From positions 1,289,026 to 1,353,025 of the forward strand of contig NZ_JAUFPK010000001.1 in the NCBI RefSeq assembly GCF_030409225.1: 64,000 bases of DNA, given 5' to 3'. The position numbers were made by a program, and so were the translations under genes. Under the pieces are notes generated by a model, which had not been told where the DNA came from, ran no database searches, and worked only from the letters and a program-made list of their open reading frames with translations. Below are positions 1-64,000 of this stretch, in pieces; position 1 is the first letter of the stretch, and every line of letters begins with the position of its first letter. The DNA comes from Aquisalimonas lutea. GTDB taxonomy: Bacteria; Pseudomonadota; Gammaproteobacteria; Nitrococcales; Aquisalimonadaceae.

Positions 1-917
1 ATCCGATAGTAAAGATCCTCGCGGAAGGCATTGTCCTTGATGAGTTGGCCGAGATTTTGGTGGGTCGCGCAAATCACACGCACGTCCACCGGAATCGACT
101 GACGCCCGCCGACGCGCTCCATGACACGCTCCTGGAGAAAGCGCAGCAGCTTTGACTGCAGCGCCATGGGCATGTCACCAATCTCGTCGAGCAAGACCGT
201 CCCGCCGTCGGCGTTCTCGAGCTTGCCCTTCGTCTGCCGATGGGCTCCGGTGTAAGCACCCTTCTCGTAGCCGAAGAGCTCACTCTCGAGGAGGTTTTCC
301 GGAATAGCGGCGCAATTGATCGCCACGAAGTTGCCTCTGGCCCGGTCGCTGAGGCTGTGGAGCGCACGCGCAAGCACTTCCTTGCCCGTGCCCGTCTCAC
401 CGAGCAGGAGGATGTTGCCGTTGGTGTTGGCGACTTTCTCGACCATCCGACAGATCTTGAGCATGCGCTGGCTGCCAGTGGCGAATCCGTCCAGGGCGGT
501 TCCCTGCGTGCGCAGCAGCTCACGATTCTGCCGTTCCAATTCAGCAACATGGAAGGCGCGCTCAACGATGAGGTTCAGCGTGTCGGGTTCGACGGGTTTT
601 TCGTAGAAGTCGTAGGCGCCGAGGCCGACCGCCTTGACCGCGCTGGATTCATCGCCGTTGCCGGTAACGACGACGACTTTCGTATGGGGGGCCGCACTGA
701 GGATCTCGCTGAGCGTGGCCATGCCTTCACTTGTGCCGTCCGGGTCCGGGGGAAGACCGAGGTCCTGGAGCACAACCATGGGCTCGTGGCGGCGCAACTG
801 CGCAAGTGCGCTTTCACGGTCCTCGGCATAGAGCACCTCGTAGCGATCAAAGTGCCAGCGAAATTGCGCCTGCATGCCGGGGTCGTCCTCGACGATGAGC
901 AGCTTTTGTGCACTCAC
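1..917 (-). CDS. prsR: PEP-CTERM-box sigma-54 response regulator PrsR (3' end beyond window)
   Basis: Cytoplasmic NtrC/AtoC-type activator of sigma-54 promoters, the partner of PrsK. Translating from a GTG at 915-917, which follows an AGGAGGAG ribosome site, gives 305 residues before the window ends. Residues 1-120 are a receiver domain with the acidic pocket IVEDDPG and phospho-acceptor Asp52 in VVLQDLGLPP. A sigma-54 AAA+ domain starts near 145, with Walker A GETGTGKE (173-180), a GAYTGA variant (220-225) of the sigma-54 contact loop, and Walker B VLLDEIGD. The Fis-type DNA-binding end lies beyond base 1. The GTG overlaps the TGA of prsK (GTGA), so the two are translationally coupled. The pairing with PrsK and the XrtA genes identifies it as the PEP-CTERM-box regulator rather than a generic NtrC protein. 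Confidence 0.93.
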   Translation of the reverse strand, partial: MSAQKLLIVEDDPGMQAQFRWHFDRYEVLYAEDRESALAQLRRHEPMVVLQDLGLPPDPDGTSEGMATLSEILSAAPHTKVVVVTGNGDESSAVKAVGLGAYDFYEKPVEPDTLNLIVERAFHVAELERQNRELLRTQGTALDGFATGSQRMLKICRMVEKVANTNGNILLLGETGTGKEVLARALHSLSDRARGNFVAINCAAIPENLLESELFGYEKGAYTGAHRQTKGKLENADGGTVLLDEIGDMPMALQSKLLRFLQERVMERVGGRQSIPVDVRVICATHQNLGQLIKDNAFREDLYYR

Positions 918-3034
918 CGGGCTCCTCCTGTCTGTGCTGCCGTGTCGCTCATCGATGCGTGAGGCTCGCCATCCCGCTGCCGGGCCGGCAGCGTCAGCCG
1001 GAACCGGGTGCCGGCACCCGGTTCACTCACCACACTAACGCGCCCGCCGAGCCGGTGGGCGAACTCGCGGGCCTGGTGCGCACCGATCCCCATGCCCTTG
1101 CTGGATTTGGTGCTGGTGAACGGGCGGAAGAGTTCATCGCGCACGAACTCGGGTGTCATACCCGCACCGGTGTCCGCGACGTCGATGATCATCTCGTTAC
1201 CGGCAACTTCCGCGCGGACGGTGACCGTGCCGTCATCGGGGGTGGCGTCCTGGGCATTGCGGACGAGATGGACCATGACCATGGCGAACTCGTCCGGGTC
1301 CGCCTCGACCACGCGGTCTTCCGTGGCGAGCTCGAGGTGCGGGTGCGGCGTGCGGTCGCCACAACGCGCGGCGGCGTCGTTGAGCAGGCGCTCGACGTTC
1401 ACCCGCTCGGTGAAACCGCGTTTCTGACTGCGCTGCAGGTGCTCCAGCAGCCGCTCCATGCGGCGCACGGAATTGCCGATGGTCTCCATGGCGTCGTCGA
1501 CAAAGGCCGGGTTGTGCTTGTGCTTGTCGGCATTTTTTACAACCAGCGACTGCTGCGCGATAAGGTTTTTCAGATCGTGCATGAGGAACGCCGTGAGCTG
1601 GTTGAATGCCTCAAACTGCCGGGCCTGGGACAGCGCCTGAGCGTCCTCGTATTGCCCGAGATAGCTGGCAATCTGGCGGCCGAGCGTTTTGAGAAGATCA
1701 CGGTCCTCCCAGGTGATCTCGGTATTCACATCAGGCCGGGACAGGAGAATGAATCCGGTCACCGTCTCCTGCTGGAGCAGCGGAATAATCGCCCATGCCT
1801 TGTCCATGTTCTCGATGGCGGCCGGAAGAGTCATGTGGTTGTACCGCTCCGGGCGATCACGGTACTCCGCCATGTCGATGATCCATTTATGTGTGCGCAG
1901 GAAGGTCACTAAGGGCGCGTCATCCGCGATCGTACTGTCGGCTGCGACGTCCGTGCGCCAGGCCCCCATGGGGGTGAATCCCCCTTCGAGCTCCTGGTGG
2001 CGCCAAACCACGCCGGACGGGCTGCCGACGATGGTTGCGACCACATGAATGGCGCGCTGATATGGGGTAAGGCCGTCGTTTTCTTCGGCGAGGCGATGCG
2101 TGAGCCGGAGCCACTCCTCGCGGTAGTCGTACTTGTTGCTGAAAAAATGCTTGCTCAAGAAGACCCGCAGGCGCGCCCGGACATCGCCGGAGGCGAGCAC
2201 CGCGATTAGCGCGACAGCCGCGGCTACCGTGAGCACGATCTGCGCGAATGCGCCCCAGGACCCGCCAAAGTCCCGGATATAATAGCCGCCGACTGCGATG
2301 AGCAGCAGGTATCCCCCGGCGCCCACGACGGCGGCGGTGTGGAACGCCACATGTCGGGAGACGAACACGGCCAGCGCCCAATCCCGGTTGCGCTGTGCGG
2401 CCACGGCGATCAACGGGACGGCAAGCGCCTGCACTGCGCCCCGGGCGTGCCACGCCGTAATATCGAGTTGCCGAAACAACAGGGAGTCGGCATACAGGTA
2501 GAGGTCGTAGGCGAAGATGACACCGACGCCGAGGCATAGGAACTTCATCGCCCAGCGGCGATCCTGCGGCAGATTCCGGTAGAGTTGCTCGAGGAGCACG
2601 AGGCCGAGCAGTCCGGAGAATAGCCCGCCAGTGATAAACAGCCCGTGCACCCCCATGGCCAGAGGTTGCCAGCCGCCCTCTGTGATGATCCGGTGTGCGC
2701 TGATTCCGATCAGCAACACGGACGGCCCGCCTAGGGCCAGTACCTGGAGTACCGGAATGGCGCGGCTCGCTCGCCGGAGCGGGGCGAGCAGCGATGCGAC
2801 AAACGCGAGCCATAGCCCGCTACGCAGCAGCTCGGTGGTCTCCACGAAGAAAACGGGCAGCTCGGGCGTCCAGGCGCCGGCAGCGAGCACGGCGGCCCAT
2901 AGAGCGGTCGCGGCGCATGCCCCGGCGAGGAGGACGCCGTGCCACCCACCGCGCCAGCTTGTGACCATCAGCACCGCAAGGAACGCAAAGGCCGCGGCGC
3001 CGAGGCCGTAGCTGATGAGCCCAATGACGCTCAT
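914..3034 (-). CDS. prsK: XrtA/PEP-CTERM system sensor histidine kinase PrsK
   Basis: Inner-membrane histidine kinase of 706 residues, the normal length for PrsK. Residues 1-290 hold about eight hydrophobic segments. A GAF-like region follows (about 300-460), then a dimerisation/phosphotransfer segment with FLMHDLKNL, in which His486 is the likely phosphorylated residue. The ATP-binding domain has the N box HLVRNAQDA, the G1 box VADTGAGM and the motif RPFTSTKSSKGMGIGA. It lies immediately upstream of prsR with a GTGA overlap and should phosphorylate Asp52 of that regulator. The input signal is unknown. It diverges from the deacetylase at 3273, with a 238-bp gap between them in which I see no clear sigma-54 site. 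A decayed piece of a second prsK-like gene lies at 4400-4550. Confidence 0.93.
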   Translation of the reverse strand: MSVIGLISYGLGAAAFAFLAVLMVTSWRGGWHGVLLAGACAATALWAAVLAAGAWTPELPVFFVETTELLRSGLWLAFVASLLAPLRRASRAIPVLQVLALGGPSVLLIGISAHRIITEGGWQPLAMGVHGLFITGGLFSGLLGLVLLEQLYRNLPQDRRWAMKFLCLGVGVIFAYDLYLYADSLLFRQLDITAWHARGAVQALAVPLIAVAAQRNRDWALAVFVSRHVAFHTAAVVGAGGYLLLIAVGGYYIRDFGGSWGAFAQIVLTVAAAVALIAVLASGDVRARLRVFLSKHFFSNKYDYREEWLRLTHRLAEENDGLTPYQRAIHVVATIVGSPSGVVWRHQELEGGFTPMGAWRTDVAADSTIADDAPLVTFLRTHKWIIDMAEYRDRPERYNHMTLPAAIENMDKAWAIIPLLQQETVTGFILLSRPDVNTEITWEDRDLLKTLGRQIASYLGQYEDAQALSQARQFEAFNQLTAFLMHDLKNLIAQQSLVVKNADKHKHNPAFVDDAMETIGNSVRRMERLLEHLQRSQKRGFTERVNVERLLNDAAARCGDRTPHPHLELATEDRVVEADPDEFAMVMVHLVRNAQDATPDDGTVTVRAEVAGNEMIIDVADTGAGMTPEFVRDELFRPFTSTKSSKGMGIGAHQAREFAHRLGGRVSVVSEPGAGTRFRLTLPARQRDGEPHASMSDTAAQTGGAR

Positions 3035-3272
3035 TGGCTGCCCCCGCGGGCTTTGTGCGACGGAGAACGAGACACTTGGCGCACACCCCGAGCGCGTTGT
3101 ATTTGTTGATCGTAGCAGCAGCCCGCCTCAGGCTCTGCTTTAACGGACATTCTACACGACGCGAACGCTTCGATACTGCAATGAGCCATTGTTTCCGGGT
3201 AAACTCACGTACCGAATCTCCTAGTTTAGCGACGAGCCAATCACCGAGGTTGTCAAGAGGCGCTCCCACCGT

Positions 3273-4175
3273 ATGGCTCAGCCGATTCGCAATGCGCTCA
3301 CCGTCGATGTGGAGGACTACTTCCAGGTCAGCGCGCTCGCCGGCGCGATTCCGCCGGAGGACTGGGAGCGCTGGCCGAGCCGCGTCGTACGGAACACTGA
3401 CCGGGTTTTGGACCTTTTCGCCCGGCATGATGTGCACGGAACATTCTTCGTGCTCGGCTGGATCGCTGAGCGTCAGCCGGATCTCGTGCGCCGCATTGCT
3501 GATCAGGGCCATGAGATCGCCTCCCACGGCTACAGTCACCAGCTTGTCTACAATCAGACACCTGCCGTCTTCCGCGAGGAGACACGGCGGTCCAAAGTGC
3601 TGCTTGAAGACATCATCGGTTCCCCCGTTACCGGCTATCGGGCGGCCAGCTATTCCATTACACCGGAGTCGCGCTGGGCGCTGGACGTTCTTGCTGAGCT
3701 GGGCTTTAGCTGGGACTCAAGCCTGTTCCCCGTGCATCACGATACCTACGGCATGCCAGGCACACCCGAGCAGCCCTACCGGCTGACCACCGACGGCGGC
3801 GCGGAGCTGGTGGAGTTTCCGCTTTCGACGTTACGAGTCGCCGGCCAGCGGGTGCCAATCGCGGGGGGCGGGTATTTTCGACTGTTCCCCTACTGGTTCA
3901 GTCGTTGGGGGCTTGGCACGATAAACGCCCGCGGTCAGCCGTTCATCTTTTACCTGCACCCTTGGGAGGTGGACCCGGACCAGCCACGCGTTCCGGGACT
4001 GCCTTGGAAGTCGCGGTTCCGTCACTACAACAACCTCGACCGCTTCTATCCTCGTTTGGACAAGCTTCTCGGCGCATTTCCCTTTGGCCCGGTCACCGAG
4101 ATCCTAGCCGAGCAGTCCTTGCGACCCTCGGCGCCCGCTGCGGAGCATCGCCCGGAGCCGACGGCAGCGAGCTAG
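3273..4175 (+). CDS. XrtA system-associated polysaccharide deacetylase (DUF3473 type)
   Basis: NodB-fold carbohydrate esterase of 300 residues, expected to remove N- or O-acetyl groups from the EPS. The start of the catalytic domain is TVDVEDYFQVSAL, the hallmark of the PEP-CTERM-associated branch. HGTFFVLGW follows, then the metal-binding motif in HEIASHGYSHQL and the arginine motif GYRAASYSI. The C-terminal extension (about residues 210-285, with FYLHPWEVDPDQP) is the DUF3473 part that separates this family from plain NodB proteins. An AAGAGGCG ribosome site precedes the ATG. There is no signal peptide, so it probably acts on the cytoplasmic side, or its location is unusual. It is the first of three deacetylases in the window. 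Confidence 0.92.
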   Translation: MAQPIRNALTVDVEDYFQVSALAGAIPPEDWERWPSRVVRNTDRVLDLFARHDVHGTFFVLGWIAERQPDLVRRIADQGHEIASHGYSHQLVYNQTPAVFREETRRSKVLLEDIIGSPVTGYRAASYSITPESRWALDVLAELGFSWDSSLFPVHHDTYGMPGTPEQPYRLTTDGGAELVEFPLSTLRVAGQRVPIAGGGYFRLFPYWFSRWGLGTINARGQPFIFYLHPWEVDPDQPRVPGLPWKSRFRHYNNLDRFYPRLDKLLGAFPFGPVTEILAEQSLRPSAPAAEHRPEPTAAS

Positions 4176-4399
4176 TAGTACTTTGTTATTTATAGGCCAT
4201 CACGGCTCCGAGACGCCTCAATGGCGACCTGCGCAAAGAAGGCTTGCAGCACAAGGCGCCGCAGGATAGCAATGCTTTTGCGCGTCCGCTAATAGTAATA
4301 GGTATCGATTATCTCGGTACTGATGGCATGGGACGCTCTTGATTAGATGCACAAAGGCGCCGACACTTGTTGCTCTGCCGGACAAAATTGATGGGATCC

Positions 4400-4550
4400 T
4401 CGGTTGACGACACCCGTGCCCGTGCTGGACTTGGTGGACTTGAATGGCCGGAACCGTTCGTACCGGATCAATTCTGGTGCCCGGCGCGCCGGTGCCGCTC
4501 TACCCCCATGACGACTTGGTCGCGCGCTACCGTTGCGCACACCCTCACGC
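4400..4550 (-). pseudogene. Relic of a prsK-like histidine kinase C-terminus
   Basis: On the minus strand, one frame reads PELIRYERFRPFKSTKSS followed by TGTGV. This matches the PrsK segment PEFVRDELFRPFTSTKSS plus KGMGI almost residue for residue. DNA similarity to the prsK region near 1090-1210 continues upstream of this motif, but the frame is lost and no start or full domain remains. It is a short decayed fragment of a duplicated or older prsK gene. The surrounding 4176-4756 stretch holds no intact gene. Confidence 0.6.
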
Positions 4551-4756
4551 AACGACTTTCGATGGGGCCTCCTGCCTGTAGGCTGTCGTTCATCAAAGAC
4601 ACCAGAAAATTGTAATTCTAACAGCGGCTTAAAGTGCAGTTCAGAGCATGCTTGTTCGGTTCGTCGCAAAACGACGACAGGTTTCCGCTCTCCCGCGGTT
4701 TCCTTGGCCGGGTTGCAGGTGACCTAACCCTTGGATTTTATTCAATTATTGATGAT

Positions 4757-4772
4757 TGGCCTGGTTTTTGCG
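4757..4772 (+). promoter_or_regulatory. Sigma-54 type -24/-12 promoter for acyltransferase
   Basis: TGGCCTGGTTTTTGCG carries the -24 TGGC and -12 TTGC elements with the exact 10-base spacing between GG and GC. It lies about 100 bases before the acyltransferase ATG at 4874. The -24 hexamer is not perfect (CT instead of AC after TGGC). PrsR is the obvious candidate activator. Confidence 0.5.
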
Positions 4773-4873
4773 CGCGTGCTGTCACAAGCGTTATCCCGAG
4801 AACCGATGTCGAGTTCGGACTGGATTGCGTCTCCAGTCGCGCTTCCATCTGCGCATTTGTGAGGGCACCGCAC

Positions 4874-5593
4874 ATGAACGACCTCTCGTCCGTGTATGGC
4901 CATGTTTTGCTTGCTCAGCTTGTTGACAACCCAGCCTCCCAAGAGCTGGCCTTCCGATTACGACACCAGGTGTACTGCAAGGAGCGAGGCTTCGAACCGG
5001 ACGACAGTTTTCCTGACGGCCTGGAAAGGGATGAACACGACGACCGTGCGCTCCAGATCCTTGTCCGCAATCGGCTCTGCGGCTCGCCGCTAGGGGTTTC
5101 CCGTGTCGTGCTGGATGACCCAGGCGCACAGAGGAGCCTGCCGGTAGAAACCCATGGTTGCACGGCGGTCAGGGAACGTCTCGCTCGGCTGCGGGCTATG
5201 GAGTACGTCCAGTTGGCGGAAATCTCGCGATTTGCTGTTACCCGGAACCTCAACCGTGTCGTCGAATCGCAACAGGATGTTGGCTCGGCTCATGTGTCGA
5301 TGGGAGTGATTGCCATGATCTTCGCGCAGAGCTGGCGTTATGGCGTCACACATTGGGTCGGCTTACTGGATGCGAGCCTTCCGCGTTTCCTGCGTCGCCT
5401 CGGTATTACTTGCCAGCCGATCGGTTCAGTCATTGAGTTCCGCGGCACCCGTCAACCGGTGCTGGCCGACCTGCGGGATGTCTGGCAGGGAGTGGCCCGG
5501 CGGAATCCGGATCTGATCCGCTTGGCGGAGCGTTTCGCGAACGAGAGTCCGCTTCCCATGTCGCAGGCAACGGCGCACGCAGCCGCAAACTGA
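4874..5593 (+). CDS. PEP-CTERM/exosortase-associated acyltransferase (N-acyl amino acid synthase-like), copy 1
   Basis: GNAT/LuxI-fold acyltransferase of 239 residues. Members of this exosortase-linked family include long-chain N-acyl amino acid synthases (FeeM type), which move a fatty acyl group from acyl-ACP to an amino acid. The signature is FRLRHQVYCKERGFEP (residues 27-42), then DGLERDEHDDRALQ and the core AEISRFAVTR. The frame is open upstream to 4634, but I chose the ATG at 4874 because family members begin about 20 residues before the RLR motif, and GTGAGGG precedes it. A sigma-54-like site lies 100 bases upstream. It converges on a flavin oxidase, so product modification by that enzyme is plausible. 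The substrate amino acid cannot be read from the sequence. Confidence 0.85.
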   Translation: MNDLSSVYGHVLLAQLVDNPASQELAFRLRHQVYCKERGFEPDDSFPDGLERDEHDDRALQILVRNRLCGSPLGVSRVVLDDPGAQRSLPVETHGCTAVRERLARLRAMEYVQLAEISRFAVTRNLNRVVESQQDVGSAHVSMGVIAMIFAQSWRYGVTHWVGLLDASLPRFLRRLGITCQPIGSVIEFRGTRQPVLADLRDVWQGVARRNPDLIRLAERFANESPLPMSQATAHAAAN

Positions 5594-5660
5594 CAGGGGA
5601 AGGTGTTCCAGGGCGGCGTGGCCGGAAGTGTCCAGGCCCACGTACGCTCGATGGACGCGG

Positions 5661-7334
5661 TCAGATTTCGTCCGTCCCTTCCACGTCCGGGTCGTCTGCG
5701 GAGCGGGCCGGCCGGTAACGGCCGGGTGCGAGAATCCCTTGTGGGTCGAGCGCGTGACCGAGCCGAGTGATGAGCCGGTTCCATGCCGCCGCGCTTTTGT
5801 GGTTGATGGGCTCCATCTCATGGCTGCCGAGGCGGTACGGGTAGTATCCTGCGCCGGTCAAGGCGTCGAGCAGTTCGCGATGGCAGCTCAGGGCACGGCT
5901 GTCCTCTCCGGGCACCCCGCGATCATAGTGAAGGGCGACGATGCAATCGAGGGCCCGTTCCGAGATGACGGTCATGGAAATCATGGGCTCGAAACCATGT
6001 CTGTCGAAAACCTCTTTGACGATGGCGTTGAGCTGAACTGCATCGCCGCCCTTCAGCGGCGCGACCGGAGCGCACCAAAGCAGACCGCACCGGTCGCGGT
6101 CCGGGTCCGGTTCACTGGGCACGCCACCGGTGTGTCGCCAGTAAAGGCTCTTTAGCATCTCTTCGGTGGGGACGCCAGTCTTGATGCCCGTGAGCGCACG
6201 CAGCAGTTCGGTGATCCGCCGGACTGGAGTCCGGGACACAACGGTCAGGGGGGCCGCCAGTCGCTCCATCCATGCCAATCGGCGCTCATCGAGAAAGCGA
6301 ATCTGGCGGACTTTTACTTCGCGGCGAACTCTCCGCCGAATCTCACGGCGTGCCAGGGAGACTTGTGCCCGAGTGCCGTAGAGACCGCCCGAGAAGCTCC
6401 ACGGCCCGGCACCAGAGCGCTCCAGGGCCTGATCGACGTGCTTCCGGGGCAGCGGCGTGCGTCCGCCGGTCTTCTGCCACGGGAAGGTCGGGTTGAGGGC
6501 GCTATAGATCTTGTACGCGTTGCCGATGTGGACCGCGCTGCGAACGAATCCTTGCCGCCGTAACTCACGAAGCGCGGTGACACAGCCGTGCAGGTCGTCT
6601 TCCCGTGCCAAGGTCACGTGGAAGTACTGGAAGTACTCCGGCTTCGGCATTAGCCATACTGTCATCGCCGTCACGATACCGAGGTTCGATTGGGAGAACA
6701 GACCGTCGAGATACGGGCCGACGCCCCAGCGGTAGGCGTCCTTCGCCTTGGCGTTGTCGAAACGGCCGAACCCGGTATGCAGCAGATCACCATCCGCCGT
6801 GACCACCTCGAGCGCGCAGACGTGGGCAAAGTGGTCCGCGTACGGGCTGTGCCCGAAGCCGCGTTCGATGTAATTCGCGAGCACACTGCAATGGCTGCTT
6901 GAGCCTGTGACATCGAGCCAGTACTGGTCGCCTTCTGCGTTCAGGAACGCCGCCAGTTGCCCCTGAGAGACGCCCGGCTCCAGCGAGACGGTCCCCAGTT
7001 CTGGGTCGTATTCACGGATGTGGTCCAGGCGGCTCAACCGCAGGACAACGCAATCGCCGCAGTCCGGCGGAAGGGTCCCGTAGCCCCAGTTCCGTGCAGT
7101 ACTGACCGTGTACAGTGGGATGCCGTAGTGGGCCGCGATACGCACGCACGCCTGCACTTCCGTGACGGTGCCCGGAAGGAGTTCCACCGCGATGCGGGCA
7201 TCGTGAGGGAAGGTGTGTCCCAGTGCGCCGTCGGCTGGCTCCCGATCCCCCAGGACATGGCTCTCCCCGAGAAGCCGGGTCCACTCTTCGGTGGCCTGAT
7301 CAAGAGAGGTTGCCCACGTGTTCGACGGTGCCAT
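5661..7334 (-). CDS. FAD-binding oxidoreductase of the VAO/PCMH (4-cresol dehydrogenase-like) family
   Basis: Flavoprotein of 557 residues. An FAD-binding type-4 domain spans about residues 40-230, with AVELLPGTVTEVQ, STARNWGYGTLP and the loop ERGFGHSPYADHF, which corresponds to the GVGYTPYGDHF loop of p-cresol methylhydroxylase and vanillyl-alcohol oxidase. A substrate-cap domain follows and the C-terminus has LDPQGILAPGRY, the usual family ending. Known relatives oxidise para-substituted phenols. There is no signal peptide. The gene converges on the N-acyl amino acid synthase-like gene with a 67-bp gap and lies downstream of the PEP-CTERM gene terminator. I infer oxidation of an aromatic (perhaps tyrosine-derived) product, but this is not proven. 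Confidence 0.82.
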   Translation of the reverse strand: MAPSNTWATSLDQATEEWTRLLGESHVLGDREPADGALGHTFPHDARIAVELLPGTVTEVQACVRIAAHYGIPLYTVSTARNWGYGTLPPDCGDCVVLRLSRLDHIREYDPELGTVSLEPGVSQGQLAAFLNAEGDQYWLDVTGSSSHCSVLANYIERGFGHSPYADHFAHVCALEVVTADGDLLHTGFGRFDNAKAKDAYRWGVGPYLDGLFSQSNLGIVTAMTVWLMPKPEYFQYFHVTLAREDDLHGCVTALRELRRQGFVRSAVHIGNAYKIYSALNPTFPWQKTGGRTPLPRKHVDQALERSGAGPWSFSGGLYGTRAQVSLARREIRRRVRREVKVRQIRFLDERRLAWMERLAAPLTVVSRTPVRRITELLRALTGIKTGVPTEEMLKSLYWRHTGGVPSEPDPDRDRCGLLWCAPVAPLKGGDAVQLNAIVKEVFDRHGFEPMISMTVISERALDCIVALHYDRGVPGEDSRALSCHRELLDALTGAGYYPYRLGSHEMEPINHKSAAAWNRLITRLGHALDPQGILAPGRYRPARSADDPDVEGTDEI

Positions 7335-7468
7335 TGGGTTTCTCTGGGCCGGGCGCCGACCCCGACTGCGGTCCCGCCCTGTCTACGCCTGCAAGGGGTA
7401 TCCCGCACCCTAACCGGGAACTTGAAGCCCCATTATGCAGGGTATCGCGGCGCGATACAGCCACAACG

Positions 7469-7500
7469 AAAAACAGGGAGCCGAGAGCGGCCCCCTGTTT
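7469..7500 (-). terminator. Rho-independent terminator of the PEP-CTERM gene
   Basis: On the minus strand AAACAGGG and CCCTGTTT pair, extended by an inner GGCCG/CGGC stem with a CTCT loop, and are followed by a T run (TTTTTC). It begins 34 bases after the stop of the PEP-CTERM gene at 7534. Confidence 0.8.
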
Positions 7501-7533
7501 GCTAACTGAAAATGAGAGTCTTTCCCAGACGTT

Positions 7534-8370
7534 TCAGCGCCGCCGGGCAGCAGCGAGACCCATTCCCAGCAGACCAACACCAAGCAAGCCCAGAGCGCCC
7601 GGGGCCGGTACCTGGGTCGCGGAAACCTGGAGCTGGAATTGTGCCGTGGTTGCCTGGTCTTCCTCTGTCATGAAGCCAAAACAGCCCGGACCAGCGCCCG
7701 CTTCGTCGCAGGCCTCATCGTTCAGTGTACCGAGCCCAGCGGCAACGATGGACACTGTATAAAGCCAGCCATCAACCTCGAAGCTCTCCTGCAGATCACT
7801 GGGGTCGCCACCGAGCAAGAAGATATCGTCGCAATTCGACGCTGACCCTTCGAAGCAGGAGTCTTGGTTTAACGTCTCGGTAAAGAATATCGGGAACGTC
7901 CGATCATCGTCGAATGAACCATCGCCGGGAGGTGCAGCCTGCGTCAGCGTGAGCGAACTCAGCAGGCTTGCACTTTGCAGCAATGGGTACGAAGACAGTA
8001 TGGCGTTATTAAAGTGCGTGACCTCGGCGGTATCTTGTGCCGCGCCATTAGTCTGCAGGCTGCCGGAGAAGGACGTGTCTCCGATCTCCAGTGCGCTTCG
8101 GCTGTTGGAGGCGTTAGCGTCTACGTTGATGAAGTTGCCATCGTCATCGATAAAGTTGTCGTCGTCCGCCGCCCCCCAACTAAGGAGACTGCTACTGACC
8201 GATGTGCCTCCTCCGCCGTCGCCAGAAGTGAATGTCGGAGCGCCGCCCCCGTCGGTGACCCATTCCAGTGAGCCATTGAAATCCCAGTCCGTGATCAGTT
8301 CCGCGCTTGCCGGTGCGGTGACCAGTCCCAGCGCGGCGCCTGCGGCTACGGCAACGTGTAAGCTCTTCAT
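7534..8370 (-). CDS. THxN-family PEP-CTERM sorting-domain protein
   Basis: Exported surface protein of 278 residues and a likely substrate of XrtA. The signal peptide is residues 1-24 (AVAAGAALGLVTAPASA). The mature part is acidic and Gly/Ser/Asp rich, starting LITDWDFNGSLEWV, and carries the THFN motif at 118-121 that names the THxN family. Two Cys pairs lie in DSCFEGSASNCDD and DEACDEAGAGPGC. The C-terminus has the sorting signal VPAPGALGLLG, a hydrophobic helix and AAARRR. It has PAP instead of PEP. I chose the second ATG because GGAGGGA lies 6 bases before it but only 0-2 bases before the first. A sigma-54 promoter and a terminator make it a single-gene unit, probably controlled by PrsR. 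Confidence 0.88.
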   Translation of the reverse strand: MKSLHVAVAAGAALGLVTAPASAELITDWDFNGSLEWVTDGGGAPTFTSGDGGGGTSVSSSLLSWGAADDDNFIDDDGNFINVDANASNSRSALEIGDTSFSGSLQTNGAAQDTAEVTHFNNAILSSYPLLQSASLLSSLTLTQAAPPGDGSFDDDRTFPIFFTETLNQDSCFEGSASNCDDIFLLGGDPSDLQESFEVDGWLYTVSIVAAGLGTLNDEACDEAGAGPGCFGFMTEEDQATTAQFQLQVSATQVPAPGALGLLGVGLLGMGLAAARRR

Positions 8371-8471
8371 GTTCATTCCCTCCGAAACGCGTGTTTGATC
8401 CGTCGAATAGACGTCTGTCGTGTCCAGTTGCGATGCACTCTTCCGTATGGTCTGCCTCGATCATCAAGTTT

Positions 8472-8487
8472 GCAATCCTGATGCCAG
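8472..8487 (-). promoter_or_regulatory. Sigma-54 promoter of the PEP-CTERM gene
   Basis: Read on the minus strand: TGGCATCAGGATTGCA. It matches the consensus TGGCAY-N5-TTGCW at every conserved base, with correct spacing, about 100 bases before the start codon. This fits control by the sigma-54 activator PrsR encoded in the same window. Confidence 0.8.
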
Positions 8488-8920
8488 CTACTTTTTTAAT
8501 GTTTAAATACAGAAACTTAGCTTTGCACCCTGGCTACAGTCTTGGCCTTGAACCCGATGCGTGCCCACCACCCGTAAAGAGAACTGACGCTCCTGGGGCG
8601 AATCCCGGCCTGGTGTCCCAGCAATCCGGCATGCGAGCCCCGGACGCGTAGGTGGCCAACCCGGGTTTCGGATCGGCTTGTCGCCTCGGAAAGAGGGCCC
8701 GGGCCCGTGTTCGCGGTTGAACGGGCAGTACGGACACGGGATGTGGGTCCTGCCGTTGTCGCCAGCATGGAATGCGATGTGCTGTAAAGAATGTCGACGG
8801 TCGGCGTCGGGGCGGAGCGTTCCTGTGTAAATAAGGGAGGTCTTGGGCCGCCTACCGCACGTATGGCCGCAGGGCGTGCTTTCCGTCGCATGGCAGATGC
8901 GCAATGGCACGTGTGCTCGG
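8488..8920. other. Intergenic region without a recognised gene
   Basis: This 433-bp gap lies between the PEP-CTERM promoter and the 3' end of the RND gene. Short open frames occur on both strands but none has a recognisable motif or start signal. Binding sites for PrsR upstream of the sigma-54 promoter would be expected here; I could not pick out a convincing dyad by eye. Confidence 0.4.
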
Positions 8921-11188
8921 TCACCAAGCGCGTGTCCTTGCTGCCGTGCGCCCATGGAAGAGGCACAGGACGGCGGGAAGCAGCAGCAGATCGAACAGCA
9001 GCGCGGCGGCCAGCGCGCCTGCGGTGAGTAGGCCAAAGGCCTGGGTCGGCTGGAAGTCGGACGTAGTCAAGAGCAGGAACTGCAGGCAGAGCACCAGGGT
9101 CGTCGCGCAAAGCGCCCGGCCCGTGCCCCGGACAGCGCGCGCGAGGGCGAACACCGTGCCTGCACCCCGCGCGCGTCTCAGGCGGTAGGCGTGAAACAGA
9201 TGGATGGTGTCGTCAACCGCGATGCCCACCGCAACGCTAGCTATCATGGCGGTTCCCGTGTCCAGCCAAATGCCAAAGGTCCCCATGGTGATAAAAATGC
9301 AGAGTATCGGGGCCGCGTTGGGAATCATGCACAGCGCTGCGGCGGGCAACGAGCGCCAGATCAGGACCATGAATAAGAACACGAGGATGATCACCACCAC
9401 AAGGCTGCGGATCTGCCCTTCGATCAGCAACTGTACCTGATCGGCGAACAGTCTCCCGGTGCCCGCGGTAGTCCACCGGATCCCTGTCGTATCCTGCACG
9501 CCGACCTCGTCCCGCATGCGTTGAGTGAAGGCGGCCAGCTCCGAGGCGCCATGGATGTTGAGATTGGTCACCAAGCGCGCGCGCTCGAAGTCGCGGTCAA
9601 CCATGTCATACAGGTCACGACCGTCATAGATGAGTAGATACTGAGCGATGATCTGGCGGTTGTCCGGCAGTTGGCGGTAGTCGGGATTGCCGTCGTGAAA
9701 CGCCTGGTGCATCTCCTCGATGACGTCCACCAGAGAGAACGTGTAATCCACCTCTGGTTGCGCCGCTAGCCACTCTTGGAAGCGCTGCACTACGCGCAGG
9801 TGATCCGGATCGCGAAGATCGGTTCCTGGGGGGGCGTCGAACACGATCTCCATCGGCATGACGCCGCCCAGCGTGTCCTCGACGCGTTCGGTCGCCTGTG
9901 TGAGTGAGTGACTCTGGTCGAAGAACCGGTACAGATCCGTTTCCACCGTGATGTGCCGCAACTGCGGCAGGCCGATGGCCAAGATGACGACCGTCCCGAT
10001 CACCACGGCCAGGGGGTGACGTAAGGCATAGCGTGTCAGCGGCCTTGTGACCCGGTCCAGGTGCCGGAGCTGGCCACGCTTGGTGTCCCATTCGCCGTGG
10101 TCCCAACGCAGCACAATGGCCGGCAACAGCCAAGTGACGACGAAGTAGATCACGAGCACTCCGATCGCGGCGGAGATTCCCAGCGTTGCAATCGGCTGAA
10201 TCGGGCTCAGGGCGAGGGACGCGAGTCCCGCTGCTGTGGTCAGTGCGGTGAACAGGATCGGGCGGTGAACCGCGGCCAGAACATGCCCCATGCGGGGGAG
10301 ACCGCGGAGTCCGGTGCGGGTCGCTTGATGCATACCGTTGAACAGGTGCATAAGCGCCGCCATGGAGATGGCGGCAAGCAGTGGAGCGGTGATAGTTTGG
10401 ATCAGGTTGAAAGGCTGGTTCAGCAGGGCGACCATCGCCAGGGCCGTGTGCGCGGAGGCGGCGGTCGTGGCGATTGCCGCAAACAGCACCAGGTAGCGGC
10501 GGAACAGCAGCCACAGGAGCGCCAGCCCGAGCAGCAGCACACCGGGGATGAAAACAAGATTATCCCGCACCATAGCGCGTAGCTGGGCAACATCGAGCGC
10601 GATGGGTCCCGCCACGGCGGTCAGCTCTGTCGCGAGCCCTGAGGAAGCAATCGCCTCACGGGTCAGGCGCTCCACCGCCCGTCGATCGAGGCTTCCGCGA
10701 AGATCCTGGGGCCGGACAATCAGGGCATAGGCGGCGCCGTCCGTCGAGACAAGGAGGCCCGCCGCATTGCGGTCCTCCGTTGCTCGAGTTCGCCAGTCTT
10801 CCGGCGGCCTCGTTTCCGGGGCGTTGCCATCTACAAGGGGCTCCACCGCGAAACCGTCGGGTGTGGCGCGGATGCTTTCGGTTGTCGTGACCGCAAGCAC
10901 CCGCTCCACCAGCGAATGGCCTTCCAGCTCGCGCGCCGTGTCGTGGAGGACTTGCAGGAAGTCATGATCGAAGAGCCGCTCTCCCTCGAATAGGGCGATC
11001 AGTACTTCCTCCGACGGAAAGCGTTCTCGCAGCGCGCGCTCAAACTGCACTGCATCGGCGTGTTCGGGAAGGTAGGTTTCCGGGGCGTTGTCCACCTCCA
11101 GAGTTCCGAGCACGGCCAGCGGCGCCGCAACCACCAGTACCAGGATGCACAGAGCCAGGCGTGGATATCGCAGCATCGCGTACGGCAT
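8921..11188 (-). CDS. RND/MMPL family transporter (HAE3-like)
   Basis: Inner-membrane transporter of 755 residues with the two-fold RND plan. There is one N-terminal helix (about 9-28), a large periplasmic loop (30-205), a first bundle of helices (about 210-385) including a sterol-sensing-like core, a second loop (405-610) and a second bundle (615-735). The SVAVGIAVDDTIHLFHAYR segment is typical of MMPL/RND proteins and carries the intramembrane acidic pair used for proton coupling. HAE3-type proteins move lipids or hydrophobic molecules, not drugs alone. It is the last gene of a four-gene operon (acyltransferase, SPOR-barrel, LolA-like, RND; gaps of 23 and 42 bp), which suggests export of an acylated product across the envelope. 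Confidence 0.88.
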   Translation of the reverse strand: MPYAMLRYPRLALCILVLVVAAPLAVLGTLEVDNAPETYLPEHADAVQFERALRERFPSEEVLIALFEGERLFDHDFLQVLHDTARELEGHSLVERVLAVTTTESIRATPDGFAVEPLVDGNAPETRPPEDWRTRATEDRNAAGLLVSTDGAAYALIVRPQDLRGSLDRRAVERLTREAIASSGLATELTAVAGPIALDVAQLRAMVRDNLVFIPGVLLLGLALLWLLFRRYLVLFAAIATTAASAHTALAMVALLNQPFNLIQTITAPLLAAISMAALMHLFNGMHQATRTGLRGLPRMGHVLAAVHRPILFTALTTAAGLASLALSPIQPIATLGISAAIGVLVIYFVVTWLLPAIVLRWDHGEWDTKRGQLRHLDRVTRPLTRYALRHPLAVVIGTVVILAIGLPQLRHITVETDLYRFFDQSHSLTQATERVEDTLGGVMPMEIVFDAPPGTDLRDPDHLRVVQRFQEWLAAQPEVDYTFSLVDVIEEMHQAFHDGNPDYRQLPDNRQIIAQYLLIYDGRDLYDMVDRDFERARLVTNLNIHGASELAAFTQRMRDEVGVQDTTGIRWTTAGTGRLFADQVQLLIEGQIRSLVVVIILVFLFMVLIWRSLPAAALCMIPNAAPILCIFITMGTFGIWLDTGTAMIASVAVGIAVDDTIHLFHAYRLRRARGAGTVFALARAVRGTGRALCATTLVLCLQFLLLTTSDFQPTQAFGLLTAGALAAALLFDLLLLPAVLCLFHGRTAARTRAW

Positions 11189-11211
11189 GGGCGGCGTCTG
11201 TGGGCAATCGC

Positions 11212-12054
11212 TCAGGGGATATAGTCGTCTGCTGCGTCCGCGTCGCGCAACGTCTCTGTCACGAAGAGGCGATCGGGAATCCCCTGGTCGTAGGTGACGG
11301 CGTCAATCCGCAACTCCGTGCGATGACCGGATTCCAGATCCGTCATGACGCTGCTCATCACCGTCCAGTAGCCCTGGTGGCGCTCGATCCGCTGGACCTC
11401 AAGCCGTTTCGTTGGCTCCTCGCCGTTCTGGTAGAAGTCGACCCGGATGGGAATGAGCGTTTCCTCGTGGATCCAGCGGACCCGTCGCGAGTAGACGGAT
11501 TCCTCCCCATTATCCCGCGGGACGCTCTCCAGTCTTGTGGTTTCCGCCCCATCGATCGTCTCGGTTCCGGTCACCCGGTGGACGTCCTGCGAGGGATGAC
11601 GATCCTGCAGATCCTCGTAGAAAAAGTCCGAGGAAACGAAACGCCCACCGCGGCGGTTCGAGGCGATCCGGCGAATGCGGTCCAGTGCCGGCAGGTAGAG
11701 CCACTGGTCCGTGGTGTCGCGCGCATGGTCGTGCATCAGCAACGCGGTGTCGCGGATATCGGCGGGGCTGTCGAAACGAATCAGAGTCCGGGTCTCGCCA
11801 TCGCCCCGGTCGAGCCTCAGAGTGACCATCTCCCGCTCCCGCGGCGAGCGCCCTTCCTCTAGGAGGATCATCGATCCTCGGGTGGCCGCGTCGTTGCCAT
11901 CGGGACGCTCGTACACGTCGATCGCGAGCGCCATCCCAGCATCCGTGTCCGCCGCTTCCGCCGCAGTGGCCGAGAGTGTCAGGATGAGCCCTGCTGCGAT
12001 AAGGGCCACGAGCGCTTTCGATCGCGTCCGCCTCTGCTTGCTTGCATGATTCAT
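11212..12054 (-). CDS. Outer membrane lipoprotein-sorting protein (LolA-like)
   Basis: Periplasmic protein of 280 residues with a signal peptide (residues 1-34, ALIAAGLILTLSATAAEA). The mature domain has the LolA-like beta fold of uncharacterised outer-membrane lipoprotein-sorting proteins: SMILLEEGRSPRE, then a DQWLYLPALDRIRRI motif and FVSSDFFYEDLQ, which are strongly conserved in partners of MMPL transporters. The final part, GIPDRLFVTETLRD, is also typical. Proteins of this class are nearly always next to an RND/MMPL gene and are thought to carry lipid across the periplasm. Here it lies 23 bp upstream of that transporter, so the two likely work together. Confidence 0.87.
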   Translation of the reverse strand: MNHASKQRRTRSKALVALIAAGLILTLSATAAEAADTDAGMALAIDVYERPDGNDAATRGSMILLEEGRSPREREMVTLRLDRGDGETRTLIRFDSPADIRDTALLMHDHARDTTDQWLYLPALDRIRRIASNRRGGRFVSSDFFYEDLQDRHPSQDVHRVTGTETIDGAETTRLESVPRDNGEESVYSRRVRWIHEETLIPIRVDFYQNGEEPTKRLEVQRIERHQGYWTVMSSVMTDLESGHRTELRIDAVTYDQGIPDRLFVTETLRDADAADDYIP

Positions 12055-12096
12055 GTCCGTTGCCCCCGGGGATTGATTGACCTGGTCCAGTGTTTA

Positions 12097-13971
12097 CTAG
12101 AACTCCCCGCGCCATCCAGCCACGATGAGCCGGTTGTCCTGGAAGAAACCGCCGGCGGTGCGGTCCGTTCCTTCGTAGTAGTGTGCGCCGAGATAGAATT
12201 CCTGCGCGGGTATCGCGGTATAGGCGATCTCGGGATTCGCGTAGACATCCCGCCGGTCGAGCCGGTGGGAGAACCGGAGCCGCGCCCGCCACCGGCCCCG
12301 ATCAAACGTCCTCTCGATCTCGCCGCCCAAGTAGTAGCTCTCGGTGTCCTCCTGGATCCCTTCGGCTCCAAGCAGGTGCTGTGCGCTGAACTGAAGGGTG
12401 ACCCGCAGTTCCCCGTCACCGGGGAAACTCTCCATGCTGGCCGCCCAGTCGATGGCTTCGACCGTGTCAAATGCCAAATCGTTCGTGGTCACCGGCACGT
12501 CGCTGAGCCAGGCGCCCTCCGCCCGCCAGGTGACCCCGCCCATGCTGAAGGCGAGGTCACCGCCGACAACAAAGGTACGCGGGTGGCGAGCGCGAAACGT
12601 GTCCCCGTCCGCGGCGTCCAGCGCGGCCGCCGGATCTCCGGTTTCGAGCAGGGCCTGACGGGCGTCGTCGTCCAGCTCATAGTAGGGTGCCGACCGGCGG
12701 GCGCGCTGAATCGTGAACGCGTAATCCAGCCCCCGGCCTTCACGACTGATCCGGATGCCGCCGCCGCCATCGCCGCTCACGTCGTCGTTGAAGTCTCCCT
12801 CGCGAACCAGAACCGCGAGCGCATCGTCCTGGCGTCGCCCCAGCAACCGGCCTTCCCGCTGGTCGACCGGGTGCCAGATGCTGTCGTCGTGGGGCAGCGT
12901 GGCGGGACGGAACAAGGGCAGGAACACGGCGTCCACGCGATGGCCGGCCAGCGTGGTCTCAAACCGGACAGCGGGTGACGCACGGTAGCGATCCTCTAGC
13001 GGATCTAGATTGAAGCGGGTGAGGTCACGGGTGGCGAGCCGGTCCGTCGGGGGCTGTTCGTCCATTTTCCCCCAGTTGGGAGTCTGTGCGCCGATCGTCA
13101 ATTGCACCTCGTCCGTGCGATAGCGGACGAAGGTGTCCTCGTAATCCAGGCGCGCCGATTCCAGGCTTTCATCCCCCGTCTGGCCAACGACGTCGACGCG
13201 TGCGCCGGCGCGAAACTCCAGGAAAGGGAACGGTTCATAGCTGCTTCTAACGGCCAGCATGGCGTGGTTGCTGCTGCTGGCTGGGGCGTCGGACGATGTC
13301 GTGACGCCGCCCTCCATCCGGCCCTCGTCGAGCCCGAAGCGAACTTGCCGCCCGTCTTTGTCGCGACCGCGCTCGCGTGTGTCCATGCGCTCGGCGTTAC
13401 TGTCATCAGGGGCACCGAAGTCGAATGCCTCCGGTTCGTTTGCCGCGTCGGCCGTCACCCGTAGCTCAAAGACGCGGACTGGCTGCGCCGGCGGACCGAT
13501 TTCCAGATCTCGATACCCTGCATCCTGAACGAGCCTGAGGTGTCGCTGCAGGCGGTTTTCGCTGCCGAATGGGCCAACGACGACACCGTAGGTTCCGTCG
13601 GCATCCGCGAAACTGGTGGCGGTTGCGTCGTTCGTATCAAGCTGCCTGGCCGCGCGTGCCGCCGCAGCCTCGCTAGAGAAACCGCGTATGCGGATCTCGT
13701 CAAGGCCGGCGCGGCACCACACCGGGATACGCGTCACCGTCATGCCTTCCCCCTCCAGTCGTGCGGCTTCCTCCCGCGCCTCGGCTTCCGGCAGACACCG
13801 GAGGGTGAAGTCTTCACGGTGCTCGGCGTCCGCCATGGATTCGGTGGAGACCATGGCGAGTGCCAGTACACTAGCTACAAGCAGACGTGTCGCGGTAAGG
13901 TGCAGGGTGCGGCGTCCTGTAGCCAGTGGAGCACGGGTGTCAGAAGCCGGCCTTAGAAGGGTCGCTGCCAT
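12097..13971 (-). CDS. SPOR-domain fused to an outer-membrane beta-barrel protein
   Basis: Predicted outer-membrane protein of 624 residues. The frame is open to 14088, but the ATG at 13971 gives a signal peptide with a long charged start and core LLVASVLALAMVSTESMA (about 30-47). Residues 50-165 look like a SPOR peptidoglycan-binding repeat: FTLRCLPEAEA, IRIRGFSSEAAAARAARQL and YGVVVGPFGSENRLQRHL. From about 210 onward there are alternating strands ending in an aromatic residue plus F (GWRGEF), as in DUF1302/alginate-export-type barrels. It overlaps the 3' end of the acyltransferase by 32 bases and is followed by the LolA-like gene. Likely role: outer-membrane exit pore or receptor for the product handled by the RND and LolA-like proteins. 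Start choice is uncertain. Confidence 0.75.
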   Translation of the reverse strand: MAATLLRPASDTRAPLATGRRTLHLTATRLLVASVLALAMVSTESMADAEHREDFTLRCLPEAEAREEAARLEGEGMTVTRIPVWCRAGLDEIRIRGFSSEAAAARAARQLDTNDATATSFADADGTYGVVVGPFGSENRLQRHLRLVQDAGYRDLEIGPPAQPVRVFELRVTADAANEPEAFDFGAPDDSNAERMDTRERGRDKDGRQVRFGLDEGRMEGGVTTSSDAPASSSNHAMLAVRSSYEPFPFLEFRAGARVDVVGQTGDESLESARLDYEDTFVRYRTDEVQLTIGAQTPNWGKMDEQPPTDRLATRDLTRFNLDPLEDRYRASPAVRFETTLAGHRVDAVFLPLFRPATLPHDDSIWHPVDQREGRLLGRRQDDALAVLVREGDFNDDVSGDGGGGIRISREGRGLDYAFTIQRARRSAPYYELDDDARQALLETGDPAAALDAADGDTFRARHPRTFVVGGDLAFSMGGVTWRAEGAWLSDVPVTTNDLAFDTVEAIDWAASMESFPGDGELRVTLQFSAQHLLGAEGIQEDTESYYLGGEIERTFDRGRWRARLRFSHRLDRRDVYANPEIAYTAIPAQEFYLGAHYYEGTDRTAGGFFQDNRLIVAGWRGEF

Positions 13972-14686
13972 CGAGCTGGCCAAGCATGAAGGCGTAGAGC
14001 ATCTGCAGATTGGCGTTGCCATCGCGTTCAGCCTGCTGAAGGTGAATGTAGTACGGCGCCCGAGTCCCATGATAGTCCACGATTTCACCGATTTGCTGAA
14101 AGTGAATCCCGCAGCGCCCCAGCAGCCGCGCCAGCTTGGGTTCCATCATGGCGTACACATGCTCCCGCTTGGCGACTCGCACCAGCGCCGCCGCAGCGAC
14201 GAACATGGAAATCCCGATCAGGGGGAGAGTGCGCGCTTCGCGGTCATCGACACCGTCAGGATCCGGGTTACCGACGGGGCTGCGCTTCTCCCCGGGACGG
14301 CAACGAAAGCGAGCAGTTACGGCAAGGCGGGAGATCTCGCAGATGCGGTCCTTGGGGTGATTTCCGGGATGGAACGGACCCGGTTCCAAGCTGTCTCCGC
14401 AAAATGCCGCCATCGGGAGCTCGGATCCTTTGTCGGGCGGAACGATCACCCGGACACAACCGGCTACCGTCCTGCTCCTGGCATGCCGCAAAAGGCAATG
14501 CAAGGAGACAGCGTCGTATTCATCTGTCTCCATTGCGCCGGGGCAGTCCTCTGGACGTTCGAACGCGAATTCTCGGCAGTACACCTCGTAGCGTAAACGA
14601 AAAATTTCCTCCAACTGACGTGGAGTTGACGCTCGCTCGTAGCTGAAGTATCGCGGCAGCGCCTCCCATGGGGATGATTCACTCAT
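13940..14686 (-). CDS. PEP-CTERM/exosortase-associated acyltransferase (N-acyl amino acid synthase-like), copy 2
   Basis: Second LuxI/FeeM-like acyltransferase, 248 residues from the ATG at 14686 (an upstream ATG at 14701 would add MESIC). Diagnostic parts are IFRLRYEVYCREFAFERPED, then GAMETDEYDAVSLHCLLR and CEISRLAVTARFR, and a later GISMFVAAAALVR. It differs clearly from copy 1 at 4874, so it is not a recent duplicate. It is the first gene of an operon with a SPOR-barrel, a LolA-like protein and an RND transporter. That context suggests that its N-acyl product is exported, or that the acyl group ends up in the envelope. The amino acid acceptor is unknown. Confidence 0.84.
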   Translation of the reverse strand: MSESSPWEALPRYFSYERASTPRQLEEIFRLRYEVYCREFAFERPEDCPGAMETDEYDAVSLHCLLRHARSRTVAGCVRVIVPPDKGSELPMAAFCGDSLEPGPFHPGNHPKDRICEISRLAVTARFRCRPGEKRSPVGNPDPDGVDDREARTLPLIGISMFVAAAALVRVAKREHVYAMMEPKLARLLGRCGIHFQQIGEIVDYHGTRAPYYIHLQQAERDGNANLQMLYAFMLGQLDGSDPSKAGF

Positions 14687-14884
14687 GCAGATGGACTCCA
14701 TTCACGTAGACGCACTCAAGCCATGCGGGCGCGACAGGGCCAACATCCAGGTTATCCTGGCCCCCATCCCCCGGTAGCTTCGCCAGTAAAGCCACCCCAA
14801 GATCCCCGGGTCTCGGCGAGTTCCACCAATCCGCCTTTCGGGGTTGTAGCGGAGCCATGAGATAGTATGCCGGGGCGCCAATCC

Positions 14885-14900
14885 TCCAAGTGAGGTGCCA
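14885..14900 (-). promoter_or_regulatory. Weak sigma-54-like site upstream of the acyltransferase-export operon
   Basis: Minus strand TGGCACCTCACTTGGA has a perfect -24 half (TGGCAC) and correct spacing, but TTGG instead of TTGC at -12. It lies about 200 bases before the acyltransferase start. The missing -12 C makes it only a candidate. Confidence 0.35.
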
Positions 14901-15011
14901 TGAGCAGCAGGCCTGGTTGAGAGTGTAGTATTTCAACGCAAGCCTGTGGGACAAACGGTGACTGGCCACCTCATCAGCCCTTATGCTATCTATGATAACA
15001 GGAGCATCGTA

Positions 15012-16160
15012 TTGTCTCGCCCGATCCGCATTCTGCACGTCACCAGCTCCCTGAACTACGGCGGCCTGGAACGGCTGATCGTCGATATCTGCCTGAGCAT
15101 GGACAAGAGCAGGTTCCAGCCCTTTGTCGCCTGCCTCAAGTACAAAGGGGACCTGGCGCCCGAGGTCGAGGCAGCGGGTGTTCCTGTAACGGCCTTGAAC
15201 GAGGAGGTTGCACAGTCCCGCAAGTACTCTTCGTTCGGGCGGTTGGAGCGGTTGATCCGCTCGCAAGGGATCGATGTCGTGCACACCCACAACACCGGGC
15301 CGCTTGTTGATACGCTATTTGCCAGGCTCAGGCGGTTCGCGCCGATCCATGTGGTCCACACCGACCACACCCGCCCCACGTGGCCTGACAAGCGCAAGTA
15401 CATGCTCCTGGAATGGTTGGCTTCCTATTGGGTCAGCGCCATGGTCGCCGTCTCCGATGCCGCCAAGGCCGATCTCGTCCATTACGAGAAGATTGCCGAG
15501 CAGCGGATATCGGTGATTGATAACGGTATCAACGTCAATCGGTTCGACGAACCGTCCATACCGACTGAACAGTGGCGGCGGGAAACCGGACTGGCAGAGT
15601 TCGATCACGTGGTCGGCGTGCTTGCCATGCACCGTCGCCAGAAGGGGATTACGCATTTTCTGAAGGCGATTCCAGGTATTCTGCGGCAGTTCCCCCGTGC
15701 AGGCTTCGTGATTGGGGGGGGCGGCCCGTTACAGCAAGAGCATGAAGCTGAGGCCAAGGCTCTCGGCATTGAAGGCCATGTGCGATTCATAGGCCGACGA
15801 AACGATGTCGTCGATGTGCTTCATGCCATGGATGTCTATGTGCTGCCTTCCGAGTCCGAAGGACTGCCGATCGGCTTGCTGGAAGCGATGGCAGCAAGCC
15901 GGTGTATTCTCGCAACATCTGTCGGGGCGGTCCCCAAGGTGCTTGCCGACGGTCAGGCCGGTATCCTGGTCCCTCCGAAGGAGCCAGAGGCGATCACAAA
16001 CGCAGTCTGTGAACTGCTCAGGGACGACGAGCGCCGCAAGGCTCTGGGGCATGAGGCACGCGCCAGGGTCGAGGAGGCGTTCAGTATTCAAAGTACGGTC
16101 AGTGCGTACGAACGCCTCTACGAACAAGCGGTTCAACGGTCGGCGAGGAAAGGGGCCTGA
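15012..16160 (+). CDS. Glycosyltransferase family 4 (GT-B fold)
   Basis: GT-B glycosyltransferase of 382 residues, cytoplasmic, adding a sugar to the growing EPS repeat. The N-terminal domain has IRILHVTSSLNYGGLERLIV. The C-terminal donor-binding domain has VGVLAMHRRQKGI, GGGPLQQEHE and the E-x7-E motif SESEGLPIGLLEAMA. I use the TTG at 15012 because an ACAGGAG site lies 8 bases upstream. A GTG at 14946 is also in frame but has no ribosome site, and family proteins start just before RILHV. The TGA overlaps the ATG of the FemAB gene (TGATG). Confidence 0.88.
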   Translation: MSRPIRILHVTSSLNYGGLERLIVDICLSMDKSRFQPFVACLKYKGDLAPEVEAAGVPVTALNEEVAQSRKYSSFGRLERLIRSQGIDVVHTHNTGPLVDTLFARLRRFAPIHVVHTDHTRPTWPDKRKYMLLEWLASYWVSAMVAVSDAAKADLVHYEKIAEQRISVIDNGINVNRFDEPSIPTEQWRRETGLAEFDHVVGVLAMHRRQKGITHFLKAIPGILRQFPRAGFVIGGGGPLQQEHEAEAKALGIEGHVRFIGRRNDVVDVLHAMDVYVLPSESEGLPIGLLEAMAASRCILATSVGAVPKVLADGQAGILVPPKEPEAITNAVCELLRDDERRKALGHEARARVEEAFSIQSTVSAYERLYEQAVQRSARKGA

Positions 16161-17203
16161 TGCATCCGACAGCCGTCACCGTCCAGGCCCTGACCCCGGA
16201 GTTTGAGACCCGATGGGAGCGCTACACCTGTTCCCATGCTGCGGGCTCGCCCTATCATCAACTGTTCATGCGCGACGTGCTGCACGATGTCAGTGGGCAT
16301 CGGCCGCATTACCGTGTTGCTGTAGATGCCGTGGGGCAGGTGTGCGGTGTCCTGCCATTGGTTGAACTGCGAAGTCGCCTGTTCGGGCACTTTCTGGTGT
16401 CTCTTCCCTATGTGACCTACAGCGGCCCATTGGCGGACAGCGATGAAGTTGCGACGGCGCTGATGCTGGACGCCTGTGGGCTGGCGAAAGACCTTGGCGT
16501 AAGCCATGCGGAGTTCCGGGATTGCCAACCCCGGGATGGGGACTGGGCGTGCAGAAGCGACAAGGTCAACATGCAACTGTCTTTGCCGGACTCCGCCGAT
16601 GCGCTGTGGCGAGGTTTTGGGTCCAAGCTGCGCGCTCAGATCCGCCGGCCCATCAAGGCAGGTGCTGTCGCAAAAACCGGCGGACGAGAATTCCTCGACG
16701 ACTTTTACGCCGTCTACGCGCGCAATATGCGCGATCTCGGTATGCCCGCTCAGCCGAAGTCCCTCTTCGCCGCAGTACTCGAGGGTTACCCGGAGGTCTA
16801 CATCGTCGTCGTCTATCTCGCCGGCACCCCCGCCGCCGCCGGGTTCATGCTCGGCGGCTACGGCCGGCTGGATATTCCCTGGGCGTCGTCATTGCGGGAA
16901 TACAACCACCACAGCGTCAACATGCTCTTATATTGGGAGGCATTGCGCCTTGCCATTGAGCTCGGACATGACACATTCGATTTCGGGCGCTCGTCGCCGG
17001 ATTCAGGCACTCACCGATTCAAACGCCAGTGGGGTGCTCACGCGGTGCCACTCTACTGGCACTACTGGTTGCGTGACGGGGCGTCCATGCCGAGCCTATC
17101 GCCGGAGAGTACGAAGTACCAGCTCCTGATCGCCGCTTGGCAGCGGCTGCCGGTATCCGTCACAACGTTCATCGGGCCACGCATCATTCGCGCGCTTCCC
17201 TGA
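16160..17203 (+). CDS. XrtA/PEP-CTERM-associated FemAB-like acyltransferase
   Basis: Protein of 347 residues with two GNAT-like halves. The N-terminal half has SPYHQLFMRDVLHD and LFGHFLVSLPYVTYSGPLAD, and the C-terminal half has LWRGFGSKLRAQIRRPIKAG and TFDFGRSSPDSGTHRFKRQW. These are marks of the FemAB-related family found with exosortase systems. FemAB enzymes use aminoacyl-tRNA to add amino acids to peptidoglycan precursors. In EPS loci the role is thought to be amino-acylation of a sugar, which is unproven. It is translationally coupled to the preceding glycosyltransferase. A more distant FemAB protein is encoded at 52628. Confidence 0.9.
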   Translation: MHPTAVTVQALTPEFETRWERYTCSHAAGSPYHQLFMRDVLHDVSGHRPHYRVAVDAVGQVCGVLPLVELRSRLFGHFLVSLPYVTYSGPLADSDEVATALMLDACGLAKDLGVSHAEFRDCQPRDGDWACRSDKVNMQLSLPDSADALWRGFGSKLRAQIRRPIKAGAVAKTGGREFLDDFYAVYARNMRDLGMPAQPKSLFAAVLEGYPEVYIVVVYLAGTPAAAGFMLGGYGRLDIPWASSLREYNHHSVNMLLYWEALRLAIELGHDTFDFGRSSPDSGTHRFKRQWGAHAVPLYWHYWLRDGASMPSLSPESTKYQLLIAAWQRLPVSVTTFIGPRIIRALP

Positions 17204-17230
17204 TGCAATCCGGAAAACGCCACTGTCGGA

Positions 17231-18241
17231 TCAAAAGACACCCTGAATCCGCGCCAGGAAAGCCGTCTTGGTCGCTGACACGTCCTCGTGGAGTCCAACG
17301 CGAAGCAAGCGATGCGGGTCTGGCCTGCGCGTGTTCCATCCACGCTGAACAAGGCAGGCGCCGTCGTAGTTGCCGCGGACCAACTCTTCGGCCCGTGCGG
17401 AACGGTCACCGTTGGGGTAACAGAACAGTCTCGGCCGTCGGCCCGTCGCGGCCCGGATCGCGTCCCGGGCGCCGACGATCTCCGTGTCCAGCGCGCTCGC
17501 ATCGCTGACATGGTTCAGTCGGCGGTGCGTCCGGGTGTGCGAGCCGAGTTCGAAGGTCTCGTCCGAGATCATGGCGTTGACTTCCTCCCAGCTCAACATC
17601 ACGGGTTCGACATCCCGCTCATGCATGCCAAGGGCTGCCTCGATGCGGTCGAGTCGGGTCTCGATATCGTCGTCTCGATATTGCTTGAGCCGTTCAATGA
17701 GCCGATTGGCGAGGCTCGCGGACAAGGCTTCCCCTTCCGGCGCCTCCGGTAGATGACTCCACAGCCAATCCCAATCCTCTTGCCCGTCGCTTCCAGGGAA
17801 CCCCGTCCACTGCGTCAACCGCTGTACACGCCCCGGCCAGAATGCGCGCGCGGTGCCAATGAAGTCCGATACCAGGAAAAGCGTCGCCGGTAGGCCGTGT
17901 TGGCGCAGCAGCGGCAGCGCGAACTCGGCGTTATCCCGCCATCCGTCGTCAAAGGTGATGGCGCAACAAGGCCGCTTCGATGTGGTCGCTTTGCCATCCA
18001 GCCAGTCAGTGAGATGCACTGGATTCAGGTAGGCCTTAATCCACCGCAAATGGGCGGCGAACGTCTCCGGGGTCACCATCATGCCCGGCTGTTCGAGCCT
18101 CGCGCGTGCGTCGTCCGCCGGGAGAATCCTGTGATAGGTCAACACCAGCAATTGCCGCGAATGGCGGCGCAGCAGCAGCGGCGCGGCAGCACCCATCGGC
18201 ATTTGCAGGGTCCGCTTGATCAGCCGTTTCCCAGCGCTCAT
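17231..18241 (-). CDS. Polysaccharide deacetylase (NodB family)
   Basis: Carbohydrate esterase 4 protein of 336 residues. The catalytic motif is CCAITFDDGWRDNAE, followed by LPATLFLVSDFIGT. FELGSHTRTHRRLNHV holds the metal-binding histidines, and RLFCYPNGDRS is the last motif. N-terminal residues LVLTYHRILP mark the xylanase/deacetylase subgroup associated with EPS loci. No clear signal peptide, although residues 15-35 are moderately hydrophobic. It is encoded immediately after another deacetylase with an ATGA overlap. It converges on the FemAB gene with a 27-bp gap. Confidence 0.9.
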   Translation of the reverse strand: MSAGKRLIKRTLQMPMGAAAPLLLRRHSRQLLVLTYHRILPADDARARLEQPGMMVTPETFAAHLRWIKAYLNPVHLTDWLDGKATTSKRPCCAITFDDGWRDNAEFALPLLRQHGLPATLFLVSDFIGTARAFWPGRVQRLTQWTGFPGSDGQEDWDWLWSHLPEAPEGEALSASLANRLIERLKQYRDDDIETRLDRIEAALGMHERDVEPVMLSWEEVNAMISDETFELGSHTRTHRRLNHVSDASALDTEIVGARDAIRAATGRRPRLFCYPNGDRSARAEELVRGNYDGACLVQRGWNTRRPDPHRLLRVGLHEDVSATKTAFLARIQGVF

Positions 18242-19029
18242 TGACCTAGCCTGCTACTTTGCACGAGTGCCGCCCCAAAGTGCCAGAAATCCCGATAGTA
18301 GTTGTTGACAGGGACGCGCTGAAGGTTGATTGCGCTATCGCCGGGCCGCACCAGCCCACCGTGGCAGGAGAGGCAGCATTCAAAGCCCATGTCCGTGACC
18401 AGCGCGCGAAGGTCTTCATTGAAGTCGTTCCTACCACCGAACGGGTAGCTGAACCACCGGATTGTCGCTCCCACGGCGTCCTCCAGGGCGTTGCGTGATC
18501 CCGATACCTCATCTCGCGCCTGAGCCGGAGAGAGGGCATTCAGGTTCGCGTGTGTGCGGGTATGCGCTCCGAGTTCAAATCCCTGCCGATGAAGGTCCCG
18601 CACCTGCTCCCATGTCATCCAGCGAGTCCGGATACCGGCTTTTCTATCCCAGCAAGGTTGCGTGTGTGTGCCGATCAGGTCGGTCGCAATGAAGAAGGTT
18701 GCAGGCAGGCCGTACTCGCGCAGGATGGGGGCAGCCGTTTCGTGATTGTCCGCATAGCCGTCGTCGAACGTGATGACCAGCCGATTCGACACGTCCTTAC
18801 CGTCGCCCAGGCGGGCCAGTAGTTCAGGGAGAGCGACAACGCGGAAGTGCCGGCTCACGAGGCGACAAAATGACTGGAATGCCGGAACCGGCACACTGAT
18901 GGGATCGTGCGCTGCGGCGTCGTCAACTCTGTGAAAAGCAACGATGGCAGCCGTCTGGTTCATCATCGCTCGGTGCAGCCCGCTGCACAGAAGCGCCCTG
19001 CCGGCCATGGATTTCAGTGAACTGTTCAT
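18238..19029 (-). CDS. Polysaccharide deacetylase (NodB family), upstream partner
   Basis: CE4 deacetylase of 263 residues from the ATG at 19029. A GTG at 19047 in the same frame would add six residues, but it lacks a well spaced ribosome site. Motifs are IVAFHRVDD, then LVITFDDGYADNHE, LPATFFIATDLIGT, FELGAHTRTHANLNAL and IRWFSYPFGGRNDF. The final segment LQRVPVNNYYRDFWHF resembles the Gly/Tyr-rich ending seen in exosortase-linked deacetylases. It overlaps the next gene by ATGA, so the pair probably forms a two-gene operon acting on the same polymer. They differ strongly in sequence, so they may have different sites of action. Confidence 0.9.
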   Translation of the reverse strand: MNSSLKSMAGRALLCSGLHRAMMNQTAAIVAFHRVDDAAAHDPISVPVPAFQSFCRLVSRHFRVVALPELLARLGDGKDVSNRLVITFDDGYADNHETAAPILREYGLPATFFIATDLIGTHTQPCWDRKAGIRTRWMTWEQVRDLHRQGFELGAHTRTHANLNALSPAQARDEVSGSRNALEDAVGATIRWFSYPFGGRNDFNEDLRALVTDMGFECCLSCHGGLVRPGDSAINLQRVPVNNYYRDFWHFGAALVQSSRLGQ

Positions 19030-19210
19030 ATTTGCCCTGCGACCCACCCCTGGGCCCGTCCAGCCTATAGCGTATACTGGCGCGGCTCATTTGCTACCAG
19101 CGTGATGCTGTAGTGTGACACAGTGATTTGTTGAGCGGCGGGCGAGCGTATATCTTGGGCCTCCCATCCGCCCACACGACCGCAGATCGCATCTTGGTGG
19201 ACGAGTTCGA

Positions 19211-21019
19211 ATGATGACTGGACTTCGGAATATTCGCGCGCTGCTGAGTAGGCAGGAGCAGCTCAAGGCGCTGGTTGTGCTTGCGTTCATGATGGTGACG
19301 GCGGTTGTGGAGGTGATGGGCATCGCCTCGGTCATGCCGTTTCTCGCAGTCGTCGCCGATCCGAGCATGGTCGAGAAAAATGAGAAACTGAGCCTCCTCT
19401 ACACTTGGTTTGGATTCGAGAGCACGGACTCGTTCCTCTTCTTCCTGGGAGGGGTAGCTTTCCTGGCCGTTTTCTGCGGCTCGATGATGCGTGCAGCTAC
19501 GCAATGGCTAATCATCCGGTTTACCCAGACGCGACAGTATGCGCTATCCCGAAGGCTCATGGGGGTATATCTTCGCCGGCCCTACGCGTTTTTCCTGAAG
19601 CGGAATTCCTCCGACTTGGCGAAGTCCGTGTTGGAAGAGACGAGGCAGGCAGTTACGGGCGCGCTGATGCCCGCCCTGTCGCTGGCGAGCTATCTTCTGC
19701 AGGCCGTCGTCATCCTGGGCTTTTTGGTCATGATCAATCCCGCACTGGCCGTAGCCGTGGCGGTGGGACTTGGTGGCGTGTATGCACTGATATTCTTTGT
19801 TGCGCGGTCGTGGCTCGGACGCATCGGCAAGGACCGGGTCGTCGCGAACCAAGAGCGCTTCATGGCAGCGAGTGAGGCCTTTGGAGGGGTGAAGGAGATC
19901 CGCCTTCTTGGCCGGGAGCAGGCGTACCTGAATCGGTATGGCAGGTCGGCACGCCGGTTTGCCCTGCACCAGGCCAATGCCGGGGTACTCGGTCAACTGC
20001 CACAGCACGTGATTGAAGCGATCGCGATAGGCGGTGCGCTCTTCATGGTTCTGATCCTTATGTCCGCGGAGGGTGGGTTGTCCTACGCACTTCCGATTAT
20101 CGGTGCGTATGCGTTGGCCGGGAAACGGTTGATACCCGCCTTTCAACGGATCTTTCATGCGACGTCGCAAATACGGTTTGCCATGCCGGCCGTGGAGAAT
20201 CTGCTAAAGGATCTGGGCACAGAGGACGAGCGTGCCGAGTTGCAAAGCGTTGAGCCCGTCAAGGGCCGCCTAGAGCCCATGGAAGCGATAGAAGTCGACA
20301 ACGTGACCTTCCACTACCCGGAGAGTGAGGGAGAGCCGGCTCTCAAAGGGCTTTCCATGCGGGTGCCGGTGCATACCACCATCGGCTTGGTTGGAGCCTC
20401 CGGCGCAGGCAAGAGCACACTAGTCGATATTTTGCTTGGGTTACTGGAGCCGGAATCCGGAGCGATACGCGTGGATGGAGTCACACTGGGTCGGGAAAAC
20501 GTCCGGGCATGGCAGGCGAGCATCGGCTACGTGCCCCAGCACATTTTCTTGGCGGACGATACTATTGCGGCGAATATCGCATTGGGCGCAAGGCCGGGAG
20601 AGGTCGATCACGAGGCCGTAGAGCGCGCGGCCCGCCTTGCGAACCTGCATGAATTCGTCATGAACGACTTGCCCGAAGGCTACGCAACCGAAATCGGAGA
20701 GCGGGGCGTCCGGTTCTCCGGTGGTCAACGTCAACGCGTTGGCATTGCCCGTGCGCTGTATCATGACCCGCCCGTCATCGTTATGGACGAAGCAACCAGT
20801 GCGCTTGATAACGCCACCGAGCATGCGGTGATGGAGGCGGTTCACAACCTTTCATCGCAGAAGACGATCATCCTAATTGCTCACCGCCTTACGACCGTCA
20901 AGCCCTGTGACAAAATCTTTGTTCTGAAAAAGGGGCGGGTTGTGGAACAAGGCACTTGGGACCAACTGACTGGATGCGAGCAATCCCACTTCAAACGCCT
21001 TGCTTCTGGTGGGGTGTGA
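19211..21019 (+). CDS. ABC transporter, fused permease-ATPase (PglK/MsbA-like flippase)
   Basis: Half-transporter of 602 residues. Residues 1-325 hold about six membrane helices (first: ALVVLAFMMVTAVVEVMGIA). The ATPase spans 345-600, with Walker A GASGAGKST, the Q loop IGYVPQHIF, signature RFSGGQRQR, Walker B VIVMDEATSALD and the switch IAHRLTT. The fused layout matches lipid-linked oligosaccharide flippases such as PglK. In this locus it is the best candidate for moving undecaprenyl-linked EPS units across the inner membrane, because I see no Wzx in the window. The gene starts a new plus-strand group with the glycosyltransferase at 21083. Confidence 0.9.
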   Translation: MMTGLRNIRALLSRQEQLKALVVLAFMMVTAVVEVMGIASVMPFLAVVADPSMVEKNEKLSLLYTWFGFESTDSFLFFLGGVAFLAVFCGSMMRAATQWLIIRFTQTRQYALSRRLMGVYLRRPYAFFLKRNSSDLAKSVLEETRQAVTGALMPALSLASYLLQAVVILGFLVMINPALAVAVAVGLGGVYALIFFVARSWLGRIGKDRVVANQERFMAASEAFGGVKEIRLLGREQAYLNRYGRSARRFALHQANAGVLGQLPQHVIEAIAIGGALFMVLILMSAEGGLSYALPIIGAYALAGKRLIPAFQRIFHATSQIRFAMPAVENLLKDLGTEDERAELQSVEPVKGRLEPMEAIEVDNVTFHYPESEGEPALKGLSMRVPVHTTIGLVGASGAGKSTLVDILLGLLEPESGAIRVDGVTLGRENVRAWQASIGYVPQHIFLADDTIAANIALGARPGEVDHEAVERAARLANLHEFVMNDLPEGYATEIGERGVRFSGGQRQRVGIARALYHDPPVIVMDEATSALDNATEHAVMEAVHNLSSQKTIILIAHRLTTVKPCDKIFVLKKGRVVEQGTWDQLTGCEQSHFKRLASGGV

Positions 21020-21082
21020 TCGATGACCGACTGGAGGTCCGATTGACACCGCTTGAGCTGACCATGAGGACGCTATACCCGA

Positions 21083-22483
21083 ATGTTTAGCCTAAGGTCA
21101 CGAATAATGATCGAGCGCTACAGGCTTCGACAGGCCGTACGGATGTATCTGCATACTAAACAGAAGGGCAATCTCGCCAGGCTGGTCGTATGGTATGGCC
21201 TTTTCCTGAAGCGGCTAGGTGTTTCCGAAACGGGGCTCAAGTTCGTTATGAAAGGTCGGCGCATCGCAAACGTCGAGGCTGCGAATCGCGAGTTGCGATG
21301 TCTGGCCGCGGATGTTGCCGTTGGCCGACAAACGATCGTGTCAATGGTTCATGGAAAACGCGAGCAGACAATTGAGAATCTGGCTCGGCGCATACTATTT
21401 CTTAAACTGCCGGTGATCGTCGACGGGGAACTCCAAGAAAAAGGCGTTCTTACGATAAAGTTCTCCGAGACCTTTGGTGCCTTGTACCGGCTCTTGGATA
21501 TGCAGGCCGTCGCGAGGTACTTTCGAATCGTCCTTGAGCCAAGCTGGGTTGGATACAGCTTGCCGGAGGTTTTGATTTGGGCCACGCTCTCGCCGGAAAA
21601 GGTCGTTATTATGGCTCCCTATGAAGACGATTTCCGCTTCATTGAAGAGCTTGGCGTAAATCTGATCCCGACAACTCTCGGTCCGGCCGACTGGGTGAAC
21701 CCAAAGAAATTTCATGTGATACCCGGCGAGGAAAAGCGCTATGACGCAATTTATGTCGCCAACTTCAACTCGATCAAACGAGTGGAACGGTACCTCCGGG
21801 CGATAGTCAGAGTTTCGCGCAGTAGGCCGCGCTTTCGCGCAGCGCTGGTTTGTGCCGGGCATGGTGGAGCCCGCCAGCCGGTGATGGCAACGCTGTCTTG
21901 GGCGCAGCAGCACGCCGATATCGAGTACTTCGATGCCGTGGATCAGGAAACGCTGAACCGGCTTATTAATTTATCTAGAGTAAACGTACTAGTGTCCCTA
22001 CGCGAAGGTGCGAATAAGTGTGTAGCGGAGGGACTGTTCGCGGGAACTCCGGTCCTTCTCATCGAGGAGTGCGCTTGTGGTAACCATCATCACATCACGG
22101 GTGAGACGGGACGCGTGGTCCCGGACACGGAACTGGAAGAGGCGTTGGTATGGTTCTCCGAGGAAAGGAAAGAATTTGATATCAGAACTTGGGCGGACGA
22201 GAATATGTCACCCTGCGTTAGCACCGATCGCTTGAGCAGGCTTTTGGAATCGCTGGAATACGAAGAAGGCCGGCCGTGGACTCGCGGTCTGTTTGCCAAG
22301 GTTAATCAACCGGAGCTGAACTATCTCGATGCGGAAAACGCCGGTTTACTTGGAATGAGAAAAGAATTTATTGAGAAATTCAAAAATCGAGAGAGTCCAG
22401 ATGCACATCTAGAATGGATTCGCGAGCTGAGCACTCATAAACAGGGTAGTAAAGAATTCGCGCGTGTGGAGCGCTGGCAATAA
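21083..22483 (+). CDS. Putative glycosyltransferase (GT-B fold)
   Basis: Protein of 466 residues. The C-terminal half resembles a GT4-type donor domain: RYDAIYVANFNSIKRVERYL, ALVCAGHGGAR, and the loop VNVLVSLREGANKCVAEGLFAGTPVLL that is equivalent to the E-x7-E region. The N-terminal half (residues 1-200) is not like standard GT4 proteins and may carry acceptor specificity. It follows the ABC flippase by 63 bp on the same strand. Codon and base use become AT-richer toward the 3' end, which may mark the border of an acquired segment. Family assignment is fairly sure, the donor sugar is unknown. Confidence 0.75.
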   Translation: MFSLRSRIMIERYRLRQAVRMYLHTKQKGNLARLVVWYGLFLKRLGVSETGLKFVMKGRRIANVEAANRELRCLAADVAVGRQTIVSMVHGKREQTIENLARRILFLKLPVIVDGELQEKGVLTIKFSETFGALYRLLDMQAVARYFRIVLEPSWVGYSLPEVLIWATLSPEKVVIMAPYEDDFRFIEELGVNLIPTTLGPADWVNPKKFHVIPGEEKRYDAIYVANFNSIKRVERYLRAIVRVSRSRPRFRAALVCAGHGGARQPVMATLSWAQQHADIEYFDAVDQETLNRLINLSRVNVLVSLREGANKCVAEGLFAGTPVLLIEECACGNHHHITGETGRVVPDTELEEALVWFSEERKEFDIRTWADENMSPCVSTDRLSRLLESLEYEEGRPWTRGLFAKVNQPELNYLDAENAGLLGMRKEFIEKFKNRESPDAHLEWIRELSTHKQGSKEFARVERWQ

Positions 22484-22546
22484 TAGCTTTTCTTGTTGTG
22501 CCGGTAATATGAGACAAGAACGATTGCATTGATTCGGAAGTACACC

Positions 22547-23500
22547 CTAGAATCTGCCAAGAAAAGATAAACGGCAGAATATCTTTAATCGGTTTCCAGG
22601 CCATCGGAGACCCTTTACATAAGTACGAATCGATTGAGTGGGCCTTCCAGATGTAGCGTACGTTTTGGCAAGGCTATAGTGCTTGTTGGAGAGAGCACGT
22701 GCCACGCGCTTTTTATACTCTGAGGGATACTGTCCTCCAAGACGCGTCTTCAGTACCTGTATGTCGCCAGATAACTGCATGATAGAGTAAAATCGTTGAT
22801 CCTCGTTGCCGTCGTGTATGCCCAGTATGGCATGCACCGAATCATAGAAATGTAGTGGGTACTGCTCCGCGAGTCGTAAACCGAGATCAAAATCCTGGCA
22901 GCGACGGAACCTCCCGTCCCAGCCGCCTACCGATTGTATCGCGGCCCGCCTGATCACTGTCGCGCTCGGGAATACGGGGAAGCCGGAGAGTAGTAGCCTT
23001 ACGGCACGCTCAACGGGGAGGCGATAAAGGTTGTGCGGCGTACTTGATATCAAGTGTCCTTCAAGATGCTTTTGCGTGCGCGGAAAGTGAGTAATGTTCC
23101 TTTCGGAATATTCGTCAGGCCGAGCCCCCGGCCGTGCCCTGCGAAGATCAGCCATCAGAAAGTGAATCGGTTCCCGCGCGAGTAGCTCCCGTGCTTCGGC
23201 AAGCTTCCCTGACGGCCACCAGTCATCTGCATCCAAGTACGCTATATACTCGCCTCTTGCCACATTGGTTCCGGTTTGTCTCGCAATTGCTGCTCCTTGG
23301 TTGGCTTGCTGAATGAGGTTAATATGCTGATCAAATCGTGCGAGCTCAGAAAGCGTGTCATCCTCGGATCCATCATCAACGACTATTATTTCGTCGGCGG
23401 GGCTAGTCTGGGCGACAGCGCTTTGGATCGCGGTTCCAATCGTGTCCGCGCAATTGTAGGCCGGTATAACTACAGAAACCGATACGTCCGTATGAGCCAT
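22547..23500 (-). CDS. Glycosyltransferase family 2
   Basis: GT-A fold inverting glycosyltransferase of 317 residues. It starts VSVSVVIPAYNCADTIGTAI, then IIVVDDGSEDDT and the metal site YIAYLDADDWWPSGKL (DAD). Further motifs are GGWDGRFRRCQDFDLGLRLA and a basic C-terminus with no membrane helix. It is the classic EPS side-chain or backbone transferase type. The start ATG is only 5 bases from the left end of a decayed IS5-type copy (23506), so its natural promoter has been cut off or replaced. Base composition is still high GC. Confidence 0.9.
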   Translation of the reverse strand: MAHTDVSVSVVIPAYNCADTIGTAIQSAVAQTSPADEIIVVDDGSEDDTLSELARFDQHINLIQQANQGAAIARQTGTNVARGEYIAYLDADDWWPSGKLAEARELLAREPIHFLMADLRRARPGARPDEYSERNITHFPRTQKHLEGHLISSTPHNLYRLPVERAVRLLLSGFPVFPSATVIRRAAIQSVGGWDGRFRRCQDFDLGLRLAEQYPLHFYDSVHAILGIHDGNEDQRFYSIMQLSGDIQVLKTRLGGQYPSEYKKRVARALSNKHYSLAKTYATSGRPTQSIRTYVKGLRWPGNRLKIFCRLSFLGRF

Positions 23501-23505
23501 AGTCA

Positions 23506-23880
23506 GTCCGTTCCGAATAACCCGCTACGCGGGGCTTGTAGTGAGGGATTGAAGCCGGGATTTCAGAGTACAGTATCGATTACTACGTAAGGGTGCCCCA
23601 GCAATTCATCAGGTAAAAGATCCGCTCTAGCGCAGCGCCCGAGCCGAATATTGTACCGCGCGGCCATCAGCACCGCGTTCAGCGTCTCACCGAAGCGGCG
23701 TTTCAGCCGGCAACGACTCATCCGCCCGTGGATCTTACGTCGCCGATTGCCGCATCGTAGGTTCTTCGGCGTCCCGGTGTTCACGCCGTTTTTCGAACAG
23801 TAGCGGAGCATACGGTCATCGCGGATGGCCGGCGTGCCCTTGTAGCCACGATCCATATTATTCAAATACGTATGCCAAGA
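23506..23880 (-). pseudogene. IS5-family transposase relic, copy A
   Basis: The plus-strand end GTCCGTTCCGAATAAC equals the inverted repeat of the IS5-type copies at 31319 and 34129. The minus strand encodes broken pieces such as MDRGYKGTPAI, GRMSRCRLKRRFGETLNAVL and MAARYNIRL, which match VDRGYQGAAIP, GRMDRCRLKGALGDALNAVL and VAAGHNIRL of copy B. Much of the catalytic domain and the other end are gone. It lies directly against the start codon of the GT2 gene. Confidence 0.75.
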
Positions 23881-23989
23881 CGTAAATGGAGTGCCAAAAG
23901 GAACGTAAAACGCCGACAATATCTCTTCCCCAGAGGCATGAGCCGTATCGCGGTACGTAACGCCGATGCGAGTTCGATAGGTGATCGCG

Positions 23990-25486
23990 CTATTCAGCGA
24001 TTTCGTGTCCCTGAACCCCTAGGTAATGCTTGTAATCGTCCGAAAGTCCGCCATCGCTATCTACAATGTTGTCTTGGTCGGTACCTGTCAAGTTTCCCCA
24101 TATTCTTAGCCTGTCTGGAGCTTCGATGTTCATTTTTCGAATGTGGTCGAATTCATCCCATGAATTAATGATTACGTTGCGGTTTATCGTATACGGCCCA
24201 GTACTCTCTGTGATCTCTTGTACCTGCACCTTATCCAGAAACGTATTTCTTACCATATGAACCGGGCCAATAGAACTAGACCAGACGGGGTTAATCCTTA
24301 CCTTCCCGCCGCCCGGCATCACCAAATTATGTGATATTTCGATATCTCGGGTAGGGTAGGTGCCTCCGGATCGGCCACCATAAACCCAAATGCTATCTTG
24401 AGGATTGTTCTCGAAAACGTTCCCACGTATAAACCAATGCTGATTTCCGGCCTTGGGCCCAACTGGGTGTGAACCAATATTGGACAGATGGTTGTCTTCC
24501 ACTAGGACATATCTGTTCGTGTAAGCAATTAACCAATACCCGTTGTTCACGTCTCTGGCTATATTGCCCTGAAGCACATGATTGCTTCCTAATGAGCTGG
24601 TCCTGGTGAAATAAACAAAAGAACTGTTCCCGCCTGTGTACCCGTTTTCAATGCTGTGAAACTCGTTCTTTCGGACAACGACATTTTCTGTGCTTCCGGT
24701 AAACATCAAGCCCCGCGTCTCTAGGTTTTCGGACATGTCAAACTCGAGAGACTGGAAATACAAGTTTGATGTGTCTCCGTACCATTGCAGAAAGGCTGAC
24801 ACTTTGATGACTGGATTTTCATTGGGAAAACCAAGCCAAACATTGGGTTTTCTATTCTGCGTGAATATAACCTTTTCGTCATCAGTCAAGTACGCATCAA
24901 TGTCGTAGACTCCTTCCCTCCAATAAACGAAATAACCAGAATAGGTGTCCCGTGAAACCGATCCGGGGTCATCGCCTTCATAGATATCTTTGAGACTCGC
25001 AAAGGGCGCATCTATAGTACCCTTTCCCCCGTCTTCGGCAGCCACCCCGTTTTCCGCGTCGACGAATAGGAATCCATCGGTTGTGACGCGAATAGTCCAC
25101 GAAGTTTCTGTGGAACGCCCGTTCTGATCTGTGACTCGCGCTGTTACGGTGTACGGCTCGTCGCGTTCCGTGGGTGTATCCCAGACAATTTCGCCGGTTC
25201 GCCGATCGATGCTCATGCCAGAAGGGCTGGTCAAAAGTTCGTGTTCGTACGGGTACACGCCGCCAACCACAGCCATTCGAACATTGTATTCCAGTTCCGG
25301 GTACGCCTTGTAAAATCGGTTTGCTTCGTCAAGCCCAGGCTGTGGTTGAATGATTTCCAACGGGTAGTTCGCGGTCGCTTCGTTGGCCTTTACCACAAAT
25401 GGCGAAAGTAACGCAATAAAAACGACGAGAAGAGTTGCTGAATTGACGATATGTTTAGTCGAAATCATAAAGTAATTCTCATCCAT
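23990..25486 (-). CDS. Secreted Ig-like/parallel beta-helix protein
   Basis: Protein of 498 residues with a signal peptide (SATLLVVFIALLSPFVVKA, cleaved near residue 35). Residues 50-140 look like a cadherin/Ig-like repeat: SIDRRTGEIVWDTP and YTVTARVTDQNGRSTETSW, as in putative-Ig domains. Residues 150-490 carry repeating short strands such as NVVVRKNEF, RYVLVEDNHLSNIG and HWFIRGNVFENN, typical of right-handed beta-helix proteins. That fold often hosts polysaccharide lyases or epimerases, but I see no clear catalytic motif. The ATGs at 25486 and 25468 are both possible starts. The gene is AT-richer than its surroundings and sits between IS remnants, so it was probably acquired. A role in trimming or binding the EPS is a guess. 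Confidence 0.75.
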   Translation of the reverse strand: MDENYFMISTKHIVNSATLLVVFIALLSPFVVKANEATANYPLEIIQPQPGLDEANRFYKAYPELEYNVRMAVVGGVYPYEHELLTSPSGMSIDRRTGEIVWDTPTERDEPYTVTARVTDQNGRSTETSWTIRVTTDGFLFVDAENGVAAEDGGKGTIDAPFASLKDIYEGDDPGSVSRDTYSGYFVYWREGVYDIDAYLTDDEKVIFTQNRKPNVWLGFPNENPVIKVSAFLQWYGDTSNLYFQSLEFDMSENLETRGLMFTGSTENVVVRKNEFHSIENGYTGGNSSFVYFTRTSSLGSNHVLQGNIARDVNNGYWLIAYTNRYVLVEDNHLSNIGSHPVGPKAGNQHWFIRGNVFENNPQDSIWVYGGRSGGTYPTRDIEISHNLVMPGGGKVRINPVWSSSIGPVHMVRNTFLDKVQVQEITESTGPYTINRNVIINSWDEFDHIRKMNIEAPDRLRIWGNLTGTDQDNIVDSDGGLSDDYKHYLGVQGHEIAE

Positions 25487-25842
25487 TGGCCGTCTTGTGG
25501 CGCCACATCTCGCATAGCTTGCTCCCTTGCTCAACTAGGAAGCCTACTCGTCAATAGTACTGGTCCGCGTAACAGTGATCCCTGTAACCGCGGCGCTAGT
25601 CAACTAGCAATGTGCGATGCACGGCCTAGACAGCGGCTAAGCAGCACAACGAGTAGCACCCAGCGGCAGGCTTGCTTACTTTATTCTAGAATAGCGTACT
25701 GGTGTACCGGGGTCCACGTAGTTGTCCGGGTAGGCACAAGCAGAGGGAATCTGATCTGAGTAATGCACCTCCGGAGCCCGCCGATACATATGGGCCTCGT
25801 GCTCGTGGAACCGTCTTCTAGGCAATATCACTGCCTGCTGCA
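25487..25842. other. Intergenic region left of the IS5-group element
   Basis: This 356-bp stretch lies between the beta-helix gene and the CTAG target duplication of the next element. I see no gene, terminator or clear repeat. The promoter of the beta-helix gene must lie here. Confidence 0.4.
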
Positions 25843-26116
25843 CTAGCAGGCTGCTGAAAAAGCCCGTTTTGCGGGGCGTTTGGTAAAATGGACGCCGTCA
25901 TTGACGGCGTTCAGGGAGATGCTCGGATGCGCGGTGAAGACGTCGAACAGCCCCAGTTGTTCAGCTACGTCAGTCTTGAGGCACGAGTCCCGAACCACCA
26001 CCCCTTGCGGCGCATCCGCACCCTGTTCGGTCAGGTCCTCGACGGGCTGTTCGGCGAGTTGTCATCGGTCATTCAAAAATCCCCAGTGGGGGGTGCGGCG
26101 GTTTTCTTGGACTCTG

Positions 26117-27026
26117 TCAAGCCGCGATCCCCAAGCTGTCTCGGTACTCGCGTGGGCTTAGGGCACCGAGCGATACCTTGATCCGTTTCCCGTTATACCA
26201 GCGGATGTAAGCATCCACCGCCTCCATGAACTGCTCCAGCGTCGTGGCACGCCAGTCCCTGGGGTAGAACAGTTCATTCTTGAGACGACCGAAGAAGCCT
26301 TCGCAGGCTGCATTATCCGGCGTGCAGCCTTTGCGGGACATCGATCGGGTCAGCCGCGCATCCGCGATACGCGATAGCCATCCGGGCCAGCGATAATAGG
26401 CGCCGCGGTCAGAGTGGACGATGGGCTTCTCGTCCTCGTTCAGCGAGGCGACAGCCTCGTCGAGCATGGCGTTCACCAGCTCGGCATCCGGTCTGGTGCC
26501 GATGGTCCAACTGACCACCAGCCCGTCGAAGCAGTCAATCATGGGTGATAGATAGACCTTGCCCGCGGGGAGCTGGAACTCCGTGATATCAGTCAGCCAT
26601 TTCTCGTTGGGCGCCGCTGCACCGAAGTCACGATTGACGAGGTTGTCGACCGCAGGGGTGATTTCTCCCCCGTAGGAGCTGTACCGGCGACGCCGCCTGG
26701 TGTGAACGACCAGTTGCTCTTCTGCCATCAGCCGGCGAACGATCTTTTCGGAGACGACGATTCCGCGGTGACCCAGCTCGACGCCAATGCGCCGATACCC
26801 GTAGCACCGGTGGTTGAGCTCGAAGACGTCCGTGATGATACGGCGGGCGCCCGCATACTTGTCCGGTGTCGCGAGCCGCGCCCTGTGGTAGAAGTAGGAA
26901 CTGCGTGGCAGCCGTAGCTCGGTAAACAGCTCCGACAATGCGTAGGCCTCCCGCATGGCGTCAATCAGCAGGGTCTTCTCCTTGTTGCTCGGGAGCTGCA
27001 GATCGACGCCGTGGTCCTTTTTTATT
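26117..27026 (-). CDS. IS3-family transposase OrfB (by -1 frameshift)
   Basis: Catalytic half of the IS3/IS150-type transposase. The HTH_21 region has YAGARRIITDVFELNHRCYG and the rve integrase core starts at NEKWLTDITEFQ (first Asp). It continues with HSDRGAYY (second Asp) and the Glu in DNAACEGFFGRLKNEL; the end is REYRDSLGIAA. The conventional ATG start is at 26956, but the frame extends to the slippery AAAAAAG (about 27021-27027), where ribosomes shift from orfA. It therefore normally forms an OrfAB fusion. The DDE triad is complete. Confidence 0.88.
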
Positions 27027-27640
27027 CAGTTGATTCGCCTTGGTCAGGAGATCATGTTCGAGCCGCAGGCGGTGGATGCGTCGCTGAAGCGATTCGGCCT
27101 CCTGCTCCAAGGCGGCTTGCTCGTTGGCAGACAATGCGTTTTTGCGGCGTTTCATCGGTGGGCGGACTCCGTCGTCGAGCAACTGATCTTTCCACTTGTA
27201 CAGCACTTGTCTGCTTACGCCGACCTCGTCGCGGCGCCGCCTTGCCGAGAACAGAGTTCGATCACCGCCTGTCGCTTCTCCTCCGGTGAAAAGGGCGCGC
27301 CTGTCGCCTTGCCAGTGAGACGCGGTCGCGTGCCGGGATGGAGCGCATCAATCCAGGCTCGAAGCGTCGCGACACACGGGTACCCCAGCGCCTCACTGGT
27401 TCTGGCAAGGCAGCGACCATGGGTGAAGTAGTACTCAACCGCCCTTTGCTTCTGTGCGATTGAGTACTTCGACTTGGGGCGAGACCGCTCCGGCAGATCC
27501 CCGGTTTCGACGTAGATGCGATACCACCGCCGGAGGTTCTTCCGTGAGGGGTAACCAAGCTCCCGGATGGCGTCGGCCGCGCTCCTGCCGTACTGGATAT
27601 AGAGCTTCACTGCCCTGAGACGATCATCATACGAGTACAT
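26961..27640 (-). pseudogene. IS3-family OrfA, frameshifted
   Basis: From the ATG at 27640 the frame gives two helix-turn-helix units, YDDRLRAVKLYIQYGRSAAD and YSIAQKQRAVEYYFTHGR. It then runs out of frame after VIELCSRQGG near 27225. The natural continuation, VGVSRQVLYKWKDQLLDDG with the leucine-zipper segment ANEQAALEQEAESLQRRIHR, lies in another frame (27206-26961). One or two bases have been lost, so no normal OrfA is made and the element is likely immobile unless this is a sequencing error. Confidence 0.78.
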
Positions 27641-28879
27641 GAGCTACCTCCGATGTAGTCCAAGATTTCGTCCGCACCTCCCACTGGGGAAATTTGGATG
27701 ACCGTTGACAGCGAGTTCGATCGGCTCTATGCCGACAGCGGCCGGCCCTCGATCCCGCCGGAGAAGTTGCTGCGAGCGCTGCTACTCCAGGCGCTGTACA
27801 CCATCCGCTCGGAGCGGCTGCTCATGGAGCAGCTCAACTACAATCTGCTGTTCCGCTGGTTCGTCGGGCTCGAAGTCGATGATTCCGTCTGGCACCCGGC
27901 GACGTTCACCAAGAACCGCGATCGGCTGGTCAGCGGCGCGGTCGCGCAGCGCCTGCTCCAGCAGCTCACCGAGCTGCCGGAGATCCGCCGGTTGCTGTCC
28001 TATGAGCACTTCTCCGGCGACGGCACGCTGATCGAGGCCTGGGTGTCGATGAAGAGCTTCGTGCCCCGCGATGACGACTCCAACGACGACAATGCCAGCG
28101 GTGGTGGCGCTGGCGGCCGAAACCCGAACGTCAACTTCCGCGGCAAGCGGCGCACCAACGACACCCACGCCTCGAGCACCGATCCCAACGCGCGGCTGTA
28201 CCGCAAGGCCAAGGGGCAACCCGCTCAGCTTTGCTACATCGGCCACGCGCTGATGGAAAACCGCAGCGGGCTGATCGTCGACACCCGCCTCACCGAAGCG
28301 AACGGCACCGCTGAGCGCGCTGCGGCCCTGGAGATGATCCGGGAAATCCCCGCTGGGCCGCGGCTGACCCTGGGGGGCCGATGCCGGCTACAACACCCGC
28401 GGCTTTGTCCGAGCGCTGCGTGAATGCGAAGTCACTCCGCATGTCGCCGAGAAGAAGCGGCACAGTGCGATCGATGAGCGAACCACCCGACACGAGGGAT
28501 ACACCTGTAGCCAGCGAGCGGGGAAGCGGATCGAGGAGTTCTTCGGCTGGGGCAAGACCATCGGGCAACTCGCCAAGACCCGGTTCATCGGCCCCGACAA
28601 GGTGGGATGGGATCTCGCCTTCACGGCGTTGGCCTACAACCTGGTTCGAGCGCCCAGACTCCTGCAGAAGGCCACCTGAGATGGCCCGGGTCAGGGCGAA
28701 CTCCGGCTTCGGGCTCATGGAACGGCCCACCAGAGCGGAAATCCGGGGCTGCCGGCCCGAGGTCAATGCCACAGCAGCGCCCGAGGCCTGTTCTGTTGGT
28801 GCTCCGGTAACCATCAGGTCCGTTCCACAACCCCGAATTTCAGCAGCCTGCTAGCGGAGTTGGGGCGGTTTTCAGGAGC

Positions 28880-29200
28880 AAGCGTCGACTCTTCTCCGGT
28901 GCGCTATGGCGCCGAATGGAGAAATGGACCCGAAAACTGGAGAGCGCCGTAAGTGGCGGCTTCCTTGGTTGTCAGACGACCAACTTGCGTCCCGCCTGGT
29001 CGAAATACACCGTATCCGGAGTGCGTCCGTCCAGCCCTCCGTGACGGCGCCGGATGTTGTTGAACGTGAAGTAGCGGCGTAAGCCGGCGCGCAACTCGGT
29101 GGGCGTCTAGGCCCGCAGGTACACATCCTCGTACTTCACGCTGCGCCACAGCCGCTCGATGAACACACTATCCACCATTGAGCATAGCCGACGTCGGAGG
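28880..29200 (-). pseudogene. C-terminal relic of an IS3-family transposase
   Basis: The minus strand reads VDSVFIERLWRSVKYEDVYL followed by a TAG, then in the same frame TPTELRAGLRRYFTFNNI and RRRHGGLDGRTPDTVYF before a TGA. This is the end of an IS3-type integrase core carrying an in-frame stop. The rest of the gene is missing. Confidence 0.75.
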
Positions 29201-29316
29201 GTAGTTGCCAACGTAAGCGTCCGGTGAGTAACGGCTGCCGGGCAGATTCGTGATTGCCGATGATCGCGTCTCCACGGGTGAAGTAAGCACGGGGCAGGTG
29301 TCCACCTGGAAGCGAA

Positions 29317-29510
29317 GTGGACACCAAGGAACGACGTCCCCGAGCCAGCGGCGGCGACAGGCGGCGGCGTTTCACGGCCGGCTACAAGCGGCGGATGGTC
29401 GAGGAGACGCCGGCCGAGGGTGCCTCGGTGTTGGTGGTCGCCCGCCGCCATGGCGTCAACGCCCACCAGATCTCTTATCCCTGCGCCGAGTCCATTCTTG
29501 CCAAAATCGA
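29317..29510 (+). pseudogene. IS66-type TnpA-like relic
   Basis: The plus strand reads RRRFTAGYKRRMVEETPAEG and VLVVARRHGVNAHQI, the helix-turn-helix start of IS66 TnpA or a related orfA. It then degenerates into unrelated sequence. It is adjacent to the IS3 relic on the opposite strand. The stretch 29520-29700 holds nothing recognisable. Confidence 0.55.
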
Positions 29511-29703
29511 ACGACTTCGTGAACGAGCTTCAGTTGCAGGATACTAGCGTTCCATCCATCGGTTGGGAAAAGTGTCGCGAACCAAGCCGCGGGTCAACAA
29601 ATGGGGTTCGTGGAAGGGTTACATTGCTGATCAGGTAAGGGTTAGCATCAGGGAGCAGGGCGATCTCGGAGTCTCAAAAATTTAGGTCGAGGGGCCATAT
29701 AAT

Positions 29704-30621
29704 ATGACGTATAAGTCTAAGGACGGTTGCAGTACAAACAGAGAGGCCAAGCCGGTATTCGTTGTTGGCTGCTCTCGCTCAGGAACAACGCTAGTCCAAT
29801 CTTTGCTAGCGAGTGGCGGTGAACTCGTCGCCTTCCCTGAAACTAATGTCCTTTATTTCGCCGTCGATGACCTTAACTATCGCCGCTTTGGAAACCTTAT
29901 CGGTCATCGCCGGCTTCCGGGCATGCTAGCTAAGCGGCTCTTGAATCGCATTGGACTCACGTTAAATTTTTCGTGGGATGTTTCCCTGAATAATCTTCCG
30001 CACGAGCTTAGAGCACATCTAAGCATAGGCGACGACGGTCGCCGTTGGCTCATACGATCCGTGCTACGCGATTTCCACCTGATGATGGAGTCGGCGACCG
30101 GCGGCGCTCGATGGCTTGAGAAAACGCCGCAGAATATTTTTGTTCTAGATTTTATCGAAAAATACTATCCGAATGCGCAATTTGTGCACGTGCTTAGAGA
30201 TCCAGTCGCAAACATAGCTTCTTTGATGGATGCTGCAAAAAAATATCCAGCCTTTCGTTCACGTTTTGGAGGTAGTAATGGTTTAGAAAAGGCGATCGCT
30301 TATTGCAAAAACGCGAGAAAGATTTCTTTATCTCGACACTCTTCTCGAAAGCATTTTCATGTGGAGTACGAAAAATTGACAGCTAATCTAGGACTTTATT
30401 TACGTGAAATGGAATTCTTTTTAGGTTTAAAAAAAGACACGCTAAGGCCTGTTTACGATACCCAAGGTATAACAAAACCTGAAGAAATATGGAAACAAAA
30501 CCGGGAAGAAGTAAAGACGGCAGAGAGCAAAGAAAATAAATTATTTTCTAAGCAACAAATTGAAGAGATACGAAGACAGTTTGCTGGAGAAAAAGAAAAG
30601 ATCCAGGCCATGCAAAGCTAG
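29704..30621 (+). CDS. Sulfotransferase family protein
   Basis: Cytoplasmic PAPS-dependent sulfotransferase of 305 residues. The 5'-phosphosulfate loop is VFVVGCSRSGTTLVQSLL (residues 19-36). The 3'-phosphate binding segment is FVHVLRDPVANIASLMDA, and ARWLEKTPQNIF is also conserved in the Sulfotransfer_3 group. It would add sulfate to a sugar of the EPS. The gene is clearly AT-rich compared with the flanking EPS genes and lies between an IS66/IS3 relic and an IS200-type element, so acquisition by transfer is likely. The C-terminal 40 residues are very Lys/Glu rich. Confidence 0.87.
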   Translation: MTYKSKDGCSTNREAKPVFVVGCSRSGTTLVQSLLASGGELVAFPETNVLYFAVDDLNYRRFGNLIGHRRLPGMLAKRLLNRIGLTLNFSWDVSLNNLPHELRAHLSIGDDGRRWLIRSVLRDFHLMMESATGGARWLEKTPQNIFVLDFIEKYYPNAQFVHVLRDPVANIASLMDAAKKYPAFRSRFGGSNGLEKAIAYCKNARKISLSRHSSRKHFHVEYEKLTANLGLYLREMEFFLGLKKDTLRPVYDTQGITKPEEIWKQNREEVKTAESKENKLFSKQQIEEIRRQFAGEKEKIQAMQS

Positions 30622-30786
30622 TAGTAGCAGCTAGGGTTTCGGTGGAAACCGCTCGTCGATTCGGGTACCTAGTACATCCGGGAGACCCCCCAGCTTTGCT
30701 GGGGAGGGAGTAGGAGTTTGACGATTCAGGGAATCTCATGACAACTCCCAAGCGTGAGCCGCCAAGCATCACGACTGGGAGAAGCC

Positions 30787-31216
30787 ATGAGACAAGTTGG
30801 CAGTCTAAGCCACACCCGTTGGGAGTGTAAGTACCATGTGGTGTTCATTCCGAAGTTCCGGCGCAAGGTGTTGTACGGGCAGTTGCGCTCGGAGCTGGGG
30901 GAGGTGCTCCGGCGACTGGCCGAGCAGAAGGAGAGCTGGATCGAGGAAGGGCACCTGATGCCGGATCAGGCGCACATGATGATCGCGATTCCGCCGAAGT
31001 ACTCGGTGTCACAGGTGGTGGGGTACGTGAAGGGGAAGAGTGCGATTCACATCGCCCGGGCCTACATGGAGCGCAAGCGGAATTTCGTCGGCCAGCACTT
31101 CCTGGGCGCGTGGGTATTTTGTCTCCACGGTGGGCCGCGATGAGGCGGTGATTCGAGACTACATCCGGCACCAGGAGCAGGAAGACCGCCGAATTGACCA
31201 GATGAATTTGGTGTAG
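30787..31216 (+). pseudogene. Y1 (HUH-type) transposase TnpA, frameshifted
   Basis: Starts with MRQVGSLSHTRWECKYHVVF and IPKFRRKVLYGQLRSELGEV. The expected HUH metal site (normally PDHVHM) reads PDQAHM, so the first histidine is replaced by Gln. VGYVKGKSAIHIARAY follows. Near 31108 the frame is lost. The true ending, YFVSTVGRDEAVIRDYIRHQ, resumes in another frame and stops at 31216. Two independent faults make this transposase inactive. Confidence 0.82.
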
Positions 31217-31218
31217 GT

Positions 31219-31311
31219 AGCCCCCTTCAGGGGGCTCAAGGGATCGCTGTGCGATCCCGTTCATGCCGCTTTGAGCGGCTCACAGACTAAAGCCCCCGGC
31301 TTTTCCGGGGG
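31219..31311. repeat. Array of four perfect hairpins at the IS200-type right end
   Basis: Four consecutive stem-loops lie within 93 bases: AGCCCCC/GGGGGCT (31219-31236), GGGATCGC/GCGATCCC (31240-31258), GCCGCT/AGCGGC (31265-31279) and CCCCCGG/CCGGGGG (31293-31311). The last matches the IS end hairpin. The others may be transcription barriers or recognition structures. Confidence 0.7.
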
Positions 31312-31318
31312 ATACTTA

Positions 31319-32290
31319 GTCCGTCCTGAATAACCCGTTGTGCGGCAGCCCGCATTCCGGGTTCGAGATTCTGATTACGGATTCCGGTGTCGAAGACGGC
31401 CCGTAGCCGCCCAAGTACTCGGCGCAAAAGAGCGGGCATCGCCCGGAGCAGGAGCCGGATGTTGTGCCCGGCAGCCACGAGCACCGCATTGAGCGCATCG
31501 CCCAGAGCACCTTTCAGTCGGCACCGGTCCATGCGGCCGTCGGTTTTCATGTGACCGATCACGGCTTCGATGGCGCTGCGGCGTTTGAGCTCCCTCTTCA
31601 GCGTTCGGGTGCTCATACCGCGTTTCTGACCAGAACGGAAGACCTGGACGTCCGGGATGGCTGCTCCCTGGTAGCCACGATCGACGTAGCAGCGCTTGGG
31701 TGCCACACCGCTCAGAATCTCGGTCTGCTCCAGCGTCTCGGCCAGGGTGTGGCCGTCGAACGGGTTGTTTGGCATGGAGCGGCAGCCGACCACGAAGCTC
31801 TCCCGGTTGGTCACCGCCACCGAGACCTTCACGCCGAACTCCCACGGCTTGGCCACCTTGCCCTTGCCGATGACCTCGACCTCCGGGGCATGCCAGGACA
31901 GCAGCTTGTTCTTGCTCTTGCGTGTCTGGCTGAGCAGCCGGTTTGCCTGGTGCAGCGGTTGCTGGAACGCCGTCTGGGTGACGTCCGGTGCGTCCTCGAT
32001 CTTGCGCTCAATGTCGCGGGTCACCCGGCCCAGGTACGTCTTGAGCCGTTTGGTCATCCGTCGCTTGCGCTTCATCTGCTTGGCTTTCGCGTAGCGGTTG
32101 ACCATTAGCAGTGCCTCGGGCGCCTTGCGCGCATAACTCTGGCGCAGCGGAACACCGTGCTGCTGCGCGAGCTTGGCCAGATTCCGGATCCCGCGGGGTA
32201 GAGCTTGGCATCCGTCGGGTACGTGATCGCCTTCTCCTGGACGGTGGTATCCACGCTCACGCGTTGCAGGCTCTGGCGTTAGTAGAGTCC
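31319..32290 (-). pseudogene. IS5-family transposase, C-terminal part (copy B)
   Basis: The longest frame gives KNKLLSWHAPEVEVIGKGKV, KPWEFGVKVSVAVTNRES and NNPFDGHTLAETLEQTE. CYVDRGYQGAAIP holds a catalytic Asp, and GHMKTDGRMDRCRLKGALGD and NAVLVAAGHNIRLLLRAMPA follow. Upstream of 32105 the sequence continues in shifted frames (RVSVDTTVQEKAITYPTDAK) up to the IS256 junction. The frame runs past the inverted repeat into the neighbouring hairpin before a stop at 31287. Confidence 0.8.
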
Positions 32291-32294
32291 CCAG

Positions 32295-33683
32295 AAGTGT
32301 GTAACTCGGCGTCCGGGAGGATTGCCGGGCCGGTCAGGCAGGGAGGCTGAGAGGCCACCGCGGGTCTCGTTAGGATTCGGGCTGAATCAAGACGTAGGAC
32401 CCAATCGAAGGAGAACCCGCGATGACCGAGAACAGGATGGCACTGCTGGAGATGGCTGAGAAGGGTGGCGATTTGGACTTTCTGCGTGAGCTCGTACGCG
32501 AGGTCGTCCACGAGCTCATGGACGCGGAAGTCACCCAGCGCTACGGGGTCGAGCGCAATGAGCGAAGCGAGCAGCGCTCGGATCAGCGCAACGGCTACCG
32601 CACCCGGCGCTGGGATACCCGGGTGGGGAGCATGGAACTGCAGGTCCCGCGGCTTCGCCACGCCAACTACCTGCCCTCGTTCCTGGAGCCGCGGCGGCCG
32701 ACCGAGCAGGCGCTGGTGGGTGTCGTCCAGGAGGCGTATATCCAGGGCGTGTCGACGCGCTCGGTCGATGAGCTGGTCAAGGCCGCCGGCATGGAGGGGA
32801 TATCCTCATCGCAGGTCTCGCGGCTGTGTGCCTCGATCGACGAGCGGGTACAGGCCTTCCTCGAGCGGCCCATCGAGGGGCACTGGCCGTTTCTATGGCT
32901 CGATGCGACCTACGTGAAGGTCCGCGAGCACGGCCGGGTGGTCTCCAAGGCCTGTGTGATCGCTGTGGGCGTGAACACCGAGGGCCGCCGGGAGGTGCTG
33001 GGGCTGCGCGTGGGCCCGAACGAGACCCAGGGCTTCTGGAAGCAGTTCCTGCGCGAGCTCCTGGGCCAGGGGCTGACGGGGGTGGAGCTGGTCATCTCCG
33101 ACGCCCACCAGGGGCTCAAGCGCGCCGTCGGCGAGGTGCTCCAGGCGAGCTGGCAGCGTTGCCGCGTGCACTTCATGCGCAACATCCTCTCCTACGTCGC
33201 CAAGCGCCACCAGAGCATGGTCGCGGCGATGGTGCGCACCGTGTTCGCCCAGCAGGACCACGCCCAGGCACGGGCGCAGTGGCGCACTGTGGCCGATCAG
33301 CTCCGGGGGCAGTTCCCCAGGGTCGCTGAGGCGATGGACGCTGCCGAAGAGGACGTGCTCGCCCACATGGCCTACCCGGCGGCGGTGTGGTCGAAGATCT
33401 CCTCCACCAACCCGCTGGAGCGGGTGAACAAGGAGATCAAGCGCCGCAGCAATGTCGTGGGCATCTTCCCGAACGACGAGGCGGTCACCCGCCTGGTCGG
33501 GGCGGTGCTCACCGAGCAGACCGAGGAGTGGGCCACGGGGCGGCGCTACATGAGCCTGGACAGCCTGCAGCAGGTCACCCCGGCTGACGCCGATGACCCC
33601 GAGCAGGCCCTGGCCCAGCTCGACGAGCAGGTAGCCTGAATCAGGGAAGAGACCGCGGTGGTCAATGAAGACCTTTTACACAG
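32295..33683 (+). mobile_element. IS256-family insertion sequence
   Basis: It carries one intact transposase gene (32422-33639). Short end similarity can be seen: GTGTGTAACTC near 32298 and, inward from the right, CTGTGTAAAAG near 33683. It lies inside the IS5-type copy B transposase and has removed about 35-40 codons of it, judging from related proteins, so deletion accompanied or followed insertion. No clean target duplication was found. Confidence 0.72.
32422..33639 (+). CDS. IS256/Mutator-family transposase
   Basis: Intact protein of 405 residues, the usual family length. Motifs are DAEVTQRYGVERNERSEQRS at the N-terminus, then LWLDATYVKVREHGRVVSKA (first Asp) and LVISDAHQGLKRA (second Asp). 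The zinc-like region RCRVHFMRNILSYV follows, and the Glu lies in SSTNPLERVNKEIKRRSNVV. It ends in a typical acidic tail. This is the only complete transposase in the hotspot, so this element may still move and could have helped shape the region. Confidence 0.95.
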   Translation: MTENRMALLEMAEKGGDLDFLRELVREVVHELMDAEVTQRYGVERNERSEQRSDQRNGYRTRRWDTRVGSMELQVPRLRHANYLPSFLEPRRPTEQALVGVVQEAYIQGVSTRSVDELVKAAGMEGISSSQVSRLCASIDERVQAFLERPIEGHWPFLWLDATYVKVREHGRVVSKACVIAVGVNTEGRREVLGLRVGPNETQGFWKQFLRELLGQGLTGVELVISDAHQGLKRAVGEVLQASWQRCRVHFMRNILSYVAKRHQSMVAAMVRTVFAQQDHAQARAQWRTVADQLRGQFPRVAEAMDAAEEDVLAHMAYPAAVWSKISSTNPLERVNKEIKRRSNVVGIFPNDEAVTRLVGAVLTEQTEEWATGRRYMSLDSLQQVTPADADDPEQALAQLDEQVA

Positions 33684-33997
33684 TTGACCGGGAACTCATG
33701 CTGGAAGTATTTCTCGCCGCAGAAATGCTGCATGTAGGAATTTTCCACCCAGCGCTCGACCACGGCCTCATCGGAGAGGTTGTAGGGGTGCTGCAAATAC
33801 AGCAAGCCTGCGATCAGCCGCGGTGGCGCTGCGGGTCGGCCGGTTGGCGAGGCAAAGAGCTCGCTCCACTCGCGCTCGAACACCGACCAGTCGATGCGAT
33901 TGGCCAGCTTCACCAGCGGGTGACGCGGGTCGATCAGGTTGGCCAGCTCACTGCGGAAGAGATCGTCCTGTGGCGTGTGCCGCTCGTCCCGAGGCCC
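33684..33997 (-). pseudogene. IS5-family transposase, N-terminal part (copy B)
   Basis: From the ATG at 33997 it reads MGPRDERHTPQDDLFRSELA, then RHPLVKLANRIDWSVFE, the DUF772-type segment LIAGLLYLQHPYNLSDEAVV and ERWVENSYMQHFCGEKYFQH. The frame meets the IS256 end after FPVN. It is the missing front half of the protein whose C-terminus lies at 31319-32290. Confidence 0.85.
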
Positions 33998-34128
33998 CAT
34001 CCAACACCGTCCGTTATTGCAGGGAAACTGCCTTGATGATACCAAAAACCGGCAATTTCAGAATGCTGAAAAACTCCGGAATCTACGCCGCGTCAGTGGG
34101 TTGGGAGTTTTTCAGGACCGACTACTTA

Positions 34129-34832
34129 CTCCGTCCCGAATAACTCTTCATGCGGCGGCCTGCATTGAGGGGCCGAAGTCCCGATCACGCATTCCGGCAC
34201 CGTTGGCCACCAGGAGCCGGCCGAGCAATTGACGCAAAAGAGCCACGATGGCTCGGAGCAGTAACCGAACGTTGTGTCCGGCGGCGACCAACATGGCGTT
34301 GAGCGCATCACCCAGAGTCACCCAGAGCACCCCTCAGTGGGCAGCGGTCCATGCGGCCGTCGGTTCTCATGTGCCCGATCACCGCCTCGACGGCGCTGCG
34401 GCGTTTGAGCTCCCCCTTCAGTGATCGGGTGTTCACGCCGCGCTTTTGCCCGGAGCGGAAGATCCACACTCCGGGGACTGCCGCTCCCTGGTGGCCACGA
34501 TCGACGTAGCAGCGCTTGGGTGCCACACCGCTCAGGATCTCGGTCTGCTCCAGCGTCCAGGCCAGGGTGTGGCCGTCGAAGGGGTTGTTCGGCATGGAGC
34601 GGCAGCCGACAGACCACGAAAGCCATCCTGGTTAGCCACCGCCACCGAGACCTTCACGCCGATCTCCCAAGCCTTGGCCACTTTGCCGTTGCCGATGACT
34701 TCGACCTCCGGGGTATGCCAGGAGAGGAGCTTGTTTTTGCTCTCGAGGATACCAAAAGCCGGCAATTTCAGAATGCCGAGAAATGCCGCAACCTACGCCA
34801 TATCAGCGAGTTGCGAGTTTCTCAGGGCCGAC
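34129..34832 (-). mobile_element. IS5-family element, copy C, internal deletion derivative
   Basis: The left end CTCCGTCCCGAATAAC and the right end, inward, GTCGGCCCTGAGAAAC match copy B. The minus strand encodes the C-terminal half of the transposase (SKNKLLSWHTPEVEVIGNGK; NPFDGHTLAWTLEQTE; CYVDRGHQGAAVP), frameshifted near 34320 and 34610. It is fused at about 34745 directly to the element's 5' leader (ATACCAAAAGCCGGCAATTT), which also occurs at 34042 in copy B. The front half of the gene has been deleted. Confidence 0.8.
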
Positions 34833-34972
34833 TAGGTACATAATCAGGAACAGGGAAGTCCATATAAGCGCTTCCTTAGCGTTCGATGGCCATAGTAACC
34901 TTACTACCGCGCTTAACTCGTCATTCGTCAGGCCGCAAACTACGTTGGCGTACAATATTGCTGAGGAATATC

Positions 34973-35776
34973 ATGATAAAGCGAAAAATACTAAATGCCA
35001 TTGAAAAAATAACAGGAGTAAAAATTTATAGAATACCAAAAAATCGAGGTTGCTATCAGCCTTCTTCGAAGAATAAGTGGCCCCCTAGCCTGGAGTCTGC
35101 ATTTTTAGGCATATTAACGCAGAAGGGTATGCTAAAAATAATTCAGTTAGGAGCGAACGAAGGAAAAGTAAATGACCCACTATATAGCTTCGTTACACGT
35201 CACAGCGAAAAAACGAGTATCCTTTTAGTGGAGCCTCAAGAGGGAGTCGCAAAAGCGCTCCAAGAAAATTATAAAGCTCATCCATGTTACCAAATCTCTG
35301 TATCTGCAGTCGGTAATGGAAATGATGTAACCTTTTATTCCGTGAAACCGGAGTACTGGGAAAAGCTTAACGTTCCCTACGCACGCGACTGGCCACCTGG
35401 ACGCGCGGCAACAGGCGTTTGCTCATCTCACAAGCAACACGTTATAGAGTGGCTCAAAAAATATCTCGATACGGATAAATATTCTCCGGAAGATGCGATT
35501 AACGCCTATACTTACAAGACCGTTACGTTCTCCGAACTCCTAGCGAGATACCCAACTTTCTGTGATCCTGATGTGCTCCAGATAGATATTGAAGGCGCCG
35601 ATGACGTCGCTGTCCTTTCGGCACTTGATGACGATCTTCGCCCGGCGGTTATTAATTTCGAATCAAAGCACCTGCCGGAGGATAAGTTAGCCGTCTGCTT
35701 ATGGGCGCTCGAAGTTAGAGGATACTCTTGTTTTCTAGGTGATCAGGATACACTATGTCTCAAAATAAATACCTGA
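34973..35776 (+). CDS. FkbM-family methyltransferase
   Basis: SAM-dependent methyltransferase of 267 residues. I chose the ATG at 34973 because GAGGAA lies just upstream and the frame before it is low-quality sequence. Motif I is LKIIQLGANEGKVNDPLYSF, followed by the acidic residue in ILLVEPQEGVAKALQENY. The FkbM hallmark is VLQIDIEGADDVAVLSAL. It would O-methylate a sugar of the EPS or a lipid-linked intermediate. It is strongly AT-rich and enclosed by an IS5-type copy on the left and a solo IS5 end at 36018, which suggests transfer as a captured cargo gene. Confidence 0.87.
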   Translation: MIKRKILNAIEKITGVKIYRIPKNRGCYQPSSKNKWPPSLESAFLGILTQKGMLKIIQLGANEGKVNDPLYSFVTRHSEKTSILLVEPQEGVAKALQENYKAHPCYQISVSAVGNGNDVTFYSVKPEYWEKLNVPYARDWPPGRAATGVCSSHKQHVIEWLKKYLDTDKYSPEDAINAYTYKTVTFSELLARYPTFCDPDVLQIDIEGADDVAVLSALDDDLRPAVINFESKHLPEDKLAVCLWALEVRGYSCFLGDQDTLCLKINT

Positions 35777-36017
35777 TTACTAACATTTAGGAAAGTGAAG
35801 CCATGTTGCCGCGGACGTAAGCGGTCCGGTAACTCCATCTGCTTGACTCACACATATCGTTTCAGGTAAAACGTCCATATGGAGAAATCCGTACGCATGC
35901 GTTTGCGATGGGCTGAACTCTATGGCATGGTCGAACGCCAATCGAACGCCTCTAGGAACGGGTGTATGTGCTCGATCTACGTCTACGAGATGCGAAATAT
36001 CTCCGTGAATCGCACAC

Positions 36018-36042
36018 GTTGCGAGTTTTTTAGGGCCGACTA
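36018..36042. repeat. Solo IS5-type right end
   Basis: GTTGCGAGTTTTTTAGGGCC GACTA (23 of 25 bases) equals the right end of copy C at 34810-34834. No transposase sequence is attached. It marks the far side of the FkbM cargo segment. Confidence 0.65.
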
Positions 36043-36122
36043 CCTAACCAATGAGCCTTTAGCGCGGAAAGGTGTTCCCGACTATGCGTTCAACTAAATT
36101 GTTCGTCCACGGTAGCTGGACA

Positions 36123-36926
36123 TCACCTTTTAATCGTATCCACCAAATGGTGCAGGAATGCCCGATGCATTCTGTCTGCTAGCCATCGATAGGCGGGCAG
36201 GTTCCTCGATAGCCAAAGTAGAAAAGATCTATTCATAACTTGCGCGTCCAGCTTGATCTGTTCAAGCTTTTTGCCGTATCTGTGACCACTTGGTCCGGAA
36301 TAATGGATAAAGTAGCTATTGAACCGATTTTTTGTGTCTGTAAGAACGCGAGTGTGGTTAAATCGGTGGGTTAAATCATGAACTCGGAATCCAAGCTTAT
36401 TGCTCCTGTGATTAATAAATGGCTGATCGTTGAGTAAATTCTTATAGTGCTTTCGGAAATCTCCTTTAGCCCAGTGTTCCAAGCCCTCAGCGTCAGGGTT
36501 CAACAACTCTTTCTGATTTCTGCTCAGAACCATCATGCCAGAGTTGAAGTAAACGTTATCCCACTGCACGCAGCCGAGTTCGGTTTGAGTAAGTTCTTTA
36601 TCCCGCTGGGATTTGGAGTATAACTCCTCAGTGGCAGCACCTATCATGTTGATCGGGGTTAAATCGAATACAGATGGCGCATCCGGAGCTATTAATATAT
36701 CCGTATCGATAAAAGCAATCCGCTCGTATTCATCAAAGTATTGATATAGTTGAAATTTTTCATAACTCGCTAGGTTGAGACGCTCGTGCATTCGGCGTTC
36801 GTTTATAACGAGAAAGTCTGCTCCGCATCTTTCTGCATAGGCCTTTAGTAATGGGTGAGTATAGAGAGCCATGTTCTCGAAATTCGCACCGATTGTTATA
36901 GTGGTAATGGCTTTTTTTTCCGTCAT
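36123..36926 (-). CDS. Glycosyltransferase with GT8-like (GT-A) fold
   Basis: Protein of 267 residues. ITTITIGANFENMALYTHPL opens the nucleotide-binding domain. The metal-binding DXD lies in YERIAFIDTDILIAPDAPS. NVYFNSGMMVLSRNQKEL and FIHYSGPSGHRYGKKLEQI correspond to the conserved GT8-type segments that end in H..G..K. It lacks membrane helices. The gene is AT-rich and is the last of a minus-strand group 39714-36123 (ligase, ATP-grasp, this gene). It probably adds a hexose to the EPS unit. Confidence 0.78.
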   Translation of the reverse strand: MTEKKAITTITIGANFENMALYTHPLLKAYAERCGADFLVINERRMHERLNLASYEKFQLYQYFDEYERIAFIDTDILIAPDAPSVFDLTPINMIGAATEELYSKSQRDKELTQTELGCVQWDNVYFNSGMMVLSRNQKELLNPDAEGLEHWAKGDFRKHYKNLLNDQPFINHRSNKLGFRVHDLTHRFNHTRVLTDTKNRFNSYFIHYSGPSGHRYGKKLEQIKLDAQVMNRSFLLWLSRNLPAYRWLADRMHRAFLHHLVDTIKR

Positions 36927-36993
36927 GGTAGACCGTCCTAAAAACTCTTATCGAAATGATTTCATTGCAGGGACAAGCGGTGGAGGCGTCCGG

Positions 36994-38223
36994 TCAGGCA
37001 AGATAGTTGTTGCTCTCAACAGATTGTGAGTTGGTTGCGGCTGTTCGGATAAAGGGCCAAAAGTTCGGATTAACCTCAAGAGGGCCATGCGATTGTTGAA
37101 GAGATTCAACAGCAGGAAAGGGGTTTCCTTCGATAATGACCGGACCGCTATCGGAAATGCCAATATCCCATCCGATGATCGCCACATTGGAAAATGCGCG
37201 ATGTGCATCGAGGGCTGTTCTGCGAACTTCTTGCCACTGCGGGAGGGCGAATCCAGTGATCAAAGCCCCAGTATCAGGGTGTTCATGCAATGACTCATGG
37301 TTTGCCTTGACATGTCCGGCTTCTAGTCTTCCGGTATCGAGTTGAACACCGCAGCCGATACCGCCAGCGCCCAGGTTGTCAACGATAGAATGTTTGCGTG
37401 GCATCTTGAAAAGGGCCTGGAATAAATTTGGCTGACCAGCGTCAGTGAGCGTCGTCACGATACGGACCGTAGACAACGCTGAGATACCGAAGTGTTCGGA
37501 AATCGTTCGGTGGTTTTTGATTCGACGCTGTACGAGGATCGCCTGGCTTGTGCTTCGCTGTACTAGGTGCTCAAGCAACTCGCGTGATGTCCGGACTTCA
37601 CCCCGATGGTTGACAAATCCGGATGTAGTCCAAGACCACATCTCGGTCCCGGAGCCGCTACGTGCGGAAACGGGCTTGATGAATAGATCGCACTCTTGGA
37701 GCCGATGGGCCTTCATGTTATCCGGACTCGTATTCTCCAAGGTCGTTGATCCTAACACCATGATTGTTTCAATGCAGGGCAACCCGGATTGCTTGCATAC
37801 TGCTTCGAAGGCGAACTTATCCTGCAAGGAGGTATCGGCGCCAATGGGCGTCAAGGCTTCAACAATGCCCCGGAATTCCTGAGGGGTGATGTATCGAGGG
37901 GCGAGTTGCCACTGCCGGGGGCGGAAAAGGCCGTACATGTAGTAGACGTGTGGAGGGCGGCCGTGAATGAGTGCCAGGTATAACTGGTGGAGATACTGTT
38001 TGTACCGTGGAATGCCATACGCTTTCGTGACGTATTGGCCCTTTTCCCTCGTCACACCTATGGCCCGATATGCTGCGAGGAAGGGCCAGTATAGGATGCC
38101 CAGAATGAAACCTAGTTTTCTACGCGGGCCACGCATTCTGCGCCAAGTCAGGCGACAGAAAGCAAGCCGGATGTCGCGCTTGCGACACTTGAAGGCGGCG
38201 AGCGGGAAGGGTGTATGCTCCAT
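36994..38223 (-). CDS. Sugar-transfer-associated ATP-grasp protein, copy 1
   Basis: Protein of 409 residues. The N-terminus (1-110) is basic with a hydrophobic stretch LGFILGILYWPFLAAYRAIG. Residues 120-395 are an ATP-grasp fold: QDKFAFEAVCKQSGLPCIET, then CDLFIKPVSARSGSGTEMW (ATP-binding Lys), the DNLGAGGIGC loop and the metal site GWDIGISDSGPVIIEGNPF. This is the sugar-transfer-associated ATP-grasp family, whose reaction is not known but which always lies in polysaccharide loci. It is probably a ligase that attaches an amino-acid-like group to a sugar. A second, divergent copy is at 41592. Confidence 0.85.
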   Translation of the reverse strand: MEHTPFPLAAFKCRKRDIRLAFCRLTWRRMRGPRRKLGFILGILYWPFLAAYRAIGVTREKGQYVTKAYGIPRYKQYLHQLYLALIHGRPPHVYYMYGLFRPRQWQLAPRYITPQEFRGIVEALTPIGADTSLQDKFAFEAVCKQSGLPCIETIMVLGSTTLENTSPDNMKAHRLQECDLFIKPVSARSGSGTEMWSWTTSGFVNHRGEVRTSRELLEHLVQRSTSQAILVQRRIKNHRTISEHFGISALSTVRIVTTLTDAGQPNLFQALFKMPRKHSIVDNLGAGGIGCGVQLDTGRLEAGHVKANHESLHEHPDTGALITGFALPQWQEVRRTALDAHRAFSNVAIIGWDIGISDSGPVIIEGNPFPAVESLQQSHGPLEVNPNFWPFIRTAATNSQSVESNNYLA

Positions 38224-38247
38224 GTTATGAAGGCTTGCTACCGAGGT

Positions 38248-39714
38248 TCATGATTTAGTCTCTGTCGTCTTGATTGGCAACGAGTGCGTGCCAGGCGGCC
38301 GGTGGACCGGACGACGTGCCTCGCTGTTGCCTCGCATGTTTGATTTGGGTGCCGTCCGAGCCCGTAACGCTGAATGACGTCTTTGGGCCGCTGCATTAAG
38401 CGCAACAATCATGCCGGCGTGCACCCATACATATGGATAGAAGAACACCGACATCAAATTGCCGCCAACCAGGAAGGCGACAGTGGCAGCGTCAAGGCCG
38501 CGACTGATCCAGAGGTAGACGGGGTCATTGGTTGCGAGTGCCAGCTTTCGCGTTCGTCGGTTAAGGAGGAACATGCCCGCGAATATGAGAAAGAAAAAGA
38601 GAAGTCCGAAGCTGCCATGCTCACCGATAACTTCGATGAAGGAATTGTGAGGCAGCCCCCACCCCTCACGGCCGATCTCCCTCGGGAAGTTCATGCTGTA
38701 ATACGGCACCCAAGAGCCGGTGCCCACTCCGAGCACCGGGTTTTCCTTGAAGATCTCGTAACCTGCCCACCAGCGCGTCTCTCTCGTGTAGGACGTATAG
38801 TCGTCGCCTACCACATCGAATCGCTCAACCATACTATCGGGCATGAGCCACCACGCGCCCCCAAGGAAGGTTAGGACCAGCAGCCCGGCCAAGACTCGTT
38901 TCCCTTTTGCAAACATGCCAATCCAGATAAGGCCCGCGCCGAGCGCTAGATAGTCCCCTCGGTTCAGTGAGCCCAGCGTGCTGATGAAGGCCGTGACGGG
39001 TACGGAGAGGAACGCCCATTTGCGCCAGCCATCCAGGTACGGACGTAGGCCGACGTACATACAAATGGTCAGAACACAGACAATCGCCATCTGGAGGCCG
39101 AACTCACCAGAGTTCTGGAACCATCCCTGGGGACCCGACAGGCCCCAGCCGGAAAACGAGAACCCCCCGCTGGCGAATATCCGTGCCCCGAAAAAGGACA
39201 TCTTGAAATTCCATAGGAGGTACAGGAACAGGAAAAGAATAAAGCGCCGCTCATTGTTTACCAGCGAAACAGTCAGGAAAAACAGGATGAGCCAGTTCAG
39301 GTAAGCTTGGCCTCGGCGCGAGGCCATCTGCGGGTCGATGGCATAGATCATCGAAAAGAAGGTGAGCAGCAAGAACCCGTAGATCGCGAACACCAGGACG
39401 TTCCGAGGGTGGTAGCGCTCCCGGTCGGCGATGAGGAACAGGCCGGTTAGTCCGAGAGAAAGTTCACCATACGGGAGCACGTCGATCACAGGGTATATGC
39501 CCTGAGGCCGTACATACTCCAAGAAATAGCAGAAGCATAGGAGTATGAATGCGGGGTGTTGCTGGAAGAATGTCCTCGCCAGGTAGCGGACCCGCAAGCC
39601 GTACGCCTGCCGTCGCTCCCGTTCGGACATGGCTGCAGCCGAGGTTTGCTGCTCGGCTGGTGCGCCCGGATTGGTGTGAGGTGCCCGGTTCGCCGGCATG
39701 CCACTGCTGCTCAT
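38248..39714 (-). CDS. O-antigen ligase-like protein, exosortase A system-associated (Wzy_C)
   Basis: Multi-pass inner-membrane protein of 488 residues with about 12 hydrophobic segments (for example HPAFILLCFCYFLEYVRPQ and GLLVLTFLGGAWWLM). The large periplasmic loop carries FKENPVLGVGTGSWVPYYS and GLPHNSFIEVIGEHGSFGL, the His/Glu motif of the Wzy_C ligase/polymerase group. The YVRPQGIYP start is characteristic of the exosortase-A-associated O-glycosylation ligase branch. It could polymerise EPS units or transfer glycan to PEP-CTERM proteins. Both tails are long, polar and disordered. It is divergent from the GT4 gene at 39917 across a 202-bp promoter region. Confidence 0.87.
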   Translation of the reverse strand: MSSSGMPANRAPHTNPGAPAEQQTSAAAMSERERRQAYGLRVRYLARTFFQQHPAFILLCFCYFLEYVRPQGIYPVIDVLPYGELSLGLTGLFLIADRERYHPRNVLVFAIYGFLLLTFFSMIYAIDPQMASRRGQAYLNWLILFFLTVSLVNNERRFILFLFLYLLWNFKMSFFGARIFASGGFSFSGWGLSGPQGWFQNSGEFGLQMAIVCVLTICMYVGLRPYLDGWRKWAFLSVPVTAFISTLGSLNRGDYLALGAGLIWIGMFAKGKRVLAGLLVLTFLGGAWWLMPDSMVERFDVVGDDYTSYTRETRWWAGYEIFKENPVLGVGTGSWVPYYSMNFPREIGREGWGLPHNSFIEVIGEHGSFGLLFFFLIFAGMFLLNRRTRKLALATNDPVYLWISRGLDAATVAFLVGGNLMSVFFYPYVWVHAGMIVALNAAAQRRHSALRARTAPKSNMRGNSEARRPVHRPPGTHSLPIKTTETKS

Positions 39715-39916
39715 CGTTTCACTGCGCTATGGTATAAGTCACGCTTCGGCGGACCGGGCATCTGCATATACGGATCTGCTCGCAATCGCTTGCCTCAAGC
39801 GGTATTCCCCAACGCCTCTCGGGCGCTCCCCGGCGAGTTCTGATCGGCGACGACGCTGGTTGACACGGTAGCATGTCCCGCGCCTATTGCAGAGTGTACA
39901 GTGTGCGCTGCGTCGC

Positions 39917-41140
39917 ATGGAAAACAACAACGCGGATAAAGTACACATGTTCGGCAAGGCACGACTTGATAAGGACCAGCCTCCAACGCTATTGCTGGTT
40001 GCCAACTATCCTTCCGATGTCGGCTATGCTTGGTGGCTGATGGAGGAATACTGGGCGTCCCTCGCCCGGACCGCGTATGAACGTGGCTGGCGCACGATCG
40101 TTGCGTTTCCGAAGATTGCGGAGATTCCGCCCCGACTGCGCGAGGCACCACTGGAGGTTCGCGAACTGGTGGTCCGCTCTCAGGCGAACCATCGTGCGGC
40201 GCTGAAACGCTTTATCGTCTCGGAGCATGTCAAGGCCGTGTACTTCACGGACCGGCCTTACAGAAGTCTGCTTTATGCGCGACTGCGTCTATGGGGTGTC
40301 GAGAGCATCATCATGCATGACCATACGCCGGGTGACAGAGTTCGGCCAGGTTTCGCCAAGCGCATGGTCAAGTCGGGATTGCATCGGCTGCCGTTATGGA
40401 CGTGTGATCTCTACATAGGTGTGTCGCGATTCATCCACGATCGTTTCATCGATCGCGTCTGTTTACCGCCCGAGCGTTGTACGTATGTTTGCAACGGCAT
40501 CAGGCCCATCGGCGAGAGGGAGCGGCAGCCAAGCTGCGTGAAGGAGGCTTTCGGGATTCCGGCTCAAGCCCTGATCGTTATTTCTTCCGGTCGGGTAAGT
40601 GCATACAAGCGAGTCGACCTGATCGTGCGTGCTGCAGCGCGTGTGCTGACAACCACGCCCACTGGCACCGTGTACTTTGTCCATTGCGGGGACGGCCCGC
40701 AGCTCGAGGAGATGCGCTCCCTGGCGGCATCATTGGGCATTAGTGAGCATTTCATCTTCGCCGGGCGGCGTGAGGATGTCCGAGTGCTGCTGACAGGTGC
40801 CGATATTGCGGTGCATGCATCAAGGGGAGAGGCTTTCTCCTTGGCCATCCTCGAGTTCATGAGTGCCGGTTTAGCGACGATCGTCCCGGACAATTCAGGC
40901 AACCGTGAAGCCGTCACGGACGGACGGTCTGGACTGGTCGTGGCCGACGGTGATGAAGACGCCCTTGTCCAAGCTCTAACGAGTGTAGTGCACGACCCGG
41001 AGGAACGGAGCCGCCTCGGCCGTGCTGCGCGGGAAAGCGCGGACCAGCTCTTTAGTCTGGAACGGGCGAAAGCCGAGTTGTCGCAGAAGGTTGGAACATT
41101 CCTTACAGATTATCGGGCTAGCGCCGTTGTGCCTTTGTGA
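39917..41140 (+). CDS. Glycosyltransferase family 4
   Basis: GT-B transferase of 407 residues from the ATG at 39917; a GTG at 39887 in frame would add ten. The N-terminal domain has PTLLLVANYPSDVGYAWWLM. DLYIGVSRFIHDRFI and YVCNGIRPIGE link the two domains. The donor domain has VISSGRVSAYKRVDLIVRAA, VHCGDGPQLEEM and the E-x7-E motif SRGEAFSLAILEFMSAGLA. GNREAVTDGRSGLVVADGD is the common GT4 ending. Cytoplasmic, likely retaining enzyme for the EPS unit. It stands alone on the plus strand, followed by 450 bp without a clear gene. Confidence 0.88.
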   Translation: MENNNADKVHMFGKARLDKDQPPTLLLVANYPSDVGYAWWLMEEYWASLARTAYERGWRTIVAFPKIAEIPPRLREAPLEVRELVVRSQANHRAALKRFIVSEHVKAVYFTDRPYRSLLYARLRLWGVESIIMHDHTPGDRVRPGFAKRMVKSGLHRLPLWTCDLYIGVSRFIHDRFIDRVCLPPERCTYVCNGIRPIGERERQPSCVKEAFGIPAQALIVISSGRVSAYKRVDLIVRAAARVLTTTPTGTVYFVHCGDGPQLEEMRSLAASLGISEHFIFAGRREDVRVLLTGADIAVHASRGEAFSLAILEFMSAGLATIVPDNSGNREAVTDGRSGLVVADGDEDALVQALTSVVHDPEERSRLGRAARESADQLFSLERAKAELSQKVGTFLTDYRASAVVPL

Positions 41141-41591
41141 GAGGTGCTTTTGCGTTTGGATCTCAGGACGCTTTCCGTGCCGTTTGCCATAACTTCGGCG
41201 ATGATCGGACTGTGCGGTATGCAGGCGTCGTCCTGCAATGTTCAGGATTTCGCACCTCAGCGGAAGAGGGCCTCACCACTGAGACGCGTCTTGCGTCACT
41301 TGCGCGAATTGCCTTGGGTGATAGGTCGAACAGCGATAGCTTCGCTCTTGAAAAACGCTTCCTTTCGTGAATGTTGCCCACATAAACGGATCTTGGAGGG
41401 ATTCCGGCACTGCGTCATACTTAGTTTTCTTTTCTGAATTTTCAGAGGTAAGAATAGTTTTCCGTTTGGTATTCTCCCTTTGAAATCATAGAGTTTTGGC
41501 CTGCCTTCGTTTTTCGAGGCCGCAGCGGGAAATCGGAGTCGCGCGCTTTAAGGATCACTGATTCGGGGATATTTGAGAGGATTCTATTGTA
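41141..41591. other. Intergenic region, no confident gene
   Basis: Short open frames exist (for example one from a TTG at 41144), but none has a good start site or a recognisable motif. Composition falls from GC-rich to AT-rich near 41400, where the next AT-rich gene begins. The end of the region (41480-41590) probably holds the promoter of the ATP-grasp gene. Confidence 0.4.
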
Positions 41592-42800
41592 ATGGAACGA
41601 TCACCTTTTCCGCTTTACCTGTATTTTAAACGTAGGAGGGACTCGATCGATCAAGTTCGATGGGTTCTTTCTCGGGAGGCAATTCTACAGGAAGCGTCTA
41701 CTATGAGAAGAGTTGCGAAAGTGCTTTTTGGGCTAGCGTGGCCATTTATAGCATTGATGCGTTGCGTGGAAGAGGCAAGAAGCCATGGGAGAGTGTTTTC
41801 AGTATTCTTTCTTCGCTTAGTCCGAGAGCAGTGGTTGGCTGCAGTTTGGTATAGTCTTCCTCCATCTGAGTATATGAAGTACTATGATGATCTTGTTAAC
41901 AATAGAGCCTATGCGAGGTTTGTCGCAACGAACCAAGAAAAGGCTTATTTGGTCAATGCAATAAATAGTAATGTTGGGCGGAAAAAGCTGCTGGATAAAT
42001 TTGAGTTTTTCTTGGTTTGTAAACATAATGGAATTCCGAGTATTCCGATCTTTGTTCATGCGATTAATGGGGAAGCTTATTGGCCGAGTTCGGACCTATG
42101 TGGATCATCTGATTCCCTGGCCTATGACGTCGTATGCAAGCCATGCGAAGGTCAGAAGGGTGAGGGTATAATTCTATGCTCACGGAAAGAGGATGGGAGA
42201 TTCGAAACAGAGGAAGGTCTGCTCACAAGCAGGCAACTGATCGAGTATGTTAAGAGAAAAACCATTGACAAAGGGAGGCATATTGTTCAGCCAAGACTTA
42301 TTAATCATGAAGCGATAAGGTCCTTTTCGCCGACGTGCTTATGTACGATTCGCGTACTGACTGGGATGGACTCAACAGGAAAAACGGTTCCTTTTCAAGC
42401 GTTTTTGCGTCTTGGGCTTAAGGATAGCATTGTCGATAACGTTAATGCTGGCGGTGGTGGCGCGTCTGTAGACGTTGAATCTGGAGTGCTTGGCGGGGTT
42501 GTATCGACACGAAATCAGAGGTTGCGCTCATCTGGGGAGTTGTGGAACGGACAGGTGGTTAAAGGAACTGTTGTTCCTTTTTGGAGGGAAGTTCTGGATC
42601 TGTGTGTTGATGCACACTCGGTCTTCTCGGAGTATGCTTTTATAGGGTGGGATGTGGCTATATTGGATGAAGGGCCTGTTCTGGTGGAGGCAAATGATCA
42701 TCCCGCCGTGGATTTACTGCAGTCCGCAAGCGGCAAGCCCTTCGGATTAACAAGTTACTATGAGATTGCCAACGACCGGTTAAGTATGAACGGCGGTTAA
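41592..42800 (+). CDS. Sugar-transfer-associated ATP-grasp protein, copy 2
   Basis: Protein of 402 residues, homologous over its whole length to the one at 36994. MERSPFPLYLYFKRRRDSID matches MEHTPFPLAAFKCRKRDIRL at the start. LDKFEFFLVCKHNGIPSIPI, AYDVVCKPCEGQKGEGIIL (ATP site), DNVNAGGGGASVDVE and GWDVAILDEGPVLVEANDH (metal site) correspond one to one. It is AT-rich while copy 1 has a composition nearer the genome, so the two probably arrived by separate transfers and not by a recent duplication. Its 3' end overlaps the 3' end of the convergent gene at 42780 by 21 bp. Confidence 0.84.
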   Translation: MERSPFPLYLYFKRRRDSIDQVRWVLSREAILQEASTMRRVAKVLFGLAWPFIALMRCVEEARSHGRVFSVFFLRLVREQWLAAVWYSLPPSEYMKYYDDLVNNRAYARFVATNQEKAYLVNAINSNVGRKKLLDKFEFFLVCKHNGIPSIPIFVHAINGEAYWPSSDLCGSSDSLAYDVVCKPCEGQKGEGIILCSRKEDGRFETEEGLLTSRQLIEYVKRKTIDKGRHIVQPRLINHEAIRSFSPTCLCTIRVLTGMDSTGKTVPFQAFLRLGLKDSIVDNVNAGGGGASVDVESGVLGGVVSTRNQRLRSSGELWNGQVVKGTVVPFWREVLDLCVDAHSVFSEYAFIGWDVAILDEGPVLVEANDHPAVDLLQSASGKPFGLTSYYEIANDRLSMNGG

Positions 42801-44579
42801 TCGGTAGTCTAGTGTCTTACATCTAGCAATCATGTCGAATATGGGATGCAAGTTTCCGTGGGCGGCATATATCGTGCGATGCATACGGTCCTTGTCCCAT
42901 ATCGGTAACTGGAGCGAGTCCACGAGGTCGTGAAACGGTTGGTGGTTCTTGAGGAACCCGAACGCTGGCCAGCCGAGCCGTGGTTTCTTGATGGTTCCTT
43001 TGGACATCGTGTGGGCGCGGGCAGCGACTCCCTCAAAAAGGATTCTTTGTATCCGTGTCACCTCCTGCAGGGAAATAGGGGCGCTCGCCGGGATCAGGGT
43101 AGCGGCCATGGGATGGCGGAGCAGTTGGGGAGCGATGCGTTTGATGATTGCCTGGTGAAGAATGTTGTGGACCTTGCTGGATAACGGCTGGGCGGCCGCG
43201 AGGCGCAGGGTCTCCGGGTTCGTGAACGGGTTTCTTGCGGGTAGGTGGGCCGAGCCGGACAGAAGCTGGCCATTGATGTACTGTCGCAGGCGGTGGTCCA
43301 CTTCGAAGGCTTCGACGATGTTCTCAACGGTGCGGATTCCCGTGCGGGAATAGGCGTGAATGCATTCTTCCATATCGGCCTGAACCGCTTGAAGCATCCA
43401 TGGCGCCTGGTGTTCGTGAACGTCGTCTGCAACGCACCATTGCCAGTGGTACTTGTGTGGGACGATCAGTTCTCGCGCGGCGGCCACTGTTGCATCGAGG
43501 TTCCCGTTGGCGGGGTGGGAGCCGCCGGCGAGGTAACGTGCGAGAGCCAGCAACCGATGGGAGTTGCTTCCCTTGTCGGGTACGTTGTTGTGGCCTCCGA
43601 GGATAGGACCGTACAACCCACCGGTTATCTTGTGAGCGTGGTGGTTCTCAAGGCCAACGGAGGCGGCTTGCCACCAGTACGGGAAGATATAGGTGTCGAC
43701 CTCGGCGAGGATGCGGTGGGCCATGTCCGGGGCAAAAAGCTCGCGTGCCAGTGGCGCCTTGGTGTGCTTTGCGTGTACGGCCTCACACAGACGGCCGGCG
43801 ATTCGCAGTTCCCGGCCGTCGACATCCCCATGCGAATAGGCGATCAAGGAATCCTCGAGTCTGTTTGCAACGATTCCGGCGAGTAGCACTCGAGAATCCC
43901 AGCCCGCAGACATCATCAACTGGGTATGGTCCAGTAACGCGGTTTCCGAAAGCCAGAGGTCTGTCAGCCGATCATGGGTCTCACTGGGGGTCGCACTGCT
44001 TTCCGAAGTCCACAGGTCGGGGTGCGATCGGGCGTGTACGTCGATTGTGTCTCCCTTGATGGAAACCGTAAGCGTTTCCTGCATCGTTAGCTGGTGAACT
44101 CCGTTCGCGATGGTTCGCGCGCCGACGGTAAAACCCTTTGTGAGGAATTCGTAACAGCCAATTGGATCCATTTCCGTGTCGGTTTGGGCGCGAACTTCGG
44201 CAAAGTGGGAACCGGCGACGAAACGATCTCCAGCACTGTTCAGGGAGTAGTAGATAGGGAATGAGCCAACCAGATCGGTGGCCAAATGCACGGCGTGACT
44301 GAGCCCGTCAATTCGGATGACGCTACCGCGGTGGGTTTTCCACCCGGCACCCGGCTGGGCGTCGAGATCCTTGAGGGCTGATCGCTCCTGGGGTGATAAC
44401 CACTCACCATGGTGAGCGAGTACGCCCTGTTCGTTCTGCATGATCAGTGTGCTGTTGGGACCGAACAGGAATAGATGCCCGATGGGAGCGTGGACCACCC
44501 GGTAGTCGTTCCGGAGTAAAGGCGCCGGTGGACGATCGTCATGAGAAGCTGCACTAACGACAAGCAGAAATCCGGACAT
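42780..44579 (-). CDS. Asparagine-synthase-like enzyme lacking the Cys2 nucleophile
   Basis: Protein of 599 residues with the two-part plan of class-B asparagine synthetases. The N-terminal glutaminase-like domain starts MSGFLLVVSAASHD, where active enzymes start MCG, so the nucleophilic cysteine is replaced by serine. The synthetase domain has the PP-loop variant LLDHTQLMMSAGWDSRVLLA (SAGWDSR for SGGxDSS). Such proteins adenylate a carboxylate and transfer an amine. Without Cys2 this one should depend on free ammonia or another amine donor. It is the last gene of a minus-strand group (48453-42780) with a PaaK-like ligase, a GT4 and an ATP-grasp enzyme, 11 bp after the PaaK-like gene. Confidence 0.8.
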   Translation of the reverse strand: MSGFLLVVSAASHDDRPPAPLLRNDYRVVHAPIGHLFLFGPNSTLIMQNEQGVLAHHGEWLSPQERSALKDLDAQPGAGWKTHRGSVIRIDGLSHAVHLATDLVGSFPIYYSLNSAGDRFVAGSHFAEVRAQTDTEMDPIGCYEFLTKGFTVGARTIANGVHQLTMQETLTVSIKGDTIDVHARSHPDLWTSESSATPSETHDRLTDLWLSETALLDHTQLMMSAGWDSRVLLAGIVANRLEDSLIAYSHGDVDGRELRIAGRLCEAVHAKHTKAPLARELFAPDMAHRILAEVDTYIFPYWWQAASVGLENHHAHKITGGLYGPILGGHNNVPDKGSNSHRLLALARYLAGGSHPANGNLDATVAAARELIVPHKYHWQWCVADDVHEHQAPWMLQAVQADMEECIHAYSRTGIRTVENIVEAFEVDHRLRQYINGQLLSGSAHLPARNPFTNPETLRLAAAQPLSSKVHNILHQAIIKRIAPQLLRHPMAATLIPASAPISLQEVTRIQRILFEGVAARAHTMSKGTIKKPRLGWPAFGFLKNHQPFHDLVDSLQLPIWDKDRMHRTIYAAHGNLHPIFDMIARCKTLDYRLTAVHT

Positions 44580-44590
44580 TTACGCCTCAC

Positions 44591-45958
44591 TCAACTGGCA
44601 CGGCTGGATTGTGGAGACTGGCAGCTATTCTTGATCAGACGATACTTGCCGGACGATTCACGAGGGATGTCGTCGCGAAACACGACAGATACCCGCATCC
44701 GCGGATGCAAATGGCGGCGAAATGCATCTTGCGCACGCTGCTCAAGGGTGGTTCTGGCCGGGGAATCCGTGGTGACAAGGTGGATCTCAAGGGCGTCGGT
44801 GGCGGTTTGGACAACTTGGTATTTCTCGACTGCTACGTGGCCAGTCAATAGCTCATCAACGATGTAACACACGCGCGCTGGGTGGTGGCGGGTGTCATCG
44901 GGGGTGACGACGGCATCCTCGACTCGGCCGTGGATATCCGTTATCACGGGAAAGGCCAACCCGCATGAACAATGAGGTTGTAGCTGGATCGTCGCGAAGT
45001 CTCCCAACCGGTACCGGACGACAGGTGTGATCGTGTTGGTGAGATCCGACACCAGAAGCTCCCCGGTGCCTTCCGGGGTGATGCGACCGTCCTCATGCAG
45101 AATCTCGAGCAATAGGTGGTCTGCCATGATGTGCCGACGGCCGGCGGTACACTCATGGGCAATGGAGCCCACTTCGCTGGCCCCGTATTCGTCACTGGGT
45201 GCCACCCCGAACCCCTGGGTAATCGCCTCTCTCTCCTGTGGACTCATTGGCTCTGCAGTGGTGATGATTGCAATGAGGTTATCAGGCCCGCTGATACCAT
45301 GCTGGGTCATGAACCGGGCAAGCGTCACAATCGCGGAGGTGTAGCCGTACATGTAGCGCGGATTACAGTGGATGATCCGCCGAACGCGGGCGGCCAAGGT
45401 CTTCTCGGTTACATCGAACGCGTTGATCGGGATCGTATTGAACACAGCCTGTTTCACCCGTCCCATGAGCTGCTGTTGCCTGGACAGGGCACGGCCCCAA
45501 ACGCGGACGCCCCGATCCCCAAGCCGGACTCCAAGCCAGCCATAGGCCCGCCAAGTTGCCGCCAACTCGGCTGCGACGCCGGCGCGATCCTTGAGAATGC
45601 GTAGTGGACGGCCCGTGGAACCGCTGGTGTGCTTTTCGATGGTCGCGATGCGATGCGCGTGCGTATATGCGAGGATCTCGGGGTGTAGTTCCGCGAGGCG
45701 TTGCTTGTCCAGGACCGGGTGACTGGCAAGTGCTGCTGGGTCGTTCTCGATATCTTCCGCGAACGTAGCGGATGGGAGGGTCCTCGCGTACGTGTCCGAG
45801 TGGGTGGCTCCGGCACGCACTACATGTGCCAGTCGCTGACGCTGGTGATCGGCAAGGTCTGGCCCTTGCAGGTTCTGGTTCTGCTTTGCCCGGGCCAGAT
45901 GGGTGTGAACCCTGAGGCCGCGCACACGCAGGGCCGCGTTGAGTATCAACTTCCGCAT
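44591..45958 (-). CDS. Phenylacetate-CoA ligase-like (PaaK/CapK family) adenylate-forming enzyme
   Basis: Protein of 455 residues from the ATG at 45958. The frame is open farther upstream, but that part lies inside the preceding glycosyltransferase. The phosphate-binding loop is IEKHTSGSTGRPLRILKD, then SDEYGASEVGSIAHECTAG for the adenylate. VSDLTNTITPVVRYRLGDF and the C-terminal GKYRLIK carry the catalytic lysine. CapK-type relatives occur in capsule and EPS loci, where they are thought to activate a carboxylic acid for transfer to a sugar. The spacing (22 bp after the GT4, 11 bp before the asparagine-synthase-like gene) supports one operon. Confidence 0.85.
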   Translation of the reverse strand: MRKLILNAALRVRGLRVHTHLARAKQNQNLQGPDLADHQRQRLAHVVRAGATHSDTYARTLPSATFAEDIENDPAALASHPVLDKQRLAELHPEILAYTHAHRIATIEKHTSGSTGRPLRILKDRAGVAAELAATWRAYGWLGVRLGDRGVRVWGRALSRQQQLMGRVKQAVFNTIPINAFDVTEKTLAARVRRIIHCNPRYMYGYTSAIVTLARFMTQHGISGPDNLIAIITTAEPMSPQEREAITQGFGVAPSDEYGASEVGSIAHECTAGRRHIMADHLLLEILHEDGRITPEGTGELLVSDLTNTITPVVRYRLGDFATIQLQPHCSCGLAFPVITDIHGRVEDAVVTPDDTRHHPARVCYIVDELLTGHVAVEKYQVVQTATDALEIHLVTTDSPARTTLEQRAQDAFRRHLHPRMRVSVVFRDDIPRESSGKYRLIKNSCQSPQSSRAS

Positions 45959-45980
45959 GGAGGGATTCTTCGGCTCCTGG

Positions 45981-47261
45981 TCATTGGGCGGCGCTTGCGG
46001 TGCGTGCCAACCGTTCCCCGATTTCCTTGAAACTGAAGTTCGCGGAGACGTGCGCGTAGGCGGCTTGCTGCAACTCCTGTCGTCGTACTGGGTCGGCCAG
46101 CAAGCTCGCGGCCTTGCTGGCGAAATCCTGAGGGTCATGTGCCATGAGTACCTGCTTGCCGTCTTCAAGGTCGAGGCCTTCACAGGCAACAGGGTGGGCG
46201 ACGATTGCCTTGCCCATGGCCATGGCGTCAAGCACCTTGAGCTTGGTGCCTCCACCGTCTCGAATCGGGCAGACGTAGACAGCGCTCGTGTGCACAAGCG
46301 GCCGAATGTCCTCGACGAATCCGACAATGTCCACGTCGGCAATGCCCTGCAGCATTGCCGGCGATCGTTTCGGACGGCGTCCGATAATGGAGAGGTGTGC
46401 TCCCGGGCGGTGCTGCTTGAGCAAAGGCCAGACCTCGTTGAGAAAGAATTTCATGGCATCGATGTTGGGGTACCAGGTGAGCCCTCCGACGAATACCAGA
46501 CTATCCGGCCGGACCGCGATGTCCTCCTCCGCGGGACGGAAGTAATCCAGATCCACCCCATTGGGGATTACCTGAGTAGCAACGTCGCCAACCGTCTCGA
46601 TGAGCCGTCGCGAGTCCAGTTCGGAGCAAGTGAGATGCACATGAAAGCGTTTGGCCACCCGGCGCTCGTAGTTTGCGAGGCGTCGGCCCTCCTGCAGAAA
46701 ATAAAGCCGCTTGGCCGGATTTGATTCATTCTCCGCGCGCCGCAGCATCATTTGCGACTCGATGTTGTGGTGGTTGAGCATGGCGGGCAGGTTTCCAACC
46801 TCCGCCAGGTAGGGTGCAAGGCTGATCGTGTCGAAGTGAACCACCTGGGGCTGAAACTCCGCAACCGAATCCTGTACCGCACGGGCATACCCTTCTGCTG
46901 TTCCCCATCGAATCGTGTAGGGTGCGCCAGGGAGTAGGGAGCGCAGCGCCATTCGTTTCCGGCCGCCAAAGGTCGTGTCTTCGGGTAGGTCGACGACCTC
47001 CCTCACCGTTGCAAACTCCTTCAGAGCGTCAATAGCCTGCTGCCGGCTGGCATCGTCGGGTTGCTGGGCACGCTGACGGAATGCAATGATTTCAACATCA
47101 TGGTAGCGCGCAAGCTCCCTCATTAGGTAATAGGAGCGTTGCTGAACGCCTCCGCGCGGCGGCCAGTTAAGCAGATGCGATAGCCACAGTATGCGACGTC
47201 GCGGAATCGCATTTGATCTGTCGACAGCCTCGGCGGCAACCTGTCCTGAAAGCTCACTCAT
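45981..47261 (-). CDS. Glycosyltransferase family 4
   Basis: GT-B transferase of 426 residues. The N-terminal part has RRILWLSHLLNWPPRGGVQQ and NHHNIESQMMLRRAENESN. The donor domain has TQVIPNGVDLDYFRPAEED, LVFVGGLTWYPNIDAMKFFL, LSIIGRRPKRSP and the terminal PIRDGGGTKLKVLDAMAMGK, in which the first E of the usual E-x7-E motif is replaced by the DGGGT form. This is seen in the GT4 group often found with exosortase-A loci. It follows the ATP-grasp gene by 31 bp in the same operon. Donor sugar unknown. Confidence 0.87.
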   Translation of the reverse strand: MSELSGQVAAEAVDRSNAIPRRRILWLSHLLNWPPRGGVQQRSYYLMRELARYHDVEIIAFRQRAQQPDDASRQQAIDALKEFATVREVVDLPEDTTFGGRKRMALRSLLPGAPYTIRWGTAEGYARAVQDSVAEFQPQVVHFDTISLAPYLAEVGNLPAMLNHHNIESQMMLRRAENESNPAKRLYFLQEGRRLANYERRVAKRFHVHLTCSELDSRRLIETVGDVATQVIPNGVDLDYFRPAEEDIAVRPDSLVFVGGLTWYPNIDAMKFFLNEVWPLLKQHRPGAHLSIIGRRPKRSPAMLQGIADVDIVGFVEDIRPLVHTSAVYVCPIRDGGGTKLKVLDAMAMGKAIVAHPVACEGLDLEDGKQVLMAHDPQDFASKAASLLADPVRRQELQQAAYAHVSANFSFKEIGERLARTASAAQ

Positions 47262-47292
47262 CGAAAGCCGTCCGTTGGTCCATTGTTTGAAT

Positions 47293-48453
47293 TCAGCCTA
47301 GATAGTGCCGTAGTTCATGCCAGAAGGGCCCCAGGTCGCCAAGGCGATTCACCTCGTAGCGGGTACGGGGCCAGCCGGGATTCAGGAACTGGAGTGCGTC
47401 CCGGGCCTTTTCGTTTAAGGTGTGGTCCTTGCTCCGAAATACCATGTACAGACGATCAAGATCGCCAAGCAGCCAGCGCAGCCGATGACCGGGTTCGTAC
47501 TCGCCGGTGCATTTGGGTCTACCCTGAACCGCGCCTTCAAGGAGCATGCGGGGGACGTCGAATCCCGCGTCAACCGCAAGCTGCAGTGACCCCCAAAGTC
47601 GAGGGTTGACTTCCATGAGATACGCGGTGCCGTGCCGGTCCACCCGGAACTCTACCATGGCCGGGCCGCGCCAACCCTCCACATCCAGAAGCCGCGTCGC
47701 TATTCCTACCATATCCTCAGGGACCGGCGCACTCTCCGATAATACACTGACTCCCCCTCCGGGAGGGCGCTCTCGGATGCGCGTGTGCGAGAAATACCGC
47801 GTTTCCTCTCCCGGTACGTGAAAGGAGAATACTCCGGCCCCGTGGCCGGGAATGAATTGTTGCAGCAGCCAGGGGAAACGGCGAAAACTCTCCGATTGCT
47901 GATGAATTCGCGTCAAGGATTTCTCTGAGTCCGCAACCTTCACGCTGGTGGTCAGCCAGCCATTGCCGTCCAGTATCCTCGAGCGATACGGCTTCATGAC
48001 TACGGGAAAGCCGAGATTGCGAGCATCCGAGAGCGGATCAGAGCCCGGCTCCATCCAGACCGTTTCAGGAATCGTGAGGTTGGCGTGCGAGGCTCGAGCA
48101 AAAAGGCGGCCCTTGTCCGACAGTTCTTCAAATGCCGGGAACGTCGGTAAGTAGTGGTGGACGTTTTGCAATTGCTGCGAGGCTTGACACAACAGATACG
48201 TGGTCACTTCCGTGCAGGGAATGATGACATCCGCATCCCCCTTGTCGACGATGGCCACAACGAAATCGATGAAAGCGGATGGCGAGCTATAGGGGTCGGG
48301 GTACGCCAGCCGGCGCGTTGCGAATCGTGATGCACCTGCCAGGCTCGCTGATCCGGTATCGGCGGCGATGACCCTGTGCCCGAGCTTCCCCAGGGAGCGG
48401 GTAACCGCAAGGGCGCTTCGCTCGTTGGCGTCAAGGACCAGTATCTCGTGCAT
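47293..48453 (-). CDS. ATP-grasp carboxylate-amine ligase-like protein
   Basis: ATP-grasp enzyme of 386 residues. EILVLDANERSALAVTRSLG forms a Rossmann-like N-domain and DADVIIPCTEVTTYLLCQA completes it. NLGFPVVMKPYRSRILDG is the ATP-binding lysine segment, and MVEFRVDRHGTAYLMEVNPR is the metal-binding end with the Glu and Asn that hold magnesium. The family joins a carboxylate to an amine or thiol through an acyl-phosphate. The substrate is unknown. It is first in the minus operon 48453-42780 and diverges from the phosphatase at 48550 over a 96-bp shared promoter region. Confidence 0.82.
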   Translation of the reverse strand: MHEILVLDANERSALAVTRSLGKLGHRVIAADTGSASLAGASRFATRRLAYPDPYSSPSAFIDFVVAIVDKGDADVIIPCTEVTTYLLCQASQQLQNVHHYLPTFPAFEELSDKGRLFARASHANLTIPETVWMEPGSDPLSDARNLGFPVVMKPYRSRILDGNGWLTTSVKVADSEKSLTRIHQQSESFRRFPWLLQQFIPGHGAGVFSFHVPGEETRYFSHTRIRERPPGGGVSVLSESAPVPEDMVGIATRLLDVEGWRGPAMVEFRVDRHGTAYLMEVNPRLWGSLQLAVDAGFDVPRMLLEGAVQGRPKCTGEYEPGHRLRWLLGDLDRLYMVFRSKDHTLNEKARDALQFLNPGWPRTRYEVNRLGDLGPFWHELRHYLG

Positions 48454-48549
48454 CCGTGTGCCTCGGTAAGATCAGTAAGAACTGGGAAGCGACTGGGCAT
48501 GGGTGGTAGATTCTTTAACTCGGCGGCAGTATGGCGAAACCAAACACCG

Positions 48550-49143
48550 ATGACTAGAACCAGCGCTGCTTTCCAGCGGATGATCGAACTCAGCTCAAGC
48601 GGTAGCTGGCGTAAGCGCGCCCGTGTCTCTCGCGCGACGTTGTGGTGGATGCTCGGTGGCTATCGGGACTATTGGGACGTTGATTGGGGCCGGGTTGCTC
48701 GAGTGGTGTTCGTGTGTTCCGGCAACGTCTGTCGTAGCCCCTACGCGGAGTATCGGGCGAGCTTGCTTGGAGTGGATTCAACCTCGTTCGGGCTGCATGC
48801 GACCAGTGGCCTGAGAGTGGATGACACGGCGCTGGCGATCGCCGCACGGCGTGGAGTTAACATGGAGACAGCCCTGACGCGGCGGGCCGAGGATGTCGCG
48901 TTTGACCCTGCGGATTTATTGATTGCGATGACGCCCGCCTATGCGTCCGCGGTTCGGAACATCTCCAGGGAGGTGGGGAGCCAGGTCACCCTCCTGGGAC
49001 TTTGGGGTGGTCTGCACATTCCCTATTTACCGGATCCATTCGGCGCCTCTCCGGAAGTCTTTGAACGCTGCTATGGGTTCATTGACATTGCTCTGGAGGA
49101 TGTCTGCCACCGCATGAAAATGTCGCGTTTGCAGGCATCCTGA
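48550..49143 (+). CDS. Low-molecular-weight protein-tyrosine phosphatase-like protein
   Basis: Protein of 197 residues. The catalytic P-loop VVFVCSGNVCRSPYAEY matches C-x5-R-S of the LMW-PTP family, and the general acid lies in YLPDPFGASPEVF (DP motif). A basic N-terminal extension of about 50 residues precedes the core, and alternative ATGs are at 48499 and 48580. Wzb-type enzymes of this family dephosphorylate the tyrosine autokinase that controls EPS chain length. The likely partner kinase is encoded at 56928. The gene is alone on the plus strand, ending 11 bp from the convergent GT4. Confidence 0.87.
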   Translation: MTRTSAAFQRMIELSSSGSWRKRARVSRATLWWMLGGYRDYWDVDWGRVARVVFVCSGNVCRSPYAEYRASLLGVDSTSFGLHATSGLRVDDTALAIAARRGVNMETALTRRAEDVAFDPADLLIAMTPAYASAVRNISREVGSQVTLLGLWGGLHIPYLPDPFGASPEVFERCYGFIDIALEDVCHRMKMSRLQAS

Positions 49144-49153
49144 TGATGGCACT

Positions 49154-50299
49154 TCAGCCGTTCTTTCTCGCTTCATATATCTGTCGGTGCCTTTCGGCAC
49201 AAACGTCGGCGTCGTAGAGCTCAGCGCGCGCACGCAGGGACTCGGGTGAAAAGGCGCCGGCGATCAATCGCTCCCTGAGGTCGATGAGTTTCGCAGCAAA
49301 GGTGGCCGGACAGTCGCCATTAATGCATAGCTCGGCAAACGCATCTCCGAGCACTAAAGGAATTTCGCCCACGCAACGTGCAATGACGGGTTTTCCGAGG
49401 GCCAAAGCTTCCAAGAGGTTGGTTGGTAACCCTTCGTGATCGGAGGCGATTAGCAGGGCATCGTGCCGATTGAGCTCAGAGAGCAGGTTTGTGCTGAAGC
49501 CGCGGAATACCAGCATGCCCTCGGGCAACTCGTCCCGTACCCGCGCCTCGAGTATTTCCCGAAGGGGGCCGTCGCCATAGATGACAAAGCGGAATTTGCC
49601 CGGTGCCTGGAGTGATAGGGTTCTCGCTATGTCGATGACCAGATCAATGCGTTTCACCGGTACAAGGCGACCCACCACGGCAATATCCATCGCGCGATCT
49701 TGAAGTGCCACGGATTCCGGACGAGTTGCCAAGTCCGTGGCGGTGGCCAGATCGATTCCGTTCGGAATCACCGTGACCTTCCGTCGCGGAAACGTGCCTC
49801 GCAGCTCGTCGCCGAGCACCTCGCTGACAGCGACGATGTCTCGCTGCAGGTAACGGGCGGTCATTCGGTCCGCAGTACGTAGCATGTATCGTCGGGCATC
49901 CCAGCGACGAATTCTGTGCTCGCTGCGGCCGTGTACCGTGCGCAGGGAAATAGCGCCGCAGATTCGGGCCGCGACGCCACCGAGAATATGCTCCTTGAGT
50001 CGATGAGTGTGAACAATCCCGACCCGTTCCCGCCGGATAATCGCCACAAGCTCCCGGAAAATGCGCCACCCCGACAGGCGCCGCTCGTCCAGTACCGTGA
50101 TCTGCACCCCGGCCGCACGGAGCCGTTCCGCGAGCTCCCCGTCGTTGAGTAATACGGCATGGGGTCGGATGCCGTCCATCCGCTGCAGCCGCACGAGGAG
50201 ATTGTAGATCTGTACCTCGGCGCCGGCCCACAGATCCCCGGAGGCCAGGTGTAGGCAGCGGATCTCCTGCCCGCTTGTGCTGGAGGGGCGGTCATCCAT
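49154..50299 (-). CDS. Glycosyltransferase family 4
   Basis: GT-B transferase of 381 residues. The N-domain has EIRCLHLASGDLWAGAEVQI and IVHTHRLKEHILGGVAARIC. KVTVIPNGIDLATATDLA and DIAVVGRLVPVKRIDLVIDI open the donor domain. YGDGPLREILEARVRDEL and the E-x7-E segment SDHEGLPTNLLEALALGKP complete it. It is the 3'-most gene of the xrtA-led minus-strand row and overlaps the upstream DegT gene by 8 bases, so it is co-translated with it. Confidence 0.9.
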   Translation of the reverse strand: MDDRPSSTSGQEIRCLHLASGDLWAGAEVQIYNLLVRLQRMDGIRPHAVLLNDGELAERLRAAGVQITVLDERRLSGWRIFRELVAIIRRERVGIVHTHRLKEHILGGVAARICGAISLRTVHGRSEHRIRRWDARRYMLRTADRMTARYLQRDIVAVSEVLGDELRGTFPRRKVTVIPNGIDLATATDLATRPESVALQDRAMDIAVVGRLVPVKRIDLVIDIARTLSLQAPGKFRFVIYGDGPLREILEARVRDELPEGMLVFRGFSTNLLSELNRHDALLIASDHEGLPTNLLEALALGKPVIARCVGEIPLVLGDAFAELCINGDCPATFAAKLIDLRERLIAGAFSPESLRARAELYDADVCAERHRQIYEARKNG

Positions 50300-51434
50300 C
50301 GCTGGTGTCCTGTTCCCGTGTTAGCCGGGCCATGATCCGCTTCATTGCGTCCACATCCGCCGGCGCGACATCCTCGTGGGTTGGTAGGGTGAGAAGGCGC
50401 TGCCCGAAAGAGCGGGCGTTGGGTACCTCTGGGTTCCCGCTAAACATGTCTTCGCTCACGCCTTCGATCTCCGGCAGTGGTCGGGCATAGAGGACGGACG
50501 CCCCGAGCCCCGCCTTCTGCATGTGGGCGACGGTTCTCTCTCTCAGCTCGGGAGTACTGCAAAGCACCGGGTAGCGCAGCAGGCGTTGTTCCGGTGGCGT
50601 ACCACAGAGCGTGGGGAGATCCAGGTAGTGGGTATTACCAAGGCTACCCAGGAACGCGTGGAGCCGCTTTTGCATCTCCGGTGCGGGCTGCCGCTGCCCG
50701 TGGGTGTTGGCATTGATGTAGGCCCCGAGCCAGGGGGGCGCCCCGTGGATGTGGCTGAGGGGCTCGTACCGTGTGGCGCCCAACTCCAGCCAGGGCATGG
50801 CCTGCGGGATCCAGTACAGGTGCGGATGGGCCAGCAGATTGTAGAGCCTCGCCTTGAGCCGGAATGTCCACTCAGCCGAGTTGTCGGGGGACGGCGCGAC
50901 GGTTGGCGGCGCCTCCCGTGTCCGCAGCACTGCACCGCCTCCGAGCAGGCTGACCGGCTTGCCGCGGCCGAAGCTCAGGACCACTGTGTCCGCTGTGGTG
51001 CTGATGCCGTCGACGAAGGACTGGGCGCAGTCGTAGACCAGTGGCACATTATGGCGGGATAGGATGCCGCGCAGTTGCTCGATGCGCTCGGGGATGCCGA
51101 GGAAGTTCACCGCGATAACGGCGGCGGTGCTGTCGGTAATCGATGCCTCCAGTGCCGCCAGATCCATCCAGGGCCGGTTCGACTCCAAATCGACCATGCG
51201 GGTGCGGGCCCCGACATGCTGCGTGGCAGCGAGAAGATCCGGGCATGCGTAAGCGGGCATCAGAACTTCCGGTACGTTCCTCTTGGCGCCAGTCACGAAG
51301 ATGGTGAGGGCCGCGGCGAGGGCGCTGGTGCCGGAATCGTACAGAGTGAGGCGCCTGCTTCCGGGCAACCAGGAGTTATCCCCGTCGCGCTGCAGCCGGA
51401 TGCGGTCTCCCGCTGGTCGTAGTGCCCGCCGCAT
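50292..51434 (-). CDS. DegT/DnrJ/EryC1-family PLP aminotransferase
   Basis: PLP fold-type I protein of 380 residues. RRLTLYDSGTSALAAALTIF binds the cofactor phosphate, and LVYDCAQSFVDG has the Asp that contacts the pyridine ring. The lysine in VVLSFGRGKPVSLLGGGAVL is the probable Schiff-base residue. The family aminates keto-sugars, and here would prepare an amino sugar for the EPS. Two ATGs are possible; I used 51434, which starts 2 bases after the stop of the preceding GT2, while 51458 overlaps that gene. The open frame continues far upstream only as an overlap. Confidence 0.8.
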   Translation of the reverse strand: MRRALRPAGDRIRLQRDGDNSWLPGSRRLTLYDSGTSALAAALTIFVTGAKRNVPEVLMPAYACPDLLAATQHVGARTRMVDLESNRPWMDLAALEASITDSTAAVIAVNFLGIPERIEQLRGILSRHNVPLVYDCAQSFVDGISTTADTVVLSFGRGKPVSLLGGGAVLRTREAPPTVAPSPDNSAEWTFRLKARLYNLLAHPHLYWIPQAMPWLELGATRYEPLSHIHGAPPWLGAYINANTHGQRQPAPEMQKRLHAFLGSLGNTHYLDLPTLCGTPPEQRLLRYPVLCSTPELRERTVAHMQKAGLGASVLYARPLPEIEGVSEDMFSGNPEVPNARSFGQRLLTLPTHEDVAPADVDAMKRIMARLTREQDTSDG

Positions 51435-51436
51435 GG

Positions 51437-52582
51437 TCACCGTCGCGTCGGCTTCCATACCGTAACCCGCTCGCCTTTCAGGTAGCGCAGCGTCGCGTGC
51501 ATGATGGCGATGTTCGCCTGGCAGAAGAAAAAGGCAATACGTACGGCGGCAATCGACTGTGCGGCAGGAACAAAGTAACCGACAAGCGCCGCACCGTAGA
51601 ACATTAGCTGGCCACCGAGCAGGATCGCCGTGAATCCGCTTGTGTTCCCGGCGATTGCACTGACGATGAAAAGGAGGGCCAGGAACCACGGTGTTGCCCA
51701 GCGCGCCACCTTGTGGCTCCAGACCTGCCAGGAGAAAAGGCCGAATCGCCGAGGGTTCAATACGTCTGACCGCTTCGCAAGGGCTGCCATGCCACGGAGA
51801 ACGGTCCTGACTTTGCGGCCATATTCGGCTTTCGGATCCTTGACGTCGTGATAATAGCCGCGGGCCCGGGGCGAACTGATGGCCTTCAGGCCATGGCCAA
51901 CCGCGTTCAGCGCAACATTGAAGTCGCTCGGGACGGTGATATCCCAATCCGTGCAGACGTCGCGGCGGACCGCGAAAAAGCTCCCGCTCAAGCCGACCAG
52001 GCTGAAAACCCGGGATTCCAGTCTCCGCAGCCACATCTCGTAGCGAACATACAGGCCTTCGCCGGCGATAGAGCCGTCTTGTGTCAAAAACGAGTCCTCG
52101 CTGGAGACGGCCCCGACTTCCGGGTCGGCAAACGGTGCCACAATGTTCGTCACTGCGTCAGGCAGGAGTGTGGTACCCACATCGGAGAAGACCAGGATGT
52201 TGCCGTTGGCTGCTGAGATCGCAAGTGACTGAGCGTTCTCTTTGCCCAGGCGTTCTTCGGCCCGCACGAGTCTGACGCCGTGCTCCCGGTACTGTCTTAC
52301 GATCGTGTCAGTGGCGTCCGTCGAAGTATCAGACGCGACAATGATCTCCAGGCGGTCTTTCGGGTAGTCACAGCGCAGACACTCATCCAGTTTGGCTGCG
52401 ATGCGCCTTTCTTCGTTGTGCGCTGTGATAATCAGAGAGACGCGGGGCAGGTCACTGGGAATTTCAGAGGTGTCTCTAACCGGTTTTCCGCCACCTTTGG
52501 ACATGATCAGGAGGATGCCTGGGTAGCCGAAGTAGCTATAGACCGCTAGTAGAAGGAGTGCACTCAGAAGGAGTTCCAGCAT
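51437..52582 (-). CDS. Membrane glycosyltransferase family 2
   Basis: Processive-type GT2 protein of 381 residues. It has an N-terminal membrane helix (LLLSALLLLAVYSYFGYPGI), a cytoplasmic GT-A domain and two to three C-terminal helices (TPWFLALLFIVSAIAG and others). The catalytic domain has VSLIITAHNEERRIAAKLDE and IIVASDTSTDATD, then ILVFSDVGTTLLPDAV in the place of the DXD. SFFAVRRDVCTDWD and the late DFNVALNAVGHG (instead of the usual ED-x-L) are noteworthy. Similar enzymes in XrtA loci are thought to make or elongate the polysaccharide. It lies 45 bp after the FemAB-like gene. Confidence 0.88.
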   Translation of the reverse strand: MLELLLSALLLLAVYSYFGYPGILLIMSKGGGKPVRDTSEIPSDLPRVSLIITAHNEERRIAAKLDECLRCDYPKDRLEIIVASDTSTDATDTIVRQYREHGVRLVRAEERLGKENAQSLAISAANGNILVFSDVGTTLLPDAVTNIVAPFADPEVGAVSSEDSFLTQDGSIAGEGLYVRYEMWLRRLESRVFSLVGLSGSFFAVRRDVCTDWDITVPSDFNVALNAVGHGLKAISSPRARGYYHDVKDPKAEYGRKVRTVLRGMAALAKRSDVLNPRRFGLFSWQVWSHKVARWATPWFLALLFIVSAIAGNTSGFTAILLGGQLMFYGAALVGYFVPAAQSIAAVRIAFFFCQANIAIMHATLRYLKGERVTVWKPTRR

Positions 52583-52627
52583 TCGGATAGATTCTTTCGT
52601 TTTATGGGTTGGACGATTTTCCGTGCT

Positions 52628-53716
52628 TCAATTGCGGGTGAGACGCCGGATGCTTCTCCCCAAAACTCTCGTGACGCCTGCTGCAATCGGGTGGGGCTCG
52701 AGCTCGAACTCCTCGGCAACGCGCACGACGTTCCGACTGAAGCGCTGTTTGAATGCGCTTATGTTGGCCATCGGCGAGTGGTCATGCGTGATTCCGCCGA
52801 AATCGAACATTACGTGCCCTGACTGATAGGCCCACCGTATGAGATCCCACATTGGCCCATAACCCAAGGGTATACTCCTCCCGTCCGGGCGTGTGGATGC
52901 GGCCGCCCGGTACTCCACATGATCACCGTGTGAGACGCCGAGGGCAAAGGCCAGGATGGCGTTCCCGGCAGTCGGATCCATCAACACACTGATTCGCACG
53001 GCATCGGGATGGGCTGCTGCGGCCTCCAGCCAGCGCGCCCAATGCTGTATTGGGTAGGTTCCTTGGGTGCGCCTTCGCGTTTCGGCTTCAATACGGACCA
53101 ACTCAGGCGAGAGGCCGGATGAGAAGATTGGTGCGACAGTCAAGCCCCGCCTCTCGATCCGCCGGACATCGCGCCGTGCGGTTGACCCCAGGCTCAGGAA
53201 AAGGGCTTCCTCGCACGGATAATCGAGGTTAATGAGGGTTGTGTTCGTGTAATTTTCGGTAGTCCTGGCCGGTGAGAAGCCCTTTTGAACGACCAGTTCG
53301 CGCAGCCGCTGGCGGTGATTCGCATCCCAATCGAACAGTCGTAGCCGACAACGCAAGACAGGGTACTCGTGACTGGCTGTAACCAGCGCCTCAAGGCAGG
53401 CTTTGGCCTTGTTCAACTCCAGGCCACGACCGAAGCGAGGGACACGCCAGATGGAATAAAGAGGGAGCAGGCGGCTACGGGAGGATCGCAGGGCCAGCCA
53501 GGGCTGGGCATCATCGCCCTCCGGCCCCAGTGTCAGTGCCAAGAGGTTATCGGATCCGCTTTCGCCGGAACTGCCGGGTGCAAACAGGGCCGCATCGATC
53601 GGCACCGCCTCGCCGTTGCGACGTGCGACCTGAAATCTTTGATCGTGCTCTGCGGCGCTCAGCCATCTCAATGTCGCCCGATCTCGAAGTAATGCGCCTC
53701 GTCGTTTAACCAGCAT
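52628..53716 (-). CDS. FemAB-like acyltransferase, second copy
   Basis: Protein of 362 residues with a double-GNAT plan. The second half is clear: FLSLGSTARRDVRRIERRGL is the FemAB-type helix, and MFDFGGITHDHSPMANISAF KQRF is the GNAT-like end. GPMWDLIRWAYQSGHV lies between. It is only distantly related to the FemAB protein at 16160. Expected role: transfer of an amino acid or acyl group to a sugar or lipid-linked precursor. The ATG overlaps the 3' end of the exosortase gene by 11 bases, so it is coupled to it. Confidence 0.75.
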   Translation of the reverse strand: MLVKRRGALLRDRATLRWLSAAEHDQRFQVARRNGEAVPIDAALFAPGSSGESGSDNLLALTLGPEGDDAQPWLALRSSRSRLLPLYSIWRVPRFGRGLELNKAKACLEALVTASHEYPVLRCRLRLFDWDANHRQRLRELVVQKGFSPARTTENYTNTTLINLDYPCEEALFLSLGSTARRDVRRIERRGLTVAPIFSSGLSPELVRIEAETRRRTQGTYPIQHWARWLEAAAAHPDAVRISVLMDPTAGNAILAFALGVSHGDHVEYRAAASTRPDGRSIPLGYGPMWDLIRWAYQSGHVMFDFGGITHDHSPMANISAFKQRFSRNVVRVAEEFELEPHPIAAGVTRVLGRSIRRLTRN

Positions 53717-55238
53717 TCAGTGTGCTCTGAATGATGGCAGCCGGGGCGTCGCTCCGCAGTAGAGAGCGTAGCGTTGCCAGCGCGTCCTGGCAGTCTCCGT
53801 CGGCGCATGGAATGGACAGGGTCACTAGGCTTCCGTCCTGCCGTCCTGTAAGGGCGCCTTGGAGCATGTTCACTTTCACCATGAGCCGGTTGTGGGTCCA
53901 GTGGTCGGCGACCTCGTAGCCATAACCAACGCCAACGGATTGGTTGCGGTGCCGGTGCTCAAGTACCATCAAACCCCAGGATCCACCTCCATTGACTTCC
54001 TCGCTGCTGTGCTCGCGGACACGCCACTCGCCGGAGTCATAGAGCCGATTGTTGTACTGGACGAGTTCGCTGCCTTGGGTTTGAGTGGCGTAGTACCAGA
54101 TGCCGAGATCTAGATGGTTTCCATCGTTTGTATAGGTTGCCGTCACGGTCCTATCTGCACCATGCATCTGCGGGCGCCAGGCACTTCGTGGCACATTGTC
54201 GTGCAGTTTCCAGCCGCCGATGGATTCTGGGGGGTTGATGCGGGTGTCTCCGGATGCTGGCTGCGCGGACACACCGAGGTAGGTCATCGGTCCCGCGACG
54301 ACAAACACGAGCAGGGCGCTGACGATGGCCGAGCGCCCAAGCGGGTTGCTTGAGCGGCGTGCGTTGGCTGTCGGATCAGAGATGGGGGACTGCACCGGCG
54401 AGCGATGCATCAGCCGATTCGCAATGAAGAAAAACGGCACTAGTACCACCACGAACAGAATCCAGCCGAACAATTCGTGGTTGTCGACAAGGCCACTCTG
54501 CATTTCTGTCTCGTAGCCCACGAGAATGATGACGAAGATCCGCACCCAGTTGACCAAGAGCCCCATCGCAATCGCGGTGGCGTGCAGGATCAGCCACTCC
54601 CGGACGCGTGTGAAGTTCAAGGCGCTGAACAGTGTGGCCAACGTGAGTGCGATAACCAGGTATCGCAGCCCCGAGCAGGCGTCACCTACTTCGAATATCC
54701 CCACATCCAGGAGGTGAATGAAGGCTCCATCCACCCGGAAATGAATGCCACGAAAACCCAATAGGAACTGATTGACTTCTACAGCGGCGTAAACCAAGGG
54801 TTCGGTGAGGACGTTCCAGACCGGGATGGCATAGTAGATGAACCCGATCGGCAATGCCAGGTGCCAGCCTGCGCGCCAGCCTAGGAGTGCAACGATGACG
54901 GCCCACCAGAGGAAAACCACACCGAGCTGTTGAAGAATCTGGACATTGACAACGTTTGCGAGGGTGATGGAAAGCGAGGTGAGCGCTGCCAACAAGACGC
55001 CGAGGACACTGGGGTTGAGGCCGAATCGCCGATCACGGAATACGCGGTAGAGCAGGAACAAGGATAGCCCGAAAACGAAGAAACCGTGGGAGTAGGCTTG
55101 ATCAAATAAGAGCCATCGGTTACGCAGGGCACTGACCGGCTCCCAGAACACCAGCGTCACCAAGGCAAGCGCGGCTATCGCAACGGCGACGTCGGCGCGG
55201 AGGAGGGGCTGGCGGATTGAGGTCTGGGTTGTGGCCAT
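53706..55238 (-). CDS. xrtA: Exosortase A fused to EpsI domain
   Basis: Inner-membrane protein of 510 residues. Residues 15-275 hold about eight helices and the exosortase active site: Cys188 in VGDACSGLRYL, Arg233 in VNWVRI and His254 in DNHELFGW. Residues 300-505 form an EpsI-type domain (INPPESIGGW, YATQTQGSELVQYNNRLYD), in which the protein is thought to be helped in processing or in EPS assembly. The enzyme cleaves the PEP-CTERM signal after export and probably transfers the protein to a carrier. The PEP-CTERM protein at 7534 is a candidate substrate. The fusion order XrtA-EpsI occurs in several XrtA systems. It overlaps the following FemAB gene. Confidence 0.95.
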   Translation of the reverse strand: MATTQTSIRQPLLRADVAVAIAALALVTLVFWEPVSALRNRWLLFDQAYSHGFFVFGLSLFLLYRVFRDRRFGLNPSVLGVLLAALTSLSITLANVVNVQILQQLGVVFLWWAVIVALLGWRAGWHLALPIGFIYYAIPVWNVLTEPLVYAAVEVNQFLLGFRGIHFRVDGAFIHLLDVGIFEVGDACSGLRYLVIALTLATLFSALNFTRVREWLILHATAIAMGLLVNWVRIFVIILVGYETEMQSGLVDNHELFGWILFVVVLVPFFFIANRLMHRSPVQSPISDPTANARRSSNPLGRSAIVSALLVFVVAGPMTYLGVSAQPASGDTRINPPESIGGWKLHDNVPRSAWRPQMHGADRTVTATYTNDGNHLDLGIWYYATQTQGSELVQYNNRLYDSGEWRVREHSSEEVNGGGSWGLMVLEHRHRNQSVGVGYGYEVADHWTHNRLMVKVNMLQGALTGRQDGSLVTLSIPCADGDCQDALATLRSLLRSDAPAAIIQSTLNAG

Positions 55239-55351
55239 GGCCGGTATTGTCCGGTTAGTTCATGTGTGGTTTCTTGCATCCCACGTCATTATTTTACACC
55301 GCTCGCGATAATGGCGATTTCATCGAATGACGGTGATCCATTGGAGCAGCA

Positions 55352-56911
55352 TTAGAACAGTCTTGTTAGCTCCAAGGTGATGGCGTTTTCAACGTATTCG
55401 CGGTCGGCAGTATCGGATATGCGGTCCTGGCGGCGGATGGTGGCACCGGCCTGGGTTCTGCGATCGAGCATTCTCGCGATGCTCAGGCGTGCGCCGCGCA
55501 GGGTGTCGAGTTCACCGTCGCGGTTGTCGATGCGCTCCCAGGTGAGTCTGGGTGTCAGTGTCGTGCGCGGGGCGAAGCGCCACTGCCAGGAGGCGTTGAC
55601 GCCGTAGCGGCGACGCTCTTCCTCCGAGATCACCAGTTCCCGGCGGTCGTCGTACGCGGTGACGCGGAAGGTGGAGAGACCGGTTTCGTAGGTGCCCGAG
55701 GCGGTCAGGCGCTTAGTGATGGTGAGTTCCGGTTCCGGAACGTCGATCAGGCCGAATTCCTCCAGTTCCTGTATGTACTGGGGGACGCCTGCGCCGACGC
55801 GCTCCGGGATTTCCTGAGTCTCGCGGTAGTCGAGGCTTGCGGTGAAGCGCCCGCTTCGGCGGCTGATAGCGGCGAAGTAGGTTTCGCCGAAGAAACGCTC
55901 ACCGAAGCGGGCCTCGACGCTGGTGCGCGCGTCGCTCCAGCGGAAGCCGGCCTCCCAGTACTCGTTGCCGAAGCGGTCGCGGGTGCCGTCGGCGCGGTTC
56001 ACCGTCTCCAGTCCGCCCCGGGCCAACAGGGTCAGGCGGCCGATGGCGCGGTAGCCCAGCTCGATGAAGGCGTCGTCGAAGTAGGTGGGATCGTCGAGAT
56101 CATCCCGGGTTACCCGCTCGGTGCGGATGTTGCCCTGCCAGGAGAACGGATCCGCCGCGCCGGGGCTAGTTACGTTGAAGCTACCGATATGGCGTGTGGT
56201 GTCCGAAGCGTCGTCAAACATCCTTCGCCGGAATTCGTAGCGGGTCACCGAATCGCCCAGTGGCCCTAGGTCCTGGAACGCATAGGGGCTGGCCCGCAGG
56301 GTGGTGGTGTCCTGCCGGTTGCCGGTAACGAGTTCGTTGTCTTCCGTAAAGGCGCCGTTGATGGTCCTGGGCTGCTGATCGAAGCGGCCGGCTAGGTCCA
56401 GGAACAGCACATCCTGCACCAGAGTGGTGGTGTTGTTCACGTTGGCGGAGTGGAAGACATCGTTTCGGTCAGAGTCCTCCCAGTAGTGGAGGAGCTGGGC
56501 CTGATAGTCCACCTGGGTGCGCATGCGGGGCCCTACGTGGCAGAAGCTTAACGCCGGAATGATCTGGGTGATGTGGTCGGACTCTTCCTCGCCCTCCGGT
56601 GCCAGCGTGACGTTATCAGTGTAGGTCTGCCGGGCCGTGAGCGAGGGGGCGAACAGATAGGGCTGGCCTTGACGGTCGCTGATGTACTGCTCGGACAGGC
56701 CGCTGTCGCGGTCCCGCCCGCCGGGAAGGGGCAGGCGGCAGCCGGCGAGGGTCTCGGGGAGTTCCTGATCGTCGGCGAGTGCGCCCCGGAGTTCACCGCG
56801 GGTCTGGGATGCAGCGGGCTGGGCCGCTAGGGCAGCGAATCCCACGGCCGTCAGTGCGCAGGCGGCGGCGATACGGATAAAACTGCCAGTGGTAGCTGTG
56901 TTTGCACCCAT
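55352..56911 (-). CDS. PEP-CTERM system-associated outer-membrane beta-barrel protein (TIGR03016-like)
   Basis: Outer-membrane protein of 519 residues from the ATG at 56911, which lies 17 bases after the kinase stop; the frame extends upstream only through the kinase gene. The signal peptide is residues 1-36 (RIAAACALTAVGFAALAAQPAASQ). APSLTARQTYTDNVTLAP begins a repeated series of amphipathic strands and the last residues are LELTRLF, a classic barrel end. TIGR03016 proteins occur only with XrtA loci. It is likely the outer-membrane exit for the polysaccharide or its secretin-like partner, since no Wza ring barrel is otherwise encoded. Third gene after the export protein. Confidence 0.85.
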   Translation of the reverse strand: MGANTATTGSFIRIAAACALTAVGFAALAAQPAASQTRGELRGALADDQELPETLAGCRLPLPGGRDRDSGLSEQYISDRQGQPYLFAPSLTARQTYTDNVTLAPEGEEESDHITQIIPALSFCHVGPRMRTQVDYQAQLLHYWEDSDRNDVFHSANVNNTTTLVQDVLFLDLAGRFDQQPRTINGAFTEDNELVTGNRQDTTTLRASPYAFQDLGPLGDSVTRYEFRRRMFDDASDTTRHIGSFNVTSPGAADPFSWQGNIRTERVTRDDLDDPTYFDDAFIELGYRAIGRLTLLARGGLETVNRADGTRDRFGNEYWEAGFRWSDARTSVEARFGERFFGETYFAAISRRSGRFTASLDYRETQEIPERVGAGVPQYIQELEEFGLIDVPEPELTITKRLTASGTYETGLSTFRVTAYDDRRELVISEEERRRYGVNASWQWRFAPRTTLTPRLTWERIDNRDGELDTLRGARLSIARMLDRRTQAGATIRRQDRISDTADREYVENAITLELTRLF

Positions 56912-56927
56912 GGACGCGTTGCCCTTG

Positions 56928-57857
56928 TTAGTGGTCTTCGCCGTATCCATAGCCGTAGTAGCCGCCGTATTGGTCGCCGCCGGGCCCGCCCAGGGACTGG
57001 TTGAGGACCATGTTGATGGCCTTGTCCGGATTGAGTTGGTCCACGGCGGCCGAGACCTGCTGGCGCAGCGTAGAAGAGGCCTTAACGACCACCACGATTT
57101 GGCCGACGTGATGGGAAAGGGTGATTGCATCGGGGGCTGCCAGCACCGGTGGCGCATCAAAGAGGACAATGTGATGCCGGTCCGGCTCGGCGAGCTCGGC
57201 GGCAACCCGCGCCATGCGTTCGCTTGAGAGCAATTCCTCACTCAGGGCGTGACGGTGCCCGGTTGTCAGAACTGAGAGGGTCTCGATATTGGTCGGCATA
57301 ACGAGATCCATGGGATCCAGTGTCTCATCAGACAGCAAATCCAACAGGCCGGGCTGGTTGGGGGCACCGAGCACGCGTGTAAGGTGCGGTCGCGCCACGT
57401 CACCGTCCACTAGAGTGATGGAATAGTCCGGATCCCGTGCGATGCTCAGCGCCAGATTTAATGAGGTAAATGTCTTGCCCTCGCCCTCAACGGCGCTGGT
57501 GATCATGATCACATTCCCGCGTTCGAGTTCAGTGACACCACGGCCAATGGCGTTGCCGAGAAGGGGCCGTTTGATGCGACGGTATTCGTTGGCTAGCCGA
57601 TCCTCCATCGAAGCCGGTGGGTATATGCTCTGCCGGCGGAGTTGGTTGATGTCGATCTTCAGCAAAGGGCCACGAGGAATAAAGCCCGCCCGGGCGAGCT
57701 CCTTCCCTTCGCCGGTAGCAACCGGTTCACTCTCGGGGCTTTCTGGGGGCGGCGTCGCCGCTCCCGCTCCCGTGGCCTCGGCGCTGGCGGAAGCCTTGGG
57801 AGGCGGTTCCTCTTGGTGCCGCTTTTTTCGTTGTAATGCTCGCTCAATCGTGCTCAA
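56928..57857 (-). CDS. XrtA-associated tyrosine autokinase (BY-kinase)
   Basis: Cytoplasmic BY-kinase domain protein of 309 residues. It uses a TTG start at 57857: GGAGGAG lies 8 bases upstream and the TTGA overlaps the chain-length stop. Walker A is SAVEGEGKT (121-129), Walker A' VDGDVARP (150-157) and Walker B VLFDAPP (231-237). The C-terminus has the autophosphorylation cluster YGGYYGYGYGEDH with five tyrosines. Residues 10-60 are a proline/alanine/glutamate-rich linker. It pairs with the chain-length protein upstream to control EPS polymer length. The phosphatase at 48550 is the probable antagonist. Confidence 0.92.
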   Translation of the reverse strand: MSTIERALQRKKRHQEEPPPKASASAEATGAGAATPPPESPESEPVATGEGKELARAGFIPRGPLLKIDINQLRRQSIYPPASMEDRLANEYRRIKRPLLGNAIGRGVTELERGNVIMITSAVEGEGKTFTSLNLALSIARDPDYSITLVDGDVARPHLTRVLGAPNQPGLLDLLSDETLDPMDLVMPTNIETLSVLTTGHRHALSEELLSSERMARVAAELAEPDRHHIVLFDAPPVLAAPDAITLSHHVGQIVVVVKASSTLRQQVSAAVDQLNPDKAINMVLNQSLGGPGGDQYGGYYGYGYGEDH

Positions 57858-59431
57858 AACGGCATCTCCTCCATGATGGCTTGGAGCCGCTCAGCCCCGG
57901 TATCCGCGAATAGTGCACCGGCTCCGCCCGCGGCAACAAGCATCAGGGCTGCCAGGCCGAAGATGGTGATCGCCGCTAGTTTCGCCTTTCGCTGCCTAAG
58001 GGTGAGAACCAACGAAACCGAGCCAAGTACCGGGCGGCCAGTGAGTTCAGCGAGCAACGCCCGGCCTTGGAAAACCGGCCGAATCTGGTGCAGCAAATAG
58101 GCGAAGCCGCCACCCGCGCCGAAGCTCACAGGCAGTAGCGCTAGGAGATAAAGGTCCCGCGGCGGCCCTTCCGGGTTGTCCGGCGTGATGGGCGCATCGA
58201 CGACGCGCATACTCATCTGTCCGCCCGAAGCATCAGCCTCAGTGGTCATCTCTGCGGTGTTAAGGCGGTTCACAAGCGTCTGGTAACGCTCGCGGACGAC
58301 CTCGTAGTTCCGGGTCAGGTCGGTGAGCCGCGTTTCGACCTGCGTGATCTCGTCGACCTGCGCGATGAGTTGTTCGCGTCGGTCTTCCTTTTCCTCGATC
58401 TGACTCTCTAGGGCCGCGACCTCGCTCTGGCGGTCATTGAGCCGAATCTGGAGTTCCTGGTACACGGGGTTGGTTTCAACCGCGCGCGGCTCCGGTGCGC
58501 CCTCTCCGCCGCTCTCGGCAACGAGCTCCTCGCGACGCTCCTCGAGACGCTCGATCTGTGCTTGCAGGTTCTCCACGTCCGGGTGCTCCTCGGTGTAACG
58601 CAGCAGCAGGTTGTCGAGCTGTTGCCGGCTCTCACGGATTTGCTCATCAAGCGCCTGAACGCGTGGACTTGAGCCGGACTCGGGTTGTCGTTGCCCGGTG
58701 CGTAGGGCGGTGAGCTGCTCCTGGATGCTGTTCACGCGTCGCTCCGCCGTGCGCTTTTGCGTCTCCAGCTCTTGGATCTCGTCCTCAGTAGCCCGCAAGC
58801 GTTGGTAATAGTCGCGCCCACCTTGGTCGGGCAGCATGCCGACGTTGTCACGTTTGAACTCCGCAAGCCGCTGCTCCGCTTGCCGGAGCCGTTCCTCGTA
58901 ATCGTTCACCTGTTGCTCAAGGAAGTCCGTGGCCGAAGCGGCATCAGACATGGTGAGATTCATGGCCTCTTCGAGAAGCAGATCCATGACCGATTGAACC
59001 ACGCCCTGAGCGGTTTCCGGCGACTTGGACTGATAGGAAATACGATAGACGCGCTCGCGCTCGGTCTGGTCAATACTGATGTTTCGTCGCAAGCTCTCGA
59101 TCGTCTGCACTTCGTCCCCACGCGTTCGAGCGGACAACAGAAGATCATTCTCGTTGGCGATCCGCTCGACATTCTCGCGGTTGAGCAGGGTGGCCGTCAT
59201 CAAGTCGAGCCGGGCCTGGAGGTTCGGCTCGATAGCGAGGTCCTGCAGCAGCGGCTGAAGCATGGACTCCGTGTTGACTTGGACACGCGCTTCCACCCGA
59301 TACTGATCGGGCATGGTCAACACCACAAAGGCGCCGGCGAGGGCGACGAGCCAGGCGACTCCGAGCGCATACCACCGGAAGCGCCAGGCCCCACGCAATT
59401 CGCCGAGGATGAAGTTGAAGAAATCATGCAT
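57854..59431 (-). CDS. XrtA system polysaccharide chain-length determinant (Wzz/PCP family)
   Basis: Polysaccharide co-polymerase of 525 residues. A first helix (WYALGVAWLVALAGAFVVL, about 21-40) leads to a periplasmic domain starting YRVEARVQVNTESMLQPLL. Residues 165-390 form long coiled coils (for example EERLRQAEQRLAEFKRD and LQAQIERLEERREELVAE). The proline-rich VDAPITPDNPEGPPRDLY before the second helix (around 420-440) is the Wzz hallmark. A third hydrophobic stretch (about 485-510) lies near the end. It lacks its own kinase domain; that is the next gene, coupled by TTGA. It controls length and export together with the export lipoprotein encoded upstream. Confidence 0.92.
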   Translation of the reverse strand: MHDFFNFILGELRGAWRFRWYALGVAWLVALAGAFVVLTMPDQYRVEARVQVNTESMLQPLLQDLAIEPNLQARLDLMTATLLNRENVERIANENDLLLSARTRGDEVQTIESLRRNISIDQTERERVYRISYQSKSPETAQGVVQSVMDLLLEEAMNLTMSDAASATDFLEQQVNDYEERLRQAEQRLAEFKRDNVGMLPDQGGRDYYQRLRATEDEIQELETQKRTAERRVNSIQEQLTALRTGQRQPESGSSPRVQALDEQIRESRQQLDNLLLRYTEEHPDVENLQAQIERLEERREELVAESGGEGAPEPRAVETNPVYQELQIRLNDRQSEVAALESQIEEKEDRREQLIAQVDEITQVETRLTDLTRNYEVVRERYQTLVNRLNTAEMTTEADASGGQMSMRVVDAPITPDNPEGPPRDLYLLALLPVSFGAGGGFAYLLHQIRPVFQGRALLAELTGRPVLGSVSLVLTLRQRKAKLAAITIFGLAALMLVAAGGAGALFADTGAERLQAIMEEMPF

Positions 59432-59523
59432 GGTACGTCAGTCTTCCTTGAAGAGTCCGTCGCATTAGGCACGCACCACGCCGCGTCGAGGTTGTCTCGA
59501 CGAAGTCAGCGGCGAAGAATGCC

Positions 59524-60141
59524 TCAGAAGTACGCCTCCGGGATAACCAACGTATCGCCCGGCCGTAGTGCACGGTTCTGGCTCATGTCTCCGTCGTTGA
59601 TCAGATCACCAAGGCGGATATCGAGTCGCCGTGCACCACTGCCCGTTCCCCGGACCAGCTTGGCTCGATTCCCGGCGGCGAACTCGGTGAGCCCGCCGAC
59701 CTGGATGATCGCGTCCAGCACGGTCATGCCCTCACGATAGGCGATCGCCTGCGGCTGAACCGCCTGGCCGATGATCCGAACCTGGTCCGCGTACGTGCCA
59801 ACGAAATCGGTGACCATAACGGTCACCATGGGATCGCGGATGAACCGGGAGAGTTCCTGCTCAAGATGGTCGGCAAGCTCGGAGGTTGTGCGCCCCGCTG
59901 CCTCCACGTCGCGCACCATAGGCACCGAGATCTTGCCGTCCGGGCGCACCGGCAGCGATACCGATATGTCCTCGTTGTTGCGTACGTGGATCTGCAGCGA
60001 GTCACCGGCGCCAATCACATAGTCGCCCATCTCCCCTGTGTCCGCAGTGCGGTTGGCGGGGGTGCCGGTCGTTTCACATGCAGTAAGAACGCTTGCCAGC
60101 GCCACAGCGAGCGCTACCACGATTAGTCTAGCCCACCCCAT
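59524..60141 (-). CDS. XrtA/PEP-CTERM system polysaccharide export lipoprotein (Wza-like)
   Basis: Periplasmic export protein of 205 residues. The signal peptide ends in a lipobox LTAC with Cys22. The Poly_export domain covers residues 35-115 (YVIGAGDSLQIHVRNNEDI and VRPDGKISVPMVRDVEAAGR), and one SLBB-type domain follows (VRIIGQAVQPQAIAYREGMT). PGDTLVIPEAYF ends the chain. It is shorter than Wza and lacks the C-terminal outer-membrane helix, as in other XrtA systems where the barrel is a separate protein (55352). It is the first gene of the export operon, 92 bp ahead of the chain-length gene. Confidence 0.92.
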   Translation of the reverse strand: MGWARLIVVALAVALASVLTACETTGTPANRTADTGEMGDYVIGAGDSLQIHVRNNEDISVSLPVRPDGKISVPMVRDVEAAGRTTSELADHLEQELSRFIRDPMVTVMVTDFVGTYADQVRIIGQAVQPQAIAYREGMTVLDAIIQVGGLTEFAAGNRAKLVRGTGSGARRLDIRLGDLINDGDMSQNRALRPGDTLVIPEAYF

Positions 60142-60460
60142 TGGTCGTTCTCCCTGTTAGCAAATCCTTACGGCCCAGCATGTTGTCTGCCACAGGTGAC
60201 AGTCCGCGTACCATCATCCTGTGCTTTGCCTTGATGTACAAGGGCTGACGCCCTCAGCGAGCCGGCCGGGAATTGTGATATCGGCTCATGCGCACAATGA
60301 TAGTGTGACTTAGTTCACAACTTAAAGCCAAGCGTGCTGTTGGACGGTGTGTATTGGTTCCTGCGACAGGCAGGCTCGTTCGGGGTGCGTGGTCGTGCGC
60401 AAGGGGTGCGCACACGGTGTTTGCGCGTGTGCTCTGCGGTAGTGTCTCGCCAATTGACCA
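60142..60460. other. Upstream region of the export operon
   Basis: About 320 bp between the export lipoprotein and the decayed fibronectin-III relic. The promoter of the long minus-strand EPS operon is expected here. I found no sigma-54 site with correct spacing and no clear -35/-10 pair. Confidence 0.35.
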
Positions 60461-60469
60461 CAGTACCCA

Positions 60470-60954
60470 GCTCGCCGGAGTGGTCATTGAAGGAGCCATC
60501 GTGGACGCGAAACGCGAAGTAGTACTACTTGCCGCCTTCGAGGTCGGTAGTGTCGCCCGATGTATTGATCGTGTCGAGGGAGGTGGTGTAGTTGTCGCTT
60601 TCCGTGCCGAAGCCAATCTCGTAGCGGCCCGAGGCACTCGGCATGCACGGTGACCCGTGCTCGCGTGTTTCCGCAGACTTGACTACAGCGTCACCGACCC
60701 GTCACCTCTGAGGGAGGTGGCAGTAATCGAATCATTGCTATCGCCTCCTCCGCCACCGCCACACTGATGGACCCGGTGAAGATTATCATTGTCGCGAACA
60801 TCTCTGGTGGCAAAGCACCAGCGAACGGTGAACGAACCCGCGGGACATTACCGCCAGACCCGATAAACTCCTTGGCTGATGAGGCCGTCGTTGCGTCGAG
60901 TAAGACGATTATGCCAATGGTGGCTAGTGATTGGATTGGGCGATGTTTCCCCAT
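60470..60954 (-). pseudogene. Decayed fibronectin type III-domain secreted protein
   Basis: A minus-strand ATG at 60954 starts MGKHRPIQSLATIGIIVLLD ending in ASSA, a plausible signal peptide, but the frame stops at 60691. A later frame reads GRYEIGFGTESDNYTTSLDT, then GGK, a TAG stop (60525-60527) and YYFAFRVHDGS. That is the second half of a fibronectin-III repeat, where the stop replaces one codon of the usual GxTYYFAV motif. Frames do not join. Such proteins are common next to XrtA export genes, so this looks like a lost member of the locus. Confidence 0.6.
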
Positions 60955-61046
60955 CGCAGGGGCGGTCTACTCCAATTTGCACCCTGGGTGATCGAGGTGT
61001 CATGAATGGTTAGTCAGTGCATGTGGCGGGGAGAATGCTTTCTTGA

Positions 61047-62075
61047 TCAATTAGTTGACTTGTTCCGATTGACGTGGGTCAGGATCTGCCGCGAGAGCTT
61101 GGAGGTGTAGACCACATACCGTTCCAGGCGGGAGACCCGTGCTTCGAGCTTTTCGAGGCGTGCGTGGGTCGAGCCCTCCGAGCCATCGAGCGCTTGGGTC
61201 TGGTCGCGCGCATTGGTGCTGCCGAAGCCATCTAGCGATTCCTCATCGTCTTCGTCACCACGGACACCGAAGTCCTCATCGAGCTCGCTGATGACTTCGG
61301 CAACGACGTCGGTATCGATATGGTGGAGCTCCTCGAGAAAAGCCATTAGCAACAGTCGGTCACAGACCGTGTTGATTCGCCGCGGCACGCCGCCCGCGTA
61401 GTGGTGAAGCGCCGTATACGCTTCGTCACTGAACGTGGGGTCGTGCTGCCAGCCAACGCGGCGCAGGCGGTGTTCAATGTAGCCTCGGGTCTCGGCCTCG
61501 TTGAGAGGTCCGAGATGGTAGGTGGCGATCACGCGCTGGCGGAGCTGCTGCATCGACGGGCTTTGCAACGTTGCCCGGAACTCGGGTTGGCCAACAAGGA
61601 AACTCTGCAACAACGACCCATTGGCCGTCTGGAAATTGGAGAGCATGCGCAACTCCTCGACGGCCTCCGCTGGCAGGTTCTGCGCCTCGTCGACGACGAG
61701 CAAGCAGCGCTTGCCGGCACGCTGGCACTGCAGCAGATACGACTCGAGCGAGAGCAGCCGCTCAGCCTTGTTGCCCTGGAAATCGAGACCGAACGCCGAG
61801 CACACCGCGCGGAGCATGTCGTCGGCTTGCAGTTGGGTGCTCACGAGCTGCGCCGCGACCAGACGGTCACGATCGAGGTTCTCAAAGAGATTGCGTACGA
61901 GGGTGGTCTTGCCGGCGCCCACTTCGCCGGTGATCACGATAAACCCCTCCGCCTGCTCCACCCCGTACTCGAGGTAGGCCATGGCGCGCTTGTGACCGCG
62001 GCTGCTGAAGAAAAACGCCGGATCCGGGCTGAGTTGGAAGGGCTTGCCAGTAAGGTTGTAGAAGTCCTCGTACAT
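61047..62075 (-). CDS. XrtA/PEP-CTERM system-associated ATPase (ExeA/GspA-like AAA)
   Basis: AAA ATPase of 342 residues from the ATG at 62075 (MYEDFYNLTGKPFQLSPDP), the conserved start of this family; upstream in-frame ATGs extend into poorly conserved sequence. Walker A is ITGEVGAGKTTLV (48-60) and Walker B CLLVVDEAQNLP (124-135). ALHHYAGGVPRRINTVCDR is the sensor/ExeA-like segment. The C-terminus (about 285-340) is acidic and then a short coiled coil (LEKLEARVSRLERYV). Members accompany XrtA systems and probably power assembly of the export complex in the cytoplasm. It follows VanZ on the same strand. Confidence 0.92.
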   Translation of the reverse strand: MYEDFYNLTGKPFQLSPDPAFFFSSRGHKRAMAYLEYGVEQAEGFIVITGEVGAGKTTLVRNLFENLDRDRLVAAQLVSTQLQADDMLRAVCSAFGLDFQGNKAERLLSLESYLLQCQRAGKRCLLVVDEAQNLPAEAVEELRMLSNFQTANGSLLQSFLVGQPEFRATLQSPSMQQLRQRVIATYHLGPLNEAETRGYIEHRLRRVGWQHDPTFSDEAYTALHHYAGGVPRRINTVCDRLLLMAFLEELHHIDTDVVAEVISELDEDFGVRGDEDDEESLDGFGSTNARDQTQALDGSEGSTHARLEKLEARVSRLERYVVYTSKLSRQILTHVNRNKSTN

Positions 62076-62211
62076 GGTTTCCGGGTATCCGTTGTGATCG
62101 GAAGTGAGTTCGCTGAGCCCGCCATATTGTATAAGCATTCCCATCACAGACGAGGAGTCGAGGTCGAATAATGCGGAGATGCTTTCTGTTGCCAGCCGGG
62201 GTCAACCTAGC

Positions 62212-63117
62212 CTATTCACTCAGTCGCACGCGGTCCAAGTAAAGGGTGCGGTGTTCATCGAGATTCGCGGTAAAGATGGCCAACATCGCCAGATCATCCA
62301 AGTGCTGCTGGCGCTGCGCCGGGGCATTGCGGACGTCGTCAACAGCAATGGCGAGGTCGTTCCAGCCAGGCCGGAGCAGGAACCGACGATTGAATCGGTC
62401 ACTATACTCGCCACCCCGCTTGGCATTGTCATGGTCGCGAATCGATATCGTGATACTCAGTGGTGCTGCCGGATTGTAGATACTCAACTCGAGCGTATCG
62501 TAGTGACTCCAGTCGCCAAGAGAGCGGCGCAGGGTTGTCCCGGAAAAGCGGCCAGGCTTGAGATCGACCCGAAGAGAGCGCTCCCCGATCCGGGCGACGG
62601 TGTCGTCGGGCTCGCCAGCCGACCAACGGCGATGTTCGAACGTGGTGCTGAAATCGGACAGTACCGGGAACTGAATCCGTGCGACGCCGCGGTCCCAAAG
62701 GGAGATCGCGGGAGCATAGAGTTCGGCGACCAGGATGACGGCCATGACGGCGCCCAAGGCGCGCCTTGTTGCCACGGTAGGCGCGTTCAGCGCGACGGCC
62801 GCCATCGCGCCGAGGAGGTCCTGCCAGAGATCTTGCAGTCCGGCCGAGCGGCCAAACCAGGGCTGTATGAGTTCAATTGTGCCGCCGAGGGCCAAGGCAG
62901 CCAGAACCACCAGGCCCCCGCGTACGGGAAAGCGGTACGATTGCAGTGGTGGTGCTTGCATCGCCAGCCAGGCGAGCAGCGCAAAGAAGCCCACGTGAGC
63001 AAAAGTGTGCAGCTCCGGGGCGAAGGCGCGACGCCAGGTGCCGAGATCCACGAAGAACAGCGGTATCAGACCGATAATTACCAGGGCGGCGATGCGAAAG
63101 CGTACAGAGTCGGGCAC
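62212..63117 (-). CDS. VanZ-family membrane protein with C-terminal extracytoplasmic domain
   Basis: Protein of 301 residues. A GTG start at 63117 is preceded by GAAGGAAC. Residues 8-155 carry about four helices with the VanZ pattern (HTFAHVGFFALLAWLAMQA, GTIELIQPWFGRSAGLQD and DLLGAMAAVALNA). Residues 165-300 look like a carbohydrate-binding-type beta sandwich (TLELSIYNPAAPLSITISI and LLRPGWNDLAIAVDDV). VanZ-like genes are regular members of XrtA EPS loci but their function is unknown. It lies 136 bp upstream of the ATPase and 185 bp downstream of the decarboxylase. Confidence 0.85.
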   Translation of the reverse strand: MPDSVRFRIAALVIIGLIPLFFVDLGTWRRAFAPELHTFAHVGFFALLAWLAMQAPPLQSYRFPVRGGLVVLAALALGGTIELIQPWFGRSAGLQDLWQDLLGAMAAVALNAPTVATRRALGAVMAVILVAELYAPAISLWDRGVARIQFPVLSDFSTTFEHRRWSAGEPDDTVARIGERSLRVDLKPGRFSGTTLRRSLGDWSHYDTLELSIYNPAAPLSITISIRDHDNAKRGGEYSDRFNRRFLLRPGWNDLAIAVDDVRNAPAQRQQHLDDLAMLAIFTANLDEHRTLYLDRVRLSE

Positions 63118-63301
63118 GGGCGTTCCTTCGTTGGATTCCTCTCGGCTCAGCCCCGAGCCTGCCGGGCTCGTGCGCCAACGGCAAGCGCGGATCGCGAGCT
63201 TATGCGGACGAGGGGACGGAACGTTGCCAAAGTGACCCTTTGCGCTGAACCGGTGGATGGTGTGCGCGGGAGCGACGCCGAGTCCGGTCCGGCGGAGTTG
63301 T

Positions 63302-64000
63302 TCACACGAGGATCTCCTGTGGCGGCGGATGCCCGAGAAACCCCGTGGGACTGGCCGTCAACCCGTACGCCCCGGATTGGAAAACCACGACCAGGTCGCC
63401 GACCTCCGCCCGAGGGAGAAACACGCGGTCGGCGAGGACATCGAGCGGCGTGCATAGCGGGCCCGCGATGGTGACCCGTTCTTCCGCACGCTCGTCCAGG
63501 CGATTGCCGATCGCCACGGGGTAGTTCTTGCGCAGCACCTGCCCGAGATTGCCGGAGGCGGCGAGGTGGTGATGCATGCCGCCGTCGGTGATGAGATACA
63601 CCTGTCCCCGGGAGATCTTGCGGTCAATGACGCGCGTAACGTAGACGCCCGCCTCGCCGACGATATAGCGGCCGAGCTCGACGACCAGGTGGGTGTCGGG
63701 GCTGGCCGCGGCGAGTTCTTCGTCCAGGGCGTGGAGGTGCTTGCCGACGGTGGCAAGATCGAGCGGCACATCACCCGGGAAGTAGGGAATGCCGAAGCCG
63801 CCGCCGATGTTGATGAACTCCGGCGCGTGCGAAAGCTCGTGAGTGAGTTCGAGGGCAAGGTCGAGACTGCGTCGTTGTGCCTCGGCGATCACCGACGCGC
63901 GGAGGTTTTGCGAGCCGGCGAAGATGTGTATGCCGGCGAGATGCAGGCCCTCGTCGTGGATCGTGCGTAGAAACTCCGGGGCCTGTTCAACGTCGACGCC
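63302..64000 (-). CDS. PLP-dependent decarboxylase, exosortase A system-associated (5' end beyond window)
   Basis: C-terminal 232 residues of a type III PLP decarboxylase (alanine racemase-like N-domain plus C-domain). Visible parts are LHLAGIHIFAGSQNL, FINIGGGFGIPYFPGDVPLD (phosphate-binding glycine loop), VELGRYIVGEAGVYVTRVID and ITDGGMHHHLAASGN, then GPLCTPLDVLADRVFLPRAE with the catalytic cysteine, and QSGAYGLTASPTGFLGHPPP. The family resembles diaminopimelate and ornithine decarboxylases; the exosortase-linked branch has unknown substrate. An acyl-CoA ligase gene usually lies beside it, and would be beyond 64000. Confidence 0.9.
   Translation of the reverse strand, partial: GVDVEQAPEFLRTIHDEGLHLAGIHIFAGSQNLRASVIAEAQRRSLDLALELTHELSHAPEFINIGGGFGIPYFPGDVPLDLATVGKHLHALDEELAAASPDTHLVVELGRYIVGEAGVYVTRVIDRKISRGQVYLITDGGMHHHLAASGNLGQVLRKNYPVAIGNRLDERAEERVTIAGPLCTPLDVLADRVFLPRAEVGDLVVVFQSGAYGLTASPTGFLGHPPPQEILV

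Follow-up and report, generated by a model that had tools for sequence, protein, structure and literature searches.

A four-gene operon in an XrtA/PEP-CTERM locus of Aquisalimonas lutea that may make and export an acylated amino acid

Analysis of a 64,000-nucleotide stretch of the Aquisalimonas lutea genome (contig NZ_JAUFPK010000001.1, positions 1,289,026 to 1,353,025; hereafter the window) revealed a minus-strand operon within an XrtA/PEP-CTERM exopolysaccharide locus. On balance, we believe that its products synthesize an acylated amino acid, or a lipid derived from it, and export this compound. The operon comprises genes for an acyltransferase (13940..14686), a protein with a SPOR domain and an outer-membrane beta-barrel (12097..13971), a LolA-like periplasmic carrier (11212..12054), and an RND/MMPL transporter of 755 aa with 12 predicted transmembrane segments (8921..11188). 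A preliminary description of the DNA had placed all four open reading frames at these positions and had read them as an export route; the enzyme family and its recurrent link to a LolA-like protein, a barrel, and a pump support that reading, whereas the cargo and direction that it named are presumptive only.

The acyltransferase and barrel genes overlap by 32 bp, and gaps of 42 bp (barrel to LolA-like) and 23 bp (LolA-like to RND) separate the remaining genes. A divergent intergenic region (14687..14945) lies between the operon and an XrtA-type glycosyltransferase gene on the plus strand (from 14946) and is presumed to hold the operon promoter; a promoter scan found no sigma-70 consensus, and terminator signals were near chance level. 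The same four-gene order was found in a related genus of Ectothiorhodospiraceae (locus L016 of genome G009, SLLM01000109.1), where the genes showed 74–85% identity, dN values of 0.08–0.18, and dS values of 0.68–0.73 relative to those of the window; all four genes are under purifying selection. Because the order is shared with this related genus and rearranged versions occur across many families, the arrangement is not a product of chance. The barrel was not found in the same-genus genomes G002–G004, and the set is therefore patchy within the genus.

The acyltransferase is a full-length homologue of exosortase-type N-acyl amino acid synthases, as the preliminary description had proposed. It scored 218.1 bits against TIGR03694 (curated cut-off 111.95), with the FeeM (PF21926) and autoinducer-synthase (PF00765) domains both above cut-off, and its AlphaFold2 model (pLDDT 91) matched LasI, TofI, BjaI, and FeeM (2g0b) in Foldseek searches. 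The protein has a LuxI/FeeM-like GNAT fold with the conserved catalytic Glu/Arg pair (E-x-x-R), and E117, S119, R120, R32, D55, and R79 were invariant among 42 homologues. The ATG at 14686, with a GGAG motif 9 nt upstream, is a better-placed start than the in-frame ATG at 14701. The locus contains a second TIGR03694 acyltransferase gene (4634..5593, plus strand; 143.3 bits), whose product shares 21–22% identity with the first. A relative of this second copy adjoins the barrel gene in another Aquisalimonas genome (L021). A hint at function comes from Methylomonas LW13, in which disruption of ExoAT, an exosortase-type N-acyl amino acid synthase, abolishes the normal polysaccharide band, and complementation restores it (PMC11072679).

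The barrel protein matched the SPOR domain (PF05036, Pfam). Its AlphaFold2 model (pLDDT 87) consists of an N-terminal alpha/beta domain (residues ~55–174), in which the SPOR match falls, followed by a disordered linker (176–206) and a barrel (211–622), and its structural matches were the OmpF/OmpC porins; a sequence search of solved structures with the barrel profile found no relative. The protein gave no match to PF06980 (DUF1302) at an E-value of 0.1. This family was matched by 8 of 36 aligned barrel relatives, and the barrel profile (A1) also picks up DUF1302 proteins such as that of L090, so that the window barrel is a distant relative of DUF1302 only. N-termini varied among the 36 aligned proteins, with SPOR domains in 10 and LysM domains in 5.

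The LolA-like protein matched PF17131 (199.5 bits) and, as a weaker fit, PF07044 (DUF1329; 33.3 bits over a cut-off of 23.1), and its solved relatives were 9tp6, 3bk5, 4z48, and 3buu. It is the only PF17131 protein in the genome of the window. PF17131 proteins are also frequent in unrelated settings; phylogenetic analysis placed the exosortase-linked members in clades of their own. The RND protein matched MMPL (PF03176) with 114 bits, and its best NCBIfam model by E-value was TIGR00921 (HAE3), at 144.7 bits against a cut-off of 351.9. Asp659 and Asp660 in TM10 were invariant among 22 relatives, and TM4 carries no acidic residue. The closest solved structures to the RND profile were HpnN and MmpL4/MmpL3, the cargoes of which are hopanoids, siderophores, and mycolates. 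Identity of the window pump with HpnN was rejected, its score against the HpnN model (82.2 bits) being far below the cut-off of 751.85.

Marker genes identified the surrounding DNA as an XrtA/PEP-CTERM exopolysaccharide locus. A gene for a THxN-family PEP-CTERM protein, an exosortase substrate (7534..8376, minus strand; NF038125, 223 bits), lies downstream of the RND gene, and the histidine kinase PrsK (914..3034, minus strand; TIGR02916, 755 bits) marks the locus type. The exosortase gene (53706..55238, minus strand) encodes an EpsH-like domain fused to an EpsI-like domain (TIGR02602, TIGR02914, TIGR03109); TIGR02602 was over cut-off, and the XrtA model scored 206.3 bits, just below its cut-off of 208. 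The window further contains genes for an XrtA deacetylase, a FemAB protein, TIGR03088-like and TIGR03087-like glycosyltransferases, a chain-length determinant, and TIGR03016 and TIGR03015 proteins.

To evaluate recurrence, we surveyed 369 genomes of the class. TIGR03694 was above cut-off in 47 genomes; an exosortase match was obtained in 118, of which 110 exceeded the cut-off. Strong matches to the RND-type barrel came from 12 genomes and to a second, DUF1302-type barrel, associated with ABC-type pumps, from 13, with no genome carrying both. TIGR03694 occurred in 19 of the 25 barrel genomes and in 28 of the 344 without a barrel (p = 2.5e-14), and when exosortase genomes alone were compared, in 18/24 with and 16/94 without a barrel (p = 1.4e-7). 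Exosortase was found in 24 of the 25 barrel genomes, including all 13 with the ABC-type barrel, compared with 94 of the 344 others. These p values are optimistic, as they treat related genomes as independent; the 25 barrel genomes represent about 17 families. Among 57 TIGR03694 loci, 13 contained a LolA-like gene, a barrel gene, and a pump gene within 9 kb and 44 lacked the complete set; the full set was found at none of 20 sub-cut-off acyltransferases of the same superfamily and at none of 20 randomly chosen positions in those genomes.

The typical set, seen in Thioalkalivibrio, Halorhodospira-type MAGs, and others, runs second acyltransferase, TIGR03694 acyltransferase, ThiF-like, LolA-like, barrel, and RND. 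The preliminary description had raised the concern that the four genes might rarely co-occur; this is not so, as the link of the acyltransferase to the LolA-like/barrel/pump trio recurs across the class. Among the loci examined, however, the exact four-gene order was confined to the window and one close relative (L016), an extra acyltransferase and a ThiF/E1-like gene usually being present elsewhere. TIGR03694 over cut-off was absent from 6 of the 25 barrel genomes (G119, G123, G199, G252, G310, and G365), and the set likewise occurred without it in Lamprobacter, Halorhodospira abdelmalekii, and several MAGs; the trio may therefore carry a different cargo, or several. Among 14 genomes with the trio but no adjacent TIGR03694, the gene was located elsewhere in the genome in 7 and was not found in 7. 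In two cases (L233/L019 and L234/L022), both halves of the set end at contig ends, which makes an assembly break the probable cause of the split. In Halochromatium roseum (L231), RND, ThiF, and TIGR03694 genes lie together about 90 kb from the LolA-like and barrel genes on the same contig.

Comparison of the 13 full loci revealed that the pump was RND in 7 and a LolCDE/MacB-type ABC exporter in 6, never both; in an eighth RND locus (L111), the contig ends before the LolA gene. A family check of the ABC genes showed that these loci combine the LolA-like protein and the barrel with two FtsX/MacB permeases and an ATPase. Two unrelated pump types serve the same setting of LolA-like protein, barrel, and acyltransferase, with or without ThiF. 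The carriers of RND-type and ABC-type loci formed two well-supported groups that were separate in the tree, but an AU test did not reject a single clade of RND- and ABC-linked carriers (p = 0.287); the two groups may have arisen by pump exchange or by two separate recruitments. On the acyltransferase tree, about 10 changes were needed to account for RND-type linkage and 4 for ABC-type linkage, indicating that the linkage was repeatedly gained or lost. The commonest further partner was the ThiF/E1-like gene, found in 25 of the 57 TIGR03694 loci and absent from the genome of the window, where the best match was 30% identical over 144 residues. The ThiF-like enzyme retains its nucleotide-binding residues. 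No cysteine was invariant in 19 sequences, which makes a thioester E1 role with a catalytic cysteine unlikely.

In the export route that we favor, the cytoplasmic GNAT enzyme would acylate an amino acid with a fatty acyl chain supplied by a carrier, as its fold and conserved residues suggest. The RND pump would then extract the resulting amphiphile from the inner membrane, driven by the proton gradient, and the LolA-like protein would ferry it across the periplasm inside its greasy cavity. The SPOR-anchored barrel may insert it into the outer membrane or let it pass through, and most relatives probably use the ThiF/E1-like enzyme for a further modification of the product. The proximity of the RND profile to lipid carriers and the polysaccharide phenotype of Methylomonas LW13 speak for this route; the 44 TIGR03694 loci without a complete set, the three same-genus genomes lacking the barrel, and the frequency of PF17131 proteins in unrelated settings speak against it. 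A broader reading, which we consider unlikely, is that exosortase loci carry a dedicated envelope-lipid pathway (a synthase, often an E1-like enzyme, a LolA-like/barrel line, and an RND or LolCDE-like pump) whose lipid product would support the exosortase system, for example by anchoring PEP-CTERM proteins or the matrix, and that the pump brings either this lipid or the protein attached to it to the surface. Conservation of an export line with an N-acyltransferase makes the relation between enzyme and lipid directly testable by genetics, and the occurrence of RND and LolCDE-type ABC pumps in the same setting would offer a natural experiment on the loading of LolA-like carriers.

It seems quite improbable that the trio is instead a Lol-like sorting route, in which the exosortase attaches PEP-CTERM proteins to a lipid that the acyltransferase might supply, and the proteins so anchored travel by way of pump, carrier, and barrel to the outer membrane or the cell surface. 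The barrels do track exosortase more evenly than TIGR03694, many loci have PEP-CTERM genes next to the trio, as in the window, and the alternative pump resembles the lipoprotein-extracting LolCDE. However, acyltransferases, ThiF, barrel, and RND are all present in genome G411, in which no exosortase was detected, neither barrel type is present in most exosortase genomes, and the known cargoes of RND pumps of this kind are small lipids and not proteins. It appears very improbable that the cargo is a lipid, linked to polysaccharide or undecaprenyl, from the exopolysaccharide pathway itself: although the trio constantly lies inside XrtA loci with a chain-length determinant, a tyrosine kinase, and glycosyltransferases, and barrel members show weak similarity to Wzi, most XrtA loci lack the trio, which implies polymer export independent of it, and LolA-like cavities fit acyl chains rather than polymers.

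We regard as rather unlikely the alternative that the trio is a general transporter for hydrophobic compounds or lipids, akin to AmeABCD and acting in efflux or uptake, which merely travels with exosortase loci beside an acyltransferase with a role of its own. Proteins of the same kinds handle other cargo in AmeABCD (PMC6394551) and in Pseudomonas putida (PP_0765/PP_0766; PMC10866462), and about one in four of the genomes with the trio lacks TIGR03694. Against this, the association with TIGR03694 persists within exosortase genomes, for two pump types, and the exosortase-linked LolA-like proteins form their own clades. The preliminary description had itself named regular occurrence of the trio without an acyltransferase and with a different known cargo as a point against its reading; the trio does occur without TIGR03694 in 6 of 25 barrel genomes, and AmeABCD is a precedent with other cargo.

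When compared with known systems, the parts of the operon are of known kinds, and in its presumed mode of action the trio resembles AmeABCD as well as the Lol and HpnN/MmpL carriers. The literature searched appears to hold no description of their combination, of a ThiF partner in exosortase loci of gammaproteobacteria, or of the RND/ABC exchange. That literature contained neither exosortase with LolA and RND nor exosortase with ThiF and acyltransferase, an earlier mention in Craig et al. 2011 being possible; among the matches listed in a wider search, exosortase never occurred with LolA, MMPL, lipoprotein sorting, or DUF1302. Craig et al. 2011, as far as it is relayed in PMC11072679 and PMC7293339, shares the enzyme family and the PEP-CTERM/exosortase setting, and neither of these two citing papers reports a LolA-like/barrel/pump set linked to the enzyme. 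The stieleriacine cluster of Stieleria maiorica (PMC7293339) has N-acyl amino acid synthases next to a ThiF-like (TcdA-annotated) gene and a PEP-CTERM gene; it differs in its planctomycete host and in that no such trio was identified there, and the window has no ThiF-like gene.

The Lol pathway has in common with the window the LolA-like carrier, and the ABC variant of other lineages has two FtsX/MacB permeases and an ATPase, as does LolCDE. The window set differs in its RND pump, its linked acyltransferase, and the lack of LolB; identity of the window trio with the Lol lipoprotein-sorting pathway was rejected, since its pump is RND and LolCDE-type ABC pumps occur only in other lineages. Borrelia BBJ23-29 (PMC13078400) clusters a LolA-like protein, a type VII ABC transporter, and a barrel, but the window barrel is porin/DUF1302-like and not Omp85. 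HpnN and MmpL3/MmpL4 are RND/MMPL exporters of lipids or lipid-like cargo, without LolA-like or barrel partners of this kind. DUF1302/DUF1329 or MMPL and LolA-domain transporters for amphiphiles or hydrocarbons are found in P. putida (PP_0765/PP_0766/PP_2018/PP_2019; PMC10866462) and Thalassolituus (TOL_3187/3188; PMC6304351), where their link is with the use of Tween20 or long alkanes for growth and not with exosortase loci. The P. putida DUF1302/DUF1329 genes are required for growth on Tween20 (PMC10866462), a requirement at odds with simple export.

AmeABCD of Castellaniella defragrans, linked to monoterpene efflux and tolerance, combines an outer-membrane barrel, a LolA-superfamily protein, and a 12-TM HAE3-type RND protein in one operon (PMC6394551), and the window carrier, through its match to PF07044, belongs to the same LolA-superfamily DUF1329 type as the carrier of such cassettes. 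Unlike the window, AmeABCD has a fourth protein, AmeC (COG4447), a DUF1302 protein proper, and no acyltransferase, and SPOR or LysM domains are not reported for it (PMC6394551). No gene lies between the operon members, whose gaps are 42 and 23 bp, and with no AmeC and no PF06980 match, identity of the trio with AmeABCD was rejected. The statement in the preliminary description that no described system has this exact set holds for the full combination within the literature searched, whereas the kind of trio has a precedent in AmeABCD.

The same locus of the window that holds the first exosortase-associated N-acyltransferase (TIGR03694) carries a second, divergent TIGR03694 acyltransferase (window 4634–5593), which shares 21–22% identity with the first copy and is convergent with an FAD-binding oxidase (5661–7334; PF01565) that received no equivalog assignment. 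At L021, a locus from another genome, the barrel was adjoined by a relative of this second acyltransferase and not of the first. Within the window's polysaccharide locus are also IS3 and IS256 family transposase genes (26117–26956 and 32422–33639) and a PaaK-like AMP-dependent acyl-CoA ligase (44591–46342), for which acyl activation is a possible role.

Other exosortase loci combined the LolA-like protein and SPOR/DUF1302 barrel with a LolCDE/MacB-type ABC exporter, composed of an ATPase and two FtsX permeases, in place of the RND pump (L090:920–5060, L104:5271–12272, L228, L229, and L225). The LolA-like/barrel/RND trio of Halorhodospira abdelmalekii (L024/L050) does not lie in a recognised exosortase locus, and no TIGR03694 gene was found in the genome of this species.

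Thioalkalivibrio-type loci showed an acyltransferase pair with a PilZ-domain protein immediately upstream (L033:5836–6456 and 10 similar loci). Because PilZ fusions of N-acyl amino acid synthases have been reported (PMC4897644), control by c-di-GMP is plausible.

The exosortase acyltransferases were adjoined by a PRK08223-type ThiF/E1-like enzyme in 25 of the 57 TIGR03694 loci (for example, L090:6869–8857, L083:8678–10660, and L023:5940–6803); in some loci this enzyme carries a fused nitroreductase domain of the Acg type. Across 19 sequences the enzyme had no cysteine that was invariant, and it resembles the TcdA-like gene product of the stieleriacine cluster, the N-acyl amino acid synthase cluster of Stieleria maiorica.
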